DNA from: Phenylobacterium sp.
GTDB lineage: Bacteria > Pseudomonadota > Alphaproteobacteria > Caulobacterales > Caulobacteraceae
Reading direction: 5' to 3'
Assembly: GCA_004799545.1 (NCBI GenBank)
Contig: SSMU01000005.1
Location: 186,001 to 250,000, forward strand
DNA: 64,000 nt
Shown: positions 1 to 64,000 of the stretch, in pieces
How positions within the stretch are numbered: the stretch's first letter is position 1
Layout: the number at the start of each line of letters is the position of its first letter
Translations under genes and position numbers: made by a program
The notes under the pieces: generated by a model
Seen by the model: the letters and a program-made list of their open reading frames with translations, nothing else
Databases searched by the model: none
What the model was told of the DNA's origin: nothing

Positions 1-563
1 TGCAGCCGGTCGGCCCACACCGTCTTCGGCGTGGCGGCCAGCCCCACCTCGCGCACCTCGTCCATCAGGGTGTCGGCCTGCCGGCGCCGGGCCGTCACAT
101 AGGCCGCCTCGAACTCCGGGAACCGCTCCAGCCAGTGGTAGATGGTGGCCGCGCAGGGCATCGCCGGGTCCCGCCCGATGGCCTTCAGGCTCTCGCCGTT
201 CGCCAGCCGCTCACAGATCGCCTCGGCCAGGTCCGGGCAATAGCGGCTGGTGGCCAGCCCGCCCCGGCTCCGCGGCCGGGCCAGCTGCGCCGCCCGAAGC
301 CGCGCCATCCGCGCCCGCCCCCGCACCCGCGCCGCCGTCCGCGCCTGACCCTGCGCCGCCGCCAGCCCCTCGGCGAACGCGGGCTCGCCCTGGGCCCACT
401 TCCACACCGTGGTGCGGTCCGGCATCCCCGGCTCCGCCGAGATCTCCCGCAGGCTCGCCCCCGCCGCCACCCGCGCGCAAACCGCCTGGCCCAGCTCGGC
501 GGAGTACAGACTCTCCCGCCACCCCGCCCCGCACCGCCCCGCCGGATCCGCCGCCAACCCCAT
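1..563 (-). CDS. Terminase small subunit-like tandem HTH protein (C-terminus truncated by window edge)
   Basis: Frame missing from the ORF track because it runs off the edge. Reverse-strand translation from ATG at 563: MGLAADPAGRCGAGWRESLYSAELGQAVCARVAAGASLREISAEPGMPDRTTVWKWAQGEPAFAEGL...YCPDLAEAICERLANGESLKAIGRDPAMPCAATIYHWLERFPEFEAAYV. Two copies of the (A)xxxIxxxPxMPxxxTVxxW HTH motif. Confidence 0.7.
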   Translation of the reverse strand, partial: MGLAADPAGRCGAGWRESLYSAELGQAVCARVAAGASLREISAEPGMPDRTTVWKWAQGEPAFAEGLAAAQGQARTAARVRGRARMARLRAAQLARPRSRGGLATSRYCPDLAEAICERLANGESLKAIGRDPAMPCAATIYHWLERFPEFEAAYVTARRRQADTLMDEVREVGLAATPKTVWADRL

Positions 564-614
564 CCCCGCCTCCGCTCCGTCCGAGCCAGCGCGCACCCAC
601 GACGCCTCCGCCCC

Positions 615-674
615 TACCTCCCCCGTTCACGGGGGAGGGGGACCGCTCGCCGAAGAGCGAGCGGTGGAGGGGGC
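615..674. repeat. Palindromic repeat, family B half-element (CTCCCCCGTTCACGGGGGAGGGGGACCGCTCGCCGAAGAGCGAGCGGTGGAGGGGG)
   Basis: Two hairpins read directly; related sequence at 42162-42326 and, inverted, at about 46321-46380. Confidence 0.7.
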
Positions 675-759
675 AAGCCCCAAGCCCAATTTTCAGGAAT
701 GCCCGATCCTACCCGAAAACGCGCGCAGACGCAAGAACAAATAGAGAACTCACGCCCAG

Positions 760-883
760 TTCCTCCCCCGCAGGGGGAGGTGGGCCGAAGGCCCGGAGGG
801 GGTTTCCTCAACGGCCTCCCAACCGAACCTTCTGAGCTGAAACCCCCTCAGTCCCTCCGGGACAGCTCCCCCAGTAGGGGAGC
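760..883 (+). repeat. Palindromic repeat, family A copy 1
   Basis: TCCTCCCCCGCAGGGGGAGGTGGGCCGAAGGCCCGGAGGGGGTTTCC...GAAACCCCCTCAGTCCCTCCGGGACAGCTCCCCCAGTAGGGGAGC; same architecture as 5066-5172 and 7091-7214. Confidence 0.85.
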
Positions 884-951
884 AACTGGCTCCGCCTTCA
901 CAGAACACCGGTCTTGCCCAATGATCCCCCGGGCGAAAGGGAGGGCGAGCC

Positions 952-1248
952 ATGGCCGCGCTGACGACATTCATCCCGCTGCTGATGCGGCCGCCGTTGA
1001 ACTGGGCGCCGGTCCCAGCGGCGGTGGGCGGAGGCCTGATCGGGGGCGCCTTCGGGGGCCTGGTCGGCATCCTCGTCGGCAAATGGGTCAAGCGCACCTG
1101 GCCCGACGCGCCGCCGCAGACCGCCAAGCTGTCCGGCGCGGTGGCCGGCGCCGGCGTCGGCTTCGCCACCGGCTTCATCCTCGGCGGCCCGATCGGCGGC
1201 GCCATCGGCGGCCTGATCGGCGGCGCCATAGGCTGGTTCGGCACCTAG
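952..1248 (+). CDS. Small glycine-zipper membrane protein
   Basis: 98 aa; repeated GGxxGGxxG motifs (GGGLIGGAFGGLVG, GGPIGGAIGGLIGGAIG). Confidence 0.6.
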   Translation: MAALTTFIPLLMRPPLNWAPVPAAVGGGLIGGAFGGLVGILVGKWVKRTWPDAPPQTAKLSGAVAGAGVGFATGFILGGPIGGAIGGLIGGAIGWFGT

Positions 1249-1257
1249 CACCGCGCC

Positions 1258-1320
1258 CTTTCCCTCCCCTTCATGGGGAGGGTGGCCGGGGCGAAGCCCC
1301 GCCGGGTGGGGAAGTCACGA
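1258..1320. repeat. Short palindromic repeat downstream of the glycine-zipper gene
   Basis: CCCTCCCCTTCATGGGGAGGGTGGCCGGGGCGAAGCCCCGCCGGGTGGGG; two nested hairpins. Confidence 0.6.
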
Positions 1321-1356
1321 CCGGGCTCCGAGCGAGCCGGCTATCGAACCTCCCCC

Positions 1357-2076
1357 TCAATGCAGCGTCTCGCCCGACGCCGTCTTGCGGACCACCGCCT
1401 TGTTCTGAACCGCCCACGCCGCGAGCGCCTCCTTGACGCAACCCCAGAGCAGGCCATGGCCGCGCGGGATGCGACGAACGCCGAACCGCCCGCGCGCCAT
1501 GTCGCGCGCCAGCCGCCACTTCGCCGCCGGGTGGCCCAAGGCGACCGCGCGTTCGAGCAGGGCTCGCCCCTCGTCGCGCGCCTCACGGCTCGCGGGGCGC
1601 TTCAGCCGCAGGCTTGCGAGCTGGTAGATCGCCGGCGCCCAGTCCGCGGCGGCGCCCCTCCGGAATACCTTTTCGGCCGCCTCTGTGTCGCCTTCCCACA
1701 CCAGAATGGTTCCGTAGGACAGCAGGGCGCGCAGCGACCCGTGCTCGTAGGCCCGCTTCAACCAGGCCTCCGCGTGGCCGCTGTCGGCGGCGGTCTCCCG
1801 CTCCCAGAAGTATCGCTCGCCCACGCAGACCATGGCCACGACCGACCCCGCCTCTGCGAGGCTCAGCAGCGCCTTGAACGCCGCCGGCCGGTCGGTGGCG
1901 CGCAATTCTAAAGCGGAGCGGAGGCCATCCGGCTCGGCGTCCCAATCGGTGTGGCTGTCCGCCTGGGCATAGTCCCAACCGCTATATTGACGGTGCAGGT
2001 CGGCCTTTGTCGGCCCCCCCGCCCACCGTTCAAGCCTGCCGGCCAGGTTCCGCAACAGCCCCCGCGGTCCAAGCAT
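1357..2076 (-). CDS. Sel1/TPR-like repeat protein
   Basis: 239 aa; Sel1-like spacing (AEAWLKRAYEHGSLRALLSYGTI, AEKVFRRGAAADWAPAIYQLASL, ALLERAVALGHPAAKWRLA). Confidence 0.65.
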   Translation of the reverse strand: MLGPRGLLRNLAGRLERWAGGPTKADLHRQYSGWDYAQADSHTDWDAEPDGLRSALELRATDRPAAFKALLSLAEAGSVVAMVCVGERYFWERETAADSGHAEAWLKRAYEHGSLRALLSYGTILVWEGDTEAAEKVFRRGAAADWAPAIYQLASLRLKRPASREARDEGRALLERAVALGHPAAKWRLARDMARGRFGVRRIPRGHGLLWGCVKEALAAWAVQNKAVVRKTASGETLH

Positions 2077-2240
2077 CCCCTCGCCCCCGGCGGAACACGC
2101 CGCCCAATGTATGGCAGACCTGGGCTTGGACGTCAGAACTTGCGCTCCTGATCACCTAGCCCAGGCGCAAGCGTTTACGACGCGATTGGCGAGATTGAGC
2201 TACGCGGTTGGACGTTTCGAAGAAGCGCTTTTCGAGCGGC

Positions 2241-2846
2241 TCAGCGAAAACACGTGTCAATCAATTCATAGTCGAGGCCACTCAGCGCTCGGACAAATTT
2301 CCTAAAGGAACGACTGTTATTGTAAAGTTTATAAAGGTTGAGTTTTTGCGTCAGCTTTAGCTGATCGGTCATCGGTTTATAGTGTTTAGACATCGCCTCG
2401 TTTAATTTTCCTTTGGCGTCGCGAATCGACGAAGGATCACCGCAATCAAAATTTTCTCGCCATTCATAGTCGGGTGCCAACGCTCTCAGCGTCTCCATCT
2501 CATGTAAGAACCAACATTCATATTCTCGAACGCAGAAACAGACGCTCACGTCGACTTCGGGGCGATTGGGCATTTCTCTTATGCGGCGTAAAAACTCCAC
2601 CTGCATCTCAGCCGCACATCCATCGTCAAGGTCGACAACAATAAATATTTGCTCGATGTCGCCCCTGGACGCCGCAAGTTCAACAAATCTCTCCAACTGA
2701 CCTGGCCGCGATAATTTATGAATACCGCCGGACTCAATAGGATGAGGGGCAAAAACCGCCATACCCATGATCTGGGCCGTCTTGGTGATCAGGCATGGCA
2801 CTGCCTGTGCATCACCCCCGCCTTCTAATATGACGGCTATCTTCAA
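2241..2846 (-). CDS. DUF4276 family protein (TOPRIM-like)
   Basis: MKIAVILEGGGDAQAVPCLI...GGIHKLSRPGQLERFVELAA...IFIVVDLDDGCAAE...CVREYECWFL; overlaps the upstream ATPase gene by 4 nt. Confidence 0.7.
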   Translation of the reverse strand: MKIAVILEGGGDAQAVPCLITKTAQIMGMAVFAPHPIESGGIHKLSRPGQLERFVELAASRGDIEQIFIVVDLDDGCAAEMQVEFLRRIREMPNRPEVDVSVCFCVREYECWFLHEMETLRALAPDYEWRENFDCGDPSSIRDAKGKLNEAMSKHYKPMTDQLKLTQKLNLYKLYNNSRSFRKFVRALSGLDYELIDTCFR

Positions 2847-4033
2847 TTTTCAGAAAAGCCTTCGTTGACGAATAGCTCCCCGGCCGTAAAGAGTTGCTTC
2901 TTTATGATCCCGAGTTGCCGGGCTGTAATAGGTCCACACTTCGTGATTCCGTCGTGTTGCTTCGTCCAAATTATCGATTCTGGATCGAATAAATCCAGTA
3001 AAGATGGGCTATGAGTTGTAATAAATACCTGTCTATATGGGTCCCCGATATCGGTCACGAATTCCTTGGCCGCGTCCGCCAGAATCGGAAGCACACCCGG
3101 GTGAATCATCTGCTCAGGTTCTTCAAGAGCGATAATTCCTGGCGCGTTTGGCTGATAAAACGCAGCAAGCAATCCGAGAACTCTCAACGTCCCATCGGAT
3201 ACTTGAGACATGTTGAATATATGCGCCTCCCCGGAGCTCTCTTTTACTTGGATGACGGGGACGTAGTAGCCGCCGGCCGACCGGGTCGTAACATCGGCCA
3301 AATTGGGCATGATTAGGCGAAGAGACTCAATCAGCGAGTCCTTGCTTCGTTTGTGGGAGCCTATGAGCCGCAGAATGCTGGGCAAATTCGAGCCGTCTGC
3401 TAACAGCCGATCTTCGCGCGAAACGACTCGCGGCTCTCGAAGAGTATTCGGGTATATGGAATAGGATATGAAAGATCTTAAATCTTCAACTAGAGGACGG
3501 AGAGCAAGATTCAGAATCGAAAAATGAGGTCCAGCTAGCGACGTTGAAAACAATTCCGTTGGACCAAGTAGAAAATCTGTGCCGTGGTGACCGATATTGT
3601 CGGGGTTGGTCGACATTTCGACCTTGCCGTCGGCGGTCCTCTTGAAGGTCGTTGTGCGAGGCTCGGCGTCGTCATCGCGCGCGAACCTATCCGGCCCCGT
3701 GAATTCACCTTCCTCTTCGGCAACTCGGTAGGTCCCCCTTCCCGAGGAGAGCACAAATTTATACCGACCCCGTCCTTCGTCATTCAGAACGTGAAGTTCA
3801 ATTGTAATATAGTATGGCTTCGTCTTAGACCATTGACGAATACTCTCAATCCCATGACGCTTCACGATGGCGGTGTCTAAGTCTTCGCTTATGCAATCAT
3901 GTACGAAATAAAGCGCATCTACGACATTGCTTTTGCCGTTCGCGTTACGACCAACCAATAGATTGACGGGGTTAAGGTCGAGGTGGGCTTCTGCCACGCT
4001 CTTGAAGCGCGAGATGTATGCATGAGTGATCAA
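2843..4033 (-). CDS. AAA family ATPase (AAA_21/OLD-like, SMC/ABC-type ATPase)
   Basis: Walker A GRNANGKSNVVDAL; signature SQVSDGTLRVLGLLA; Walker B GIIALEEPEQMIHPG; H-loop VFITTHSPSLLDLF. Confidence 0.88.
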   Translation of the reverse strand: MITHAYISRFKSVAEAHLDLNPVNLLVGRNANGKSNVVDALYFVHDCISEDLDTAIVKRHGIESIRQWSKTKPYYITIELHVLNDEGRGRYKFVLSSGRGTYRVAEEEGEFTGPDRFARDDDAEPRTTTFKRTADGKVEMSTNPDNIGHHGTDFLLGPTELFSTSLAGPHFSILNLALRPLVEDLRSFISYSIYPNTLREPRVVSREDRLLADGSNLPSILRLIGSHKRSKDSLIESLRLIMPNLADVTTRSAGGYYVPVIQVKESSGEAHIFNMSQVSDGTLRVLGLLAAFYQPNAPGIIALEEPEQMIHPGVLPILADAAKEFVTDIGDPYRQVFITTHSPSLLDLFDPESIIWTKQHDGITKCGPITARQLGIIKKQLFTAGELFVNEGFSEN

Positions 4034-4177
4034 TCGCGCTTCCCCAAGTTAAGCATTGTCGCCGTCGTGTCGGCGCACAAGCGGGCTGTTCATTCTACCG
4101 ACTACGCGAGGATTGGGTAGATCGCTTCCCCAAAGTTCCCCTTCCGTTCACCGCCCCGCTGACCTAACTTCAGCGCC

Positions 4178-7102
4178 GTGACTCTCCCCCCCACCCCAAC
4201 CTCCCTGGCCCCCGCCCTCGTCGTCCTCCCCGGCCCCCGCGCGGCGGTCGCCGACGCCAACTCCGCGCAGCCCCTCCGCGCCCCCGACGCCCGCGACCTC
4301 TTCGACTCCGCCCCCGTCCTCGTCGCGCACGCGGGCATGACCGCCCGCCGGCTCGGCCTACACGTCCCGCCCCGCTCCCCCCGCATCTTCGACGCCCTGG
4401 AGCTCTACGCCTTCGCCCGGCCCGCCCGCTTCACCGCCCCCTCCGCCGCGGGCCTGGCCCAGGCCCTGGGCCTCGCCGAGCCCAAGGGCGCCGAGGCCCA
4501 GGCCACAGCGCTGCGCCAGGTCTGCGCCCTCCTCCTCTCCGAGCTGGCCGCCACGCCGGAGCCCTCCCGCGAGGAGGCCCTGGCCATCGCCGAGACCCTG
4601 TCGCGCGGCGGCTGGGCCTGGGGGACCGCCGTGATCGCCGCCCTGCGCTCGGCGCCGGTGGGCAACGCCTTCCGCACCTCCGGCCTCGACGTCTGGATGC
4701 GGCTCTCCGAATGGGAGGCCGAGGCGCCGGCCGGGGAGCCGGGCTCCAAGCCGATCGCGCCGGAGGCCGCGGCCGCGCGGCTGGCCGAGCTGCTGGCCCG
4801 CGCCGGCCTCGACGAGGCGCGGCCCAGCCAGTCCGACTACGCCGCCGAGACGGCGCACAGCTTCCAGCCGCGCGAGCGGGAGGGGGAACCGCGATTCACT
4901 CTTGCTGAAGCAGGAACAGGCGTCGGCAAGACCCTGGGCTACCTGGCGCCGGCCTCCCTCTGGGCCGAGGCCAACGGCGGGGCGGTGTGGGTCTCGACCT
5001 ATACCCGCGCCCTGCAGCGGCAGATCGAGCGGGAGAGCCGGATGCTGTATCCGGCCGTGGAAGATCCTCCCCTCAGGGGGAGGTGGCCCGGAGGGCCGGA
5101 GGGGGTTTCAGCCGCCGACTCGGGGCTTCAACCCCCTCAGTCGCTTCGCGACAGCTCCCCCTCGGGGGGAGCATCTAAGGCCTCCCGCCGCCAGCGCGTG
5201 GTGGTCCGCAAGGGGCGCGAGAACTACCTCTGCCTGCTGAACTTCCAGGAGCAGGCGAACGCCGCCCAGCTCGGCGCCGGCGACCTGGTGGGCATGGGGC
5301 TGGCCGCCCGCTGGGCGCGCACCACCCGCGACGGCGACATGACCGGCGGCGACTTCCCGGCCTGGCTGCCCAGCCTGTTTTCCATCGGCCCGGCCGCCCA
5401 GGCGAGCCCCGCCAACCTGGTCGACCGGCGGGGCGAATGCATCCACGCCGGCTGTTCCCACTACCGCACCTGTTTCGTGGAGAAGGCGATCCGCGGCTCG
5501 CGGCGGGCCGACATCGTCATCGCCAACCACGCCCTCGTCATGACCCAGGCGGCGTTCGACGGGGCCCGCGCGGCGCGTGGCTCCAAGGCGGACGGCGAGA
5601 CCAGCCTCCTCAAGCGCATCGTGTTCGACGAGGGCCACCACCTGTTCGACGCGGCCGACAGCGCCTTCTCGGCGGCGCTCTCCGGGGCGGAGGCGGCGGA
5701 GATGCGCCGCTGGATCCGCGGGCCGGAAGGCCGTGGGCGACGGGGTCGTGGCCTGGAAGCCCGGCTGATGGAGGTGCTGGGCGACGCCGAGGAGGCGCAG
5801 GGCGCCCTGATCGCCGCCACCCGCGCCGCCGCCGCCCTCCCCGGCGAAGGCTGGAGCGGGCGGATCGCGCCGATGGGCGGCGAGGTGAACCCGATGGGCC
5901 CGATCGAGGGCTTCCTGGTGGCGGTGCTGGAGCAACTGCGGGCCCGCGCGGCGCCCAGCGAAGTGGGCATGGAATGTTCGGCCCGGCCGGCGCTGGACCT
6001 GGTGCGGGAGACCGCGCGGACCGCGGCCCAGGCCCTGGCCGGGGTCGAGGCGCCGCTGCTGGCCCTGGCGCGCCAGCTGGAGGACCTGCTGGACCAGGAA
6101 GCGGCGACGCTCGGCGCGAGCGAGCGGGCCAGAATCGAAGGCGCCCTGCGCGGCCTCGACCGGCGGGCGCGGATGACCCTGCCGGCCTGGCGCTCGATGC
6201 TTCGGGCCATCGACGAGGACGCCGAGGACGACCCCGACTTCGTCGACTGGTTCGACGCCACCTTCCTCTATGGCCGGGTGGTGGACGCGGCCTGCCGCCG
6301 CCACTGGGTCGACCCCACCGAGCCCCTGACCAACGCGGTGATCGCCCCGGCGCACGGCGTGCTCGTCACCTCGGCCACCCTCACCGACCCGACCCTGGAC
6401 GACCCCTTCGCCCTGGCCGAGATGCGCACCGGGGCGGCGCGGCTGCCGGAGCGGCCGAAGACCCTGAAGCTCCCCTCGCCCTTCGACTACGCCTCCCAGG
6501 CCCGGGCCTTCGTGGTCACCGATGTGGGCCGCGAGGATCCGCGCCAGGTGGCCGCCGCCATGCGCGAGCTGTTCCTGGCGGCGGGCGGCGGGGGCCTGGG
6601 CCTGTTCACCGCCATCCGCCGGCTGAAGGCGGTGCACGAGAAGATCGCCGCGCCGCTGGCCGACCGCGGCCTCGCCCTCTACGCCCAGCACGTCGATCCG
6701 CTGGAGGTGGGCGCGCTCGTCGACATCTTCCGCGCCGAGGAGGACGCCTGCCTGCTGGGCACCGACGCGGTGCGCGACGGGGTGGACGTGCCGGGCCGCT
6801 CGCTGCGCCTGCTGGTCTTCGACCGCATCCCCTGGCCGCGGCCGGACATCCTGCACAAGGCGCGTCGGGCGAGGTTCGGCGGCAAGGGCTACGACGACGC
6901 CGTGGCCCGCGCGAGGATCGCCCAGGCCTTCGGCCGCCTGATCCGCCGGGCCGACGACAAGGGCTGCTTCGTCATGCTCGACGCCGCCGCCCCGACCCGC
7001 CTCTTCTCCTCCCTCCCCGAAGCCATCGACCTCCAGCGCGTCAGCCTCGTCGAGGCGATCGAGGGGGTCGCGGAATTCCTCGGCCAAGTTGCTCCCCCCT
7101 AG
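4178..7102 (+). CDS. ATP-dependent DNA helicase, DinG/XPD-like superfamily 2
   Basis: 974 aa from GTG; FTLAEAGTGVGKTLGYLAP, VFDEGHHLFDAADS, clustered Cys (CIHAGCSHYRTC), C-terminal QAFGRLIRRADDKG. Confidence 0.88.
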   Translation: MTLPPTPTSLAPALVVLPGPRAAVADANSAQPLRAPDARDLFDSAPVLVAHAGMTARRLGLHVPPRSPRIFDALELYAFARPARFTAPSAAGLAQALGLAEPKGAEAQATALRQVCALLLSELAATPEPSREEALAIAETLSRGGWAWGTAVIAALRSAPVGNAFRTSGLDVWMRLSEWEAEAPAGEPGSKPIAPEAAAARLAELLARAGLDEARPSQSDYAAETAHSFQPREREGEPRFTLAEAGTGVGKTLGYLAPASLWAEANGGAVWVSTYTRALQRQIERESRMLYPAVEDPPLRGRWPGGPEGVSAADSGLQPPQSLRDSSPSGGASKASRRQRVVVRKGRENYLCLLNFQEQANAAQLGAGDLVGMGLAARWARTTRDGDMTGGDFPAWLPSLFSIGPAAQASPANLVDRRGECIHAGCSHYRTCFVEKAIRGSRRADIVIANHALVMTQAAFDGARAARGSKADGETSLLKRIVFDEGHHLFDAADSAFSAALSGAEAAEMRRWIRGPEGRGRRGRGLEARLMEVLGDAEEAQGALIAATRAAAALPGEGWSGRIAPMGGEVNPMGPIEGFLVAVLEQLRARAAPSEVGMECSARPALDLVRETARTAAQALAGVEAPLLALARQLEDLLDQEAATLGASERARIEGALRGLDRRARMTLPAWRSMLRAIDEDAEDDPDFVDWFDATFLYGRVVDAACRRHWVDPTEPLTNAVIAPAHGVLVTSATLTDPTLDDPFALAEMRTGAARLPERPKTLKLPSPFDYASQARAFVVTDVGREDPRQVAAAMRELFLAAGGGGLGLFTAIRRLKAVHEKIAAPLADRGLALYAQHVDPLEVGALVDIFRAEEDACLLGTDAVRDGVDVPGRSLRLLVFDRIPWPRPDILHKARRARFGGKGYDDAVARARIAQAFGRLIRRADDKGCFVMLDAAAPTRLFSSLPEAIDLQRVSLVEAIEGVAEFLGQVAPP
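5066..5172 (+). repeat. Palindromic repeat, family A copy 2, in frame inside the helicase CDS
   Basis: CCTCCCCTCAGGGGGAGGTGGCCCGGAGGGCCGGAGGGGGTTTCAGCCGCCGACTCGGGGCTTCAACCCCCTCAGTCGCTTCGCGACAGCTCCCCCTCGGGGGGAGC. Confidence 0.9.
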
Positions 7103-7214
7103 GGGGAGCTGTCGCGGAGCGACTGAGGGGGTTTCCACTCAGAACGCCCAGCTGCGAGTCCGCTGAGGAAACCCCCTCCGGCCCTCTGGGCCACCTCCCC
7201 CTGCGGGGGAGGAA
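7091..7214 (-). repeat. Palindromic repeat, family A copy 3, inverted; overlaps the helicase stop codon
   Basis: GCTCCCCCCTAGGGGGAGCTGTCGCGGAGCGACTGAGGGGGTTT...AAACCCCCTCCGGCCCTCTGGGCCACCTCCCCCTGCGGGGGAGG. Confidence 0.9.
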
Positions 7215-7220
7215 CGGGCT

Positions 7221-7664
7221 CTACCCCCACCCCGCCGCCTTGCGCCCCGCCAGCGCCGGCTCCAGGCCGGCCAGGATCTTGGTCCAACCGTCCTGGCTGC
7301 CCTCCGCCCATTGGTCGGGGACATCGCGCTGGGTGAGGGTCAGCTCGCAGCCGCGTCCCGCCGGCCTGATCTCGACCTCGACCCGCGTCATGCCGGGATC
7401 GAACTGCGGCACGCCGAAGGTGAACACCAGCCGCCTCGGCCGGTCGATCTCCAGGTATTCGCCGACGTGCTTGACGTCGCCCATGTCGGGCCGCCGCTCG
7501 GTCAGGTCGAAGCGGCCGCCGACCTTGCCGTCGATCTCACAGATGATCATCTGTCCCGCCGGCGTCGCGAACAGGAAGCGCGGGGCGACCTTCGGATCGA
7601 GCCAGGCGTCGAACACCCGCTCGGGGCTCGCGGAATAGCGGTGGGTCACGGAGACCTCAGCCAT
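7221..7664 (-). CDS. SRPBCC/AHSA1 domain protein
   Basis: MAEVSVTHRYSASPERVFDAWLDPKVAPRFLFA...VGGRFDLTERRPDMGDVKHVGEYLEIDRPRRLVFTFG. Confidence 0.85.
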   Translation of the reverse strand: MAEVSVTHRYSASPERVFDAWLDPKVAPRFLFATPAGQMIICEIDGKVGGRFDLTERRPDMGDVKHVGEYLEIDRPRRLVFTFGVPQFDPGMTRVEVEIRPAGRGCELTLTQRDVPDQWAEGSQDGWTKILAGLEPALAGRKAAGWG

Positions 7665-7694
7665 GGCCGTCTTGCTCCTTGAGGATCCGGGCGT

Positions 7695-8642
7695 CTAGGC
7701 CGCCACCGACAGCAGCTCGAACAGGTCGGCCGGATAGGGGGAGGCGTAGGCGGCCAGCCCCAGCCGCGCGCGCACCGCCTCGACCGGCTGGTCCCACAGC
7801 CCCTCCCAGTCGACGCCCAGCAGCGGCGGGCTCTCGCGGCCGTGGGTCCAGGCGGTGAGGATGATGTCGAGGAACAGCGGCGCCGCCTCCGGCCGTTGCA
7901 GGGCCGCCCGGGAGGTCGCCATGCCGAGGAACATCGCCGAGTAGCCATGACCGAACTGGGCGAGCTGGAAGGCCGAGATGGCCACCTCGTGCAGGCTGGT
8001 GGTGCGGTAGCCCGCCGCCAGGTGCCAGAGGTCGTGGCACTGCAGGATTCGGGTGTTGAGGTAGTCGAGCGGCGGCGGCAGGTTGGCGAGGCCGAGGGCG
8101 TCTCGGTCGAGCACCTCGAGGTCGAAGCCGTTCTCGACGATCAGGGCGTGGAAGTCGCCGCCCAGCGAGCCGGCCGGGCAACGGGCCAGGGCCTCCAGGG
8201 TGAAGCGCCGCGGATAGCCCTGGGCGACCGCCTCGGCGCAGCCGGGATAGGCCAGGGCCATGGCCCCGATCCGGGCCGCGGCGCCGGGCGACAGATGGCC
8301 CAGCAGCGCGGCCGTGCGCTCGGTGACCCCGCCCGCCCCCAGGCTCCCCGGCGGCTCGGCGAGCAGGGCCCAGAAGGCTTGCCAGAACCCCGCCGGGATC
8401 GGCTCCGGGGGCAGCTCGGGCGCGACGATCGGCGGGGCCTGCGGCGCGCGGCCCAGCCACCCGGCCGCCGCCGCGTCGTAGATCGCCGGCAGCCGCTCCG
8501 GGGTCGCCGTCGCCGCCCGCAGCCACAGCGCCGCCAGCGCCCGGAAGTCCTCGGCCTCGCCGCCGGCCCGCAGCCGCGCGGCCACGGCCTGGGCGTCGCC
8601 GGCCGGCGCCTGGACGAGCGCCTCGAACCCCGCGCGGTCCAT
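7695..8642 (-). CDS. Coq4 family protein
   Basis: Start at MDRAGFEAL (ATG 8642); contains HDLWHLAAGYRTTSLHEVA, matching the Coq4 HDxxHx11E metal motif. Confidence 0.75.
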   Translation of the reverse strand: MDRAGFEALVQAPAGDAQAVAARLRAGGEAEDFRALAALWLRAATATPERLPAIYDAAAAGWLGRAPQAPPIVAPELPPEPIPAGFWQAFWALLAEPPGSLGAGGVTERTAALLGHLSPGAAARIGAMALAYPGCAEAVAQGYPRRFTLEALARCPAGSLGGDFHALIVENGFDLEVLDRDALGLANLPPPLDYLNTRILQCHDLWHLAAGYRTTSLHEVAISAFQLAQFGHGYSAMFLGMATSRAALQRPEAAPLFLDIILTAWTHGRESPPLLGVDWEGLWDQPVEAVRARLGLAAYASPYPADLFELLSVAA

Positions 8643-8975
8643 CAGTGCGGGCTGGCGGGCGTGGCGGGCGGCGCCGGCGGCGGGCTCGTGGGCGGCGCCG
8701 GCTGGGCGGGTTGCCCGCCGCCGCCCGGCCGCATCCGCGCCATCGCCGCGGCCAGCTCCTCGACGGTGATCTTGCCGTCGTGGTTGGTGTCGACGAGGTC
8801 GAACCGCTCGGCCGGCCGGCCGGCGGCCACCCACTCGTCCTTGCTGATCGTGCCGTCGCCGTCCTTGTCCCAGGCCTTCACGATGTCGGCCGGCGAGGGC
8901 ATCTGGGCGGCGGCGACGCCCGCCACGCCGGTGACGGCCAGGGCGGCCGCGGCGGCGAGAATGAGGGTGCGCATC
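8642..8975 (-). CDS. Secreted EF-hand domain protein
   Basis: Signal peptide MRTLILAAAAALAVTGVAGVAAAQ; EF-hand loops DKDGDGTISKDEW and DTNHDGKITVEEL. Confidence 0.8.
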
Positions 8976-9027
8976 GTGAGGTGTCTCCTTGGGTCGCCGG
9001 AAGTATCGGCTGTCCCGGGCGCGCGCA

Positions 9028-9987
9028 TCAAGCCTGCCGCGCGTCCGCCTCGGCGCGCCAGGGGCCGAGGACCCCCAGCTGGTCGAGGCGGGCGAACAGG
9101 CGGCGCACATTGATCAGGTTCTCGTCAAGCAGGGTCGCGGCGTGGGCGGCGGCCTCCGGCGGGACGGCGGCGACGTGGCCCTTCGGCGCGCGACGGCAGA
9201 AGCCCCGCTCGGTGAGGGCCTGCAGATGGCGCCGGGCGGTCTCACGCGGCAGGCCGAGGTGGGCGGCGAGCGGCAGGGCGCGGACGGGTTTCAGCCGGCG
9301 GCCGAGCTCGGCGGCGGGGACGGCGAGGTCGGCGTCGCCGAGCGGCGCCAGGCCGATGCAGGCCAGCTCCAGGAAAACGATGCCGTCCACCAGGCCGCCG
9401 GTCAGCGCCATCAGGCCCGCGCTGGTGCGCAGCACATATTCGGCCAGCACCCGGTCGGCGGCGCGGATCGGCTGGGCGGGCGTCTCCGGCGGCGGCGTGC
9501 GGGCGCCGTCGGATGGGACGGCGCCCAGGCGCACGGCCTCCAGGTGAAAGCCCTTCAGCCGCGCATAGCGGCTGGCCTGGATCGCCAGGTAGGCGGCCGA
9601 GGTGACCGCGGCGTGGGGCGCGTAGACGCCGCGCGGGGTGATCACGCACTGGCCCGCCTTGGCCATCTGGCCGATGCGGCGGCGCACAGTCTCGAACGGC
9701 AGGTCGAGGGACTCGGCGATGGCGTTGACGCTGACCGGACGGCGCAGCTCGTCCGGCGCCGCGGCGCCTTGCGAGCCGTACTCGAGCTGCAGGGCCGGAT
9801 CCTGGTTGATCAGCGCCTGGTTGGCTTCCAGCACCGCGGCCAGGATCAGCGGTTCCAGCAGGTGGCCGCCGGCCCGGCTGATCTGTTCCAGGTCGGCGAT
9901 GAAGGCGGCCGAGGCCCGGCCCAGGCTCCAGGCGAGGGGCGCCACGGCGCGCGCGGGGGTCTCTGGCTGGCTCCAGGCTTCCGACAC
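9028..9987 (-). CDS. HTH-domain putative transcriptional regulator
   Basis: 319 aa; two winged-helix-like segments (VNAIAESLDLPFETVRRRIGQMAKAG; LPLAAHLGLPRETARRHLQALTERG). Confidence 0.6.
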   Translation of the reverse strand: MSEAWSQPETPARAVAPLAWSLGRASAAFIADLEQISRAGGHLLEPLILAAVLEANQALINQDPALQLEYGSQGAAAPDELRRPVSVNAIAESLDLPFETVRRRIGQMAKAGQCVITPRGVYAPHAAVTSAAYLAIQASRYARLKGFHLEAVRLGAVPSDGARTPPPETPAQPIRAADRVLAEYVLRTSAGLMALTGGLVDGIVFLELACIGLAPLGDADLAVPAAELGRRLKPVRALPLAAHLGLPRETARRHLQALTERGFCRRAPKGHVAAVPPEAAAHAATLLDENLINVRRLFARLDQLGVLGPWRAEADARQA

Positions 9988-9994
9988 CGACGGA

Positions 9995-10966
9995 TCAGCC
10001 GCCGAGCTTCCAGCCCACTTCGCTGGCCAGCTTCTGGAAGAAGCTGGGCTCGTAGGCCTCTTCCGGATCCGAGCGCACCAGTTCGTCCATGCGATGGGCG
10101 TCGTCGCCCACCAGGATCCGCCAGCGGTCGGCCTTGACCCCGTCGAGGATGATCTTGGCGGCCTCGGCGGCGCTGGTCGGCGCCTCCTCCAGGAAGCGGC
10201 GGTGCTGCTCGGCGGCCAGCGCCTGGATGGCCTGGTCGGTGAGCTGGCTCACGTCGACGCCGGAGCGGGCGATGCGGGCCCGTGCGCGCTCCAGGTCCTC
10301 AGGCGACAGCTGGTCCTCGTCGCGACCGGTCATCACCTTGCGGGAGTTGGCGACGATGGAGGTGCCGATGTGGCCGGGCATCACCACACTGGCCTTGATG
10401 TGCGGGGCGGTGAGCCGCAGGTCGGTGACCAGGGCTTCGGTGAAGCCCTTCACCGCGAACTTGGCGGCGGCGTAGGCGGTGTGGCTGACGCTGGGGCCGA
10501 GGCTCGCCCAGAAGCCGTTGACCGAGGAGGTGTTGACGATGTGCGCCTCGTCGGCCGCCTGCATCAGCGGCAGGAAGGTGCGGCAGCCGAGATAGACCCC
10601 GCCCCAGCAGACGTTGAAGGTCTTCTCCCACTCGGCGCGCGGATCGTTGACGAAGCTGCCGCCGCCGCCGATGCCGGCGTTGTTGAACAGCAGGTGCAGC
10701 CGGTCGGCGTTGTGCTGCGTCTCAAACTCCGAGCGGAAGCGGACCAGCTGGCTCTCGTCGGAGACGTCGGCCAGGTGGGCGGTCACCTTAGTCCCCTGCG
10801 GCGGACGGTCCTTCTCGATGATCGCTTGCGTCTCCGCCATGTTCTTCGCCGAGACGTCGCACATGGCCACGTTGCAGCCTTCGGCGGCGAGCTGGCGGGC
10901 GAGCTCGCGCCCCATGCCCGTGCCGCCGCCGGTGACCACCGCGAACCGGCCGGTGAAGTCCTTCAT
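9995..10966 (-). CDS. SDR family NAD(P)-dependent oxidoreductase
   Basis: FAVVTGGGTGMGRELARQLA; NNAGIGGGG; YAAAKFAVKG. Confidence 0.88.
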   Translation of the reverse strand: MKDFTGRFAVVTGGGTGMGRELARQLAAEGCNVAMCDVSAKNMAETQAIIEKDRPPQGTKVTAHLADVSDESQLVRFRSEFETQHNADRLHLLFNNAGIGGGGSFVNDPRAEWEKTFNVCWGGVYLGCRTFLPLMQAADEAHIVNTSSVNGFWASLGPSVSHTAYAAAKFAVKGFTEALVTDLRLTAPHIKASVVMPGHIGTSIVANSRKVMTGRDEDQLSPEDLERARARIARSGVDVSQLTDQAIQALAAEQHRRFLEEAPTSAAEAAKIILDGVKADRWRILVGDDAHRMDELVRSDPEEAYEPSFFQKLASEVGWKLGG

Positions 10967-11109
10967 GGCGTGCTCCCTGAGTTGCCGGCCGGACAATGCG
11001 TCGGTGAGGGCGTCGATGTCATCCCCGGCGGCGGGATTTTGCCGCAGCGAGGCGCCCGGCGCGGCCGTGGTACCTCGGTCGACGGGACGTTTGTGACATT
11101 GGGGCTTCC

Positions 11110-11715
11110 ATGCGCCAGGCCTGCGCCCTCGCCGCCGCCGTGATCGGCGGGCTCTCCCTCATCGCCCATCCCGCCGCCGCCCAGACCCTGGATGCTGCGG
11201 TGCTGAAGGAGGTCAATTTCGCCAGGACCCATCCGGCCGCCTATGCCCGCCAGCTTGAGCGGGCTGCCGAGCGTGGCGGGCCCGAGGGTTATTCGGAGGT
11301 CGGCAACGAGGACGTCGACGCCATGGCCGAGGCGATCGGCTTCCTGATGCGCCAGCAACCGCTGCCGCCGCTGAAGGAGAGCGAGGGGCTGGCCGCGGCG
11401 GCCCGGGCGCACGCCATCGCCCAGGGGCGGACCTATCAGGTCGGCCACGTCAGCCCGAACGGCGCGGGGCTGTCGGATCGGCTGCACGCCCACGGCGTCT
11501 GGGCAGGCCTGGCGGCCGAGGACATCTCCTACGGCTACCACGATCCCGCCGAGGTGGTCCGCCAGCTGATCGTCGATTCCGGCGTGCCGAACCGCGGCCA
11601 CCGGGAGAACATCTTCGGCGCCCACTACCAGGCGGCCGGCGTCAGCTGCGCGCCGCACCGGGAATACGGCGCCATGTGCGTCATCGACTTCGCCGGCGCC
11701 TTCGTGAAGCGCTAG
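11110..11715 (+). CDS. CAP (SCP/PR1-like) domain secreted protein
   Basis: Signal peptide; VNFARTHPAAYARQLE, GHRENIFGAHYQAAGVSC, YGAMCVIDFAG. Confidence 0.8.
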   Translation: MRQACALAAAVIGGLSLIAHPAAAQTLDAAVLKEVNFARTHPAAYARQLERAAERGGPEGYSEVGNEDVDAMAEAIGFLMRQQPLPPLKESEGLAAAARAHAIAQGRTYQVGHVSPNGAGLSDRLHAHGVWAGLAAEDISYGYHDPAEVVRQLIVDSGVPNRGHRENIFGAHYQAAGVSCAPHREYGAMCVIDFAGAFVKR

Positions 11716-11760
11716 CGCATCGGCGCGACCCCCAGTAGGACGCCGGGCAGGAGGGCGTCC

Positions 11761-12474
11761 ATGACCCAACCTCACATCCTCGTCACCGGCTCGACCCGCG
11801 GCATCGGCGCCGCCGTCGTCGAGGCGCTGGCCGCCCGCGGCGCGCGGGTGGTGGGCCACGGGCGGACCGCGGGGCCGGAGGTGGTGGCTGCCGATCTCGC
11901 CGAGCCCGGGGCCGCGGACCGGCTGTGGGCCGAGGCGATGACGCGGCTCGACGGCCGGATCGATGCGGTGGTCAACAACGCCGGGGTGTTCGAACCGATC
12001 GCCGTCGACTCGGCGCCGGGCGACTGGGCCGCCGCCTGGGCGCGGACGATGCAGATCAACCTGCAGGCCGCCGCCGACCTCTGCCGCGCGGCGGTGCTGC
12101 ACTTGCGGGATCGCGGCGCGGGCGGACGGATTGTCAATGTGGCGAGCCGGGCGGCCTATCGTGGCGACAGTCCGGCGCACTGGCACTACGCCGCCTCCAA
12201 GGCCGGCATGGTCGGCATGACCAAGTCGATCGCCCGCGGCTATGCGGTGGAACAGATCCTAGCCTTCGCGGTTTGCCCCGGTTTCGTGATGACCGGCATG
12301 GCGGAGGACTATCTGGCGAGCCGCGGCGGCGACAAGCTGTTGGCCGACATCCCGCTCGGCCGGGTGGCGCGGCCAGAGGAGGTGGCGAGCGCGGTCGCCT
12401 ACCTGGCGCTGGACGCGCCCGCCTCGATGACCGGGGCGGTTCTGGACATCAACGGCGCGAGCTTCGTCCGCTGA
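11761..12474 (+). CDS. SDR family oxidoreductase
   Basis: ILVTGSTRGIGAAVVEAL; VVNNAGVFEP; YAASKAGMVGMTKSIA. Confidence 0.88.
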   Translation: MTQPHILVTGSTRGIGAAVVEALAARGARVVGHGRTAGPEVVAADLAEPGAADRLWAEAMTRLDGRIDAVVNNAGVFEPIAVDSAPGDWAAAWARTMQINLQAAADLCRAAVLHLRDRGAGGRIVNVASRAAYRGDSPAHWHYAASKAGMVGMTKSIARGYAVEQILAFAVCPGFVMTGMAEDYLASRGGDKLLADIPLGRVARPEEVASAVAYLALDAPASMTGAVLDINGASFVR

Positions 12475-12657
12475 CAGTGGGCGTGCATCGTCTTGAAGCA
12501 ACGGCGCTTTTGCCTTGAGTGTTCCTGGCGCATCCGAAAGATGAACAGAACATAACGGCAAGAACGCGAGAACCATTCAAAGCCTGGCGTGTTTATTCCG
12601 CTCCAAGAGGCCGCCCGGTAGCTGGCGACCCAGAACAAAGGAATTGGAGCGATCGCC

Positions 12658-13071
12658 ATGAAAACTGCTGCTATCACCGGCGCCGTCATCGCCGCCCTGG
12701 CGGCAGGCGCTCTCGCAACCCCGACCTTCGCGCAGGATCCCTGCCAGCAACGCAAGCACAGCAACGGCACGGCCGGCGCCTTGCTCGGCGGTCTGGCGGG
12801 CGCGGTCATCGGCTCGAACCTCGCCGGCCATGGCGCCAAGACCGGCGGCACGATCATCGGCGGCGTCGCCGGCGCCGCGATCGGCAACAACATCGGCCGC
12901 AGCGGCACCAAGTGCGACGGCTACGCCTATTACAACAACGGCTACTACGACCGCGACCGCCACTGGCACGCCTACTCGTCGTCGACCTACAACGGCGGCG
13001 ACAACGGCCAGTACGGCGCCAACAACGGCTACTACGATCGAGATGGCGCCTGGCGCCGCAACCCGTACTAA
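12658..13071 (+). CDS. Glycine-zipper 2TM-type secreted protein
   Basis: MKTAAITGAVIAALAAGALA signal; GALLGGLAGAVIGSNLAG and GTIIGGVAGAAIGNNIG repeats; Tyr/Asn/Asp-rich C-terminus. Confidence 0.75.
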   Translation: MKTAAITGAVIAALAAGALATPTFAQDPCQQRKHSNGTAGALLGGLAGAVIGSNLAGHGAKTGGTIIGGVAGAAIGNNIGRSGTKCDGYAYYNNGYYDRDRHWHAYSSSTYNGGDNGQYGANNGYYDRDGAWRRNPY

Positions 13072-13096
13072 CCGGACCTGACATCCGGCGCTTGGG

Positions 13097-13123
13097 CGGC
13101 CGCATCCCACCGGGGTGCGGCCG
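13097..13123. terminator. Hairpin downstream of the glycine-zipper gene
   Basis: CGGCCGCATCCCACCGGGGTGCGGCCG; no clear T tract. Confidence 0.4.
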
Positions 13124-13145
13124 TCGTGCTGTCGGGCTCCCGGCC

Positions 13146-13349
13146 CTAGCTTAGCGGCCGATCGAGGCTGGCCAGCAGGGCGGCGCCCGCGGCGGTGATG
13201 TCCCAGCCCTCGCGGCTGCGCTCGGCGAGGCCGAGGTCGGTGAGCGCGCGGGCGTCGGCGATCCTGACGAACGGAACCTCCTGGCCGTCCCGCTTGCGCG
13301 CCAGGTTGCGCAGGGCGTGGATCTGGGTCTCAGTCAGGCCGTCGGCCAT
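13146..13349 (-). CDS. Small hypothetical protein
   Basis: 67 aa, MADGLTETQIHALRNLARKRDGQEVPFVRIADARALTDLGLAERSREGWDITAAGAALL; wHTH-like. Confidence 0.55.
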   Translation of the reverse strand: MADGLTETQIHALRNLARKRDGQEVPFVRIADARALTDLGLAERSREGWDITAAGAALLASLDRPLS

Positions 13350-13360
13350 CGCGGGCCGCG

Positions 13361-13474
13361 CTATTTCTTCTTGGCGGGCGGGCTGGCCCAGCTGACGGCC
13401 GCCGCGGCCGGCTTGGCCTTCTCCTGCTTCGGCTTGCGGGTTTCTCGCGTCGAGCGTTTCTGGCCCTTGGCCAT
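13361..13474 (-). CDS. Small Lys/Arg-rich protein (37 aa)
   Basis: Not in the ORF track (too short): MAKGQKRSTRETRKPKQEKAKPAAAAVSWASPPAKKK*. Confidence 0.5.
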   Translation of the reverse strand: MAKGQKRSTRETRKPKQEKAKPAAAAVSWASPPAKKK

Positions 13475-13545
13475 GGCGAGCATCCTTCGGTCGGTGAGGG
13501 CGGAGCCTAGCATGGCCGACCCGACGCGGCGCGGGATAGTTGGCC

Positions 13546-14622
13546 CTAGCTTCCCGAGCGCGCCAAGAGCGCCTGCAGCTCGTCCTGCCAGAGTGCGGCC
13601 CAGGTGTGGGTGCCGTGACCGTGGGTGTTGGGCGAGGCCGGGATCAGCACGAACCTGGCGTGCTTGATCCGCTTCACCTCGCGCGGCGCGATGCCGAGCT
13701 CCGGCGGGTTGATGAAATCATCGGCGGAGTTGATCCAGGTGAGCGGAGCGGTGATCCGCTCGAGGCCCGCGGAGGGGTCGTAGGTGCGCGACGAGGCCAC
13801 CTGATAGAGCAGGTCGTTGGCGTCGAGGCTTTTCAGCCGCTGCGGCAGCTGGGTCTCGTACCACGCCTTCACCTTGTCGCCGGTCGGCAGCTCGAGCTGC
13901 ATGGGCAGCGGCGAGGCGCCGGCGACCATCAGCAGGTTCTCGGCGCCCTTCAGCCCCTCGATGGGCTGGGCCTGGTACTCGCCGCCCTGCCAGGCCGGAT
14001 CGGTGGTGATGGCGTCCATCACCATCTGCCGCCACAGCCGGTTGCGGCCGGCGATCTCCACCGGCAGGCAGGCGAGCGGCATCAGCGCCCGCACCTCGTC
14101 GGGCCAGGTCTCGCCCCACATGAAGCTGTGCATGCAGCCCATGGAGGTGCCCATGACCAGGCGCAGCTTCTGGATTCCGAGGCTGCGGGTGATGGCGTGC
14201 TCGCCCTCCACCATGTCGGCGTAGTCGTAGTGCGGGAAGCGGGCGCGCAGGCCATCGGACGGCTTGGAGGAGTCCCCATGGCCGATGTCGTCGGGCATGA
14301 CGATGAAGTACCTGGCCGGGTCGAGCGCGCCGCCGGGAACGAACAGCACGTCGGCGAACTGCGGCGCCCGGAACTGCCGCCCCGAGCCGCCGGTGCCGTG
14401 CAGGACCAGGACGGCGTTGACCACATGGCCGCCGGCGTCGCGGCGCGGGGAGCCCAGCGTGTAGTAGTGCAGCTTGAGCTCGGGCAGGGTCTCGCCGGAG
14501 CGGAAGTGGAAGTCCTTCAGCACTAGGTCGTGGGCCTGCGGCTCGGGTGCGGCCTGGGCGACGGTCGCGAGAGCCAGCGCGCCAACCGCGCCGGCGAGCG
14601 CCGAGAGCAGAGATTTCATCAT
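13546..14622 (-). CDS. Alpha/beta hydrolase, homoserine acetyltransferase-like
   Basis: LKLHYYTLGSP...LVLHGTGGSGRQF...LVMGTSMGCMHSFMWGETWPDEV...HGHGTHTWAALW. Confidence 0.8.
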   Translation of the reverse strand: MMKSLLSALAGAVGALALATVAQAAPEPQAHDLVLKDFHFRSGETLPELKLHYYTLGSPRRDAGGHVVNAVLVLHGTGGSGRQFRAPQFADVLFVPGGALDPARYFIVMPDDIGHGDSSKPSDGLRARFPHYDYADMVEGEHAITRSLGIQKLRLVMGTSMGCMHSFMWGETWPDEVRALMPLACLPVEIAGRNRLWRQMVMDAITTDPAWQGGEYQAQPIEGLKGAENLLMVAGASPLPMQLELPTGDKVKAWYETQLPQRLKSLDANDLLYQVASSRTYDPSAGLERITAPLTWINSADDFINPPELGIAPREVKRIKHARFVLIPASPNTHGHGTHTWAALWQDELQALLARSGS

Positions 14623-14638
14623 CGGCTTCCTCAGGTCG

Positions 14639-16297
14639 CTACCGCGCCAGCGCCTCGTCCATCATCCGCTCGACATCGCCGCGCAGGGATTTGAAGGCCT
14701 CCGGGTTCAGATAGACCATGTGGCCGGAGGGGTAGTAGGCGAAGTGCACGTTGCCGCGCAGCGGGGCGTCCAGCCACATGTGCGCGAGGTCGTACTCGGT
14801 GCCGAAGAACGGCGTGGCCATGTCGTAGAGCCCGTTCAACGAATAGACCTGCAGGTGCGGGTTCTCGCGGATCGCCATGCCGAGGTCCTGGGCGGTGTCG
14901 GCGACGGCCGAGGGGAAGCGCGACCCGGGCGCCTTGTGCTTCCAGTTCCACGCCGGGTTGATGCCCTCGCCGGACGGCCGGTAGGCGAGATCCGTCGTAT
15001 AGCCGAGGTCGCGCTCCAGATAGTCGTGGATGGCGCCGGTGAAGGCGCCGGCGACCGCCACGTCGGAGGCGTCGTACTCGGGCCCCTCGCCGGCCGCGTC
15101 GGTGTCCGTCCCGGTGTAGCGGGAATCGTAGCGGCCGACGGTCAGCCGCTGGTCGCGCAGCAGCTCCTTGCGGAACCGCTGCAGGTCGAGCCGCAGGTTC
15201 ACCTGCTTCAGGTAGGCGACGGAAACCCCGATGTAGGCGCTCATCTGCCGGGCGGTGGCGTCAAGCTCGGCGTCGGAGATGTCGTGGCCCTTGGAGAGCG
15301 CCACGGTGTAAGGCCCGGCCGCCCAGGCGCGCACCTCGCGCAGGAAGGCCGGCAGATCGGCCGGCGTCGGGATCTTGTGGTGATAGGCCGCCGCCGCCGC
15401 GTAGCTCGGCAGGTAGGTCGAGTACATGTGGTCGAAGCCGGCGTCGCGCATGCCGTAGTTGAGGATCGAGGACAGCAGGAAGACCCCGTTGAACTGCATG
15501 CCCTGGCTCTGCAGGGCGTAGACCAGGCCCGCCGAACGGGTGGTGCCGTAGCTCTCGCCGAACAGGAACTTCGGGCTGTTCCAGCGGTGGTTGATGGTCA
15601 CGTAGCGGGTGATGCCGCGGGCGAAGGCGTCGATGTCCTCGTCAACGCCCCAGAAGGTGGTCCCCTTGGTGTCGCCGAGCGGGCGGGAATAGCCGGCGCC
15701 GATGGCGTCGAGGAACACCAGGTCGGTCTTGTTCAGCAGGGTGTCGGGGTTGGGGCCGTAGGGGAAGGGCGCCGGGCCGACCGACTGGGCGTTGGGCGTG
15801 CGCACCCGAACCGGCCCGAAGGTGCCCATGTGCAGCCACAGCGACGCCGAGCCCGGTCCGCCGTTGTAGAGGAAGGTGACAGGCCGCTCGGGCTCGCCCT
15901 TGGCCCGGTCAGCCACGTAGGCGACGTAGAACATGCTGGCGATCGGCTTGCCGTCGTCGTCGCGGATGGTGAGCGTGCCGGCGGTGGCCGTGTAGGCGAT
16001 CGCGCCGTGCGGCGTGGCCACCGTGTGGTGGGTGACCCGGGCCGCCTCGGCCACGGGGGCGGTGGCGATGTCGGAGTCGCCGATCTTGCGCTCGCTGGCG
16101 GCCTCGCCGCGGGCGGAGCGGCGCTCGACCACAGGGCCGGCCTGCTGCGGCTCGTCGGGCGCAGCCGATTGGCGAGCCGCGGCGCTGGGCGTGCGCTCGG
16201 CCGAGGGCGTGCGGCCCGGCTGGTTCTGGGCATAGGCCGAGGCCGCCAGCGCGAGACAAAAAATACCCGCCAAGGCGGCGATCAGCGGACGAACCAC
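14639..16297 (-). CDS. S10 family serine carboxypeptidase-like protein
   Basis: PVTFLYNGGPGSASLWLHMGTFGPVR; FLFGESYGTTRSAGLVYAL; VHFAYYPSGHMVYLN. Confidence 0.88.
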   Translation of the reverse strand: MVRPLIAALAGIFCLALAASAYAQNQPGRTPSAERTPSAAARQSAAPDEPQQAGPVVERRSARGEAASERKIGDSDIATAPVAEAARVTHHTVATPHGAIAYTATAGTLTIRDDDGKPIASMFYVAYVADRAKGEPERPVTFLYNGGPGSASLWLHMGTFGPVRVRTPNAQSVGPAPFPYGPNPDTLLNKTDLVFLDAIGAGYSRPLGDTKGTTFWGVDEDIDAFARGITRYVTINHRWNSPKFLFGESYGTTRSAGLVYALQSQGMQFNGVFLLSSILNYGMRDAGFDHMYSTYLPSYAAAAAYHHKIPTPADLPAFLREVRAWAAGPYTVALSKGHDISDAELDATARQMSAYIGVSVAYLKQVNLRLDLQRFRKELLRDQRLTVGRYDSRYTGTDTDAAGEGPEYDASDVAVAGAFTGAIHDYLERDLGYTTDLAYRPSGEGINPAWNWKHKAPGSRFPSAVADTAQDLGMAIRENPHLQVYSLNGLYDMATPFFGTEYDLAHMWLDAPLRGNVHFAYYPSGHMVYLNPEAFKSLRGDVERMMDEALAR

Positions 16298-16421
16298 GGC
16301 GCAACTCCCCCAAACCCCGGCGCCGACAGCCCGCGCCCCTCGAAGTCGGCGATAAAAGCCGACCCGCGGCGCCGGCGCAACGGCCCAGCCGCACAGAAGC
16401 TCTCGCTTGGCTGAAGGCCGC

Positions 16422-16437
16422 GTTCAGCGAGGGTTCA
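16422..16437 (+). promoter_or_regulatory. GTTCA direct repeat, 11-bp period, upstream of a secreted protein
   Basis: CGTTCAGCGAGGGTTCAGGC; similar element at 52564-52579. Confidence 0.35.
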
Positions 16438-16508
16438 GGCGCTGCGCCTTATCCCTGGATGCAAGATCGCTGATCCAGACGAACGGATCGGCCAGAAGGA
16501 GAACGAGT

Positions 16509-16853
16509 ATGCGTAAGACCCTCGCCGCCGGCCTGGCGGCCCTCACGTTCGGCGGCGCCATCGCGGCGGCCGCCATCCCCGCCACCGCGGACGCCCGTGC
16601 GTATCACGGCGGCTACAGCTCTCGCGGCGGCGGCTGGGACCACCGCGGCAACGGCGGCGCGGCGCTCGCAGCCGGCATCGCCGGCCTGGCGATCGGCGCG
16701 GCCATCGCCGACAGTGGCCGGCCCCACTACGCCTACGGCTATGGCTATCCCGCTTATGGCTATGGCGGCTACGGCGTCTGCGAGACCCACCGCTGGACCT
16801 GGGACCCCTACATCGGGCGGCGGGTCCTGGTGACCCAGCACTACGCCTGCTAG
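16509..16853 (+). CDS. Small secreted Gly/Tyr-rich protein
   Basis: MRKTLAAGLAALTFGGAIAAAAIPATADA signal; GGAALAAGIAGLAIGAAIADS; YAYGYGYPAYGYGGYG. Confidence 0.7.
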   Translation: MRKTLAAGLAALTFGGAIAAAAIPATADARAYHGGYSSRGGGWDHRGNGGAALAAGIAGLAIGAAIADSGRPHYAYGYGYPAYGYGGYGVCETHRWTWDPYIGRRVLVTQHYAC

Positions 16854-16868
16854 CGGCGCGCTAGACCG

Positions 16869-16899
16869 GACGCCTTCTCCCGTTGCGGGAGGAGGCGTC
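16869..16899. terminator. Strong hairpin between convergent genes (likely bidirectional terminator)
   Basis: GACGCCTTCTCCCGTTGCGGGAGGAGGCGTC. Confidence 0.6.
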
Positions 16900-16902
16900 G
16901 CC

Positions 16903-18054
16903 CTAGCTCTCCACCTCGAAGCTCAGCCCCGCCTTGGCCTGCAGGCGGTCGACCAAGGGCATCCGCATCGCCGCGCCAGGGGTCCACACGCCGCCCGGCG
17001 TTTCGGCGCAGTCCTGCACCAGGCAGAGTGCCGCCTCGGCGATCATCTTCGAGGTCGAGCCGTAGCCCGGGTCCCTGTCGCCCTTGACCGCGACCTTGAC
17101 CTTGCGCCCGTCGGTCGCGACGCCCACGAAGACGATGTCGAAGAAGCCGGCCTCCCGCTCCTCCTTCGTCGGGCCCTCGCCCGGCTTCGGGCCGCCCTCG
17201 CCCAGGCCGGTGAACTCGGTGGACGCCCCGGGAACCAGGATCGCCATCTCGTCATAGGCGAAGTCGGTCCCGTACGGATGGCCCATCAGGAAGTTCGAGC
17301 GGTGGACGTTCTTGGTGTTGATCATCGCCATCATGAACGGCCCGACCTCGGCGTCGATGTCGTCATCGTGCTCGGGCTTGTCGCCGCGCGGCTGATCGGG
17401 GCCGCGGAAGCCTGGCGTGAGCGAGAAGGGATCCATCAGGACGCCGATCACGGCGGGGTCCTTCTGAGCCGCCGCCATGGTCGCGGCGCCGGAGGCCGCG
17501 GTGCCGCCGGAGAGGCCGCCGCGGATGCCGCGGATGCGGCCCTTCACCCGCGGGACCGCCGCGCCCAGCCGCCGCTTCGCCGTCTCTTCCGCGAAGAACA
17601 CGCCCAGCTCGAAGGGGATGGAATCGAAGCCGCAGGACAGGCAGAGGCGCGCGCCGGTGCGCTTGGCCGTGGCGTCGTGGGCGGCGATCACCTTGGCCAT
17701 CCAGTTCACCTCGCCGCAGAGGTCGAGGTAGTCGGTCCCGGCCGCGGCGCAGGCCGCCACAAGGGCGTCGCCATAGAGCTGGTAGGGCCCGACCGTGGTG
17801 ATCACCGCCTTGGCGCGGCGCACCATGGCCTCGAGCGAGGCCGGGTCGTCGGCGTCGGCGACGATCAGCGGGACATCCTTTGGCGCGCCGATCTCGTCGC
17901 GAACCTCGGCCAGCTTGGTGGCGCTGCGCCCGGCCATGGCCCATTTCACCTCGCCGCCCACGCCATAGCGCTTGGCCAGGTGCTCGGCGACCAGCCGGCC
18001 GGTGTAGCCGCTGGCCCCATAGACGATGACGTCGAATTCCGCGGCCGGGTTCAT
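16903..18054 (-). CDS. Saccharopine dehydrogenase-like/trans-acting enoyl reductase family protein
   Basis: FDVIVYGASGYTGRLVAEHLAKRYG; YLDLCGEVNWMAKVI; CLSCGFDSIPFELGVFF. Confidence 0.85.
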   Translation of the reverse strand: MNPAAEFDVIVYGASGYTGRLVAEHLAKRYGVGGEVKWAMAGRSATKLAEVRDEIGAPKDVPLIVADADDPASLEAMVRRAKAVITTVGPYQLYGDALVAACAAAGTDYLDLCGEVNWMAKVIAAHDATAKRTGARLCLSCGFDSIPFELGVFFAEETAKRRLGAAVPRVKGRIRGIRGGLSGGTAASGAATMAAAQKDPAVIGVLMDPFSLTPGFRGPDQPRGDKPEHDDDIDAEVGPFMMAMINTKNVHRSNFLMGHPYGTDFAYDEMAILVPGASTEFTGLGEGGPKPGEGPTKEEREAGFFDIVFVGVATDGRKVKVAVKGDRDPGYGSTSKMIAEAALCLVQDCAETPGGVWTPGAAMRMPLVDRLQAKAGLSFEVES

Positions 18055-18156
18055 CCCTCGCCTCCCCTGCAATCAAGCGGCGGCACCTTGCATAGCTTTA
18101 CGCGGTAAGCCAACGTCGAAGCGCCACGCCGCTTTCCCAAGCCGCAAAACGGCGTC

Positions 18157-20484
18157 ATGGCTAGGTCACAGCGCCGGAGCGTGAACGCGGACGTGAGCCA
18201 ACCCAAGGACAAGTCTGCTCCCGAGGTCGAGGACCTCCCGTTCCGCATGCTCGCCCAGAGCCTTCCCGAACTGTGCTGGATCTCCGACGCCGAGGGCTAC
18301 ATCACCTGGGTCAACGACGCCTGGGTCGCCTATACCGGCCTGGCCGCCGAGGCGATCCGCGAGCAGGGCCTGGACGGCCTGCACGACCCGAAGGTCCTGC
18401 CCGAGGTGCGGCGGCGGTGGGCCAAGGCCAAGGCGGCGGGCGTGGCGGTGGACATGGTCTTCCCGCTGAAGGGCCGCGACGGCGCCTTCCGGCCGTTCCG
18501 CACCCAGGTCTTCCCGCTGCGCGACCGCGACGGGCGCATCAACCGCTGGTTCGGCACCAACACCGACGTCAGCGCCCAGTCCGCCGCCGAGGCGCGCCTC
18601 CGAATGAGCGAGGAGGAGCTGCGCGAACTGTTCGAGCGCGGCGGCGACGCCATCTTCATCACCGATCCCGAAGGCCGCTACACCCAGGTGAACCCGGCCG
18701 CCTGCGCGCTGCTGGGCTACAGCCGCGACGAGCTGCTGGCGATGTCGATCGGCGACCTGGTGGGCGAGGCCGCCCTGAAGCGGGCGCTGGCCATTGACGA
18801 GCGGGCGCGCGCAGCCGCGGTCAGCGGCGACTGGCGGCTCAAGCGCAAGGACGGATCTTGGGTCGACGTGGAGATCAGCGCCCGGGTGCTCTCCGACGGT
18901 CGCCGCCTCGGCCTGGTGCGCGACATCTCCCGCCGCGTGGCCGAGCGGGCCCAGCTGGAGCGGCAGGTGGGCGAGGAGGCCGCCCGCGCCGACGCCGCCG
19001 AACATCAGCGGCAGCAGTTCTGGGACGCCTCGCGCGACCTGCTGGCGATCATCCCGGCCAGCACTGGCGTGCCGACCATGATCAACGCCCACGCCTGGGT
19101 TGCGACCCTCGGCTATCCGGCGGAGGAGATGCTCTCGCGCCGACTGGTCGACCTGGTCCATCCGGAGGATCGCGAGCCAGCGATGTCGTTGAAGACGGCG
19201 CTCGCGCTGAGCGGCGGGGTCTATGGCTACGAGAACCGCTACCGGCGCGCCGACGGGGCCTGGGTCTGGCTGTCGTGGAACGTGGTGCGCGAGGGCGACA
19301 TCAACTTCTGCATCGCCCGCGACGTGACCGAGGAACGGGCGCGGGCCGCCTATGCGGAGCGGGCGCAGCGGCTGGAAGCGCTGGGCAAGCTGACCGGCGG
19401 GGTGGCGCACGACTTCAACAACCTGCTCACCACCATCCTGGGCGCTGTCGATCTGATGCAGCGCCGGCCCGATGACCGCGAGCTGCGCGACCGGCTGATG
19501 ACCGCGGCGTTGGCCGCCGTGCGGCGCGGCGAGCGGCTGACCAAGCAGCTGTTGAGCTTCGCGCGGCGCGAGCCCTCGGGCGGGCGGTCGAGCAATATCC
19601 GGACCCTGCTTGAGGACATGAAGCCGCTGCTCGAAAGCGCGCTCAGGGAAGACATCGCGCTGCGCTACGAGCTTGATCCCGGGATCGAGGGCTGCGCCAT
19701 CGACGCGGCGCAGTTCGAAGCGGCGGTGCTGAACCTGGTGGTCAACGCCCGCGACGCCCTGCCGGGCGCCGGCGTCGTCACGGTGCGCAGCCGCCGGCCG
19801 GACGCGGCGGAGGTCGGCCGCTACAGCTTGACGGAGAACGGCTTCGCGGTGCTCGAGGTGACGGACACCGGCGAGGGCATGAGCGCCGAAGTGCTGGCCC
19901 ACGTATTCGAGCCGTTCTTCACCACCAAGGACATCGGCAAGGGATCGGGCCTCGGCCTGGCCCAGGTCTATGGCGCCGCGCGGCAGGCGGGCGGCATGGC
20001 GACGGTCGACAGCGAGCCGGGGGCCGGCGCCGCGGTCAGGATCTATCTGCCGACCGCCCCGCTCGAACCCGACTCGCCCCACGGCGGGCGCAACGAGAGC
20101 CGGCGGAGCGAGCGGGTGCTGCTGGTCGAGGACGACGAGCTGGCGGGCGTGGTCACCGAGAGCATGCTCGAGGACGCCGGCTATCGGGTGACCCGGGCCA
20201 GCGACGCGGTGGAGGCCCTGACCGCGCTTAGGGACGGGGCGTTCGAGATCCTGGTCACCGACGTGCGCATGCCGGGCTCGATGAACGGCGTGCAGCTTGC
20301 GCGCTCCGCAACCGGCCGCCAGCCCGGCCTGAAGGTGCTGCTCTGCTCCGGCTGGACGGCTGAGAGCCTGGGCCGCGACCTCCCCGAGGCGCGGTGGCCG
20401 TTCCTGGCCAAGCCCTTCGACCAGGCCCAGCTGCGCGACGCCCTGGCCGAGCTTGGAACCGGCTCCGGCGCCGAGGCGGGATGA
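18157..20484 (+). CDS. PAS-domain hybrid sensor histidine kinase with C-terminal receiver
   Basis: Multiple PAS segments; LTGGVAHDFNNLLTTILG; GKGSGLGLAQVYG; receiver LLVEDDELAGVVTESMLEDAGY...LVTDVRMPG. Confidence 0.92.
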   Translation: MARSQRRSVNADVSQPKDKSAPEVEDLPFRMLAQSLPELCWISDAEGYITWVNDAWVAYTGLAAEAIREQGLDGLHDPKVLPEVRRRWAKAKAAGVAVDMVFPLKGRDGAFRPFRTQVFPLRDRDGRINRWFGTNTDVSAQSAAEARLRMSEEELRELFERGGDAIFITDPEGRYTQVNPAACALLGYSRDELLAMSIGDLVGEAALKRALAIDERARAAAVSGDWRLKRKDGSWVDVEISARVLSDGRRLGLVRDISRRVAERAQLERQVGEEAARADAAEHQRQQFWDASRDLLAIIPASTGVPTMINAHAWVATLGYPAEEMLSRRLVDLVHPEDREPAMSLKTALALSGGVYGYENRYRRADGAWVWLSWNVVREGDINFCIARDVTEERARAAYAERAQRLEALGKLTGGVAHDFNNLLTTILGAVDLMQRRPDDRELRDRLMTAALAAVRRGERLTKQLLSFARREPSGGRSSNIRTLLEDMKPLLESALREDIALRYELDPGIEGCAIDAAQFEAAVLNLVVNARDALPGAGVVTVRSRRPDAAEVGRYSLTENGFAVLEVTDTGEGMSAEVLAHVFEPFFTTKDIGKGSGLGLAQVYGAARQAGGMATVDSEPGAGAAVRIYLPTAPLEPDSPHGGRNESRRSERVLLVEDDELAGVVTESMLEDAGYRVTRASDAVEALTALRDGAFEILVTDVRMPGSMNGVQLARSATGRQPGLKVLLCSGWTAESLGRDLPEARWPFLAKPFDQAQLRDALAELGTGSGAEAG

Positions 20485-20522
20485 TCGGGCGCGCGCCGGC
20501 GCGCGCCCGATGAGCCGCCGCG

Positions 20523-22619
20523 TCAGGCCAGCATGCGGACCTCGGGCTCGCGATCCCACTGCCGGGTCCGGGCGGGCGGCAGGAAGGGGCCTGCGTCGGA
20601 CTTGAGCGCGACGACGCCTGCGTCCGGCGTGACCCCGGCCTTGTCGAGCAGCGGCTGGGCCTGGGGGCTATGGCCGATGGCCTTCAGATGGACGAAGGCG
20701 TTGTGCACGAAGTCGATGGCGGCGCTGTCGCTCAGCAACTCGGCGCAGCCCACCTCGGAGACCACCAGGGCGACGGCGTCGAAGATCACCGAGGGTGTGC
20801 CGGCAAGCTGGCCATCGGCGGCCAGCGCCTGGCCGCCTTTCAGCGTCACGCCGCCGACCTTGGGGGCGACGATCTTGACCGTCGCACCCTCCGCCTCGAC
20901 GGCTTTGCGCAGCGCCTTGACCACCGCCCCGTCGGCGCCGTCGGTGACCAGGATGCCGACGCTGCGGCCCATCAAGCTGTCGGGGTACTTGCCGAGGATG
21001 CGCAGGGCCGGCGAGGCCTTCATGTCGATGGGCGACGCGGCCGCGGCTGACTTCGCCGGCAGCGCCACGTTCAGGCCGTTGGCGACGCGCTCGGCCAGGG
21101 TCTCGTCGACGTTGCGCAGGTTGCCGAGCACGCGGGCGCGGACGTGGCCGAAGCTGCACTTCGAGAGCTCGAAGACCAGGGCGCTGGCCAGGTGGGCTTG
21201 CTCGATCTCGGTCTGTGAGCGGTAGAACAGCCGGGCCTGGCTGTAATGGTCGGCGAAGCTCTCGGCGCGCAGCCGCAGCTTGCCGCCGTCGGTGGCGACG
21301 GGCGCGGTGCGGACGCCGCCCTTCGGATCCTCGCGTGGGCCCCCGTCCTCGCCGGCCTCGGCGAGGCTGTTGGGCTCATAGTTGGCCCGGCCCTTGGGGA
21401 CTTGCATCTGCATGTGCCCGTCGCGCTGCAGGTTCTGGAAGGGGCAGCCCTTGGCCTGGTTGATCGGCAGCTGGTGGAAGTTGACCGAGCCCAACCGCGA
21501 AAGCTGGGTGTCCTGGTAGGAGAACAGGCGGCCCTGCAGCAGCGGGTCTTCCGAGAAGTCGACACCCGGCGGCACGTTGGTGGGTAGGAAGGCGACCTGC
21601 TCGGTCTCGGCGAAGAAGTTGTCAGGGTTGCGGTCGAGCACCATGCGCCCGACGACCTGGATCGGATGGCTTTCTTCCGGGATCAGCTTGGTGGCGTCGA
21701 GGATGTCGAACGGCAGGGCGTCGGCCTGCTCCTGGGTCAGGACCTGGACGCCGAACTCCCACTCCGGGAAGGCGCCGCTCTCGATCGCGTCGTGCAGGTC
21801 GCGGCGGTGGTAGTCCGGATCGGCGCCGGCGATCTTCATCGCCTCGTCCCAGCAGGTCGACTGGGTTCCGAGCTTGGGCCGCCAATGGAACTTGACGAAC
21901 ACCGCCTCGTCCTTGGCGTTGACCAGGCGGAAGGTGTTGACCCCGAAGCCCTCCATCATCCGGAGCGAGCGGGGGATGGTCCGGTCGGACATCGCCCACA
22001 TGATCATGTGGGTCGCCTCCGGCATCAGGCCGATGAAGTCCCAGAAGGTGTCATGCGCCGAGGCAGCCTGCGGATAGCCGCGGTCGGACTCCATCTTCAC
22101 GGCGTGGATCAGGTCGGGGAACTTGATGGCGTCCTGGATGAAGAAGACCGGGATGTTGTTGCCGACCAGGTCCCAGTTACCCTCCTTGGTGTAGAATTTC
22201 ACCGCGAAACCGCGGACGTCGCGCGGCGTATCGACCGAGCCCGCGCCGCCGGCCACCGTGGAGAACCGCGCGAACACCTCGGTCCGCTCCCCGACCTCGG
22301 TCAGCATCTTGGCGCGAGTGTAGCGGGCGAGCGACTTGGTCAGTTCGAAATAGCCGTGCGCGGCCGAGCCGCGGGCGTGGACGATCCGCTCCGGGATCCG
22401 CTCGTGGTCGAAGTGCTGGATCTTCTCGCGCAGCACGAAGTCCTCAAGGAGGGCCGGGCCGCGCGGGCCGGCCTTCAGCGAGTTCTGATCGTCGCTGACC
22501 GGGACGCCGTGGTTGGTGGTGATCCGGGCGTTCGGATCGGACGCGGTCTGGTGGGTCTCGCCGCCGGCTACGGGGACGACTTTGGGCGCGCTGGCGCGCG
22601 TTGTCTTGGCTTTGGCCAT
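20523..22619 (-). CDS. katE: Large-subunit (clade 2) catalase with C-terminal DJ-1/GATase-like domain
   Basis: [100 protein letters not shown]. Confidence 0.95.
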
Positions 22620-22652
22620 GTTGGGAATCCTGGCGAAGGGGCTTCGGGGCCC

Positions 22653-23468
22653 CTAACGTCCGAGGATCGGTTTGGGTCTCAGCTTGACCGCGCCTTGCAG
22701 GATCGGAGCGAGGAAGGCCGCGACCTCGGACTGACCCGCCGCGTCGCCCAGCAGGTCCTGGCGGACCTCCAGTTCCAGATAGTCAAGGCCGCGCAAGAGG
22801 GCGTGGCGACCGATCGTATAGTCGGTGGCGTCCATCCGGTAGGGTTCGTTGTCGCCGACCAGGTTTGCGCCGAGGGCCGCGCGCAGGCGCGCGAGCACCG
22901 CGGTGGAATAGGCGGAGCTTCCCTCGTGCAGCACCCCGAAGCGCCACGGCCGCGCCACGCCGCCCATCGCGGGCGTGAACGAGTGCAGGGCGACCGGCAC
23001 GGTGGTCAGGCCGGCCGCGGCGCGCGCGTAGAGCTCGGCGGCAATGCGGTCGTGATAGGGCTGGAAGACCTCGTCGATCCGCGCCTGGCGGGCGGCGGCG
23101 CTGAGGCCCTGGTTGCCCGGCGCCGGCGTGCCGTCGCTGACCGCGCAGATGGCGTCGTCGCGCGAGGGTTCTCGGTTGCAGTCGATGACCAGGCGCGAAT
23201 AGCGCTGGGCGATGAAGGTCGCGCCCAGGGCCTCGGCGAGCCGCGCGCCGAGGCCCGCCACCCCGATATCCCAGCCGATGTGGCGGGTGAGCTCCGCCTC
23301 GGGCAGTCCGAGGTCGCGGAGCGCGCGCGGGATTTCGCGGCCCGCATGGTCTCCCAGGAGCACAAGCGGCGACGTGGCGCCCGGATTCCACACAACGAAC
23401 GGCGGCGTTTCGTCACCCGCCAACAGCCGCGTGGACCCATCGGCGGAATCGCCCGCATGTTTCGACAA
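22653..23468 (-). CDS. N-formylglutamate amidohydrolase family protein (apparent TTG start)
   Basis: LLGDHAGREIPRAL; HIGWDIGVAGLGARLAEALGATFIAQRYSRLVIDCNR; VPVALHSFTPAMGG. Confidence 0.85.
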   Translation of the reverse strand: MSKHAGDSADGSTRLLAGDETPPFVVWNPGATSPLVLLGDHAGREIPRALRDLGLPEAELTRHIGWDIGVAGLGARLAEALGATFIAQRYSRLVIDCNREPSRDDAICAVSDGTPAPGNQGLSAAARQARIDEVFQPYHDRIAAELYARAAAGLTTVPVALHSFTPAMGGVARPWRFGVLHEGSSAYSTAVLARLRAALGANLVGDNEPYRMDATDYTIGRHALLRGLDYLELEVRQDLLGDAAGQSEVAAFLAPILQGAVKLRPKPILGR

Positions 23469-24385
23469 TGCCGGTCGTCTCCATCCGCCATCGGACCAGC
23501 TACCGGTATCGCAGGCCGGTGGCGTTCGGCGAGCATCGCATGATGCTGCGGCCGCTGGAGGCGCTGGATCAGCAACTGCTGTCCACGGACCTGGAGATCT
23601 CCCCCGAGCCCAGCCTGCTGCGTCACCTCGAGGACGTCAGCGGGGCCAGCGTCGGCGTGGCGCGGTTCGCGGCGCGGGCCGATCACCTCGTCGTCGAGAG
23701 CCGGGTCCGTCTGCTGCATACGCCGCGCGAACCCCAGGCGCTGGACGACGCCGCCGTGCTGGGCGGCGCAACGACCCTCTATGCGCCCGAGGAGATCGCC
23801 GAACTCGCCGCCTCCATCCGCCGCCGGCATGGCCAGGGCGACGCGGTCGAGGCCTGGACGCGGCGCTTCGTGCGGCCGGCCGGGCCGACCCGGCTGATGG
23901 ACCTGCTCGCCGACATGACCCACGCGATCCGCGAGAGCTCAACCTACGCCTTGCGCCTTCAGGGGCCGCCACAGGCGCCGGCCGAGACCCTGGCTCGCGG
24001 GACCGGCAGCTGCCGTGACTTCGCCCTTTTGATGATCGAGGCGGCCCGCAGCCTCGGCCTCGCGGCGCGGTTCGTGTCCGGCTACGTCTATTCCTGCTCG
24101 AAGAAATCCGGCCGCACCGGCGGCGGCCACACCCACGCCTGGGTCCGCGTCTACACCCCGGGCTGCGGCTGGGTGGACTTCGATCCGACCAACGGCATCG
24201 TCGGCAACGCCGACCTGATCCGCGTCGCCGTGGTCGCCGAGCCGCGCCTGGCCACGCCGCTGCACGGCGCCTGGCGTGGCGGCCGGGATGACTACCTCGG
24301 GATGGACATCACGGTCGATGTGGACGTCGAGGATGACGTCGAGATGCAACGAGCCTCCCACTTGCGAGTTGCCAACGCGCGGTAG
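23468..24385 (+). CDS. Transglutaminase-like family protein
   Basis: GTGSCRDFALLMIEAARSLGLAARFVSGYVYS; GHTHAWVRVYTPGCGWVDFDPTNG (Cys-His-Asp triad). Confidence 0.9.
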   Translation: MPVVSIRHRTSYRYRRPVAFGEHRMMLRPLEALDQQLLSTDLEISPEPSLLRHLEDVSGASVGVARFAARADHLVVESRVRLLHTPREPQALDDAAVLGGATTLYAPEEIAELAASIRRRHGQGDAVEAWTRRFVRPAGPTRLMDLLADMTHAIRESSTYALRLQGPPQAPAETLARGTGSCRDFALLMIEAARSLGLAARFVSGYVYSCSKKSGRTGGGHTHAWVRVYTPGCGWVDFDPTNGIVGNADLIRVAVVAEPRLATPLHGAWRGGRDDYLGMDITVDVDVEDDVEMQRASHLRVANAR

Positions 24386-24409
24386 AGCCCGATGGGGTCA
24401 GGTGGGTGA

Positions 24410-25216
24410 ATGCGTATCCGGGCGGGCTATGTGATCAGCTACGACCTTCCGGCGCCCACCCCGATGCTGCTGATGCTCAACGTCCGGCCCGAGCGCGCCC
24501 GCGATCTCGAGACGCCCGACGACATCAGGACCGATCCGCATACCAACGTCCGACGCTACGCCGACGCCTACGGCAACGTATGTAGCCGTCTGCTGGCCCC
24601 GGCCGGGCGGTTCACTCTGAGCTCGGACTTCATCATCGGCGACACGGGCCTCTCCGATCCGAGCGTCCCCGACGCTGGCCAGCACGCGATCGACGACTTG
24701 CCCGACGAGGTGATCGAGTACCTGCTGCCCTCCCGGTATTGCGACGTCGAACTGCTGAACGACCTCGCCTGGCAGCTGTTCGCCGGCACGCCGGAGGGCT
24801 GGGCGCGGGTGCAGGCGATCGTCGCCTACGCCCACCAGCGTATCAGCTTCGGCTACGAGCACGCGCGGGCCACCAAGACCGCGTCCCAGGCCCACGAGGA
24901 GGGCTACGGCGTCTGCCGCGACTATGCCCACCTGGCGATCACCCTGTGCCGCTGCATGAACATCCCGGCGCGCTACTGCACCGGCTATCTCGGCGACATC
25001 GGCATCCTGCCCTCCGACACCCCAATGGACTTCAGCGCCTGGTTCCAAGCCTGGCTCGGCGGCGCCTGGCGCACCTTCGACGCGCGCCACAACCGGCCAC
25101 GGATCGGGCGCATCCAGATGGCGGTCGGCCGCGACGCCACCGACGTGGCCATCACCACCACCTTCGGGACCGCGGTGCTGGCCGGGTTCGAGGTGCTGAC
25201 CGAGGAACTGCCCTAG
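24410..25216 (+). CDS. Transglutaminase-like family protein (second paralogue)
   Basis: GYGVCRDYAHLAITLCRCMNIPARYCTGYLGD; DFSAWFQAWLGGAWRTFDARHN. Confidence 0.9.
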   Translation: MRIRAGYVISYDLPAPTPMLLMLNVRPERARDLETPDDIRTDPHTNVRRYADAYGNVCSRLLAPAGRFTLSSDFIIGDTGLSDPSVPDAGQHAIDDLPDEVIEYLLPSRYCDVELLNDLAWQLFAGTPEGWARVQAIVAYAHQRISFGYEHARATKTASQAHEEGYGVCRDYAHLAITLCRCMNIPARYCTGYLGDIGILPSDTPMDFSAWFQAWLGGAWRTFDARHNRPRIGRIQMAVGRDATDVAITTTFGTAVLAGFEVLTEELP

Positions 25217-25266
25217 GTCGCAGTTCCGGCGGATGAAACGTAACGGGAACATGCTATAGGGCCTGG

Positions 25267-27750
25267 ATGGCCGACGCCGGCGCCAACCTTCCCGATCTGT
25301 TGCCGCCCCGGTTCCAGGCCTGGTTCGGGGGGCGCGGCTGGAGCCCGCGCAGCCATCAGCTGGAGATGGTGGCCGAGGCCCGGGCCGGCCGCGACGCCCT
25401 GCTGATCGCCCCGACCGGCGGCGGCAAGACCCTGGCCGGCTTCCTGCCGAGCCTGATCGAGCTCTCCGAGCGGCCGCCCGCCAACACCCCGCCCGGGCTC
25501 CATACCCTCTACATCTCGCCGCTGAAGGCGCTGGCGGTGGATGTCGAGCGCAACCTCACCGCGCCTATCCTGGAGATGGGCCTGCCGATCACCGCGGAGA
25601 GCCGCACCGGGGACACCGGCATCGCGCGCCGCCAGCGGCAACGGGTGAAGCCACCGGAGATTCTGCTGACCACGCCCGAGCAGCTCGCCCTGCTCTGCGC
25701 CTGGGAGGGCGCGCGGCTGTTCTTCGAGAACCTCAGCTGCGTGATCCTCGACGAGATCCATACCCTGCATGCCTCCAAGCGCGGCGACCTGCTGGCGCTC
25801 GACCTGGCGCGGCTCTCGACGCTCGCGCCCAACATGCGCCGCGTCGGCCTGTCGGCGACGGTCGATGACCCGGAGGTGATCAAGCGCTGGATGGCCGGGC
25901 CGGCTGGACCGGAGGCTATCGAACTGGTCCGTGGACCGCCCGGCGCCCAGCCGATCGTCGACATGCTGCTCTCGGAAGGCCGAGTGCCCTGGGCCGGCCA
26001 CACCGCGCAGCACGCCATGGCCGAGGTTTATGAGGCGATCAAGCACGCGAGGACGGCGCTGGTGTTCGTCAACACTCGGTTCCAGGCGGAGTTCGCCTTC
26101 CAGGAGCTCTGGCGGCTGAACGAGGACGCCCTGCCGATCGCCCTGCACCACGGCAGCCTGGCGGCCGAGCAGCGGCGCAAGGTCGAGGCGGCGATGGCCA
26201 AGGGCTCGCTGCGCGCCGTGGTCTGCACCTCGACGCTCGACCTGGGCATCGACTGGGGCGACGTGGACCTGGTGATCCAGCTCGCCTCTCCCAAGGGCGC
26301 GGCGCGGATGGTCCAGCGGATCGGCCGCGCCAACCATCGGCTGGACGAGCCCAGCCGCGCCCTCTTCGTGCCGGCCAACCGGTTCGAGATGCTGGAGTGC
26401 CAGGCGGCGCGCGAGGCGATCGCCGCCAACCACCTGGATGGCGACCCGCCGCGGGACGGGGCGCTCGACGTCCTGGCCCAGCACGTCATGGGCTGCGCCT
26501 GCTCCGAGCCGTTCGACCTGCTCGCCCTCTACGACGAAGTGCGGACCGCCGGACCCTACCGCGACCTCGCCTGGGAGGACTTCGAGCAGGTGGTCGATTT
26601 CGTCTCCACCGGCGGCTACGCCCTGAAGACCTACGACCGCTTCCGGCGGATCGTGAAGGGCCCAAAAGACGATCAAGGAGGGGACGGGCTCTGGCGGGTG
26701 CGCAACGCCGAGGTCGCCCAGCGGCATCGGCTGAACGTCGGCGCCATCGTCTCCCCGGCCATGCTGGCGGTCCGGATCGCCGGGCGCAGAGGCTCGGTCG
26801 GGCGCAAGATCGGCGAGATCGAGGAAGGCATGCTGGAGATGCTCGACCCCGGCGACACCTTTGTGTTCGCCGGCCAGGTCTGGGAGCTGGTCGGCATCAC
26901 CAACCTCGATGTGCTGGTGCGACCGGGCGGAGCCAAGGATCCCAAGATGCCGTCCTGGGGCGGATCGAAGTTCGCGCTCTCCACCTTCCTCGCCCAGCGG
27001 GTGCGCCAGCTGATGACCGATCAGGACCATTGGAAGGTGCTGCCCACCGACGTGCGGGAGTGGCTGGAGGCGCAGCGCGACCGCTCGCTGATCCCGGGCG
27101 AGGACGAGATGCTGCTGGAGACTTTCCCGCGCGGTCACCGGCACTTCATGGTCTGCTACCCGTTCGACGGACGGCTGGCGCACACCACGCTCGCCATGTT
27201 GCTGACGCGGCGGCTGGAGCGGGCGGGCGCGGCGCCCCTGGGCTTCGTCTGCAACGACTATGCGCTGGCGGTCTGGGCGCTGAAGCCGCTGGACGACCTC
27301 AACTTCGACGACCTGTTCAACGAGGACATGCTGGGCGACGACCTAGAAGCGTGGCTCGCGGAAAGCTTCATGATGAAGCGCGCCTTCAAGGGCTGCGCGA
27401 TCATCGCCGGCCTGATCGAGCGGCGCTTCCCGGGCGACAAGCAGAAGACCGGCCGGCAGATCACCTTCTCCACCGACCTGATCTATGACGTGCTGCGCCG
27501 CCACGAGCCGGACCACCTGCTGCTGCGCTGCGCGCGGGCCGATGCGGCGACCGGCCTCATCGACGTGGCGCGGCTGGGGCAGATGTTGACGCGTATCCGC
27601 GGCCGCATCAGACACGCTGCGCTCGACCACCTGTCGCCGTTCTCAGTGCCGATCCTGCTGGAGATCGGCAAGGAGCGCTCGCCAGGCCAGGCGGGCGAGA
27701 TCATCCTGCACGAAGCCGAGGAAGACCTGATCGCCGAGGCCCTGAGCTAG
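25267..27750 (+). CDS. Ligase-associated DNA damage response DEXH box helicase (Lhr-type)
   Basis: LLIAPTGGGKTLAGFLP; CVILDEIHTLHASKRGDLLAL; ALVFVNTRFQAEF; MVQRIGRANHRLDEPSRA. Confidence 0.92.
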   Translation: MADAGANLPDLLPPRFQAWFGGRGWSPRSHQLEMVAEARAGRDALLIAPTGGGKTLAGFLPSLIELSERPPANTPPGLHTLYISPLKALAVDVERNLTAPILEMGLPITAESRTGDTGIARRQRQRVKPPEILLTTPEQLALLCAWEGARLFFENLSCVILDEIHTLHASKRGDLLALDLARLSTLAPNMRRVGLSATVDDPEVIKRWMAGPAGPEAIELVRGPPGAQPIVDMLLSEGRVPWAGHTAQHAMAEVYEAIKHARTALVFVNTRFQAEFAFQELWRLNEDALPIALHHGSLAAEQRRKVEAAMAKGSLRAVVCTSTLDLGIDWGDVDLVIQLASPKGAARMVQRIGRANHRLDEPSRALFVPANRFEMLECQAAREAIAANHLDGDPPRDGALDVLAQHVMGCACSEPFDLLALYDEVRTAGPYRDLAWEDFEQVVDFVSTGGYALKTYDRFRRIVKGPKDDQGGDGLWRVRNAEVAQRHRLNVGAIVSPAMLAVRIAGRRGSVGRKIGEIEEGMLEMLDPGDTFVFAGQVWELVGITNLDVLVRPGGAKDPKMPSWGGSKFALSTFLAQRVRQLMTDQDHWKVLPTDVREWLEAQRDRSLIPGEDEMLLETFPRGHRHFMVCYPFDGRLAHTTLAMLLTRRLERAGAAPLGFVCNDYALAVWALKPLDDLNFDDLFNEDMLGDDLEAWLAESFMMKRAFKGCAIIAGLIERRFPGDKQKTGRQITFSTDLIYDVLRRHEPDHLLLRCARADAATGLIDVARLGQMLTRIRGRIRHAALDHLSPFSVPILLEIGKERSPGQAGEIILHEAEEDLIAEALS

Positions 27751-27762
27751 AAAGTCCTGACG

Positions 27763-28515
27763 TTGAGTGCTGCGTTGAACGCCCCCGCCCCTGTCGCAGC
27801 CCGCGTGCCGGCCTACGACTTCGCGACCGCGCCCTGCGGTTCGCTGCGGCTGCGGCTGGCGGCCGGCGAGGTGATGCTGCGAGCCTCCGGCGCCCTGTGG
27901 CTGGCGGCCGAGGGCGCCCTGGTGGTGGCGGACCTGCACCTGGAAAAGGGCTCTTCCTACGCCGCTCGCGGCCAGATGCTTCCGCCCTACGACACCCGCG
28001 AGACCCTGAAGCGGTTGGCGGCGGAGGTCGCGGCGCTCGCGCCCCGCATGGTCATCCTGCTGGGCGACACCTTCCACGACCGCAGGTCCGAGGACCGGCT
28101 GGCGGCCGACGACGCGCAGCGGCTGCGCGACCTGGCGATCGGCCGGACCTTGGTCTGGGTGGTCGGCAACCACGACGCCGACGGGCCCCGCGCCCTGCCC
28201 GGCGAGACGGCCGATGAGCTCAGCCTGGCCGGCCTCACCCTGCGCCACGAGCCCCGCGGCGGCCTCTCCCCCGGCGAGGCCGCGGGCCACCTGCATCCGG
28301 CGGCCAAGGTGCGCGGCGCGCGCGGATCGGTGCGCCGGCGTTGTTTCGTCACCGATGGCGAGCGGATCGTGCTTCCGGCGTTCGGGGCCTATGCCGGCGG
28401 CCTCAACGTGCGCGACGCGGCGTTCGCGGGTCTGTTCGCGCGGCCGCCGCTGGCCGGCGCCCTGGGCTCCGCGCGGGTTCATGCGGTGGGCTGGCGGTCG
28501 CTGGCCGCGGACTAG
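27763..28515 (+). CDS. pdeM: Ligase-associated DNA damage response endonuclease PdeM (metallophosphoesterase)
   Basis: LVVADLHLEKGSSYAARG; ILLGDTFHDRR; WVVGNHD; LPAFGAYAGGLNV; directly downstream of the Lhr-type helicase. Confidence 0.88.
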   Translation: MSAALNAPAPVAARVPAYDFATAPCGSLRLRLAAGEVMLRASGALWLAAEGALVVADLHLEKGSSYAARGQMLPPYDTRETLKRLAAEVAALAPRMVILLGDTFHDRRSEDRLAADDAQRLRDLAIGRTLVWVVGNHDADGPRALPGETADELSLAGLTLRHEPRGGLSPGEAAGHLHPAAKVRGARGSVRRRCFVTDGERIVLPAFGAYAGGLNVRDAAFAGLFARPPLAGALGSARVHAVGWRSLAAD

Positions 28516-28681
28516 GGTTCGGCCCGCGCGGTCGCCGATCGGCCACATCGCTTCGATTTGCAGAGGTGATTGTGTTTTTGAGCTTTTATCGCCGGCCGCC
28601 GCGCCTATCTTAGAGGCACGCTCCATCGTGTCAGGGGCGATGGTTGGCGATGAGGGACGTCCAGCCTGTGATGGAGGTCTC

Positions 28682-29173
28682 ATGAAGACAATCTTGGCGG
28701 CGCTCGCAAGCGCATCCCTTGTCGCCTCGGCCGTGCCGGCCGTGGCGCAAACGCACCATGAATCGAGCAGCGGTCGCAGCAGCGGCCATGCCAGCGTCGG
28801 CCCGGGCGGCTTCCGCGGCGGTGGCTGGAGCCATTTTCGTGGCGGCTACCGGCACTTCGGCTACGGCTATCCGGTGGCGTTCGGCGGCTTCGGTCTCGGC
28901 CTGGCGCTGGGCCTGAGCGCCTATCCAGGGTGGTTCGACGGGCCTTACTATGGCTACTACCCGGCCTACGCCTACGGGCCGCCGCCCGGGGCCTACTACT
29001 ATCCCCCGGCCGACTACGACAGCTACGGCCCGCCGCCGCCGGCTCCGCAAGGCTATGCGCAGCCGCAGGGCGCCTATGCGCAACCGCCCGCCGCCGGCTC
29101 GGCGGCGCCAGCCGCCTGTGGGTCCTGGAAGTGGGACACCGCGAAATCGACCTATAACTGGATCCCCTGCTAG
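28682..29173 (+). CDS. Small secreted Gly/Tyr/Pro-rich protein
   Basis: MKTILAALASASLVASAVPAVAQ signal; GPYYGYYPAYAYGPPPGAYYYPPADYDSYGPPPP; C-terminal CGSWKWDTAKSTYNWIPC. Confidence 0.7.
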   Translation: MKTILAALASASLVASAVPAVAQTHHESSSGRSSGHASVGPGGFRGGGWSHFRGGYRHFGYGYPVAFGGFGLGLALGLSAYPGWFDGPYYGYYPAYAYGPPPGAYYYPPADYDSYGPPPPAPQGYAQPQGAYAQPPAAGSAAPAACGSWKWDTAKSTYNWIPC

Positions 29174-29203
29174 GGGATCCAGCATGGCCGAGGGCAGCAG
29201 GCT

Positions 29204-29641
29204 TCAGGGCCGCCGGACATCCGGCGGCTCCCGGAGCGGCTCGCCTTGGCCGCTGCCGTTTCCGCCGGCGGTGTCGGCGCCCGGCATGGTCTCGCCGTCG
29301 AAGGTCCGTTGCTGGTCAGGGCTGAGCTGGTCGTAGAAGGCCACCACCGCCTGGCCCTGCCGCCGGAAATCGGCCAGGTCGCTGGCCATGGTCGCCTCCA
29401 TCAGCGCGATGCGGCGCGGGGCCGGCACGCTGGGCATCAGCTCGACGGCGGCCCGGTGGCGCGCCTCGGCCTGCGGGCTGGGCGCGATGGAGCGGGTGTA
29501 GTCGCGCCAGGCGGCTTCCTGCCCCTCGCTGAGATGCAGATCGTCGTGCAGCCGGATCAGTTCGGCGCTCACCTCCTGCTCCGCCGCGAACGCCGGCGGC
29601 GCCACGAGGACCAGGCAAACTCCCAAGATCAACCAACGCAT
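29204..29641 (-). CDS. Secreted Spy/LTXXQ-like periplasmic protein
   Basis: MRWLILGVCLVLVAPPAFA signal; YDQLSPDQQRTFD motif. Confidence 0.6.
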   Translation of the reverse strand: MRWLILGVCLVLVAPPAFAAEQEVSAELIRLHDDLHLSEGQEAAWRDYTRSIAPSPQAEARHRAAVELMPSVPAPRRIALMEATMASDLADFRRQGQAVVAFYDQLSPDQQRTFDGETMPGADTAGGNGSGQGEPLREPPDVRRP

Positions 29642-29728
29642 CCAACCGACCTTCTCAACGCGTGTCCGGTCCCTCGCCGAAAGGGATAGCACAGGCTTCG
29701 GCCGATCCGCGACGGCGGTCTGGCGGGC

Positions 29729-31792
29729 CTAGTTTCCGAACAGGTAGCCGCAGCTGGCGTCGGCGGGATCTCGCGCCTGCAGCCGGTCGTAGAGGCCGAG
29801 GTTCTCGGCGACCGCGCGTTCCACATCCTCCGGCAGCAGGAAGCCGGCGGCGACCTGGCGGGCCGCCGCGGCGCGGACCTTGGCCAGATAGGCCTCGCGG
29901 GTCGGATAGCGCGCCGCCAGGCTTGGACGCGGATCGCCCGCGGCCCGGCGCACGGCCTCGCTGCGGGCGAACGGCTGGAAGCTGCCGTCGAAGCGGGCGG
30001 TGGCCCAGGGGAAGCCGGTGGCCGGATCGCGCGCGTTCCAGCCTGTGTGGGTGCCGAGCGGGACCTCGATCTCGATCAGGCGCACGCCGCTCCGGTCATT
30101 GCCGTCGGCGTCGGGCGCGGGCACGCGGCTGCCATAGGGGAGGCCGTGGGCGGGCGGTATGCGGTCAGCGACGCCTTGGCCGGCGAAGCGGGGCCCGAAG
30201 TCGAGGCGCGGCGCGTGCAGGTTCTCCGCCGGCGGCGTGAGGCCGACGCCCTTCGGGAACAGGGCGCGGTAGCGGGGGACGCTGACCAGGGTGCCGTCGG
30301 CGAGGTGCGGATAGGCGCTGGCCGGCGGGGCCGCGCCCTCGCCTACCCAGCGATCCAGCGCCAGGATCAGGGCCCGCATGGGCAGGTAGTGGTCGGTGGT
30401 CGAGACGCAGTTGAGATAGGGCGCCCGGGTCTTCGAGCGGCCGACGTAGTGCTGGGCGCCCATGAAGGCGTAGAGCCGGACGCCGGGCGCCGGGGCCACG
30501 TCCTTGGCGCCGTCCGGCGTGGTGGCGATCAGCGAGGCGTCGCGGTTCCAGAACTCCGTGGAGGTGTTGGCGAACATCAGCTTCGGCGTGCGGCCCTTGG
30601 CGTCCGCCGCACGGTCCAGATAGGAGCCCGTCTTGCCGGTCACCGGATCGCGCGACGCCGCCGTGGTGAACGGGAAGGCGTCGGACGGATAGTCGTGCTC
30701 CTGCAGCATCGACGGGTGCCGCGTGGGCTGGACGAACCGGCTGTTGAACCCGGCTGAGCCGCCGGCGCCGGGCACCTCCAGATAGGCGCCGTCGAAGGCG
30801 AGGCGGCCGGTCTCGTCCACGTCGAGGCCGTCGTGCAGCATCCGGCCGATGAACCGCGCCGACTGGCTGATGCCGAAGATCAGCACGTGGGACGGCTTCG
30901 GCTGACCCTCGAAGGGGTGGTCACGGAACCAGGCCAGCAGGTCGCGGACGCCGGCCAGCCCCGCCCCGGCGACCTTCGGATCCTTGGCCTGGTAGGTGAG
31001 CTCGTAGATCACGCCGGGCCTGAAGCCGCCCTCCAGACGCACCCGGCCGGGGCCGCCAGGGACTTCCGCGGCCGCGAACCGCCAGCGGCTGCGGGCGACG
31101 GGCGTGCGGGGATCATCTGGCCGGGCGCGCTCGGTGAGCACGGCCGCCGGATCGTCCGGGGTCGCGGGCTCATAGGTCAGGCCCTGCATGCCGGCGTAGG
31201 TCGCGACCTCGGTCGGCGCATCGACAATGATCTCGTTCTCCACCGGCCCGGTGATCGGCGCGCCGCCCGTCCCCCTGGCGATCGGCGGCGAGAAGACCAA
31301 AGGCCGATCCCCGGGCGCGCCCGGCGCGACATCCCAGGTCCAGGCAGAGAACAGCAGGGTGAAGCCGTGGCGCATCAGGAAGCCGTCGCCGGCGTCGGCC
31401 GCCGTGGTCGGATCGTTGCGGGCGGGACTGCGGCCATTGATCTGGCCGAGGATGGCGATGTGGCCGCGGTTGTTGACGTCGTAGAGCAGGGTCGAGGCCT
31501 CGGCCTTCATCGGCCGCAGCAGGACGAACTCGCTCTGGAAGGTGACCCGGCCGCGGGCGTCGCGGGGGCTGAGCTTCAGGTCGACGATGCGGGCGTTGGC
31601 GGCGGCCAGGGGATCGAGGGCGAAGTGGGCGATCCCACGGATCTTCTCGTAGGGCCCCGCCGCGCCGAAGCTCATGCCGTCGGCGAAGGGCGTGCGTTCC
31701 AGGACCTCGACGCGCTCCACCGCGGCGCGGGCCGGCGTCACGGTCACCCAAAAAAGCAGGGCGACCAGGGCGCCGAAGGCGGCTTTCATCAC
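29729..31792 (-). CDS. Large secreted alpha/beta hydrolase domain-containing protein
   Basis: 687 aa with signal; VLIFGISQSARFIGRMLHDG nucleophile-elbow-like motif; FVQPTRHPSMLQEHDYPSDAFPF. Confidence 0.75.
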   Translation of the reverse strand: MMKAAFGALVALLFWVTVTPARAAVERVEVLERTPFADGMSFGAAGPYEKIRGIAHFALDPLAAANARIVDLKLSPRDARGRVTFQSEFVLLRPMKAEASTLLYDVNNRGHIAILGQINGRSPARNDPTTAADAGDGFLMRHGFTLLFSAWTWDVAPGAPGDRPLVFSPPIARGTGGAPITGPVENEIIVDAPTEVATYAGMQGLTYEPATPDDPAAVLTERARPDDPRTPVARSRWRFAAAEVPGGPGRVRLEGGFRPGVIYELTYQAKDPKVAGAGLAGVRDLLAWFRDHPFEGQPKPSHVLIFGISQSARFIGRMLHDGLDVDETGRLAFDGAYLEVPGAGGSAGFNSRFVQPTRHPSMLQEHDYPSDAFPFTTAASRDPVTGKTGSYLDRAADAKGRTPKLMFANTSTEFWNRDASLIATTPDGAKDVAPAPGVRLYAFMGAQHYVGRSKTRAPYLNCVSTTDHYLPMRALILALDRWVGEGAAPPASAYPHLADGTLVSVPRYRALFPKGVGLTPPAENLHAPRLDFGPRFAGQGVADRIPPAHGLPYGSRVPAPDADGNDRSGVRLIEIEVPLGTHTGWNARDPATGFPWATARFDGSFQPFARSEAVRRAAGDPRPSLAARYPTREAYLAKVRAAAARQVAAGFLLPEDVERAVAENLGLYDRLQARDPADASCGYLFGN

Positions 31793-31804
31793 CTGTGTCC
31801 TTGC

Positions 31805-32278
31805 TTAGCCGCGGATCGCCAGGTCGAGGCAGATGGCCAGCGACACGCAGGCCGCGCCGGTGACCATGGTCGAGAGCCTGGGGTAGCGGGCCGGCACGTC
31901 CGGGGCCTGGTGGTCGAACAGCCACTGGATGATGAAGGCCGCGATCGTGCCGGCGATCACCCAGCTGTCGAGAACCCGGCCGCGGGCCAGCAACAGCAGC
32001 CAGGCGGCGACCGCGGCGGCGACGGAGATCGCCTGCCGGTAGAAGCGCGGCCGGACCAGGGCCGTCTCCATCCCCCAACGCACGCCGCCGAGGAAGGACA
32101 GCACCACGGCGGACCAGGTGAGGATCACGGTGAGCGAGGGTCGGACCACGTCGTGCGGCCCATAGGCGTAGGTGACGGCGGCGATCGGGAAAGGCGCCAG
32201 CGCCAAGGCGGCGATCGCCCAGAGCGCAGCGGGCGGCGCTTCGTCTCGCGAGACGGACTGCGCGTCGTCCATCAGCAT
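31805..32278 (-). CDS. DUF3429-like integral membrane protein
   Basis: Five predicted hydrophobic segments; ILTWSAVVLSFLGGVRWGME motif. Upstream in-frame start to 32338 also possible. Confidence 0.7.
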   Translation of the reverse strand: MLMDDAQSVSRDEAPPAALWAIAALALAPFPIAAVTYAYGPHDVVRPSLTVILTWSAVVLSFLGGVRWGMETALVRPRFYRQAISVAAAVAAWLLLLARGRVLDSWVIAGTIAAFIIQWLFDHQAPDVPARYPRLSTMVTGAACVSLAICLDLAIRG

Positions 32279-32357
32279 CCGGTCCCCCGACCCAACCCGA
32301 GCTAGGGGGACCATGACCCCGGATCGCGTCAAAGGCAAATCGACCGGGCCGTCGCCG

Positions 32358-34991
32358 TCAGCGCGTGAAGACGGAAAGCTGCGACAGGGTGTTGGGATCC
32401 AGCGCGCCGGTCGCGGCCAGGCCGTGGTCGCGTTGGTAGGCGAGAACCGCGAGCTTCAGGTCTTGCGATGGCGCGCCGTTCATCGGGCCGGAGTAGTAGC
32501 CGAGCCGGCCGAGGATCCGCTGGGCGGCGGACACCGAGCCTGCGGCGGTCACGGTCCCGACCTGGGCGGCGATCTCGCCCTTCGGCCGGAAGCCGGCGGC
32601 GGCCTTGTCGGCGGCGGCGAGCTGGGCCGGCGACAGCTTGGCCTCCAGGTCCACCGCCCCGGCGCGAGCCTGGGCGTCGCCGCCCTGGGCGGCCACGGCG
32701 AACCACTTGTAGGCCTCGGCGAGGTCGCGCTCGACGCCGGAGCCGGACTCATAGAGCAGGGCCAGGTTGTACTGGCTGTCGACGACGCCGGCCTCGGCGG
32801 CCTTGTGGAACCAGCGGGCGGCGGCGGCCAGGTCCTGCGGGCCGCCCTCGCCGCGGAACTCGTAGAGGGCGAGGTTGTGCATGGCCGAGCGGTCGCCGCC
32901 GGTCGCGGCGCGCTCCGTCCAGCGGCGAGCCTCGCTAGGGTTCTTGACCACGCCGGAGACGCCGGCCTCGTAGAGCTTGGCCAGGTAGAACTGGGCGGGC
33001 GCATAGCCGCCGTCGGCCACCTGCTTCAGCCGGGCGAGACCGCCGGCCTGGCCGGATTCGATGTCGCGGACGGCGGCGGCATAATCGAGGGCGGGCTGCG
33101 GCGCGGCGACGACGGCGGGCGGCGGTTCTGCGGCCTCGCCGGCTGTGGGCGCCGTGGGGGCGAGCGGTTGCGGGGCGAGCGCCACGGCGGCGCGCGGCTC
33201 CGCGCCTGAGGCGATCTCGGCCTGCGGACTGCCGGCCGTAGGGCCTTCCATCAGCACCACGCCCGCGGCGCCGACGCTCAGGAAGGCCGCGCCGCCGGCC
33301 AGCATCAGGGCGGTCTGCCATGTGGACGGCGGCCGCGCGCTGGTGCGGAAGCCCAGGCCCCCGAACACCCGGCGCGCGCCGGGCCGCTGGGCCGGCCGGC
33401 GATCGTTGGCCACCTGCGGAGCGGCGGCCCCGGCGGACTCGGCGCGGGCGGCCAGGCGGGCGCGCTCGATCACCTCGCGGGTGGAGAGCGGGCTACGCTC
33501 CTCCACCGCGTCGGCCTCGTCGGGGAAGGTCTCGGCGTGAGGGTCGGAGAGCGGGGTGAACTCGTCGGCGACGATGGCGGCCAGGGCTTCCGGATCCATC
33601 GGCGGCGGATCGTCGGCCATGTCCGGCGGGGCGAGCTCGGCGCGAGCGAACAGCTCCGGCCCGAACGGATGCACCGGCGGCGGATCGTCGTCGTCGAGGG
33701 CCACGACCTCGGCCAGCCGGTCGGTCGTGGCGGCCAGCCTGGTCTCCAGGCTGCCGCGGGATTCGTCCAGAAGGCGATCGGTGCGCGCCTCGCTCTCGCG
33801 GATGCGGTCGGCGAAGTCGCCGGAGAGCCGCTCGTGACGGTGCTCCATGCGCTCGGTGACGCGGGCCACCTGTTCGCCGACGTCCTCGATGGCCTGGGCG
33901 GCGCGGCGTTCGGAGACCACCAGCCGCTCGGACAGGCGCTCGGTGGCGCGGCCGATCTCGGCGCCCAGCTTCTCGAGCGCATCGGACTGGGCCTGTTCGG
34001 CCCGCGTCAGGCGCGCGTCGACCACCGCGCCGATGCGGGCGATCTCGTCGCCGACCTGCTCGATGGACTGCGCGCTCTGGTGTTCGGCCAGCGACAGCCG
34101 CTTGTTCAGCGCCTCGGCCAGGGACAGCACCTCATGGCCCATCCGCTCGATGGCCTGGGCGGAGCGCTGCTCGGCGACGCGAACGTGGTCGGCCATCTCG
34201 GCCAACCGGTCCTCGACCCCGGCGGACGAGGAGGCCTGCAGCTGGGCGAACGCCTCGACACGGGCGGCTTCCATCCGCTCGCCCAACTGGACGGCGATGG
34301 CGTCGAGGCGACGGTCGATCTCGAACCCGCCGGCGCCTTCCACCAGGTCCAGGCGATTGCCGAGCGCGGTCAGCGCGCCGCGCAGGCCGTCCAGCGCCTC
34401 GGCGGTGCGGGCCTCGGCCCCGGCCAGCCGTTCGGAGAGCCGGGTCGCGACGTCCTCGACCAGGGCGGTCTGGACTTCGGCGCCGGCGCCATAGATGGCG
34501 CGCAGGGCCTCGGCGGAGCGCGGGCCGGTCACGTCGCGCAGGCTGTCGCCCTCGATGCCCTCGGCCGCGCCGTCGAGGCGGGCGGCGATGACCAGGCCCT
34601 GCCGCTCGGCGGTCTCGATGCGGGCGATCGCCTGGCGGACGGAATGCTCGATGCTGGAGATGGCGAAGCCGGTGCGGGTTTCCGAGGCTTCGATGCGGTC
34701 GGTCAGCCGGTCCAGCGCCTTGGCCACGCGGGACAGGTCGCCGCTGGCGAGGTCGTTGGCGCGGGTGGGCGCCGCCACGCTCGCCAGGCGCATCCGTGGC
34801 GCCTCGGCGAGACGATGGCTGCGATCATGGAAATCGGCTTCGGAGAAGACCTCCTCTGGCACATCGTCCTCGAGAATGACGCGATTGAGCCACTCGCCTA
34901 GCGTCATTCCGGAACGGCGGGCAAGGTCCTTGGCGACCTCCCTGGCCTTTGGATCGATGCCCTTGACGCTCCAGGGCGTCCCAACCGTCAT
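32358..34991 (-). CDS. podJ: PodJ-like polar localization factor (coiled coil, TM, Sel1 repeats, peptidoglycan-binding)
   Basis: MTVGTPWSVKGIDPKAREVAKDLARRSGMTLGEWLNRVILED N-terminus; long coiled coil; one TM; Sel1 repeats; C-terminal ILGRLGYYSGPMNGAPSQDLKLAVLAYQRDHGL. Confidence 0.85.
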   Translation of the reverse strand: MTVGTPWSVKGIDPKAREVAKDLARRSGMTLGEWLNRVILEDDVPEEVFSEADFHDRSHRLAEAPRMRLASVAAPTRANDLASGDLSRVAKALDRLTDRIEASETRTGFAISSIEHSVRQAIARIETAERQGLVIAARLDGAAEGIEGDSLRDVTGPRSAEALRAIYGAGAEVQTALVEDVATRLSERLAGAEARTAEALDGLRGALTALGNRLDLVEGAGGFEIDRRLDAIAVQLGERMEAARVEAFAQLQASSSAGVEDRLAEMADHVRVAEQRSAQAIERMGHEVLSLAEALNKRLSLAEHQSAQSIEQVGDEIARIGAVVDARLTRAEQAQSDALEKLGAEIGRATERLSERLVVSERRAAQAIEDVGEQVARVTERMEHRHERLSGDFADRIRESEARTDRLLDESRGSLETRLAATTDRLAEVVALDDDDPPPVHPFGPELFARAELAPPDMADDPPPMDPEALAAIVADEFTPLSDPHAETFPDEADAVEERSPLSTREVIERARLAARAESAGAAAPQVANDRRPAQRPGARRVFGGLGFRTSARPPSTWQTALMLAGGAAFLSVGAAGVVLMEGPTAGSPQAEIASGAEPRAAVALAPQPLAPTAPTAGEAAEPPPAVVAAPQPALDYAAAVRDIESGQAGGLARLKQVADGGYAPAQFYLAKLYEAGVSGVVKNPSEARRWTERAATGGDRSAMHNLALYEFRGEGGPQDLAAAARWFHKAAEAGVVDSQYNLALLYESGSGVERDLAEAYKWFAVAAQGGDAQARAGAVDLEAKLSPAQLAAADKAAAGFRPKGEIAAQVGTVTAAGSVSAAQRILGRLGYYSGPMNGAPSQDLKLAVLAYQRDHGLAATGALDPNTLSQLSVFTR

Positions 34992-35157
34992 CGAATCGTT
35001 CTCCGCACTGGCTAGGACGCTAACCACCGATTCTTGGGGTGTAAACGCAACCTAACCGCTAGATGTTGATTCGAAGGGCCTTCTCCTGTGGATGATCGGC
35101 CCCGTTTACGAGGGCTGGCTTTGGCTTTCGGAGGCCAGGTGCGGTAGGCGGTCGCAC

Positions 35158-35361
35158 ATGACCCTTCCGGTGACCTTGAGCCTCTGCGGCCTCTTCCTCG
35201 CGCTCGGCGCGATCAGCGGCTGGCTCGGCGCGCGGCCGCCCAACCCGCACCGCGGCCCGCGGCTGATCCCCTATCGGTTCATCCTGGTGCTGTGCGGCGC
35301 GGTGCTGCTCTACCTCTGCGTCCACCTCTTGAGCCTGCTCGGCGTCAGGACGACGAGCTGA
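35158..35361 (+). CDS. Small two-TM hypothetical membrane protein
   Basis: MTLPVTLSLCGLFLALGAISGWLGARPPNPHRGPRLIPYRFILVLCGAVLLYLCVHLLSLLGV. Confidence 0.6.
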   Translation: MTLPVTLSLCGLFLALGAISGWLGARPPNPHRGPRLIPYRFILVLCGAVLLYLCVHLLSLLGVRTTS

Positions 35362-37051
35362 TCGCGGGCTCCGGCGCGCGAACCGGTTCAACCGCCTCCT
35401 CGGCGCGCTTGGGCCGCTTGGCGAGACCGGAGACGCCGCCGGAGGACAGCAGGCCCACGTCGGCCATCAGGAGCGGGATTGTCCACTTGCGCGGCGCGGC
35501 CAGGTAGCGCGGCTGCCAGAGCGGGTCGTATTTGTCCTTGTACCGGCGCACGCCCTGAAAATTGTAGATTTCCTCGCCGCGCTCGAAGAGCAGGCGGCCG
35601 ACCCGGGACATGATCGGCGCCAGCGGCCGGTCCTCCAGCCCCGCCAGCGGCGCCATGCCGAACTCGAACGCGGCGTAGCCCTGCTCGCGGCCCCAGGCGA
35701 TCAGCTCCACGAACAGGTAGTCCATGATGTTCTTCGGCGCCTCGTCGGCGTAGCGCATCAGGTCCATGGAGAAGGCCGAGCGCGCCGCGGTGGTCCACAG
35801 CGTCGCGAAGGCCACGATGCGGCCCTGGTCGCGCACCACCGCAACCGGGAATTCGGCCACGTAGTGCGGCCAGAAGCCGCCCATGGTGAAGCCCTTCTCG
35901 CCGCCAGCGTGGTGCGACAGCCAGTCGTCGGAGATGGCCTGCAGCTGCGGCAGGATCGCCTGCAGCGCCGCGCCGGAGATCACCTCGAAGCTCGCCCCCT
36001 CCTCGCCCGCCTTGCGCCAGGCGCGGCGCAGGTTGCCGCGCCGGCGGCCCTCGATGGAGAAGGTCTCCAGAGGCACGCCAGCGCTCTCGCCGACCTTCTG
36101 CAGGGAGAAGCCCAGCTCCACCACGTCGGGCAGGTCATCGGCGGCCAGGCCGTAGAACCCGGGCCGCGCGGCGTGGGAGTCGGCCAGCTCGCGGAACCGC
36201 CAGAGCAGCTCCAGCCGCTCCTCGCGCCGACCCACGGGGGCGCCGAGCGCAATCCAGCTGCGACCGCGCACCCCGAACATCAGGAAGGTCTCTCCCGAGG
36301 CCGAGAACAGGAACCGCTTGTCGCCCAGCAGCGCCAGGTTGGAGCCGGGCTCGGCCACTTCCGCCGAGGCCAGGATCGCCCGCACCTTCTCGAATTCCGG
36401 ATCGGCCTCGCCGGTCACCGGCGGCGTGGCCGCCGAGGCGAACAGCCGCCACAGGCCGAAGGCGAACAGCAGCACCGCGGCGCCGGCCCAGGCGCGCATG
36501 GCCCGCTCGGCGTCGGCGTCGGCCATCACCCGCCACAAGGGCTCGTTGGTGTAGTCGGCGTGCTGGAACGACCAGAGGCCCAGCAGGCCCGCGCCGGCCA
36601 CCGCGCAGGCGGCGGAGAACAGCCAGCCGGGGGTGACCTCCATCCGCGTCAGCCGCGCGCGACGCGGGAAGGCCCCATGGAAGGGGGCCAGGAGCACGGC
36701 GAGGATCAGCAGGGCCGCGGTCTCCTCCCAGTTCAACCCCTTCAGCAGGGCGAGCGGCGCGGCTGTCACCAGCACCGCCAGCGTCGTCCACCAGGCGGCG
36801 TCGAGGCGGGCGCGCAGGCCGAAGGCCAGCAGGATCAGCGTCAGGCCCAGCACGCTGGAGATGAAGTGGCTGGCCTCGACCAGGAAGATCGGGGCGACCT
36901 CCAGGAGCCGCATGAACCGCTCGGGCAGCGACGGCGTCGCGCCGGACGCCAGCAGCATCACACCTGCGGCCAGCGTCAGCAGGGCGAAGGTCCACGGGGC
37001 GGCCGCCATGGCCGCGGGCCGCAGGTCCTTCCATGTACGCGTCAGGTCCAT
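35345..37051 (-). CDS. MprF-like phosphatidylglycerol lysyltransferase-domain (DUF2156) membrane protein
   Basis: N-terminal TM segments, then FMLFGVRGRSWIALGAPVG; FSIEGRRRGNLRRAWRKAGEEG; SMDLMRYADEAPKNIMDYLFVELIAWGREQGYAAFEFGMAPLAG; YNFQGVRRYKDKYDPLWQPRYLA. Confidence 0.85.
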   Translation of the reverse strand: MDLTRTWKDLRPAAMAAAPWTFALLTLAAGVMLLASGATPSLPERFMRLLEVAPIFLVEASHFISSVLGLTLILLAFGLRARLDAAWWTTLAVLVTAAPLALLKGLNWEETAALLILAVLLAPFHGAFPRRARLTRMEVTPGWLFSAACAVAGAGLLGLWSFQHADYTNEPLWRVMADADAERAMRAWAGAAVLLFAFGLWRLFASAATPPVTGEADPEFEKVRAILASAEVAEPGSNLALLGDKRFLFSASGETFLMFGVRGRSWIALGAPVGRREERLELLWRFRELADSHAARPGFYGLAADDLPDVVELGFSLQKVGESAGVPLETFSIEGRRRGNLRRAWRKAGEEGASFEVISGAALQAILPQLQAISDDWLSHHAGGEKGFTMGGFWPHYVAEFPVAVVRDQGRIVAFATLWTTAARSAFSMDLMRYADEAPKNIMDYLFVELIAWGREQGYAAFEFGMAPLAGLEDRPLAPIMSRVGRLLFERGEEIYNFQGVRRYKDKYDPLWQPRYLAAPRKWTIPLLMADVGLLSSGGVSGLAKRPKRAEEAVEPVRAPEPAISSSS

Positions 37052-37203
37052 CGATCCACCCAGCCGAGCGGGCCTTATAGCCCTGATTTGCGCGCCTGCG
37101 CTTCCGCGGTTTGGCGATCCAAACAACTGTTTCGTTCCGCTTTGCCGGCGCCGGCGCGGGCGCTAAGGTGTCGCCTCGTTTGCCTTAACGCGTGGAGGAC
37201 GCC

Positions 37204-38427
37204 ATGGCCGACTTTGGCGGCGCCGATCTCGAGGCCTTCCGCACGGAAGTCCGCAGCTGGCTGGAGGCCAACTATCCGGCGGAGCTGCGCGCGGCGGACG
37301 CCAAGACCGATCCGGAGGCCGTCTGGGGCGGCCGCGCGTTCGAAGGCTCCAACGATCCGCAGATCGTCTGGATGGAGCGCATGGCCGAGCAGGGTTGGAC
37401 CGCGCCGACCTGGCCCAAGGACTACGGCGGCGGCGGGCTCTCGCCGCAGCAGGCCCGCGTGCTGGACCAGGAGTTGGCGGCCGGTCGCTATCGCCCTGCC
37501 CTGCTCTCCTTCGGCCTGTGGATGCTGGGCCCGGTGCTGCTCGAATACGCCAACGAGGCGCAGAAGAAGGAACACCTGCCGAAGATCATCCAAGGCAAGA
37601 TCCGCTGGTGCCAGGGCTATTCAGAGCCGGGCGCCGGCTCCGACCTCGCCGGGCTGCAGACCAAGTGCGTCGACGCGGGCGACCACTGGCAGATCGACGG
37701 GTCGAAGGTGTGGACCAGCTACGCCGACAAGGCGGACTGGTGCTTCTGCCTGGTGCGCACCGACGCCTCCAAGAAGCACGAGGGCATCTCCTTCGTGCTG
37801 ATCGACATGCGCACGCCCGGCGTCGAGACGCGGCCGATCCTGCTGATCTCCGGCGAGAGTCCGTTCTGCGAGACATTCTTCACCGAGGTGAAGATCCCCA
37901 AGGGCAACCTGGTTGGCCGGATGAACGGCGGCTGGGAGATCGCCAAGCGGCTGTTGCAATACGAGCGGCAGAACATCTCGGCGGGCTTCGGCGAGGGCGG
38001 CTCGGCGGGCGGCGCGTCCGGCGACCTGGCGGAGATCGCCAAGCGCTACACGGGCGAGGGCGCCGACGGCGTGCTGCAGGACCAGGACCTGCGCGGCCGG
38101 ATCACCCGCAACAAGATGGACTTCCAGGCCCTGCGCCAGACCATCGCCCGCTCGGCGGCGGAATCGAAGGCCGGCAACGGCCCCTCGGCCACCACCTCGA
38201 TCATCAAATATGCGGCCGCGGAATCGGCCAAGGAGCGCTCGGAGCTGATGGTCGAGGCGCTGGGCGCGCTGGGCCTCGGCTGGAGCGGCGAGGGCTTCAC
38301 CCCGGCCGAGCTCGCCGCGGTGCACGGCTGGCTGCGCACCAAAGCCAACTCCATCGAGGGCGGCACCTCGGAGATCAACCTGAACGTGGTGGCCAAGCGC
38401 GTGCTGGGCCTGCCCGACCCGAAATAA
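37204..38427 (+). CDS. Acyl-CoA dehydrogenase, large-type paralogue 1
   Basis: MADFGGADLEAFRTEVRSWL; WCQGYSEPGAGSDLAGLQTK; SIEGGTSEINLNVVAKRVLGLP. Confidence 0.92.
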   Translation: MADFGGADLEAFRTEVRSWLEANYPAELRAADAKTDPEAVWGGRAFEGSNDPQIVWMERMAEQGWTAPTWPKDYGGGGLSPQQARVLDQELAAGRYRPALLSFGLWMLGPVLLEYANEAQKKEHLPKIIQGKIRWCQGYSEPGAGSDLAGLQTKCVDAGDHWQIDGSKVWTSYADKADWCFCLVRTDASKKHEGISFVLIDMRTPGVETRPILLISGESPFCETFFTEVKIPKGNLVGRMNGGWEIAKRLLQYERQNISAGFGEGGSAGGASGDLAEIAKRYTGEGADGVLQDQDLRGRITRNKMDFQALRQTIARSAAESKAGNGPSATTSIIKYAAAESAKERSELMVEALGALGLGWSGEGFTPAELAAVHGWLRTKANSIEGGTSEINLNVVAKRVLGLPDPK

Positions 38428-38439
38428 GGACGAGCGAGA

Positions 38440-39651
38440 ATGGCGGATTTCGGCGGCGCTGAACTGGAGACCTTCCGGGCCGAGGCCCGGACCTGGCTCG
38501 AGGACAACTTCCCCAAGAGCCTGGCGCACAACGCCGACGCCCAGCTCGCCAAACTGCAGGCGCGGCCCGAGAGCGCCGAGGCCAAGACCTGGCGCCACGC
38601 CCTGGGCGCCAAAGGCTGGGGCGTGCCCACCTGGCCGAAGGAGGCGGGCGGCGGCGGCCTGTCCCGCGCCGAGGCCAAGGTGCTGGCCGAGGAGATGGCC
38701 GCGGCCGGCGCGCGCAATCCGATCGGCGGGATGGGCGTCGCCTTCTTCGGCCCGACGCTGTTGGAATACGGCAGTGAGGCGCTGAAGCGCGAGCACCTGC
38801 CGGGCATCGTCATGGGCGACGTCTGGTGGTGCCAGGGCTATTCCGAGCCGGGCTCAGGGTCGGACCTGGCGAGCCTGCAGACCTTCGCCGAGGACAAGGG
38901 CGACCACTTCCTCGTCTCGGGCTCGAAGGTGTGGACCAGCGGCGCCCAGAACGCCGATCGCTGCTACTGTCTGGTGCGCACCGACCGCTCGAAGAAGCAC
39001 GAGGGGATCAGCTTCCTGCTGATCGACATGAAGGCGCCCGGCGTCGAGGCCCGGCCGATCAAGCTGATCAACGGGACGTCGCCCTTCTGCGAGACCTTCT
39101 TCACCGATGTGAAGGTGCCCAAGGACCAGCTGTTCGGGCCGCTGAACGGCGGCTGGACCGTGGCCAAGCGGCTGATGCAGTTCGAGCGGGACTCGATCGC
39201 GGGCTCCCTGGGCGGCGGCAACATCGGCCAGACCGTGGCCATGCCGACCATCCCCGAGGCCGCCAAGGCCTATGCCGGGGTCGACGAGACGGGCCGCGTG
39301 GCCGACGCCGACCTGCGCCGCCGGATCACCGACCACCTGATGGACAACCGCGCCTTCCAGCTGACCATGAAGCGGGCGGCCGACGATGCGCGGGCCTCGA
39401 ACGGCCCCTCCAACGCCGCGGCGAGCATGAAGTACGCCGGCGCCAAGGTGGCTCAGGAGCGCAACGAGCTGATGCTGGAGGCCATGGGCCACCAGGGCCT
39501 GGGCTGGGCTGGCGACGGCTTCTCGGAGGCCGAGCTCTCGGCGGTGCGCACCATGTTGCGGTCCAAGGCCAACTCCATCGAGGGCGGCACCTCGGAGATC
39601 AATCTGAACATCGTCTCCAAGCGCGTCCTTGGCCTGCCCGATCCGAAGTAG
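38440..39651 (+). CDS. Acyl-CoA dehydrogenase, large-type paralogue 2
   Basis: MADFGGAELETFRAEARTWL; WCQGYSEPGSGSDLASLQT; SIEGGTSEINLNIVSKRVLGLP. Confidence 0.92.
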   Translation: MADFGGAELETFRAEARTWLEDNFPKSLAHNADAQLAKLQARPESAEAKTWRHALGAKGWGVPTWPKEAGGGGLSRAEAKVLAEEMAAAGARNPIGGMGVAFFGPTLLEYGSEALKREHLPGIVMGDVWWCQGYSEPGSGSDLASLQTFAEDKGDHFLVSGSKVWTSGAQNADRCYCLVRTDRSKKHEGISFLLIDMKAPGVEARPIKLINGTSPFCETFFTDVKVPKDQLFGPLNGGWTVAKRLMQFERDSIAGSLGGGNIGQTVAMPTIPEAAKAYAGVDETGRVADADLRRRITDHLMDNRAFQLTMKRAADDARASNGPSNAAASMKYAGAKVAQERNELMLEAMGHQGLGWAGDGFSEAELSAVRTMLRSKANSIEGGTSEINLNIVSKRVLGLPDPK

Positions 39652-39685
39652 TCAGGCCTGACTCCTAAGCGTCTATTTTGCGTGT

Positions 39686-39691
39686 TATAAT
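39686..39691 (+). promoter_or_regulatory. Possible internal promoter -10 (TATAAT) in the AT-rich gap before paralogue 3
   Basis: GTGTTATAATGATTTAAAATATTGAATTCC in an otherwise GC-rich operon; -35 not clear. Confidence 0.35.
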
Positions 39692-39725
39692 GATTTAAAA
39701 TATTGAATTCCTAGGGAGAATTCCA

Positions 39726-40922
39726 ATGGCCGATTTTGGCGGCGCCGACCTCGACGCCTTCCGGGCCGAGGCCCGCGATTGGATCGAGGCCAATTTCCCC
39801 GAGTCTCTGAAGACCGTCGAGATCGCCATGATCCCCGGCGGCGAGAAGCCCACGGACGACGGGCTGCTCTGGAAGCAGCGGATGGCCGACAAGGGCTGGG
39901 GCGCGCCCACCTGGCCGACCCAGTACGGCGGCGGCGGCCTCTCCGGCGCCCAGGCCCGGGTGCTGCAGCAGGAGATGGACCGCGCTGGCGCCTACAATCC
40001 GGTGGCCGGCATGGGCACCTCGATGTTCGGCCCGACGCTGCTGGAATACGGCACCGAGGCGCAGAAGCAGCGGCACATCCCACCGATCGTGAAGGGCGAG
40101 CTGCGCTGGTGCCAGGGCTACTCCGAACCGGGCGCCGGGTCGGACCTGGCCAGCCTGCAAACCAAGTGCGTCGACAAGGGCGACCATTGGCAAATTGACG
40201 GCAGTAAGATCTGGACCAGCGGCGCGCAATTCGCCGACTGGTGCTTCTGCCTGGTGCGCACCGACACCTCCAAGAAGCACGAGGGGATCAGCTTCGTGCT
40301 GATCGACATGCGCCAGCCGGGCGTCGAGACGCGGCCGATCAAGCTGATCGCCGGCAACTCGCCGTTCTGCGAGACCTTCTTCACCGCGGCGCGGGCCGAG
40401 AAGGACGACATGGTGGGACCGCTGAACGGCGGCTGGACGATCGGCAAGCGGCTGCTGCAGCACGAGCGGTCGGGCCAGGGCGGCAACCGGATGATGGCCG
40501 GCGTGGGCTCGGTGCCGGACCTGGCGAAGGCCTACGTCGGCCTCGACGACCAGGGCCGGATCGCCGATCCAGACCTGCGCACGCGGATCGCCCGGCACAT
40601 GATGGACGCCCGCGCCCACGGCCTGACCCTGAAGCGCGCGGCCGACGAGGCGAAGGGCAATGTGAACCCGTCCGCCACCACCTCGGTGATGAAGAACTCC
40701 GGCACCTGGATCGGCCAGGAGAAGGCCGAGCTGACCCTGGAGATCATGGGCGCCCAGGGTCTCGGCTGGGAGGGCGAGGCCTTCAACAAGGACGAGCGCG
40801 ACGCGGTCAGGACCTGGCTCTCGGGCAAGGCCACGACGATCTTCGGCGGCAGCCAGGAGATCCAGTCGAACATCGTCTCCAAGCGCATCCTGGGTCTGCC
40901 GGATACCACGCAGAACGGCTGA
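39726..40922 (+). CDS. Acyl-CoA dehydrogenase, large-type paralogue 3
   Basis: MADFGGADLDAFRAEARDWI; WCQGYSEPGAGSDLASLQTK; TIFGGSQEIQSNIVSKRILGLP. Confidence 0.92.
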   Translation: MADFGGADLDAFRAEARDWIEANFPESLKTVEIAMIPGGEKPTDDGLLWKQRMADKGWGAPTWPTQYGGGGLSGAQARVLQQEMDRAGAYNPVAGMGTSMFGPTLLEYGTEAQKQRHIPPIVKGELRWCQGYSEPGAGSDLASLQTKCVDKGDHWQIDGSKIWTSGAQFADWCFCLVRTDTSKKHEGISFVLIDMRQPGVETRPIKLIAGNSPFCETFFTAARAEKDDMVGPLNGGWTIGKRLLQHERSGQGGNRMMAGVGSVPDLAKAYVGLDDQGRIADPDLRTRIARHMMDARAHGLTLKRAADEAKGNVNPSATTSVMKNSGTWIGQEKAELTLEIMGAQGLGWEGEAFNKDERDAVRTWLSGKATTIFGGSQEIQSNIVSKRILGLPDTTQNG

Positions 40923-40935
40923 GGAGGACTGAGCC

Positions 40936-42153
40936 ATGGCCGATTTCGGAGCCCACGACCTCGAGACCTTCCGGGCCGAGGCCCGCGAATGGCTGGCGGC
41001 GAACTTCCCGGCGAGCCTGCGGGGCGAGAGCCTGGCGATGGAGGGGCCGGAGGAGCGCAGCGCCGACCGCGAGGCCTGGCGCAAGGCGATGGGCGAGATG
41101 GGCTGGGGGACGCCCACCTGGCCCAAGGCCTACGGCGGCGGAGGGCTCTCCAAGGACCAGGCCAAACTCCTGGCCGAGGAGATGAACGCGATCGGCGCCT
41201 ACAACCCGATCGGCGGCATGGGCGTGATCATGTTCGGCCCGACGTTGCTGGAGTACGGCGACGAAGAGCAGAAGCGCCGGCACATCCCGCCGATCGTCAA
41301 GGGCGAGCTGCGCTGGTGCCAGGGCTTCTCCGAACCGGGGTCGGGATCGGACCTGGCGAGCCTGCAGACCAAGGCCATCGACGCCGGTGATCATTTCGTC
41401 GTAAGTGGTTCAAAAATATGGACTTCTGGCGCTCACTTGGCCGACTGGTGCTTCTGCCTGGTGCGCACCGACCCGACCAAGAAGCATGAGGGGATCAGCT
41501 TCGTGCTGATCGACATGAAGACGCCGGGCGTGGAGCCGCGGCCGATCCTGTTGATCAACGGCACCACGCCCTTCTGCGAGACCTTCTTCACCGACGTCGC
41601 CGTGCCGAAGGAGAACCTGGTCGGGCCGCTGAACGGCGGCTGGACCATCGCCAAGCGGCTCTTGCAGCACGAGCGGCAGGGGATCTCCGGGGCCGGCCAG
41701 CTGACGCCCGGCGCGCAGGCGGGCTCGGTCGGCGGGCCGCCGCTGGAGGCGCTGGCGAAAAGCTATGTGGGCGTCGACGAGGACGGGCGGCTGGCGGACG
41801 CCGACCTCAGGAGCCGGATCACCGCCCACCTGATGGAGGCCCAGGCCTTCCAGCTGACCGGGCGCCGCGCCACCGAGGAAAGCCGCTCCAACCAGGGGCC
41901 GTCGGCGGTGTCGTCGATCCTCAAGAACGTCGGCTCCAAGGTGCGCCAGGAGCGCGCCGAGCTCACCGTCGAGGTGCTCGGCCACCAGGGCCTGGGCTGG
42001 ACCGGCGAGGGCTTCGACCGCGACGAGATCATGGCGGCCCGCGCCTGGCTGCGCGGCAAGAGCGGCACGATCGCCGGCGGCTCCTACGAGATCCAGAACA
42101 ACATCATCTCCAAGCGGATTCTGGGTCTTCCGGAGACCACGCAGAAGGGGTGA
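40936..42153 (+). CDS. Acyl-CoA dehydrogenase, large-type paralogue 4
   Basis: MADFGAHDLETFRAEAREWL; WCQGFSEPGSGSDLASLQTK; TIAGGSYEIQNNIISKRILGLP. Confidence 0.92.
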   Translation: MADFGAHDLETFRAEAREWLAANFPASLRGESLAMEGPEERSADREAWRKAMGEMGWGTPTWPKAYGGGGLSKDQAKLLAEEMNAIGAYNPIGGMGVIMFGPTLLEYGDEEQKRRHIPPIVKGELRWCQGFSEPGSGSDLASLQTKAIDAGDHFVVSGSKIWTSGAHLADWCFCLVRTDPTKKHEGISFVLIDMKTPGVEPRPILLINGTTPFCETFFTDVAVPKENLVGPLNGGWTIAKRLLQHERQGISGAGQLTPGAQAGSVGGPPLEALAKSYVGVDEDGRLADADLRSRITAHLMEAQAFQLTGRRATEESRSNQGPSAVSSILKNVGSKVRQERAELTVEVLGHQGLGWTGEGFDRDEIMAARAWLRGKSGTIAGGSYEIQNNIISKRILGLPETTQKG

Positions 42154-42161
42154 TCGCCTCT

Positions 42162-42326
42162 TCCTTTCCCGTTCACGGGAAAGGGGGACCGTCGGCCGAG
42201 GACCGCGAAGCGGGCCGGAGAGCCGAGGGTGGAAAGGGGAGGGCGGCCCGCAGTGCGGTGGCCCTCCCTCTCCACCACCCGCTCTTCGGCGGGTGGTCCC
42301 CCTCTCCCGCTTCGCGGGAAAGGAAG
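42162..42326. repeat. Palindromic repeat, family B full element, between paralogues 4 and 5
   Basis: CCTTTCCCGTTCACGGGAAAGGGGGACC...GGTCCCCCTCTCCCGCTTCGCGGGAAAGG; arms pair over about 165 bp with internal hairpins. Confidence 0.85.
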
Positions 42327-42397
42327 GTAAGACAATTGGTGACGGGGGCGTCATTTCACGCCCCGGATGGTCGAGACGGATTTCAAGGAGCGATTTG

Positions 42398-43603
42398 ATG
42401 GCGGATTTTGGTGGGAGCGACGAGGCGTTCCGCACGGAGGTGCGGAACTGGATCTCGGCGAACTTCCCGGCGAGCCTGAAGGGCAAGCCCAACCCGATGA
42501 TGCGCGAGGAGCGCTCGAAGCCCTCGGCGGACCAGGAGGCCTGGCGCAAGGCGATGGGCGACAAGGGCTGGGGCGTGCCGACCTGGCCGAAGGAATATGG
42601 CGGCGGCGGGCTCTCACCGGCCGAGGCGCGGGTGGTGCAGCAGGAGCTCGGCCGGGCCGGCGCCTACAACCCGATCGCCGGCATGGGCGTGATGATGTTC
42701 GGCCCGACCTTGCTAGAATACGGCACCGAGGCGCAGAAGAAACAGCACATCCCGCCGATCGTCAAAGGCGATCTTCAGTGGTGCCAAGGTTTCAGTGAGC
42801 CCGGCGCGGGCTCTGATCTGGCCTCTCTTCAGACGAAAGCTGAAGACAAGGGCGATCATTTCTTGGTCAACGGCCAGAAGATCTGGACGAGCGGCGCGCA
42901 ATTCGCCGATTGGTGCTTCTGCCTGGTGCGGACCGACACATCGAAGAAGCACGAGGGCATCAGCTTCGTGCTGTTCCCCATGCATCAGGCCGGCGTCGAG
43001 GTGCGGCCGATCCAGCTGATCAGCGGCAATTCCCCGTTCTGCGAGACCTTCATCACCGACGTGAAGGTGCCGAAGGACCAGCTGGTCGGCCCGCTGAACG
43101 GCGGCTGGTCGATCGCCAAGCGGCTGTTGCAGCACGAGCGCTCGGGCCTCTCCGGGGCCGGCGGCGGCGGCATGTTCGGCATGGCCAAGCCGCTGGAGGC
43201 CCTGGCCAAGGAATACATCGGGACCGACGCGGCGGGCCGCATCGCCGACAGCGACCTGCGCACCCGGGTGATCCAGAACCAGATCGACGCGCGGGCCTTC
43301 CAGCAGACGGCGTTCCGGGCCATGGCCGAGTCCAAGGGCAATTCGTCCCCCTCGGCCGCCACCTCGATCATGAAGAACGCCGGCACAAGGGTGATGCAGG
43401 ACCGCGCCGAGCTGACCCTGGAGATCATGGGCGCTCAAGGGCTGGGCTGGGCGGGCGAGGGCTTCAACGCCGACGAGCTGATGGCCGTGCGCGGCTGGCT
43501 GGGCGGCAAGGCCGTGACGATCTACGGCGGCAGCCAGGAGATCCAGAACAACATCATCTCCAAGCGAATCCTGGGTTTGCCGGACCTGACGCAGAGCAAG
43601 TGA
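42398..43603 (+). CDS. Acyl-CoA dehydrogenase, large-type paralogue 5
   Basis: MADFGGSDEAFRTEVRNWI; WCQGFSEPGAGSDLASLQTK; TIYGGSQEIQNNIISKRILGLP. Confidence 0.92.
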   Translation: MADFGGSDEAFRTEVRNWISANFPASLKGKPNPMMREERSKPSADQEAWRKAMGDKGWGVPTWPKEYGGGGLSPAEARVVQQELGRAGAYNPIAGMGVMMFGPTLLEYGTEAQKKQHIPPIVKGDLQWCQGFSEPGAGSDLASLQTKAEDKGDHFLVNGQKIWTSGAQFADWCFCLVRTDTSKKHEGISFVLFPMHQAGVEVRPIQLISGNSPFCETFITDVKVPKDQLVGPLNGGWSIAKRLLQHERSGLSGAGGGGMFGMAKPLEALAKEYIGTDAAGRIADSDLRTRVIQNQIDARAFQQTAFRAMAESKGNSSPSAATSIMKNAGTRVMQDRAELTLEIMGAQGLGWAGEGFNADELMAVRGWLGGKAVTIYGGSQEIQNNIISKRILGLPDLTQSK

Positions 43604-43693
43604 GAATAGGAACCACGGTTCAAAAAACCCCCTTGATCCCCGCCGTCGCGCGGGGCTGAAATTGAAACCAAGTTATTTCGAGGAAACAGAGAA

Positions 43694-44782
43694 ATGGCCG
43701 TTCTGACTGAAGAACAGAGCATGCTGAAGGACGCGGCGAAGAGCTGGGTCCAGGAGAAGAGCCCCGTGTCGGCGTTCCGCAAGATGCGGGATTCCGGCGT
43801 CGAGCTGGGCTATGACGCCGCCGCCTGGAACGAGATGGCGGAGATGGGCTGGGCCGGGGTGATCATCCCGGAAGAATATGGCGGCTCCAACTTCGGCTAC
43901 CTCTCGCTGGGCCTGATCCTCGAAGAGCTCGGCCGCACGCTGACCGCCTCGCCGCTGCTGGCCTCGGGCCTGGCCGCGGCCTCGGCCCTGATGCTCGGCG
44001 GCTCCGACGACCAGAAGTCGACCTGGCTGCCGAAGATCGCCGACGGCTCGGTGATCGCCACCCTGGCGGTCGACGAGGGCCCGCACCACCGGCCCGACAA
44101 GGTCGAGGCGACCTTCAAGGACGGGGTGATCACCGGCAAGAAGTCCTTCGTGCTGGAGGGCCCCGCCGCCCAGCTGTTCGTGGTTTCCGCCAAGGGCTCG
44201 GACGGCATCGGCCTCTACCTGGTGAAGGCCGACGACGTGGGCGTCGTGAAGCAGCGGCTGCAGCTGGCCGATAGCCGCGGCGCCGCCAACGTCGAGTTCC
44301 AGGGCGCCGCCGCCGAGCCGCTCTCCGGCGGCTACGCCCTGGTGGAGAAGGTGCTGGACCGGGCCCGCGCCGGCGTCGCCGCCGAGATGCTGGGCGCCGC
44401 CACCCAGGCCTTCGAGACCACCCTCGACTACCTGAAGACCCGCGTGCAGTTCGGCCAGGTGATCGGCTCCTTCCAGGCGCTGCAGCACCGGGCGGCCAAG
44501 ATGTTCACCGACCTCGAGCTCTCCCGCTCGGCGGTCGAGGCGGCGCTCACCGCCATCGACAACGACAGCCCCGACACCGCCGAACTGGTCAGCCTGGCCA
44601 AGGCCAAGATGGGCGACACCTTCCACCTGGTCTCCAACGAGATGGTCCAGATGCACGGCGGCATCGGCATGACCGACGCCCACGACGCGGGCTTCTACCT
44701 GAAGCGCGCGCGGGCGGCGGAAGCGGCGTTCGGCAACCAGGCGTATCACCGGGACCGGTACGCGCGGATCCAGGGGTACTAG
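43694..44782 (+). CDS. Acyl-CoA dehydrogenase, small type (362 aa; candidate partner subunit)
   Basis: MAVLTEEQSMLKDAAKSWV; RVQFGQVIGSFQALQHRAA; VQMHGGIGMTDAHDAGFYLKRA. Confidence 0.9.
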   Translation: MAVLTEEQSMLKDAAKSWVQEKSPVSAFRKMRDSGVELGYDAAAWNEMAEMGWAGVIIPEEYGGSNFGYLSLGLILEELGRTLTASPLLASGLAAASALMLGGSDDQKSTWLPKIADGSVIATLAVDEGPHHRPDKVEATFKDGVITGKKSFVLEGPAAQLFVVSAKGSDGIGLYLVKADDVGVVKQRLQLADSRGAANVEFQGAAAEPLSGGYALVEKVLDRARAGVAAEMLGAATQAFETTLDYLKTRVQFGQVIGSFQALQHRAAKMFTDLELSRSAVEAALTAIDNDSPDTAELVSLAKAKMGDTFHLVSNEMVQMHGGIGMTDAHDAGFYLKRARAAEAAFGNQAYHRDRYARIQGY

Positions 44783-44827
44783 GACGAGTTCGGCCGGCGC
44801 GAGCGCAGGCCGGGGTGATGGGGACAG

Positions 44828-44862
44828 CCCCTTCGGTCAAGGATGGCCGGAGGGGTTTTTCT
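44828..44862 (+). terminator. Rho-independent-like terminator after the acyl-CoA dehydrogenase operon
   Basis: CCCCTTCGGTCAAGGATGGCCGGAGGGGTTTTTCTTT. Confidence 0.65.
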
Positions 44863-44886
44863 TTGGGGGTGGTTGGACGAAGTGAG

Positions 44887-45630
44887 TCAACCTCGTCGGC
44901 GGGCCAGATCGGCACGCATGGCAGCGACCAGCTTGCTGTTGTCGGCGGCCCCCCAAAAGCGCCCAAGCCAACGGCCCTGCGCCTCGATGAAGTCGATTCT
45001 GAGTTCGCTCGCTTCTGATTCATCCCAATCGAAGAAGCCCATGAACTGGCCGGCCGCCTGAACCTGCAATTTTGCGGTTTCCGAGAGCACTCCTTTGAGC
45101 GCTTTTGGCAACAAGAATGGCCCGCAATGAACGTTCTCGTCGTCGACCTTCAGCATCTGAAAGCCCATCTGCGTGGGGTGGGCGGCCAACTCGCAGAGAA
45201 ATGAATAGTCCGCGTCTCGTTTGCCGCTGGTGAAGCCGTCCCTTTTGTCGAGGGCGCGCCGGATGGCAGCTGGACCAAACATCGTGGTGCGTTGTTTCTT
45301 GTCACTGGCTCGCCACGTCGCAATTCGCGACCGATCATCCCGCAAGTAATCTAGAAGGAAGACAGTCTCGAGAATGTCGCGAAGCTGGAAGGCGGCATTC
45401 TGATAGTAACCGGACAACATCAGCTTCGTCGCCGACGCGACGGCGTTGAAGAGCCGAATGCCGAGCATCCGCACGGTGAGGTCGTCATCATCTCGGTGCG
45501 GCGTGCTGTGGATCAGCACGTGCAGCAGGTCCTGCCCCTGCTCGATGATCTTGGCATGGTGCGCGAGATCACGATCGGCCTGGATCAGCTCAAGGCTCTT
45601 GGCCCGCAGCTCTTCTTCACCCGCGTGCAA
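44887..45630 (-). CDS. Hypothetical protein (start uncertain, TTG in track)
   Basis: 247 aa, alpha-helical, e.g. AAFQLRDILETVFLLDYLRDDRSRIATWRASDKK; lower-GC codon usage than neighbours. Confidence 0.65.
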   Translation of the reverse strand: MHAGEEELRAKSLELIQADRDLAHHAKIIEQGQDLLHVLIHSTPHRDDDDLTVRMLGIRLFNAVASATKLMLSGYYQNAAFQLRDILETVFLLDYLRDDRSRIATWRASDKKQRTTMFGPAAIRRALDKRDGFTSGKRDADYSFLCELAAHPTQMGFQMLKVDDENVHCGPFLLPKALKGVLSETAKLQVQAAGQFMGFFDWDESEASELRIDFIEAQGRWLGRFWGAADNSKLVAAMRADLARRRG

Positions 45631-45811
45631 GGCATGGAACTTGTCGAAGGGGTCAGAAATCGTCAGCGGTCGGATCCTTGAGCGTTTGCGCGAAACCGCT
45701 CCCGCCCGGACCGCGACATAGAGAGCTTAGCATGAGGCGGGGTGGTGCATGCGGAGAAGCGGCCTTTGACCCCTCGTTGACGCGCGCAACCGCCTGAGCT
45801 GTGGTCCTGGC

Positions 45812-46270
45812 ATGGGCTTAAGGATGCGCGTCGCGGAGTTCTTCGATCGGAAGCCGATGGACGCCGACCGCGTGGAGTGGGCGTTCATTGGTGCGCCTGT
45901 CGCGGCCAGCCTCGCGGTCGGGTTGGTGTTCACCGTTCTCAGCGCGCCGACCGACGACAGCTGGCCGTCGATGGCCTTCATTGCCTTCATGACCGCGCTC
46001 ATCGTGAGCATCCCGCTGGTCATCGTCGTCGCCTTGCCGCTGTACGCCCTGTTGCGGTCGCGCGTCCCCGCACGCTGGTGGACGGGGGGCCTAGCCGGAG
46101 CCGCGGTCGGCTCTGCGCCTTGTGTGCTCGTGATCATGGCGAGAAGCGAGTTGCCGACCTGGATGACGGCGCTCATCGACGTGGCTTGGACCGCGCCGTT
46201 CGGGTTCGTGGGCGGCGTGGTGTTCTGGTGGTTGGCGGCGTGGCAACCCCGCCGCGGGTGCAGCGTCTGA
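45812..46270 (+). CDS. Hypothetical four-TM membrane protein
   Basis: 152 aa with clear hydrophobic segments (AFIAFMTALIVSIPLVIVVALPLYALL). Confidence 0.6.
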   Translation: MGLRMRVAEFFDRKPMDADRVEWAFIGAPVAASLAVGLVFTVLSAPTDDSWPSMAFIAFMTALIVSIPLVIVVALPLYALLRSRVPARWWTGGLAGAAVGSAPCVLVIMARSELPTWMTALIDVAWTAPFGFVGGVVFWWLAAWQPRRGCSV

Positions 46271-46320
46271 CTCAGCTTGGGTCCCCGCCTGCGCGGGATG
46301 AGCGGTGGGGTGGCGCGGTG

Positions 46321-46380
46321 GCTCGCCCCCTCCACCGCTTCGCGGTCCCCCTCCCCCGTCCGCCTGACGGGGGAGGTAAG
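46321..46380. repeat. Palindromic repeat, family B half-element, inverted
   Basis: CCCCCTCCACCGCTTCGCGGTCCCCCTCCCCCGTCCGCCTGACGGGGGAGG. Confidence 0.65.
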
Positions 46381-46433
46381 AAAAAACGAGAAAAATTGCC
46401 GGGTTTTGGGGGGCCCCATGAGACCATCGTCGG

Positions 46434-47117
46434 ATGCTGGATTTCGATGACGGGGACGGCTCGCCGGAGCGGCCGCGGGTTGCGCCGAGGGACCGCGAAC
46501 CGCCGCTGATGGATCATGCGGCGGGGTGGAAGGAGAGCGCCTTCACCTGGGAGATGGGCGAGCTGGTGCTGGCGCGGATCGCGGCGGGGGAGACGGTGAA
46601 GCAGATCACCGACGATCCGCGGATGCCGTCCTACGCCACCGTCTACCACTGGACCCGGGTGATCGAGGAGTTCGGCGAGGCCTGGCAGGCGGTGCGGCGG
46701 GCGCGCTGTATCCAGGCCAAGGCGGCCGACGCGATCAAGGCCATGGCGCCGCCGCGGCGGCATTGGGTCTCGGGCAAGAAGAGCACCTACACGCGGGCGC
46801 AGGCCGAGGCGGTCTGCGCGGCGATCCGGGACGGGGCCTCGCTGAGCGAGGTGGTGCGGACGCCGGGCATGCCGTCGTTCAAGAAGGTCTATCGCTGGCT
46901 GAAGCGCCAGCCGGAGTTCGAGGCCATGTACGTGGCGGCCTGCGACGGGCGCGACCGCTGGCTGGAATTCCAGGGCGTGCTGATCGCCGAGGAGACCACG
47001 CCGGCCAGCTTCCGCGCGAACCGCGAGCGTGTGGCGCGGCTGGACGGGCGGCGCGGGCGGATGCGGCCGAAGAAGTACCGGGTGATGGTGGTGGTGAGCG
47101 AGGGGCCGGCGCGGTGA
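46434..47117 (+). CDS. Terminase small subunit-like tandem HTH protein
   Basis: Two HTH repeats: LARIAAGETVKQITDDPRMPSYATVYHWTRVIEEF and CAAIRDGASLSEVVRTPGMPSFKKVYRWLKRQPEFEAMYVAA. Confidence 0.75.
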   Translation: MLDFDDGDGSPERPRVAPRDREPPLMDHAAGWKESAFTWEMGELVLARIAAGETVKQITDDPRMPSYATVYHWTRVIEEFGEAWQAVRRARCIQAKAADAIKAMAPPRRHWVSGKKSTYTRAQAEAVCAAIRDGASLSEVVRTPGMPSFKKVYRWLKRQPEFEAMYVAACDGRDRWLEFQGVLIAEETTPASFRANRERVARLDGRRGRMRPKKYRVMVVVSEGPAR

Positions 47118-47119
47118 GA

Positions 47120-47163
47120 CCGCCCCTCTCCCAGGCGCGGGAGCGCCGTGGGAGAGGGGCGGG
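47120..47163. terminator. Long hairpin between convergent genes (likely bidirectional terminator)
   Basis: CCGCCCCTCTCCCAGGCGCGGGAGCGCCGTGGGAGAGGGGCGGG. Confidence 0.6.
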
Positions 47164-47176
47164 CCGCGCGTCTTCG

Positions 47177-47422
47177 CTACTCCGAGTGGGTTTCCTTCAC
47201 CACCACGTGGTGGTGATGCTTGACGTGGTGGCGGGCCAGGGGGTGGCGCCTGTGGTCGCCGACGATGGCGCCGGCGACGCCGCCGACCACCGCGCCGGGC
47301 GGTCCGGCGACCACGGCGCCGGCGCCCGCGCCCACGGCCGCGCCCGCGACCGGGCCGGCCACGGCGGCCGAGGAAAGCGCCAGGCCGCCGACGGCGGTGA
47401 TGGCGATGAGCAGTTTCTGCAT
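47177..47422 (-). CDS. Small secreted glycine-zipper, His-rich protein
   Basis: MQKLLIAITAVGGLALSSAAVAGPVAGAAVGAGAGAVVAGPPGAVVGGVAGAIVGDHRRHPLARHHVKHHHHVVVKETHSE. Confidence 0.7.
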   Translation of the reverse strand: MQKLLIAITAVGGLALSSAAVAGPVAGAAVGAGAGAVVAGPPGAVVGGVAGAIVGDHRRHPLARHHVKHHHHVVVKETHSE

Positions 47423-47560
47423 TCGGTCGTCTCCCACAGGTCCCCCGACCGAGCGCCAAACCTAGCGCGCATCGCGCGACAGTGGAATCGCTTTGGTCGG
47501 GTGCTTGACTCCCGCGGCCTCTAGGCGGAAGTGGCGGCCGTTCAGTCTGTGAGGGCGTCC

Positions 47561-48019
47561 ATGAGGGCCATCGCCGCCGCCGTGCTCCTGCTGGCCTCAG
47601 GCGCCGCGGCGTCGGGCGCCGCCGCCCAGGCCGCGGGCCGCGCCGTGATGCTGCCGGGCATCCGCTACGAGGTGCTGGCCTCGGGTCCGGCCACGGGGGC
47701 GCATCCGCAGCGCGGCGACACGGTGAGCATGCGCTACGTCGGCCGGCTGTCGACCAGCGAGATCTTCTCCACCTCGGCCGAGGGCGGCGCCCAGCCGTCG
47801 GACTTCAAGGTGCGCGAGGTGATCCCCGGGATGAGCGCCGCCCTGCAGCTGATGCGGCCGGGCGACCGGTGGCGGCTCACCCTGCCCGCCTACCTGGCCT
47901 ATGGCGCGCTGGGCCGCCATCACGTGGCCGCGGACCGCAACCTGGAGCGCGACATCCCGCCGGACGCCACCCTGGTGTTCGAGGTGGAGCTTGTGAGCGT
48001 GACTGGCGGGGCCCGCTAA
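47561..48019 (+). CDS. FKBP-type peptidyl-prolyl cis-trans isomerase (secreted)
   Basis: Signal peptide; GDTVSMRYVGRLSTSEIF; LMRPGDRWRLTLPAYLAYGALGRHHVAADRNLERDIPPDATLVFEVELVSV. Confidence 0.85.
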   Translation: MRAIAAAVLLLASGAAASGAAAQAAGRAVMLPGIRYEVLASGPATGAHPQRGDTVSMRYVGRLSTSEIFSTSAEGGAQPSDFKVREVIPGMSAALQLMRPGDRWRLTLPAYLAYGALGRHHVAADRNLERDIPPDATLVFEVELVSVTGGAR

Positions 48020-48091
48020 TCCGTTTCGATTGACAGACCGCCGGTCGCGGCGTGCTGATGGCCGCCTTTGGAGATTGGGCGGAAGGGCGTC

Positions 48092-49156
48092 ATGGCCAAG
48101 TATTCGAACATCCTGGGCACGGTCGGGAACACCCCGGTCGTCAGGATCAACCGGCTCGCGCCGGCCGGGGTGAACCTCTTCGTCAAGATCGAGGCGTTCA
48201 ACCCCCTGGGCTCGGTGAAGGACCGCCTGGCGCTGGGGATCATCGAGGCGGCGGAGGCCTCGGGCGCGCTGAAGCCCGGCCAGACGGTGATCGAGGCGAC
48301 CAGCGGCAACACCGGCATCGGCCTGGCCATGGTCTGCGCGGCCAAGGGCTATCCGCTGGTCATCGTCATGCCCGAGAGCTTCTCGGTGGAGCGGCGCAAG
48401 CTGATGCGCTTTCTGGGCGCCAAGCTGATCACCACCCCGGCTGCGCTGCGCGCCGTCGGCATGGTCAAGGTCGCCGAGGACCTGGCGAAGCGGAACGGCT
48501 GGTTCCTGGCCCGGCAGTTCGAGAACGAGGCCAATCCGGACATGCACTCGAAGACCACGGCGCAGGAGATCCTGGCCGACTTCGCGGGCGAGCCCTTGGA
48601 CTATTGGGTGACCGGCTACGGCACCGGCGGCACGCTGAAGGGCGTGGCCCGGGTGCTGCGCAAGGAACGGCCGGAGACGAAGATCATCGTCTGCGAACCG
48701 GCCGACGCGCCGCTGCTGGAATCCGGCGAGGCTCAGGCGCGGAATGCCGACGGCTCGCCGGCCTCGGGCCATCCGGCCTGGAAGCCGCATCCCATGCAGG
48801 GCTGGACGCCGGACTTCATCCCCAAGCTGACCGGCGATGCGGTGGAGGCCCATCTGTTCGACCAGGTGCTGCCGATCGCGGGGCCGGATGCGCTGCGCCT
48901 GTCGCGGGAGCTGGCGCAGAAGGAGGGGATCTTCGTGGGCATCACGGCGGGGGCGACCCTGGCCGGGGCGCTGAAGGTGGCGGAGACCGCGAAGCCGGGG
49001 GCGACCATCCTGGCCATGCTGCCCGACACCGGCGAGCGCTACCTCTCGACGCCGCTGTTCGGCGAGGTGCCGGTGGAGATGACCGAGGAGGAGCTGGCGA
49101 TCGCGCGGACCAGCCCGCTGTTCCCGGCGCCGCAGCCGCAGCCGCAGCCGGCCTAG
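48092..49156 (+). CDS. cysK: Cysteine synthase A
   Basis: MAKYSNILGTVGNTPVVRINRLAPAGVNLFVKIEAFNPLGSVKDRLAL; EATSGNTGIGLAMVCAAKGY; GYGTGGTLKGVARVL. Confidence 0.92.
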   Translation: MAKYSNILGTVGNTPVVRINRLAPAGVNLFVKIEAFNPLGSVKDRLALGIIEAAEASGALKPGQTVIEATSGNTGIGLAMVCAAKGYPLVIVMPESFSVERRKLMRFLGAKLITTPAALRAVGMVKVAEDLAKRNGWFLARQFENEANPDMHSKTTAQEILADFAGEPLDYWVTGYGTGGTLKGVARVLRKERPETKIIVCEPADAPLLESGEAQARNADGSPASGHPAWKPHPMQGWTPDFIPKLTGDAVEAHLFDQVLPIAGPDALRLSRELAQKEGIFVGITAGATLAGALKVAETAKPGATILAMLPDTGERYLSTPLFGEVPVEMTEEELAIARTSPLFPAPQPQPQPA

Positions 49157-49163
49157 GCGGGGC

Positions 49164-49424
49164 TCAGCGGCCCTCTTTCCAGACGTCGAGCGGCTGGTGC
49201 TCCTCGTGGCGGATCACGAAGGCGTAGCCGAGGGCGAACACCACCACGCCCACCACCAGGGCGGTGATGAAGCCCGCGCCGGTGGCGAACCATAGGACCA
49301 GGAAGGAGATCACCGAGGCCAGGTGGACCATGCACCAGCGCAGCAGGATGTTGAACGTCTTGTAGGTCCGCTCGTGGTCGACGAGGGCGGGGTCGTTGGG
49401 ATTGGGGGTGAACGGGGTCGCCAT
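49164..49424 (-). CDS. Small membrane protein, possibly bacterial aa3-type cytochrome c oxidase subunit IV-like
   Basis: DHERTYKTFNILLRWCMVHLASVISFLVLWFATGAGFITALVVGVVVFALGYAFVI. Confidence 0.5.
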   Translation of the reverse strand: MATPFTPNPNDPALVDHERTYKTFNILLRWCMVHLASVISFLVLWFATGAGFITALVVGVVVFALGYAFVIRHEEHQPLDVWKEGR

Positions 49425-49565
49425 GCAGAGAACTCCCTGATCGTGTTTCACCGACGGCTCGGGCGTCGTTGCCGGGACGATAGGCCTAAAACCACGGTTC
49501 CGTGAAGCGGCGCCGGCAATGGCCGCTTGCGCCGAACGAAGGCGCGGCCCAACCGTTATGACCTC

Positions 49566-49700
49566 ATGTCGGATGAAAACCTGATCGGCGAACTGGTTGT
49601 GGGGCGGGCCAAGCCGTCGCCCTGGGCGGTGGCGGCGTTCGTCGCCTCCTGCGCCTTCACCCTGGGCGCCCTGCTGCTGCTGATCATGACCTGGCGCTAG
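49566..49700 (+). CDS. Single-TM small protein (44 aa)
   Basis: Below track cutoff: MSDENLIGELVVGRAKPSPWAVAAFVASCAFTLGALLLLIMTWR*. Confidence 0.5.
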   Translation: MSDENLIGELVVGRAKPSPWAVAAFVASCAFTLGALLLLIMTWR

Positions 49701-49715
49701 AGCCGGGACGCCTCG

Positions 49716-49949
49716 TCAGTGGACGAGGACCCGCGGCTTCGGCTGGACCGGCGGCTCGAGGTCGGCGCTAGCGGCCACCGCGCCGTGGAAGCGGCCGACG
49801 AAGCGGAACCCTTCCCAGAGCTCGCAGCCGTGCGGGAATGCGTCGGTGATGGCGTGGCGGATGGCCCGGGCGTCGCTCTCGAGGTCCGCCGAGACCGCGT
49901 CGAGCAGCCGGCCGTCGCCGCTGAAGGGGAAGAGCTGATAGTGCCGCAT
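49716..49949 (-). CDS. Hypothetical small protein
   Basis: MRHYQLFPFSGDGRLLDAVSADLESDARAIRHAITDAFPHGCELWEGFRFVGRFHG. Confidence 0.55.
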   Translation of the reverse strand: MRHYQLFPFSGDGRLLDAVSADLESDARAIRHAITDAFPHGCELWEGFRFVGRFHGAVAASADLEPPVQPKPRVLVH

Positions 49950-50048
49950 CGCGTCCGTCTCCACGTCGCGATGACTGTTACGCCGCGGGCGCCAGCGAGG
50001 CGAGTCGATCACCCCCAGCGCCGGGCCACAGTTTCGTGAGGCGCCTGG

Positions 50049-51536
50049 TCATTCAGCAGCCCTGAGCGGCGCCGCCTCGCCGGCCGCCTCCGCGGCGCGC
50101 GCGGCCAAGGCCTCGGCCTCGCGGACGGTGGCCAGGTTCTTCTCATGGGTCTTCTGGTCGATCCGATAGAACAGCCAGATGAGGATCGAGATCAGCGAGA
50201 CGCTGGTGGTGGCCGGCAGGTAGACCCAGACGAAGTGCGCCACGATGGCCGGATCGACCGTGCCGCTGGCCTTCGCCGGGAAGGCCACATAGGCGAGGAT
50301 CAGGCCGGGCAGCAGGTTGGCGAAGCCGGTGGTCAGCTTCACCACGAAGGAGTTGGTGGCCATCAAGAGGCCCTCGGCGCGGTTGCCGCTCTTGACCTGG
50401 GCGTCCTCGGTGATGTCGGCGATCATCGAGGTGACGACGATGTAGGCCGAGTTGTTGAAGATCGACCAGACGAAGCGCAGCACGATCAGCAGCGGCATGT
50501 AGGCCGCCGAGCCGTGGGCCGGGAACAGGCCCATGACCTGCAGCAGGATCGGCCCCTGCAGCAGGGTCAGCCCGATCAGGAAGAAGGCGATGCAGCTCTT
50601 CTTCTTGCCGAACCGCCTGGAGACCGCACCGGCCAGCCAGGCGCCTGGCAAGAGGGCCGCCAGGGCCGCGAGCTGCAGCATGCCGACGCTCTTGGCCGGC
50701 AGGCCCCAGACGAAGGTGTCGATGTAGAAGGCCAGGCCCAGGTACATGCCGTAGCCGATCCCGCCGATCACCGAGGCGCTGAGCGCCACGGCGAGGTTCC
50801 AGTTCTTCAGCGTGCGGGCGATGTCGGCCACGGTCTGAGTGAAGTTCAGCTTGCGCACCGGCGGCCGGTGCAGGGTCTTGATCCGGTCGTGGGTGCCGAG
50901 CGCCGAGATCACGATCGAGCCGAACATCACCAGGGTCGCGGTGAGGGTGAACGGTCCCCAGCCGGCCGGATTGAGCTGGCCCTGAGGATACTGCTTGGTC
51001 GCCCGGAAGAAGATGAAGGAGCCCAGCAGGGTGACGATCACCCCGCCGAAGGTGAAGAACACCCACCGCCAGGCCATCAGGCCGGTGCGCTGGTGGTAGT
51101 CGGGGGCGAGCTCGGGGGCGAGCGCCTGGCTCGGCACCTCGTAGAGGCTGATCACCAGGCGGGCGGCGGTGACCAGCACGAACAGCCAGACCCCCTTCTC
51201 GACCATGCTGAAGCTGGCCGGCGGCCGCCAGAGCAGGAACATGGTCACCGCGACGGGGATGGCGGAGAGGTACATCAGCGGGTGGCGCCGACCCCAGGGC
51301 GTGCGCAGCCGGTCGGAGAACTGGCCGAGGATCGGGTCCCACAGGGCGTCAAGCACCAGGGTCGCGGCGAGCGCCAGGCTGACCATCTGGGCCGGCAGGC
51401 CGATGATCTGGTTGTAGAAGAACAGCAGCAGCGACAGCACGTAGACGTGCACGCCGAACGAGATCGAGCCGAAGCCGTAGAGCGACTTGGTGCGCAGGGA
51501 GAGGTGTCCGGGCGCAGCGGCGGCTTTGGAATCCAC
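50049..51536 (-). CDS. MFS transporter, GPH (sugar:cation symporter)-like
   Basis: LRTKSLYGFGSISFGVHVYVLSLLLFFYNQIIGLPAQMVSLALAATLVLDALWDPILGQFSDRLRTPWGRRHPLMYLSAIP. GTG start at 51536 chosen; longer starts possible to 51656. Confidence 0.88.
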   Translation of the reverse strand: MDSKAAAAPGHLSLRTKSLYGFGSISFGVHVYVLSLLLFFYNQIIGLPAQMVSLALAATLVLDALWDPILGQFSDRLRTPWGRRHPLMYLSAIPVAVTMFLLWRPPASFSMVEKGVWLFVLVTAARLVISLYEVPSQALAPELAPDYHQRTGLMAWRWVFFTFGGVIVTLLGSFIFFRATKQYPQGQLNPAGWGPFTLTATLVMFGSIVISALGTHDRIKTLHRPPVRKLNFTQTVADIARTLKNWNLAVALSASVIGGIGYGMYLGLAFYIDTFVWGLPAKSVGMLQLAALAALLPGAWLAGAVSRRFGKKKSCIAFFLIGLTLLQGPILLQVMGLFPAHGSAAYMPLLIVLRFVWSIFNNSAYIVVTSMIADITEDAQVKSGNRAEGLLMATNSFVVKLTTGFANLLPGLILAYVAFPAKASGTVDPAIVAHFVWVYLPATTSVSLISILIWLFYRIDQKTHEKNLATVREAEALAARAAEAAGEAAPLRAAE

Positions 51537-51798
51537 AGGTGTTTCCTCGACGTGTCGTTGTCGTCGGAGGCTCCGGCCTTGGCGGAAGGTCCGCCATCTC
51601 CGGCCCCCGTACCGTTTTTTCGAGTCCATCACGGGGCCAATCCGCGTTTGAGTCAAATAGCTCCGGTGTCGCGGCCCTGTTGCAACCCTGGAGCGGTCAC
51701 GAATCCGTCCCAGTCGCGCTAAAGCCTGTCACCGAAAGCGAGATCGCAACCTGCCCGACGAGACCAACCCCTACGCCCGGCCGTCCGCCTATCCGCCG

Positions 51799-52533
51799 AT
51801 GCCCGGCCGGGCGCGGATCGGGATGAGCATTGGGCTGCGCGCGCCGCCGCGCCACGACGCCGCGGCGGGCCTCCGGAGCGGCTCGGCCCTGCCCGGCATG
51901 GCGGCGGCCTGGGGCGGACCTGCCGCGCCGAAGCCCGCCCGCGATCCGGCGCCGCCGCCGGACGAGCCACAGCGGACCGAGCCTCAGTCCGAGCTCGAGC
52001 CGGCGCCGGCGATCGCGGCGGAGCCCGCGTCCGCGGCCGAACAGATCTGGACCGTCTCGCCGATCGAGGTGCTGCCGCCGGGCGCTTCGCGACGCCGGCG
52101 GGCGCGGACCGACTGGGTTCCGGCGGCGGTGGCCTTCGCGGTCGCCGCCCTGGGCGTCGCCATCCTGATCTACGCCGCCGACCGGCCGGCCCCGCAGGCG
52201 CCCTCCGCCTCGCCCGCCTTCGTGGCCCAGCCCACGGTGATCGCCGCCCCGCCGGCCGTCGCCCCGCCCGTCGCGCCCCCGACCGCACGCCTGCGCGACA
52301 CCGAGGTCGCCGCACCGCCGGTCGTCCCCGTCGCGAAGCCGAGACCGGCCCTGCGCCGAGCGGCGGCGCAACCTCCGGCCAAGCTCCCGCCCGCCGTGGT
52401 CCCGCCGCCGGCGCTCGCTGTCCAGCCCGCGCCGCTGGCCGCGCCGCCCCCGCCCAAGCTGGCCCCGCCGCCCGCCGCGCCGCCGCCGCCGACCGACCCG
52501 AACGCGCCGCTCGCGACCCACGCACCGGGCTAG
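51799..52533 (+). CDS. Pro/Ala-rich single-TM hypothetical protein
   Basis: TM segment WVPAAVAFAVAALGVAILIYAA; Pro/Ala-rich periplasmic tail. Start uncertain. Confidence 0.55.
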   Translation: MPGRARIGMSIGLRAPPRHDAAAGLRSGSALPGMAAAWGGPAAPKPARDPAPPPDEPQRTEPQSELEPAPAIAAEPASAAEQIWTVSPIEVLPPGASRRRRARTDWVPAAVAFAVAALGVAILIYAADRPAPQAPSASPAFVAQPTVIAAPPAVAPPVAPPTARLRDTEVAAPPVVPVAKPRPALRRAAAQPPAKLPPAVVPPPALAVQPAPLAAPPPPKLAPPPAAPPPPTDPNAPLATHAPG

Positions 52534-52563
52534 GACCAGCGGTGACCGGGGCCTGACGCCCGC

Positions 52564-52579
52564 GTTCAAACCGGGTTCA
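52564..52579 (+). promoter_or_regulatory. GTTCA direct repeat, 11-bp period, upstream of the RcnB-like gene
   Basis: CGTTCAAACCGGGTTCACGC; same spacing as 16422-16437. Confidence 0.35.
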
Positions 52580-52632
52580 CGCGCGCGCCAATAGCTTGAA
52601 CGCTCGGGGGTGGTTCAGAAGGAAGAGGCTCT

Positions 52633-53091
52633 ATGAGACACCTGCTCTACGCCGCCCTGGCGGTCAGCGCGGCCGCCGCGCCGATCGCCGCCTCGGCGCA
52701 ACCCTACGACCATGACGACCACGGCCGGGCCCGCGTCGAGGACCGGCGCGACCACGACAACCGCGATCGCGACCACCACGACCGCTACGACCGCGGCCAT
52801 CCGGACAGCTGGCGCAGCCGCGCGGAATGGCGTGGCTTCAACGGCGCGCGGGCCGGCTACTGGTTCGCGCCCGGCTATGGCTACCAGCGCTACAATCCGG
52901 CCTGGCACAGCGCCTGGCGGCGCGGCGGCTACGTGCCCTCCGCCTATCGCCACTACTATGTGCAGGACTGGGGCTACTACGGCCTGCGTCCGCCGCCCCC
53001 CGGCTACCGCTGGGTCTACGCCGACGGCGACTTCGTGCTGATGGCGCTGGCCAACGGCCTGATCGCCGACGTGATCATCCACGGGTATTAG
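52633..53091 (+). CDS. RcnB-like secreted protein
   Basis: Signal peptide; charged D/R/H-rich segment; [41 protein letters not shown]-like ending read as [45 protein letters not shown]. Confidence 0.8.
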
Positions 53092-53107
53092 GCGACGCCA
53101 ACCTGGC

Positions 53108-53247
53108 CCTTCCCCTCGATGGGGAAGGGTTGGGATGGGGTGTGAGCAGAGGGTCAGGTGGGATTTCAGGGCGGCGCCTCGCTGCGCACCTCCCGCATCT
53201 CCGCGGCACACCCCACTCCAACCTCTCCCCATCGAAGGGAGAGGCTT
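53108..53247. repeat. Long imperfect palindrome between convergent genes
   Basis: CTTCCCCTCGATGGGGAAGGGTTGGGATGGGGTGTG pairs with CACACCCCACTCCAACCTCTCCCCATCGAAGGGAGAG. Confidence 0.8.
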
Positions 53248-53250
53248 TCC

Positions 53251-53706
53251 TCAAAGGCTAATCGACATCTCCGAGGTCTGAGCCCAGCCGAGCTTGTCGT
53301 ACATCGGCCGGGCCATGGCGGTGGCGTGCAGCACCAAGTAGGCGAGGCCGCGCCGGCGGCCCTCCTCGGTGGCGCGGGCCATCAGCGCGCCGGCCACGCC
53401 GCGCCCACGATGCGCCGGTTCCACGAAGACATTGAGGATGTAGCCGCGGGCGTCCTGGTCCATGTGCGAGGGATGCGGCGGCCAGTCGATGACCATCATG
53501 CCGAGGCCCGCGACCGGCTGGCCCTCCGCGTCCGCGATCCAGCCGAAATAGGCGCCCGAGGCCAGCTTCGGCGCGAGCCAGGCGCGGAACGGCGCGGCCA
53601 TGGGCGCGAGCATCTCATCGCTGCGCCCGGAAGCCTTGAACATCTCCTGGCGATGGCGGCAGACGAGGTCGAGGTCGTCCGGACCGACCGGGCGGTAGTC
53701 GTACAT
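53251..53706 (-). CDS. GNAT family N-acetyltransferase
   Basis: MYDYRPVGPDDLDLVCRHRQEMF...ILNVFVEPAHRGRGVAGALMARATEEGRRRGLAYLVLHATAMARPMYDKLGW. Confidence 0.85.
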   Translation of the reverse strand: MYDYRPVGPDDLDLVCRHRQEMFKASGRSDEMLAPMAAPFRAWLAPKLASGAYFGWIADAEGQPVAGLGMMVIDWPPHPSHMDQDARGYILNVFVEPAHRGRGVAGALMARATEEGRRRGLAYLVLHATAMARPMYDKLGWAQTSEMSISL

Positions 53707-53708
53707 CC

Positions 53709-54242
53709 TCAGGCCTCCTCGGGCAGGCCGTCCGCCACCAGCGACCCGCCGGAATAGCGCGCGTCCTCGGTGACCTCGCGGAGCGCGAAGTCGGGGACCG
53801 GGAAGGCGGCCAGGGCTTCGGCGCTGTCGAACTCGGCCTCGGCCAGAACCAGGCCCGCCAGTTCGCCCTCGAAGCGGTCGACGGAGAGCGCCACCCCGTC
53901 CACGGCCCTGAGATGGTGGCGCACCTTGCGCAGCCGCCGGCCCGGCAGGTCGGCCAGCAGGGCGAACTCCGCCTCCGACAGGTAGATCGAGGTGATCAGC
54001 CGGGTGCGGGCGTCGACGTCGGCCTTGCGGGCGATGCGCCGCTGCGCCGGGCCGCCGTCCAGGGGGTGGGCCTCGCGTAGCCGGAGCCGCGTGCCGGTGA
54101 CATAGAGGTCGGTGATCGCCTCGGCCCACAGCACCCGATCCATGGGGACCTCGGCGCAGAGCCAGCGCCGCTCCCGCTCGACGAAGGCGTACTTCAGCTT
54201 CTGGAAGCCGAGCGCCTGGGCGGTGGCCAGATCGATGTCCAT
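53709..54242 (-). CDS. CYTH-like domain protein
   Basis: KLKYAFVERERRWLC...ITDLYVTGTRLRLREA...YLSEAEFALLADLPGRRLRKVRHHLRAVDGVALSVDRFEGELAGLVLAEAEFD. Confidence 0.75.
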   Translation of the reverse strand: MDIDLATAQALGFQKLKYAFVERERRWLCAEVPMDRVLWAEAITDLYVTGTRLRLREAHPLDGGPAQRRIARKADVDARTRLITSIYLSEAEFALLADLPGRRLRKVRHHLRAVDGVALSVDRFEGELAGLVLAEAEFDSAEALAAFPVPDFALREVTEDARYSGGSLVADGLPEEA

Positions 54243-54264
54243 GCCCGTCCCTAGCCGTTCAGGC

Positions 54265-54311
54265 TTGACCATAGCAATGTTCGCTCATATTGTATGAGTG
54301 TATGCATACAC
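54265..54311 (+). promoter_or_regulatory. Sigma70-like promoter with two abutting palindromes (candidate GntR operator)
   Basis: TTGACC (54265-54270), 17-nt spacer, TATTGT (54288-54293); CTCATA-TTG-TATGAG (54284-54298) and GTGTATGCATACAC (54298-54311). Confidence 0.65.
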
Positions 54312-54703
54312 AGCACCAACTCCTGCCCGCCCTGCACATCGAGGCCACCGGCGTCCCGATCTACGTGCAACTGCGCGAACAGGTGCTGGCGGCCATGGGG
54401 GCGGGGCAGCTTCGGCCCGGCGACCAGATGCCGACCATGCGCCAGGTGGCGGTGGCGCTGCGTGTGGACCTGAACACCGTCCGGCACGCCTACGACGAGC
54501 TGGAACGGATGGGGGCGGTGACGCTGGTTCGGGGGCGCGGCAGCTTCGTCGCCGAGCCGCCCGAGCCGGCCACCGCCTCGGTGCAGGCGAAAGCCGCCGA
54601 CAAGTTGGCCCGCCAGACCCTGGCGATGGCCGCCGCCGCCGGCGTCGCGCCTGAGATTCTCATCGAACGCATCGCGGCCCTGGCCGCGAAACAGGAGGAC
54701 TAG
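54302..54703 (+). CDS. Short GntR-family (YtrA-like) transcriptional regulator
   Basis: GVPIYVQLREQVLAAMGAGQLRPGDQMPTMRQVAVALRVDLNTVRHAYDELERMGAVTLVRGRGSFVA. Confidence 0.88.
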   Translation: MHTQHQLLPALHIEATGVPIYVQLREQVLAAMGAGQLRPGDQMPTMRQVAVALRVDLNTVRHAYDELERMGAVTLVRGRGSFVAEPPEPATASVQAKAADKLARQTLAMAAAAGVAPEILIERIAALAAKQED

Positions 54704-54705
54704 AC

Positions 54706-55689
54706 ATGAACGGCTTCAGTGGGTCGGACTTCCGGCCCAGAGGGGTGAACGCCCTGGCAGCCCTGCTGGCGGTGATCGTCTTCGCGCTCGCCGCGCTTTC
54801 CATCGCCAAGGGCGCCACCGACGACAACTACACCTTCATCGTCGTGGGGGGCCTGCTGGTGCTGGTGGGCGTGCTGATCCCCGCCTCCCTGAAGATGGCC
54901 AACCAGTGGGAGCGGGCGATCGTCCTGCGGCTCGGCAAGCTGCACAAGATCGCCGGGCCCGGCCTGTTCGTCATCGTGCCGATCATCGATTCGGTGCAGA
55001 GCTGGCTCGACCAGCGGATCCAGACCACCGAGTTCAACGCCGAGCAGGCGCTGTCCAAGGACACCGTGCCGGTGGACGTGGACGCGGTGATCTTCTGGCA
55101 GATCCACGACCCCGAGCGCGCGGCCCTGGAGATCACCGACTACCGCTCGGCGATCAGCCGCGTGGCGCAGACGTCGCTGCGCGAAATGGTGGGCTCGTCC
55201 CTGCTGTCGACCCTGCTCTCCGACCGGCAGAAGGGCGACGAGGTCCTGAAGGACCACATCGGCCGCAAGACCGCCGAGTGGGGCGTCACCGCCCACTCCG
55301 TGGAAATCCGCGACATCAGCGTGCCGGCCGCCCTGCAGGACGCCATGAGCCGCGAGGCCCAGGCCCAGCGCGAGGCCGCCGCCCGGATCCACCTGGGCCA
55401 GGCCGAGCAGGAGGTGGCGATCAAGTTCGTCGAGGCCGCGGATATCTACGCCCGCAGCCCGGCCGCCCTGCAGCTGCGCGCCATGAACATCATCTACGAG
55501 ACCACCAAGGAGCGCGGGGCGACCATCCTGATGCCCACCGCCATGGTCGACGCCATGAACCCCGGCGGCCTCTTGGGCCTGGTGCAGGCCACCCAGGCCG
55601 GCGGCCCGCAGACCACGCCGCCGCCCGCGCCAACGCCCGAGGCCCCGCCGACCCCGCGCCGGCGTCGGCGCCGCTCGAACGACGGATAG
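54706..55689 (+). CDS. SPFH/Band 7 (stomatin/slipin-like) membrane protein
   Basis: NQWERAIVLRLGKLHKIAGPGLFVIVPIIDSVQSWLDQRIQTTEFNAEQALSKDTVPVDVDAVIFWQIHDPERAALEI. Confidence 0.92.
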   Translation: MNGFSGSDFRPRGVNALAALLAVIVFALAALSIAKGATDDNYTFIVVGGLLVLVGVLIPASLKMANQWERAIVLRLGKLHKIAGPGLFVIVPIIDSVQSWLDQRIQTTEFNAEQALSKDTVPVDVDAVIFWQIHDPERAALEITDYRSAISRVAQTSLREMVGSSLLSTLLSDRQKGDEVLKDHIGRKTAEWGVTAHSVEIRDISVPAALQDAMSREAQAQREAAARIHLGQAEQEVAIKFVEAADIYARSPAALQLRAMNIIYETTKERGATILMPTAMVDAMNPGGLLGLVQATQAGGPQTTPPPAPTPEAPPTPRRRRRRSNDG

Positions 55690-55701
55690 GGGCATCGGGC
55701 C

Positions 55702-55872
55702 ATGACCGCCTCGTTCACCCGCTGGCTGATCGCGCTGACCATCGCGAGCCTCGCCATGGGCTTGGTGCTGGCCCATGCCGCCCATGCCGGGGAGGTCTCC
55801 GGGCCGGACGCGACGGCGGCGGCGCATGGTCAAGCTTTCGACACGGCCGGACACTATAATTCACTTATGTAA
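55702..55872 (+). CDS. Small secreted peptide (56 aa) downstream of the SPFH gene
   Basis: Below track cutoff: MTASFTRWLIALTIASLAMGLVLAHAAHAGEVSGPDATAAAHGQAFDTAGHYNSLM*. Confidence 0.4.
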   Translation: MTASFTRWLIALTIASLAMGLVLAHAAHAGEVSGPDATAAAHGQAFDTAGHYNSLM

Positions 55873-55912
55873 TTACGACCCTGCGTGCAGGTCGATCTGG
55901 GGGGAAGTCCGA

Positions 55913-58465
55913 ATGAGCAGGCGTCGCGGTCGCGCGTTGTTGTTGGCTTGCGCCGCGCTGTCGGCGGCGGTCCTGGCCGCCGCCCCGGCCACGGCGCAGG
56001 AGGTGGTGGGACCCTGGCACGGGGTGCTGGTGATCGGGGCCAACGTCCTGCGCGTGGTGGTGCGGGTGAAGCCCAAGGCCGGCGGCGGCTACGAAGGCGA
56101 GATGGTCAGTCCCGACCAGAGCCCGCGCGGCATCCCGATCTCCGACATCAAGCTGGCCGGCGACCGCTTCAGCTTCGCCATCCCGATGGCCGGCGCCTCG
56201 TTCGAGGGGACCTGGGACGCGGGCCACCAGAGCTGGGCCGGCCAGTTCAAGCAGGGCGCGAGCCTGCCGCTGACCCTGCTCAAGGGTGACGTGGTCCCGG
56301 CCGCGGGCGCCGCGGCCAAGCCCCCGCCCCGGCCGGCCGCGGGCGCGCCTGCCCCCGCCCCCACGGCTGGCAAGCCGCCGGTCGGCAAGACCGTGGAGGC
56401 CCTGACCGTCACCGGCCAGTCGAACGCCATCCACACCGACATCGACAAGCGCAGCTACGACATCACCAAGGACCTGCAGACCCAGACCGGCTCGATCGCC
56501 GACGCCCTGCGCAACGTGCCCTCGGTGGACGTGGACGTGCAGGGCAACGTCTCCCTGCGCGGCGATTCCAACGTCACCATCATGATCGACGGCAAGCCCT
56601 CGAGCCTGTTCTCCGGGCCGGCGCGCGGCCAGGTGCTGCAGTCGATGCCGGCCAGCGCCTTTGAACGCGTGGAGGTGATGACCAACCCCTCGGCCGCCTA
56701 TCGGCCCGACGGTTCGGCCGGGATCATCAACCTGATCCCGAAGAGCGCCAAGGCGATCGGCCGCTCCGGCTCGGCGCGGGTGAACCTGGGCCCCGAGGGC
56801 CGCGCCAACCTGGGCCTCAGCGGCTATTCGGTGAGCAAGACCCTGACCCTGTCGGGCGACGCGGTCTATGTGCATGACCGGCAGGACGTGAACAGCCTGG
56901 ACGAGCGCTCGCGGCTGGACCCGGCGACGGCGCGCTTCCTCGACAGCACCCAGGACACCGTGGCCAACTCCAAGGTCAACGTCGTGGTGGGCCGCGGCGC
57001 CTTCGACTACAACCCCGACGCCAAGACCCAGATCACCGGCGAGCTGCGCGGCACGGGCGTCTATGTGAAGGCCAAGGATGCCAGCCTGTTCACCGGCGTC
57101 GCGCCCGGCGGCGTCCTGCCCGAGGGCTTCGACCGGACCGGCGACACCAGCTTCGACCGGACCAATGTGGCGGCGCAGGGCGGCTGGCGGCGGAAGTTCG
57201 CCGGCGAGGACCACGTGCTGTCGGTGGACCTGACCGAGGAGCACACCGACTCCTCCCGCGACCGGGCGGCCACGACGCTCAGCACCACGCCGGCCCTGCC
57301 CAGCCTGTTCCAGGACATCCGCCAGGATTCCACGGACGACCAGACCCATGTGAAGGCCGACTACAGCCGCCCGATGCCGGGCGATTCCAAGCTGAAGGTG
57401 GGCTACGAACTGCAGGTCAACGTCGACGACTTCCTGAATAGCGGGACGACCGGCGCCACCGAGGCGAGCGCGGTCTCCGATCCGTCGCTGATCGACCATT
57501 TCAAGTTCGACCAGGCGGTGAACGGCGCCTACGTCACCTACCAGAAGCCGTTCGGCGACCTCACCGTGCTGGGCGGGCTGCGGCTGGAGGACACCTGGAT
57601 CAAGCTCGATGACGTGACCACCGCCTTCCGCTCGACGCGCGACGACCTCGCCGTCTATCCGTCACTGCACCTGGCCTACAAGATCAGCGGCGCCCAGCAG
57701 CTCACCGCCAGCTTCAGCGAGCGTATCCAGCGGCCGGCGGCGACCGACTACGACCCGTTCCGCCAGGAGATCGATCCGTTCAACTTCCAGTCCGGAAATC
57801 CGAACCTGAAGCCGCAGGAGACCCGGTCCTACGAGGCCGGCTACCAGTACCGCGCCGGGACCACCTTCTACCTCGCGACCCTCTATTGGCGGGACAACCA
57901 CCGCGGCGTCACCGACGTGGTGGAGGACCTGGGCGGCGGCGTGCTGCTGACCACCAAGGAAAACCTCTCCAACAGCCAGAGCGGCGGGCTGGAACTGGTG
58001 GCGGCCGGCAAGCTCACCAGCACGCTCAGCTACCAGGTGAGCGGCAACCTGGGCTGGACGGAGATCGACGCCTCGGACCTGGGGTTCGCGCAGAAGACGC
58101 AGGCCTTCACGCCGAGCGGCCGCGGGGTGGTCAACTGGCAGGTGACCGCTAAAGACCTGGTGCAGATCCAGGGCAACCTGACCGGCAAGCGGCTGACGCC
58201 GCAGGGTTTCCATGAGCCGGTGGGGCTGGTGAACGTCGGCTACAAGCACAAGTTCAACGACGACTGGACGCTGTTCGTGGTGGGCCGCGATGTGCTGGCG
58301 ACCTACAAGGACACCCTGGTGATCGACACCCCCACCCTGCATGACCGGGTCGAGACCCATGTGAAGCTGCGGGCCTTCTACATCGGCTTCACGCGGACCT
58401 TCGGCAGCGGCCGGCGGCGCGAGCCGGGCTTCGACTACGGCACGACAACCGGCGCGCCGCAGTAG
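55913..58465 (+). CDS. TonB-dependent receptor/outer-membrane beta-barrel protein with an extra N-terminal domain
   Basis: Signal peptide; plug SIADALRNVPSVDVDVQGNVSLRGDSNVTIMIDGKPSSLFSG; barrel with YDPFRQEIDPFNFQSGNPNLKPQETRSYEAGYQYR. Confidence 0.9.
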   Translation: MSRRRGRALLLACAALSAAVLAAAPATAQEVVGPWHGVLVIGANVLRVVVRVKPKAGGGYEGEMVSPDQSPRGIPISDIKLAGDRFSFAIPMAGASFEGTWDAGHQSWAGQFKQGASLPLTLLKGDVVPAAGAAAKPPPRPAAGAPAPAPTAGKPPVGKTVEALTVTGQSNAIHTDIDKRSYDITKDLQTQTGSIADALRNVPSVDVDVQGNVSLRGDSNVTIMIDGKPSSLFSGPARGQVLQSMPASAFERVEVMTNPSAAYRPDGSAGIINLIPKSAKAIGRSGSARVNLGPEGRANLGLSGYSVSKTLTLSGDAVYVHDRQDVNSLDERSRLDPATARFLDSTQDTVANSKVNVVVGRGAFDYNPDAKTQITGELRGTGVYVKAKDASLFTGVAPGGVLPEGFDRTGDTSFDRTNVAAQGGWRRKFAGEDHVLSVDLTEEHTDSSRDRAATTLSTTPALPSLFQDIRQDSTDDQTHVKADYSRPMPGDSKLKVGYELQVNVDDFLNSGTTGATEASAVSDPSLIDHFKFDQAVNGAYVTYQKPFGDLTVLGGLRLEDTWIKLDDVTTAFRSTRDDLAVYPSLHLAYKISGAQQLTASFSERIQRPAATDYDPFRQEIDPFNFQSGNPNLKPQETRSYEAGYQYRAGTTFYLATLYWRDNHRGVTDVVEDLGGGVLLTTKENLSNSQSGGLELVAAGKLTSTLSYQVSGNLGWTEIDASDLGFAQKTQAFTPSGRGVVNWQVTAKDLVQIQGNLTGKRLTPQGFHEPVGLVNVGYKHKFNDDWTLFVVGRDVLATYKDTLVIDTPTLHDRVETHVKLRAFYIGFTRTFGSGRRREPGFDYGTTTGAPQ

Positions 58466-58509
58466 GGCATGGGGTTGGCGCGGGGCCGTTGCGCGGCTAG
58501 CTAGGCCGC

Positions 58510-60189
58510 ATGCGCTTCGCCCTCGCCGCCATCGCCCTGCTCGCCCTGCCGCTCGCCGCCTCGGCCGCGTCCCCAATTTCCGCAGATGGGGCGAAAGCCG
58601 ACCTGGTGATCTGGGGCGGACCGATCTACACGGCCGTGGACGCCCATCCGACAGCCCAGGCGGTGGCGGTGCGCGGCGGGCGGATCGTCTATGTGGGCGC
58701 GCGCGCCGGCGCCCAGGCCGAGGTCGGGCCGAACACCCAGGTGATCGACCTGCACGGTTCGGCCCTGTTCCCCGGCTTCACCGACTGCCACGCCCACCTG
58801 CGCGAGATCGGCGAGCGGGAGCTGACGCTGAACCTGGAGGGCTCGACGTCCGCCGCCGAGGTCAGCCGCAGGCTGGCCGCCTGGATCGCCGAGCACCATC
58901 CGGCCGGGACGATCTTCGGCATGGGCTGGCACGAGGCCGGCTGGCCGGAGCACCGCTTCCTTGAGCGCGGTGACCTCGACGCCGTGTCGCCCGACCAGCC
59001 GGTGATACTGCAGCGCGCCGACGGCCACGCCCTGGTCGCCAACTCGGCCGCGCTGAGGGCGGCGGGCGTCGACGCCAGCACGCCCGCCCCGCCCGGCGGC
59101 CAGATCCTGAAGGGCGCCGACGGCCAGCCCACCGGCATGCTGGTGGACAACGCCAAGGGGTTGGTGGCCCGCCTGCTGCCTGCGCCCAGCGAGGCGCGCA
59201 AGCTGGAGGCTTATCGCGCCGCCTTCAAGGTGGAGACCGCCTACGGCTGGACCGGCGTGCACTTCATGAGCGTCGACGCCGCCGACGTGCCGCTGCTGGA
59301 GGCGATGGACCGGCAGGGCGAAGCGCCCTTGCGGGTCTACAACGCCGTCACCGCCGACCAGGCCGGGGCGCTGATGGCGGCCGGTCCCCGCGCCACGCCG
59401 GACGGACGGATCACCACCCGAGCGATCAAGCTGTTCATGGATGGCGCGCTGGGCTCGCGCGGGGCGGCGCTGTTCGCCGACTATGCCGACTCGCCGGGCG
59501 CCAAGGGCGCCTTCGTCACCCCGCCGGACCACATGCGCCCGATCCTCGCCAAGGCGCTGGCGTCGGGCTTCCAGGTCTCCACCCACGCGATCGGCGACCG
59601 CGGCAACGCCGAGGCGCTCAGCCTCTATGAGCAGGCGTTCAAGGCCAATCCGGCGGCGGGGGCCGCGGCGCGCTGGCGGATCGAGCACGCCCAGATCCTC
59701 AGGCCCGCCGACATTCCCCGCTTCCACGCCGACCACGTGATCGCCTCCATGCAGCCCAGCCACGCGATCGGCGATCTGCACTGGGCGGGCGCCCGGCTGG
59801 GGGCGGCGCGGCTGAACGGCGCCTACGCCTGGAAGAGCCTGCTGAGATCCGGGGCGGTGGTGGTGGGCGGCTCCGATGCGCCGGTGGAGCGCGGGGCGCC
59901 CTTGATCGAGTTCTACGCCGCGGTGGCGCGCAAGGACCTGAACGGGGTCTCCGGGCCCGACTGGCGCCCCGAGGAGGCCCTGTCGCGGCCCGAGGCGCTG
60001 AAGCTGTTCACCGCCAGCGCCGCCTATGCGCGGTTTGCGGAAAACGACCTGGGCGTCATCGCCGTCGGCAAGCGGGCGGACCTTTCGGCCTTCTCGGTGG
60101 ACCTGATGAAGGCGCCCGTGGCGGAGATTCCCAAGGGCCACGCGGTGCTCACCGTGGTGGACGGCCAGATCGTCTATCGGGCGGGATAG
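58510..60189 (+). CDS. YtcJ-like amidohydrolase (secreted)
   Basis: VIDLHGSALFPGFTDCHAHLREIGE; KLFMDGALGSRGAALFADY; STHAIGDRGNAEAL; GSDAPVERGAPL. Confidence 0.9.
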   Translation: MRFALAAIALLALPLAASAASPISADGAKADLVIWGGPIYTAVDAHPTAQAVAVRGGRIVYVGARAGAQAEVGPNTQVIDLHGSALFPGFTDCHAHLREIGERELTLNLEGSTSAAEVSRRLAAWIAEHHPAGTIFGMGWHEAGWPEHRFLERGDLDAVSPDQPVILQRADGHALVANSAALRAAGVDASTPAPPGGQILKGADGQPTGMLVDNAKGLVARLLPAPSEARKLEAYRAAFKVETAYGWTGVHFMSVDAADVPLLEAMDRQGEAPLRVYNAVTADQAGALMAAGPRATPDGRITTRAIKLFMDGALGSRGAALFADYADSPGAKGAFVTPPDHMRPILAKALASGFQVSTHAIGDRGNAEALSLYEQAFKANPAAGAAARWRIEHAQILRPADIPRFHADHVIASMQPSHAIGDLHWAGARLGAARLNGAYAWKSLLRSGAVVVGGSDAPVERGAPLIEFYAAVARKDLNGVSGPDWRPEEALSRPEALKLFTASAAYARFAENDLGVIAVGKRADLSAFSVDLMKAPVAEIPKGHAVLTVVDGQIVYRAG

Positions 60190-60209
60190 GGACCTCCCTC
60201 CGCGCAGCC

Positions 60210-60368
60210 CTATTCGGGCGGCGGCTTGTCCTCAGGCGGCGGCCGGCGCTTGCGGGCGTCGCCGTGCGGTTCGGTGAGGCTGGGCGGATCGCTGGCCGGG
60301 AAGCTGTCGTCCAGCTGGTCGTCGAGCTCGTCGTCGAGCGGCTTGTCGGGTGGTTTCAGGGGGGCCAT
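60210..60368 (-). CDS. Small acidic protein with DDSFPASDPPS motif (52 aa)
   Basis: MAPLKPPDKPLDDELDDQLDDSFPASDPPSLTEPHGDARKRRPPPEDKPPPE*; frame within the longer track ORF 60210..60794. Confidence 0.6.
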   Translation of the reverse strand: MAPLKPPDKPLDDELDDQLDDSFPASDPPSLTEPHGDARKRRPPPEDKPPPE

Positions 60369-61177
60369 CAGGCGAGCTCCGCGACGCGGGCCCGGGCCGG
60401 ATGGCCGGCCGAGCCCAGGTGGCGGCTGAAGAACCGCTCCCAGCTGGCGCCCTCGAAGTCCGGGATCTCCATGTGGCCGCCGGGATTGATGTGCATGGTC
60501 TTCTGCGTCGAGGCGAAGGCGTCGAACAGGGCGATCCCGTGCTCGCGCGGGGCCACCGCGTCCTCCCACTGGAAGACGAACTCGACGGGGATGGCGATCT
60601 TCGCCGCCGCCTCGGCCATCTCGGTCGCGCCGGGGCGCAGGCCCGCCAGGCCGAACACCGCGCAGCCGATGCGCGGCTCGCTGGCCACGAACGGCACGCC
60701 GATCGCCGTGCCCATGGAGACGCCCCAATAGCCCACGGGACCGGCCGCGCCGACGAACTCGAAGCCCTGGGCGGCGTCGAGAGCGGCCCTCCATTCCGGG
60801 ACTGCCTGGCGCGTCCGCTCGGCCATCTGGCGCAGGCGCTCCGGCGTCCAGTCGGCGGCGACCTGGCCGGTCACCCGCGCGCCGACCTCGGCCATGTTGC
60901 GGGCCGCGTCCTCGCGGGAGATGCGGTCACCGTGGCCCGGCGCGTCGATGGCCAGGGTCGCGTAGCCCAGCCGCAGGGCGTAGTGCTTGGCCCGCAGGCG
61001 GATGCCCTCCGTCTTCTTGTGCTGCGAGCCGCCGTGGCCCAGCAGCACCAGGGGCCGCGGGCCCTTCGCCCCCTCCGGCGCCCAGAGCACGGCCGGGACG
61101 CGTTCGCCGGCGCAATCCACCGCGAAGGAGTGCCGGGCCACGCCGTCCTCGGCGCGGACGTCGGTGAAGGTGGTCAT
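60368..61177 (-). CDS. Alpha/beta hydrolase (dienelactone-hydrolase-like)
   Basis: PRPLVLLGHGGSQHKK; TLAIDAPGHGDR; VGYWGVSMGTAIGVPF. Confidence 0.85.
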   Translation of the reverse strand: MTTFTDVRAEDGVARHSFAVDCAGERVPAVLWAPEGAKGPRPLVLLGHGGSQHKKTEGIRLRAKHYALRLGYATLAIDAPGHGDRISREDAARNMAEVGARVTGQVAADWTPERLRQMAERTRQAVPEWRAALDAAQGFEFVGAAGPVGYWGVSMGTAIGVPFVASEPRIGCAVFGLAGLRPGATEMAEAAAKIAIPVEFVFQWEDAVAPREHGIALFDAFASTQKTMHINPGGHMEIPDFEGASWERFFSRHLGSAGHPARARVAELA

Positions 61178-61407
61178 TCGGGACCTCCGTTGTGTTGCGT
61201 CTTCAGCCAGTAGGCGACCGCAGCCACCAGCAGCACGCCGATCATGCCAAGCAGGAAGCCCTCGATGAAGTGGGTGGGCAGGCCGAGCACGCGGTCCTGG
61301 CCGCGCTGGTCCCAGCTGCCGACCATCACGGGAATGAGACCGCCCAGGATCGCCACCAGGGACGCCATGAGGGCGACACGCTGGTTGGGCTGCAGCGGAC
61401 GCTTCAT
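61174..61407 (-). CDS. Small two-TM membrane protein
   Basis: MKRPLQPNQRVALMASLVAILGGLIPVMVGSWDQRGQDRVLGLPTHFIEGFLLGMIGVLLVAAVAYWLKTQHNGGPE. Confidence 0.6.
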   Translation of the reverse strand: MKRPLQPNQRVALMASLVAILGGLIPVMVGSWDQRGQDRVLGLPTHFIEGFLLGMIGVLLVAAVAYWLKTQHNGGPE

Positions 61408-62618
61408 GCGGGAGCCTTCTCGGGGACCGGCGCCTTGGTCAGGTCGACGGAGCGGGCGCCGTAGCGGGCGGTGAACTGCTCGGTGTCGATCTCCTCCAGC
61501 AGGATCTCGCCGGCCAGCACCTGGGCTTTCCACGCCTCGTGGGCGGGGATATTGGCGTGGAATTCCGGCATCACCTCGGCGGCGAACAGCTCCAGCGAGG
61601 CGCAGATGTCCTCATGGCTGTTGCGGCCGGCCTGGTTGAGCAGGATCACCTGGTCGATGTGGCTGGCCTCGAACTTGCGGAGCTTCTTGCGCAGGGTCTC
61701 GGGGCTGCCGATCAGGCCGCCGGCCAGGGCCGCGGCGGCGGCCTCCGGATTGGCCCGTTTCCACGTCTCGTACTCCTCCCACATGTCCACCGTGCCGGGC
61801 GGCGGGCGCTTGCGGTCGGGGGTGTTGTAGAAGCGCAGGCAGAACTGGAAGAAGGTCGCCCCGTCGGCCTTGGCGCGGGCTTCCTCGTCGGTGGGCGCGC
61901 ACATGAACATCGAGACCAGGGCGATGTTCGGGTTGACCGGATAGTCGGCCAGCTTGTCCAGCCGCTTGGTGAGGCCGTTGTAGTAGGCGTGGACCCAGGC
62001 GTGGGCGGCGTCGGCGCTGACGAACTGGAAGCCCAGCGCCCCCAGCCCCTTCTCGCCGGCGTAGGCGATGGTCTGCAGCTGCGAACAGGCGGTCCACAGC
62101 GGCGGATGCGGCGTCTGGCGGGGCTTGGGCAGGACGTTGCGCGGCGGGAAGTCGAAATAGGGGCCGGAATAGGAATGGTTGTGCTTGGTGAACATCGGCA
62201 CCAGGCAGCGGACGGCGTCCTCGAAGATCTGCCGCTTCTCGCCGAACTCGACGCCGAACGGCTCCAACTCGGTCAGCGAGGCGCTCTCGCCCATGCCGAA
62301 CTCGACGCGGCCGTTCGACACCAGGTCCAGCGCCGCCACCTGGGCGGCGACCTTGGCGGGGTGGTTGGTGGTCAGGTGCAGGATGCCGTGCGCCAGGCGG
62401 ATCTGCTTGGTCCGCTGGCTGGCGGCGCCCAGGAACACGCCGGGCGACGAGGAGTGGGAATATTCCTCCAGGAAGTGGTGCTCGACCTCCCAGGCGTAGT
62501 CATAGCCCAGCCGGTCGGCGAGCTCGAGTTCGGCCAGGGCGTTCTGGTAGAGGTGGTACTCGTCCTCCGGCCCCCAGGGCCTGGGCAGCTGCAACTCGTA
62601 GAAGATGCCGAACTTCAT
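61404..62618 (-). CDS. LLM class flavin-dependent oxidoreductase
   Basis: MKFGIFYELQLPRPW; YDYAWEVEHHFLEEYSHSSSPGVFLGAASQRTKQIRLAHGILHLTTNHPAKVAAQVAALDLVSNGRVEFGMGE. Confidence 0.92.
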   Translation of the reverse strand: MKFGIFYELQLPRPWGPEDEYHLYQNALAELELADRLGYDYAWEVEHHFLEEYSHSSSPGVFLGAASQRTKQIRLAHGILHLTTNHPAKVAAQVAALDLVSNGRVEFGMGESASLTELEPFGVEFGEKRQIFEDAVRCLVPMFTKHNHSYSGPYFDFPPRNVLPKPRQTPHPPLWTACSQLQTIAYAGEKGLGALGFQFVSADAAHAWVHAYYNGLTKRLDKLADYPVNPNIALVSMFMCAPTDEEARAKADGATFFQFCLRFYNTPDRKRPPPGTVDMWEEYETWKRANPEAAAAALAGGLIGSPETLRKKLRKFEASHIDQVILLNQAGRNSHEDICASLELFAAEVMPEFHANIPAHEAWKAQVLAGEILLEEIDTEQFTARYGARSVDLTKAPVPEKAPA

Positions 62619-62732
62619 CGCGCGTCCTTCCCGGTTTCCCGGAAGTCCACACCCGCAAAGGACGGCGGGTCAAGCGGAAGGCGCCCCTGACTACAAAACG
62701 CGGCGCCCTCTCCCGCTACCCGCGAAAGGACG

Positions 62733-63254
62733 TCATTTCGTCCACTGGGCCAGCCAGTCGGCCAGCGCCTGGGGGGTCATGGAGCGGGCGTCGGCGAGGG
62801 CCGCCTCGTGGCCGGCGTCGAGCAGCTTGTTGGCTCGGGGCTCGACGATCAGCAGGGCCGGCACGCCCTCCAGCCGCTGGTGGATGCCATAGGCGGCGGG
62901 CACCTGCAGGTTCTTGTCGAAGCGGCCGACGTCGACGGTGACCACCTCGTAGTGGCGCTCGACGAAGCTCTTCAGCTCGGGCAGGTCCATGGCGCCGGTG
63001 AGCACGCGGCAGTCGCCGCACCAGTTGCCGCCGAGGTCGATGAGCAGCAGCTTGTGGTCCTTGATGGCCTTGGCCCGGGCCTTGGCGACGGCGGCGTTGG
63101 TGGCCTTGGCGGCGGCCGTGTCGTCGTAGGGATAGGGCAGAGGCGTCTTCAGCTGGGTGAAGCTCTCGATCGAGACCTTCGGCGGCGCGGCGGCCAGGGC
63201 GGGCGCGGCCAGCGCAAGACTAGTGGCGAGGGCGAAAGCGGCGTGACGGATCAT
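62733..63254 (-). CDS. Secreted thioredoxin-fold protein
   Basis: Signal peptide; HKLLLIDLGGNWCGDCRVLTGAMDLPEL (WCGDC redox motif). Confidence 0.88.
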   Translation of the reverse strand: MIRHAAFALATSLALAAPALAAAPPKVSIESFTQLKTPLPYPYDDTAAAKATNAAVAKARAKAIKDHKLLLIDLGGNWCGDCRVLTGAMDLPELKSFVERHYEVVTVDVGRFDKNLQVPAAYGIHQRLEGVPALLIVEPRANKLLDAGHEAALADARSMTPQALADWLAQWTK

Positions 63255-63404
63255 GCAAGACCAACTCCAGACGAAGACGGAATGTAGCGCGGCCAGGCCG
63301 TGCGGACTCCGTAGAAATCCTTAGGTGTCACCAAGCTCGCCTCAGCCTAACCTGCGCGCAAGCCGGTCTGAACGCTCCAGACCCCCCCACCCGGACCCAA
63401 GGAC

Positions 63405-64000
63405 ATGACCGAAGCGGCCCGCGCCGCCGCCAACCTGTATCGCCCCAAGCTCGCCACCGTCTTGGCGGAAGGGTACGGGCTCGCCGACCTGCGCAAGGAC
63501 GCGGTGGCCGGGCTGACGGTGGCGATCGTCGCCCTGCCACTCTCAATGGCCATCGCCATCGCCTCGGGCGTCTCCCCGGACCGCGGCCTTTACACCGCCA
63601 TCGTCGGCGGGTTCCTGGTCTCGGCGCTGAGCGGCAGCCGGTTCCAGATCGGCGGTCCGGCCGGCGCCTTCATCGTGCTGGTCGCGGCCACGGCGGCGAA
63701 GTTCGGCGTCGAGGGCTTGGCCCTGACCGTGCTGATCTCGGGGCTGATGCTGACCCTGGTGGGGGCGCTGCGGTTGGGCGGCCTGATCCGCCACGTGCCG
63801 CACACGGTGACCGTCGGCTTCACCGCCGGCATTGCGGTGACCATCTCGGCCAGCCAGCTCAAGGACTTGTTCGGCCTAAAGCTCGCCGGCGTGGAACCCG
63901 GCCCGTTCCTGCCGAAGCTCGCGGCCCTGGCCCACGCGGCGCCCAGCGCCAACCTCGCCGCCTTCGCCCTGGGCGTGGCGGTGGTGGCGATCACGGTCGG
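63405..64000 (+). CDS. SulP family anion transporter (truncated by window edge)
   Basis: Open to window end: MTEAARAAANLYRPKLATVLAEGYGLADLRKDAVAGLTVAIVALPLSMAIAIASGVSPDRGLYTAIVGGFLVSALSGSRFQIGGPAGAFIVLVAA. Confidence 0.9.
   Translation, partial: MTEAARAAANLYRPKLATVLAEGYGLADLRKDAVAGLTVAIVALPLSMAIAIASGVSPDRGLYTAIVGGFLVSALSGSRFQIGGPAGAFIVLVAATAAKFGVEGLALTVLISGLMLTLVGALRLGGLIRHVPHTVTVGFTAGIAVTISASQLKDLFGLKLAGVEPGPFLPKLAALAHAAPSANLAAFALGVAVVAITV

What the first reader, a model, noticed from the sequence alone, without database searches (positions are those of the whole stretch)
5066..5172. Palindromic repeat inserted in frame inside a DinG/XPD-type helicase gene
A family A repeat, otherwise intergenic at 760-883, lies inside the helicase ORF without breaking it. 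It encodes about 36 residues (approximately DPPLRGRWPGGPEGVSAADSGLQPPQSLRDSSPSGGA) between the strand after the Walker A motif (YTRALQRQIERESRMLYP) and the Fe-S-region lead-in (RQRVVVRKGRENYLC). This resembles the protein-coding palindromic elements described in Rickettsia. If translated, a mobile repeat has become a surface loop of an essential-type helicase fold.
Basis: partly seen in the sequence, partly recalled or inferred. Interest (0 to 1): 0.72.

Follow-up and report, generated by a model that had tools for sequence, protein, structure and literature searches.

The report
Mobile repeat translated inside helicase loop
A small palindromic DNA repeat has landed inside a DNA-repair helicase gene of a Phenylobacterium bacterium without breaking it, and related species have repeatedly gained similar repeats at this same spot and at matching spots in two other genes, so these protein loops act as natural safe landing sites for repeats.

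Summary
A 115-bp compound palindromic repeat (5062-5176) lies in frame in a 974-aa YoaA/DinG-type Fe-S helicase gene (4178-7102). The genome has about 25 copies of the repeat; this is the only one I found inside a gene. Homologues show a clean gap: 103 of 108 loci carry 12 residues where the window carries 52. The gene is under purifying selection (dN/dS about 0.14), so it is no pseudogene.

The new point is recurrence. Three Phenylobacterium species of 101 carry repeat-derived peptide in this same loop. They sit in three separate clades, and one common clade is rejected (AU p = 6e-8). Of 175 repeats tested across Caulobacteraceae, 8 lie inside genes, in only three gene loops, each reused by different species: this helicase, the ligase-associated DEXH helicase, and hydantoinase/oxoprolinase. 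A genus survey suggests about 26 of 94 and 9 of 90 genomes have insertions at the latter two. All 32 repeat-proven, readable inserts keep the frame. Inserts evolve near neutrally (dN/dS 0.6-1.5) beside strongly constrained native codons.

Best reading: repeats insert widely, selection removes nearly all in-gene copies, and a few permissive loops keep them as translated, mostly neutral linkers. This works like Rickettsia palindromic elements, but membership is untested; the CIR and tagged-REP criteria fail.

The parts
4178..7102 (+). YoaA/DinG-type Fe-S DNA helicase gene, 974 aa; N-terminal ~230 aa resembles the exonuclease-like half of DnaQ-DinG fusions (inference)
   Evidence: PF13307 E 3e-19; NCBIfam YoaA 4e-62 and DinG 2e-51, both below the curated cut-offs; cysteines C352, C421, C426, C432 invariant in 62 homologues; dN/dS 0.087/0.64 against L032
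5062..5176 (+). in-frame palindromic element, residues about 296-333 (DPPLRGRWPGGPEGVSAADSGLQPPQSLRDSSPSGGAS)
5080..5105 (+). Y half of the element (GAGGTGG..CCGGAGGGGG)
   Evidence: every full element is one Y half plus one inverted X half
5133..5158 (-). X half of the element, inverted (CCCCTCAGTC..GACAGCTCC)
758..887 (.). intergenic copy of the same element
7087..7218 (.). third copy between convergent genes; it supplies the helicase's last codons and its TAG stop (7100-7102)
25237..27651 (+). ligase-associated DEXH helicase gene, insert-free in this genome; its orthologues carry repeat inserts in many relatives
   Evidence: TIGR04121 1070 bits; window position computed from G000:C26:211801

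Best explanation
A non-autonomous, compound palindromic repeat (always one Y half and one inverted X half) inserted in frame into a permissive loop of a YoaA/DinG-type helicase, between the motif Ia helix and the first Fe-S cysteine, and is translated as an extra, probably flexible segment of about 38 residues. Such repeats insert widely in Phenylobacterium genomes. Selection removes nearly all copies that fall inside genes, except those in a few very tolerant loops where insert length and frame happen to fit. Those loops are therefore hit again in independent lineages. Shown: the repeat, its in-frame position, the clean gap in homologues, separate acquisitions at the same loop, recurrence in two other genes, frame retention, and near-neutral insert evolution. 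Inferred: translation into stable protein, flexibility of the segment, and a transposition-like spreading mechanism whose enzyme is unknown.
For: About 25 genomic copies. Gap in 103 of 108 homologue loci. Three carriers in 101 genus genomes and 3 in 390 family genomes for this peptide and frame, in three separate starred clades; AU test p = 6e-8 against one clade. Flank identity between carriers is not raised, so no recent transfer. The window and L104 inserts match copies of their own genomes best. Of 175 distinct elements tested, 8 lie in coding ORFs, in three gene loops only. At the DEXH helicase site 20 of 24 long segments and 0 of 36 short ones hold repeat DNA; at the hydantoinase site 9 of 11 and 0 of 31. 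The reused loops hold different repeat families and both orientations. About 1 in 6 random insertions would fit frame and stops, yet all 32 repeat-proven readable inserts do. Insert dN/dS is 0.6-1.5 beside native codons at 0-0.15.
Against: No proteomics. All three helicase carriers share Arg-Val before VVRKGR, a pair found in none of the non-carriers, and an X' half of similar short-stem type, rare among copies of the L104 genome; both hint at an older shared allele or local exchange. The L071 insert is only a 65-nt remnant. Most genomes are metagenome assemblies. The 175 elements were chosen by similarity to the window's element, so other host genes may have been missed. The structure model is too poor to show the loop.
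Confidence: 0.8

Rival explanations
1. One old insertion allele arose once and reached the three Phenylobacterium lineages by local recombination (or was lost everywhere else); the site was not hit independently.
For: Shared Arg-Val before VVRKGR in 3 of 3 carriers and in no non-carrier; the same orientation and reading frame of the X' half in all three; short-stem X' halves are rare in the L104 genome; window and L104 both have Ala-Val just left of the element.
Against: Carriers are not unusually alike in the 15-60 codons on either side. Y halves and spacers differ, and the window and L104 inserts match their own genomes best. Clean loss would have to restore the native DPKVRAKK residues many times. 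The DEXH and hydantoinase loops show the same recurrence with unrelated inserts.
Confidence: 0.18
2. The elements are aimed at these sites, or at DNA-repair genes, by sequence- or structure-specific insertion, and the inserts change helicase activity.
For: Two of the three reused genes are DNA-repair helicases. PMC3733652 reports REP insertions enriched in replication and repair genes, and REPs at about the same site in Xanthomonas recB.
Against: Insertion points vary by several residues within a loop and involve different repeat families and orientations. Insert codons evolve near neutrally. The third host is a metabolic enzyme. I saw no shared target motif, but ran no formal motif test.
Confidence: 0.12
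3. The insert is not translated: it is skipped by translational bypassing or cut from the mRNA.
For: The RNA would fold into a very stable cloverleaf-like hairpin cluster (-81 kcal/mol predicted).
Against: Skipping would not require the frame, yet all 32 readable inserts are multiples of three without stops (expected about 1 in 6); insert indels stay in codons.
Confidence: 0.03
4. The gene is a decaying pseudogene.
For: The N-terminal exonuclease-like region may be degenerate (inference only).
Against: 974-aa open frame; dN/dS about 0.14 against L032, in line with insert-free pairs; helicase motifs and four cysteines intact.
Confidence: 0.02

Closest known systems
Rickettsia palindromic elements (RPE), protein-coding palindromic repeats of Rickettsia and Wolbachia
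   Same: About 100-bp palindromic repeats found in frame inside genes that remain functional (as summarised in PMC3733652 and PMC2229807)
   Different: Free-living GC-rich Caulobacteraceae; the copies are almost all intergenic; sequence kinship with RPEs not tested; one loop is reused across species
REP/BIME palindromic repeats, GTAG- and CGTC-tagged families (PMC3733652)
   Same: Compound inverted pair of two different half-repeats; mostly intergenic and near gene ends; supplies a stop codon; some intragenic copies in DNA-repair genes
   Different: No GTAG or CGTC at the stem feet (0 of 100); no RAYT-type (PF01797) transposase in the own genome, and RAYT loci of relatives are not flanked by the element
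CIR, the CcrM-associated intergenic repeats of Caulobacter and Brucella
   Same: Roughly 110-bp intergenic repeats of Alphaproteobacteria with two arms and a linker (per PMC2229807)
   Different: The defining GANTC site is not conserved here (10 of 96 copies, expected 27); PMC2229807 lists CIR without an open reading frame
Enterobacterial RU/ERIC and Neisseria Correia elements found inside genes (PMC2759123, PMC2229807)
   Same: Small mobile repeats that can be fused into reading frames
   Different: Different sequence, structure and hosts

Membership tests
Rickettsia palindromic element (RPE) | palindromic repeat inserted in frame within a functional ORF | tested here: met
Rickettsia palindromic element (RPE) | sequence homology to an RPE family | not tested
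   no RPE sequences were fetched
Rickettsia palindromic element (RPE) | product present in the protein or transcript | not testable with these tools
   needs proteomics
CIR (CcrM-associated intergenic repeat) | conserved GANTC site in one arm | tested here: not met
   GANTC in 10 of 96 copies against 27 expected by shuffling
CIR (CcrM-associated intergenic repeat) | sequence identity with published CIR1-4 | not tested
   the original paper is not held
GTAG/CGTC REP | GTAG or CGTC tetranucleotide at the hairpin foot | tested here: not met
   0 of 100 Y-X pairs
GTAG/CGTC REP | associated RAYT (Y1 transposase, PF01797) | tested here: not met
   none in the own genome; 20 of 101 genus genomes have one, not flanked by the element in the 10 loci checked
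BIME-like compound repeat | two different half-repeats in inverted order | tested here: met
   83 Y-X pairs, 0 Y-Y and 0 X-X
DinG/YoaA/XPD helicase family (host gene) | helicase C-terminal domain and Fe-S cysteines between motifs I and II | tested here: met
   PF13307; four invariant cysteines; aligns with 6FWR
YoaA or DinG equivalog | curated NCBIfam score cut-off | tested here: not met
   211 of 680 bits and 175 of 789 bits

The most novel reading that the evidence does not exclude
Insertion of palindromic repeats is biased towards, or positively kept in, specific loops of DNA-repair helicases, so that repeats repeatedly add regulatory or functional segments to repair enzymes, which would give a selective reason for the long-noted excess of REPs in repair genes.
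Probability: 0.12. Interest if true: 0.8.

Novelty: new variant of a known kind. Interest (0 to 1): 0.6.

Why it matters
In-frame palindromic repeats are known mainly from Rickettsia and scattered REP cases. Here a common free-living genus offers a natural replicate experiment: different repeats entering the same loops in many species. That lets one test directly whether such insertions are neutral passengers or raw material for new protein function, and it maps loops of three enzymes that tolerate 10-60 foreign residues.

Tried and rejected
RAYT as the mover: no PF01797 in the own genome, and no element beside ten RAYT loci of relatives. CIR membership: GANTC below expectation. Recent horizontal transfer of the helicase insert: flanks not unusually alike. 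Origin from the copy at the gene's 3' end: that copy (81%) is not the closest, and only 7 of 87 loci have an element there. Other in-gene repeats in the own genome: none among about 25 family A and 25 family B copies. Rfam: no hit in 1-9000. AlphaFold: mean pLDDT 59; the insert is the worst part (24-30), but so are other regions, so it shows little. One DEXH insert (L374, G091) reads out of frame but holds an ambiguous base; two others (L388, L397) are unreadable because of Ns or a contig end.

Full report
OBSERVATION. The ORF 4178-7102 encodes 974 aa and belongs to the YoaA/DinG group of Fe-S helicases: PF13307, NCBIfam YoaA and DinG as best but sub-threshold hits, four invariant cysteines at residues 352, 421, 426 and 432. 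At 5062-5176 it holds a compound palindromic repeat. The own genome (4.03 Mb, 30 contigs) has about 25 recognisable copies, the best with E 1e-32, including 758-887 and 7087-7218 in the window. The strand folds with z = -6.1 as DNA or RNA.

ANATOMY OF THE REPEAT. Every full copy is a Y half (GAGGTGG..CCGGAGGGGG), a spacer of 15-52 nt, and an inverted X half (CCCCTCAGTC..GACAGCTCC): 83 Y-X pairs were found, and no Y-Y or X-X pair. The ends read AGAT(G/C)CTCC..GGAG(G/C)ATCT or TTCCTCC..GGAGCAA. The element is found in 44 of 60 genomes of the genus. The genus is Phenylobacterium judging by the names of the closest homologue records.

HOMOLOGUES. Of 108 homologue loci, 103 have 12 aa between conserved blocks flanking the site, two have 17 from a change elsewhere, and three are longer: L071 (30), L104 (44) and the window (52). 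All three extra segments are repeat-derived, in the same orientation and frame of the X' half (PPQSLRDSSPSGGA, PPQSLHDSSPKGGA). A search of 101 genus genomes and 390 family genomes with the right half of the insert found only these three; this search sees one orientation and frame only.

INDEPENDENCE. In the gene tree, with the insert columns left out, the carriers fall in three separate supported clades, each with insert-free neighbours. Holding them together is rejected (AU p = 6e-8; window with L071 p = 0.006; window with L104 p = 1e-4). Their flanks are not unusually similar, and the window and L104 inserts match copies of their own genomes best. A counter-hint remains: all three share Arg-Val before VVRKGR and a short-stem X' half. 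Separate acquisition is shown; independent transposition rather than old local exchange is likely but not proven.

OTHER GENES. I tested 175 distinct elements from Caulobacteraceae loci for lying in an ORF with coding-like flanks in one frame. Eight did, in three places only: this helicase (3), the ligase-associated DNA-damage DEXH helicase TIGR04121 (2), and hydantoinase/oxoprolinase (3). With coding DNA at about 85% of such genomes (assumed), random placement would put about 150 of 175 in genes. Genus surveys with insert-free queries then showed split matches at the DEXH site in about 26 of 94 genomes and at the hydantoinase site in about 9 of 90. In the stretches I fetched, 20 of 24 long DEXH segments and 9 of 11 long hydantoinase segments match repeat DNA taken only from noncoding copies; none of 36 and 31 short ones do. 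On the helicase tree, the 7 DEXH carriers and 5 hydantoinase carriers that could be placed need 7 and 5 changes. Insertion points differ by a few residues and involve several repeat families and both orientations, which fits a tolerant loop better than a fixed DNA target.

FRAME AND SELECTION. Elements have on average 2.9 of 6 frames open and lengths spread evenly over the three classes, so about 1 in 6 random insertions would be harmless to the frame. All 32 repeat-proven readable inserts fit; one further case is out of frame next to an ambiguous base. Between related carriers of the DEXH insert, dN/dS is 0.6-1.5 in the insert and 0-0.15 in the adjoining native codons, and indels keep the frame. 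The window helicase itself has dN 0.087 and dS 0.64 against L032. So these are translated-frame segments in working genes with little constraint on their own sequence.

WHERE IN THE PROTEIN. The profile aligns with E. coli DinG (6FWR): the insert falls in the link between the helix after motif Ia (STANVALQDQI / STYTRALQRQI) and the stretch leading to the first Fe-S cysteine (GRGRYVC / KGRENYLC). The AlphaFold model is too weak to add to this.

MECHANISM. Supported: frequent insertion, removal of most in-gene copies, survival in few tolerant loops. The moving enzyme is unknown; no Y1/RAYT transposase is in the own genome (about 92% complete) and RAYT loci of relatives lack the element.

COMPARISON. 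PMC3733652 reports intragenic REPs, an excess in replication and repair genes, stop codons supplied by repeats, and REPs at about the same site in two Xanthomonas recB genes; it also suggests neutrality in flexible loops. PMC2229807 summarises RPE, RU, Correia and CIR elements. Our element is not a tagged REP, fails the GANTC criterion of CIR, and was not compared by sequence with RPEs. What is added is the scale of site reuse by different repeats in one genus, with selection estimates. Known kind, new variant.

Noticed in passing
window 7087-7218: A third copy lies between convergent genes and supplies the last codons and the TAG stop of the helicase; L071 and L102 have elements overlapping the same gene end.
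   Followed up: partly
window 2244-4033 (-): An AAA-ATPase gene and a downstream 201-aa gene match the candidate anti-phage system HEC-01 A and B (PADLOC).
   Followed up: partly
window 630-673 and 42266-42309: A second palindromic family (GGGGAGGGGGACC..GGTGGAGGGGG), about 25 hits in the own genome, none inside genes there; relatives carry it inside the DEXH and hydantoinase loops.
   Followed up: partly
window 37200-43900: Five tandem related genes of about 1.2 kb spacing (60-85% alike), probably acyl-CoA dehydrogenase paralogues.
   Followed up: no
L158, L159, L234 (hydantoinase gene, linker between the A and B domains): A second variable stretch holds peptides that look like other repeat families (e.g. 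HPGEGRDP..GPGLRRDE), suggesting another tolerant linker.
   Followed up: no
L374 (G091), DEXH helicase: The only repeat insert that reads out of frame; an ambiguous base sits beside the break, so it may be an assembly error.
   Followed up: partly
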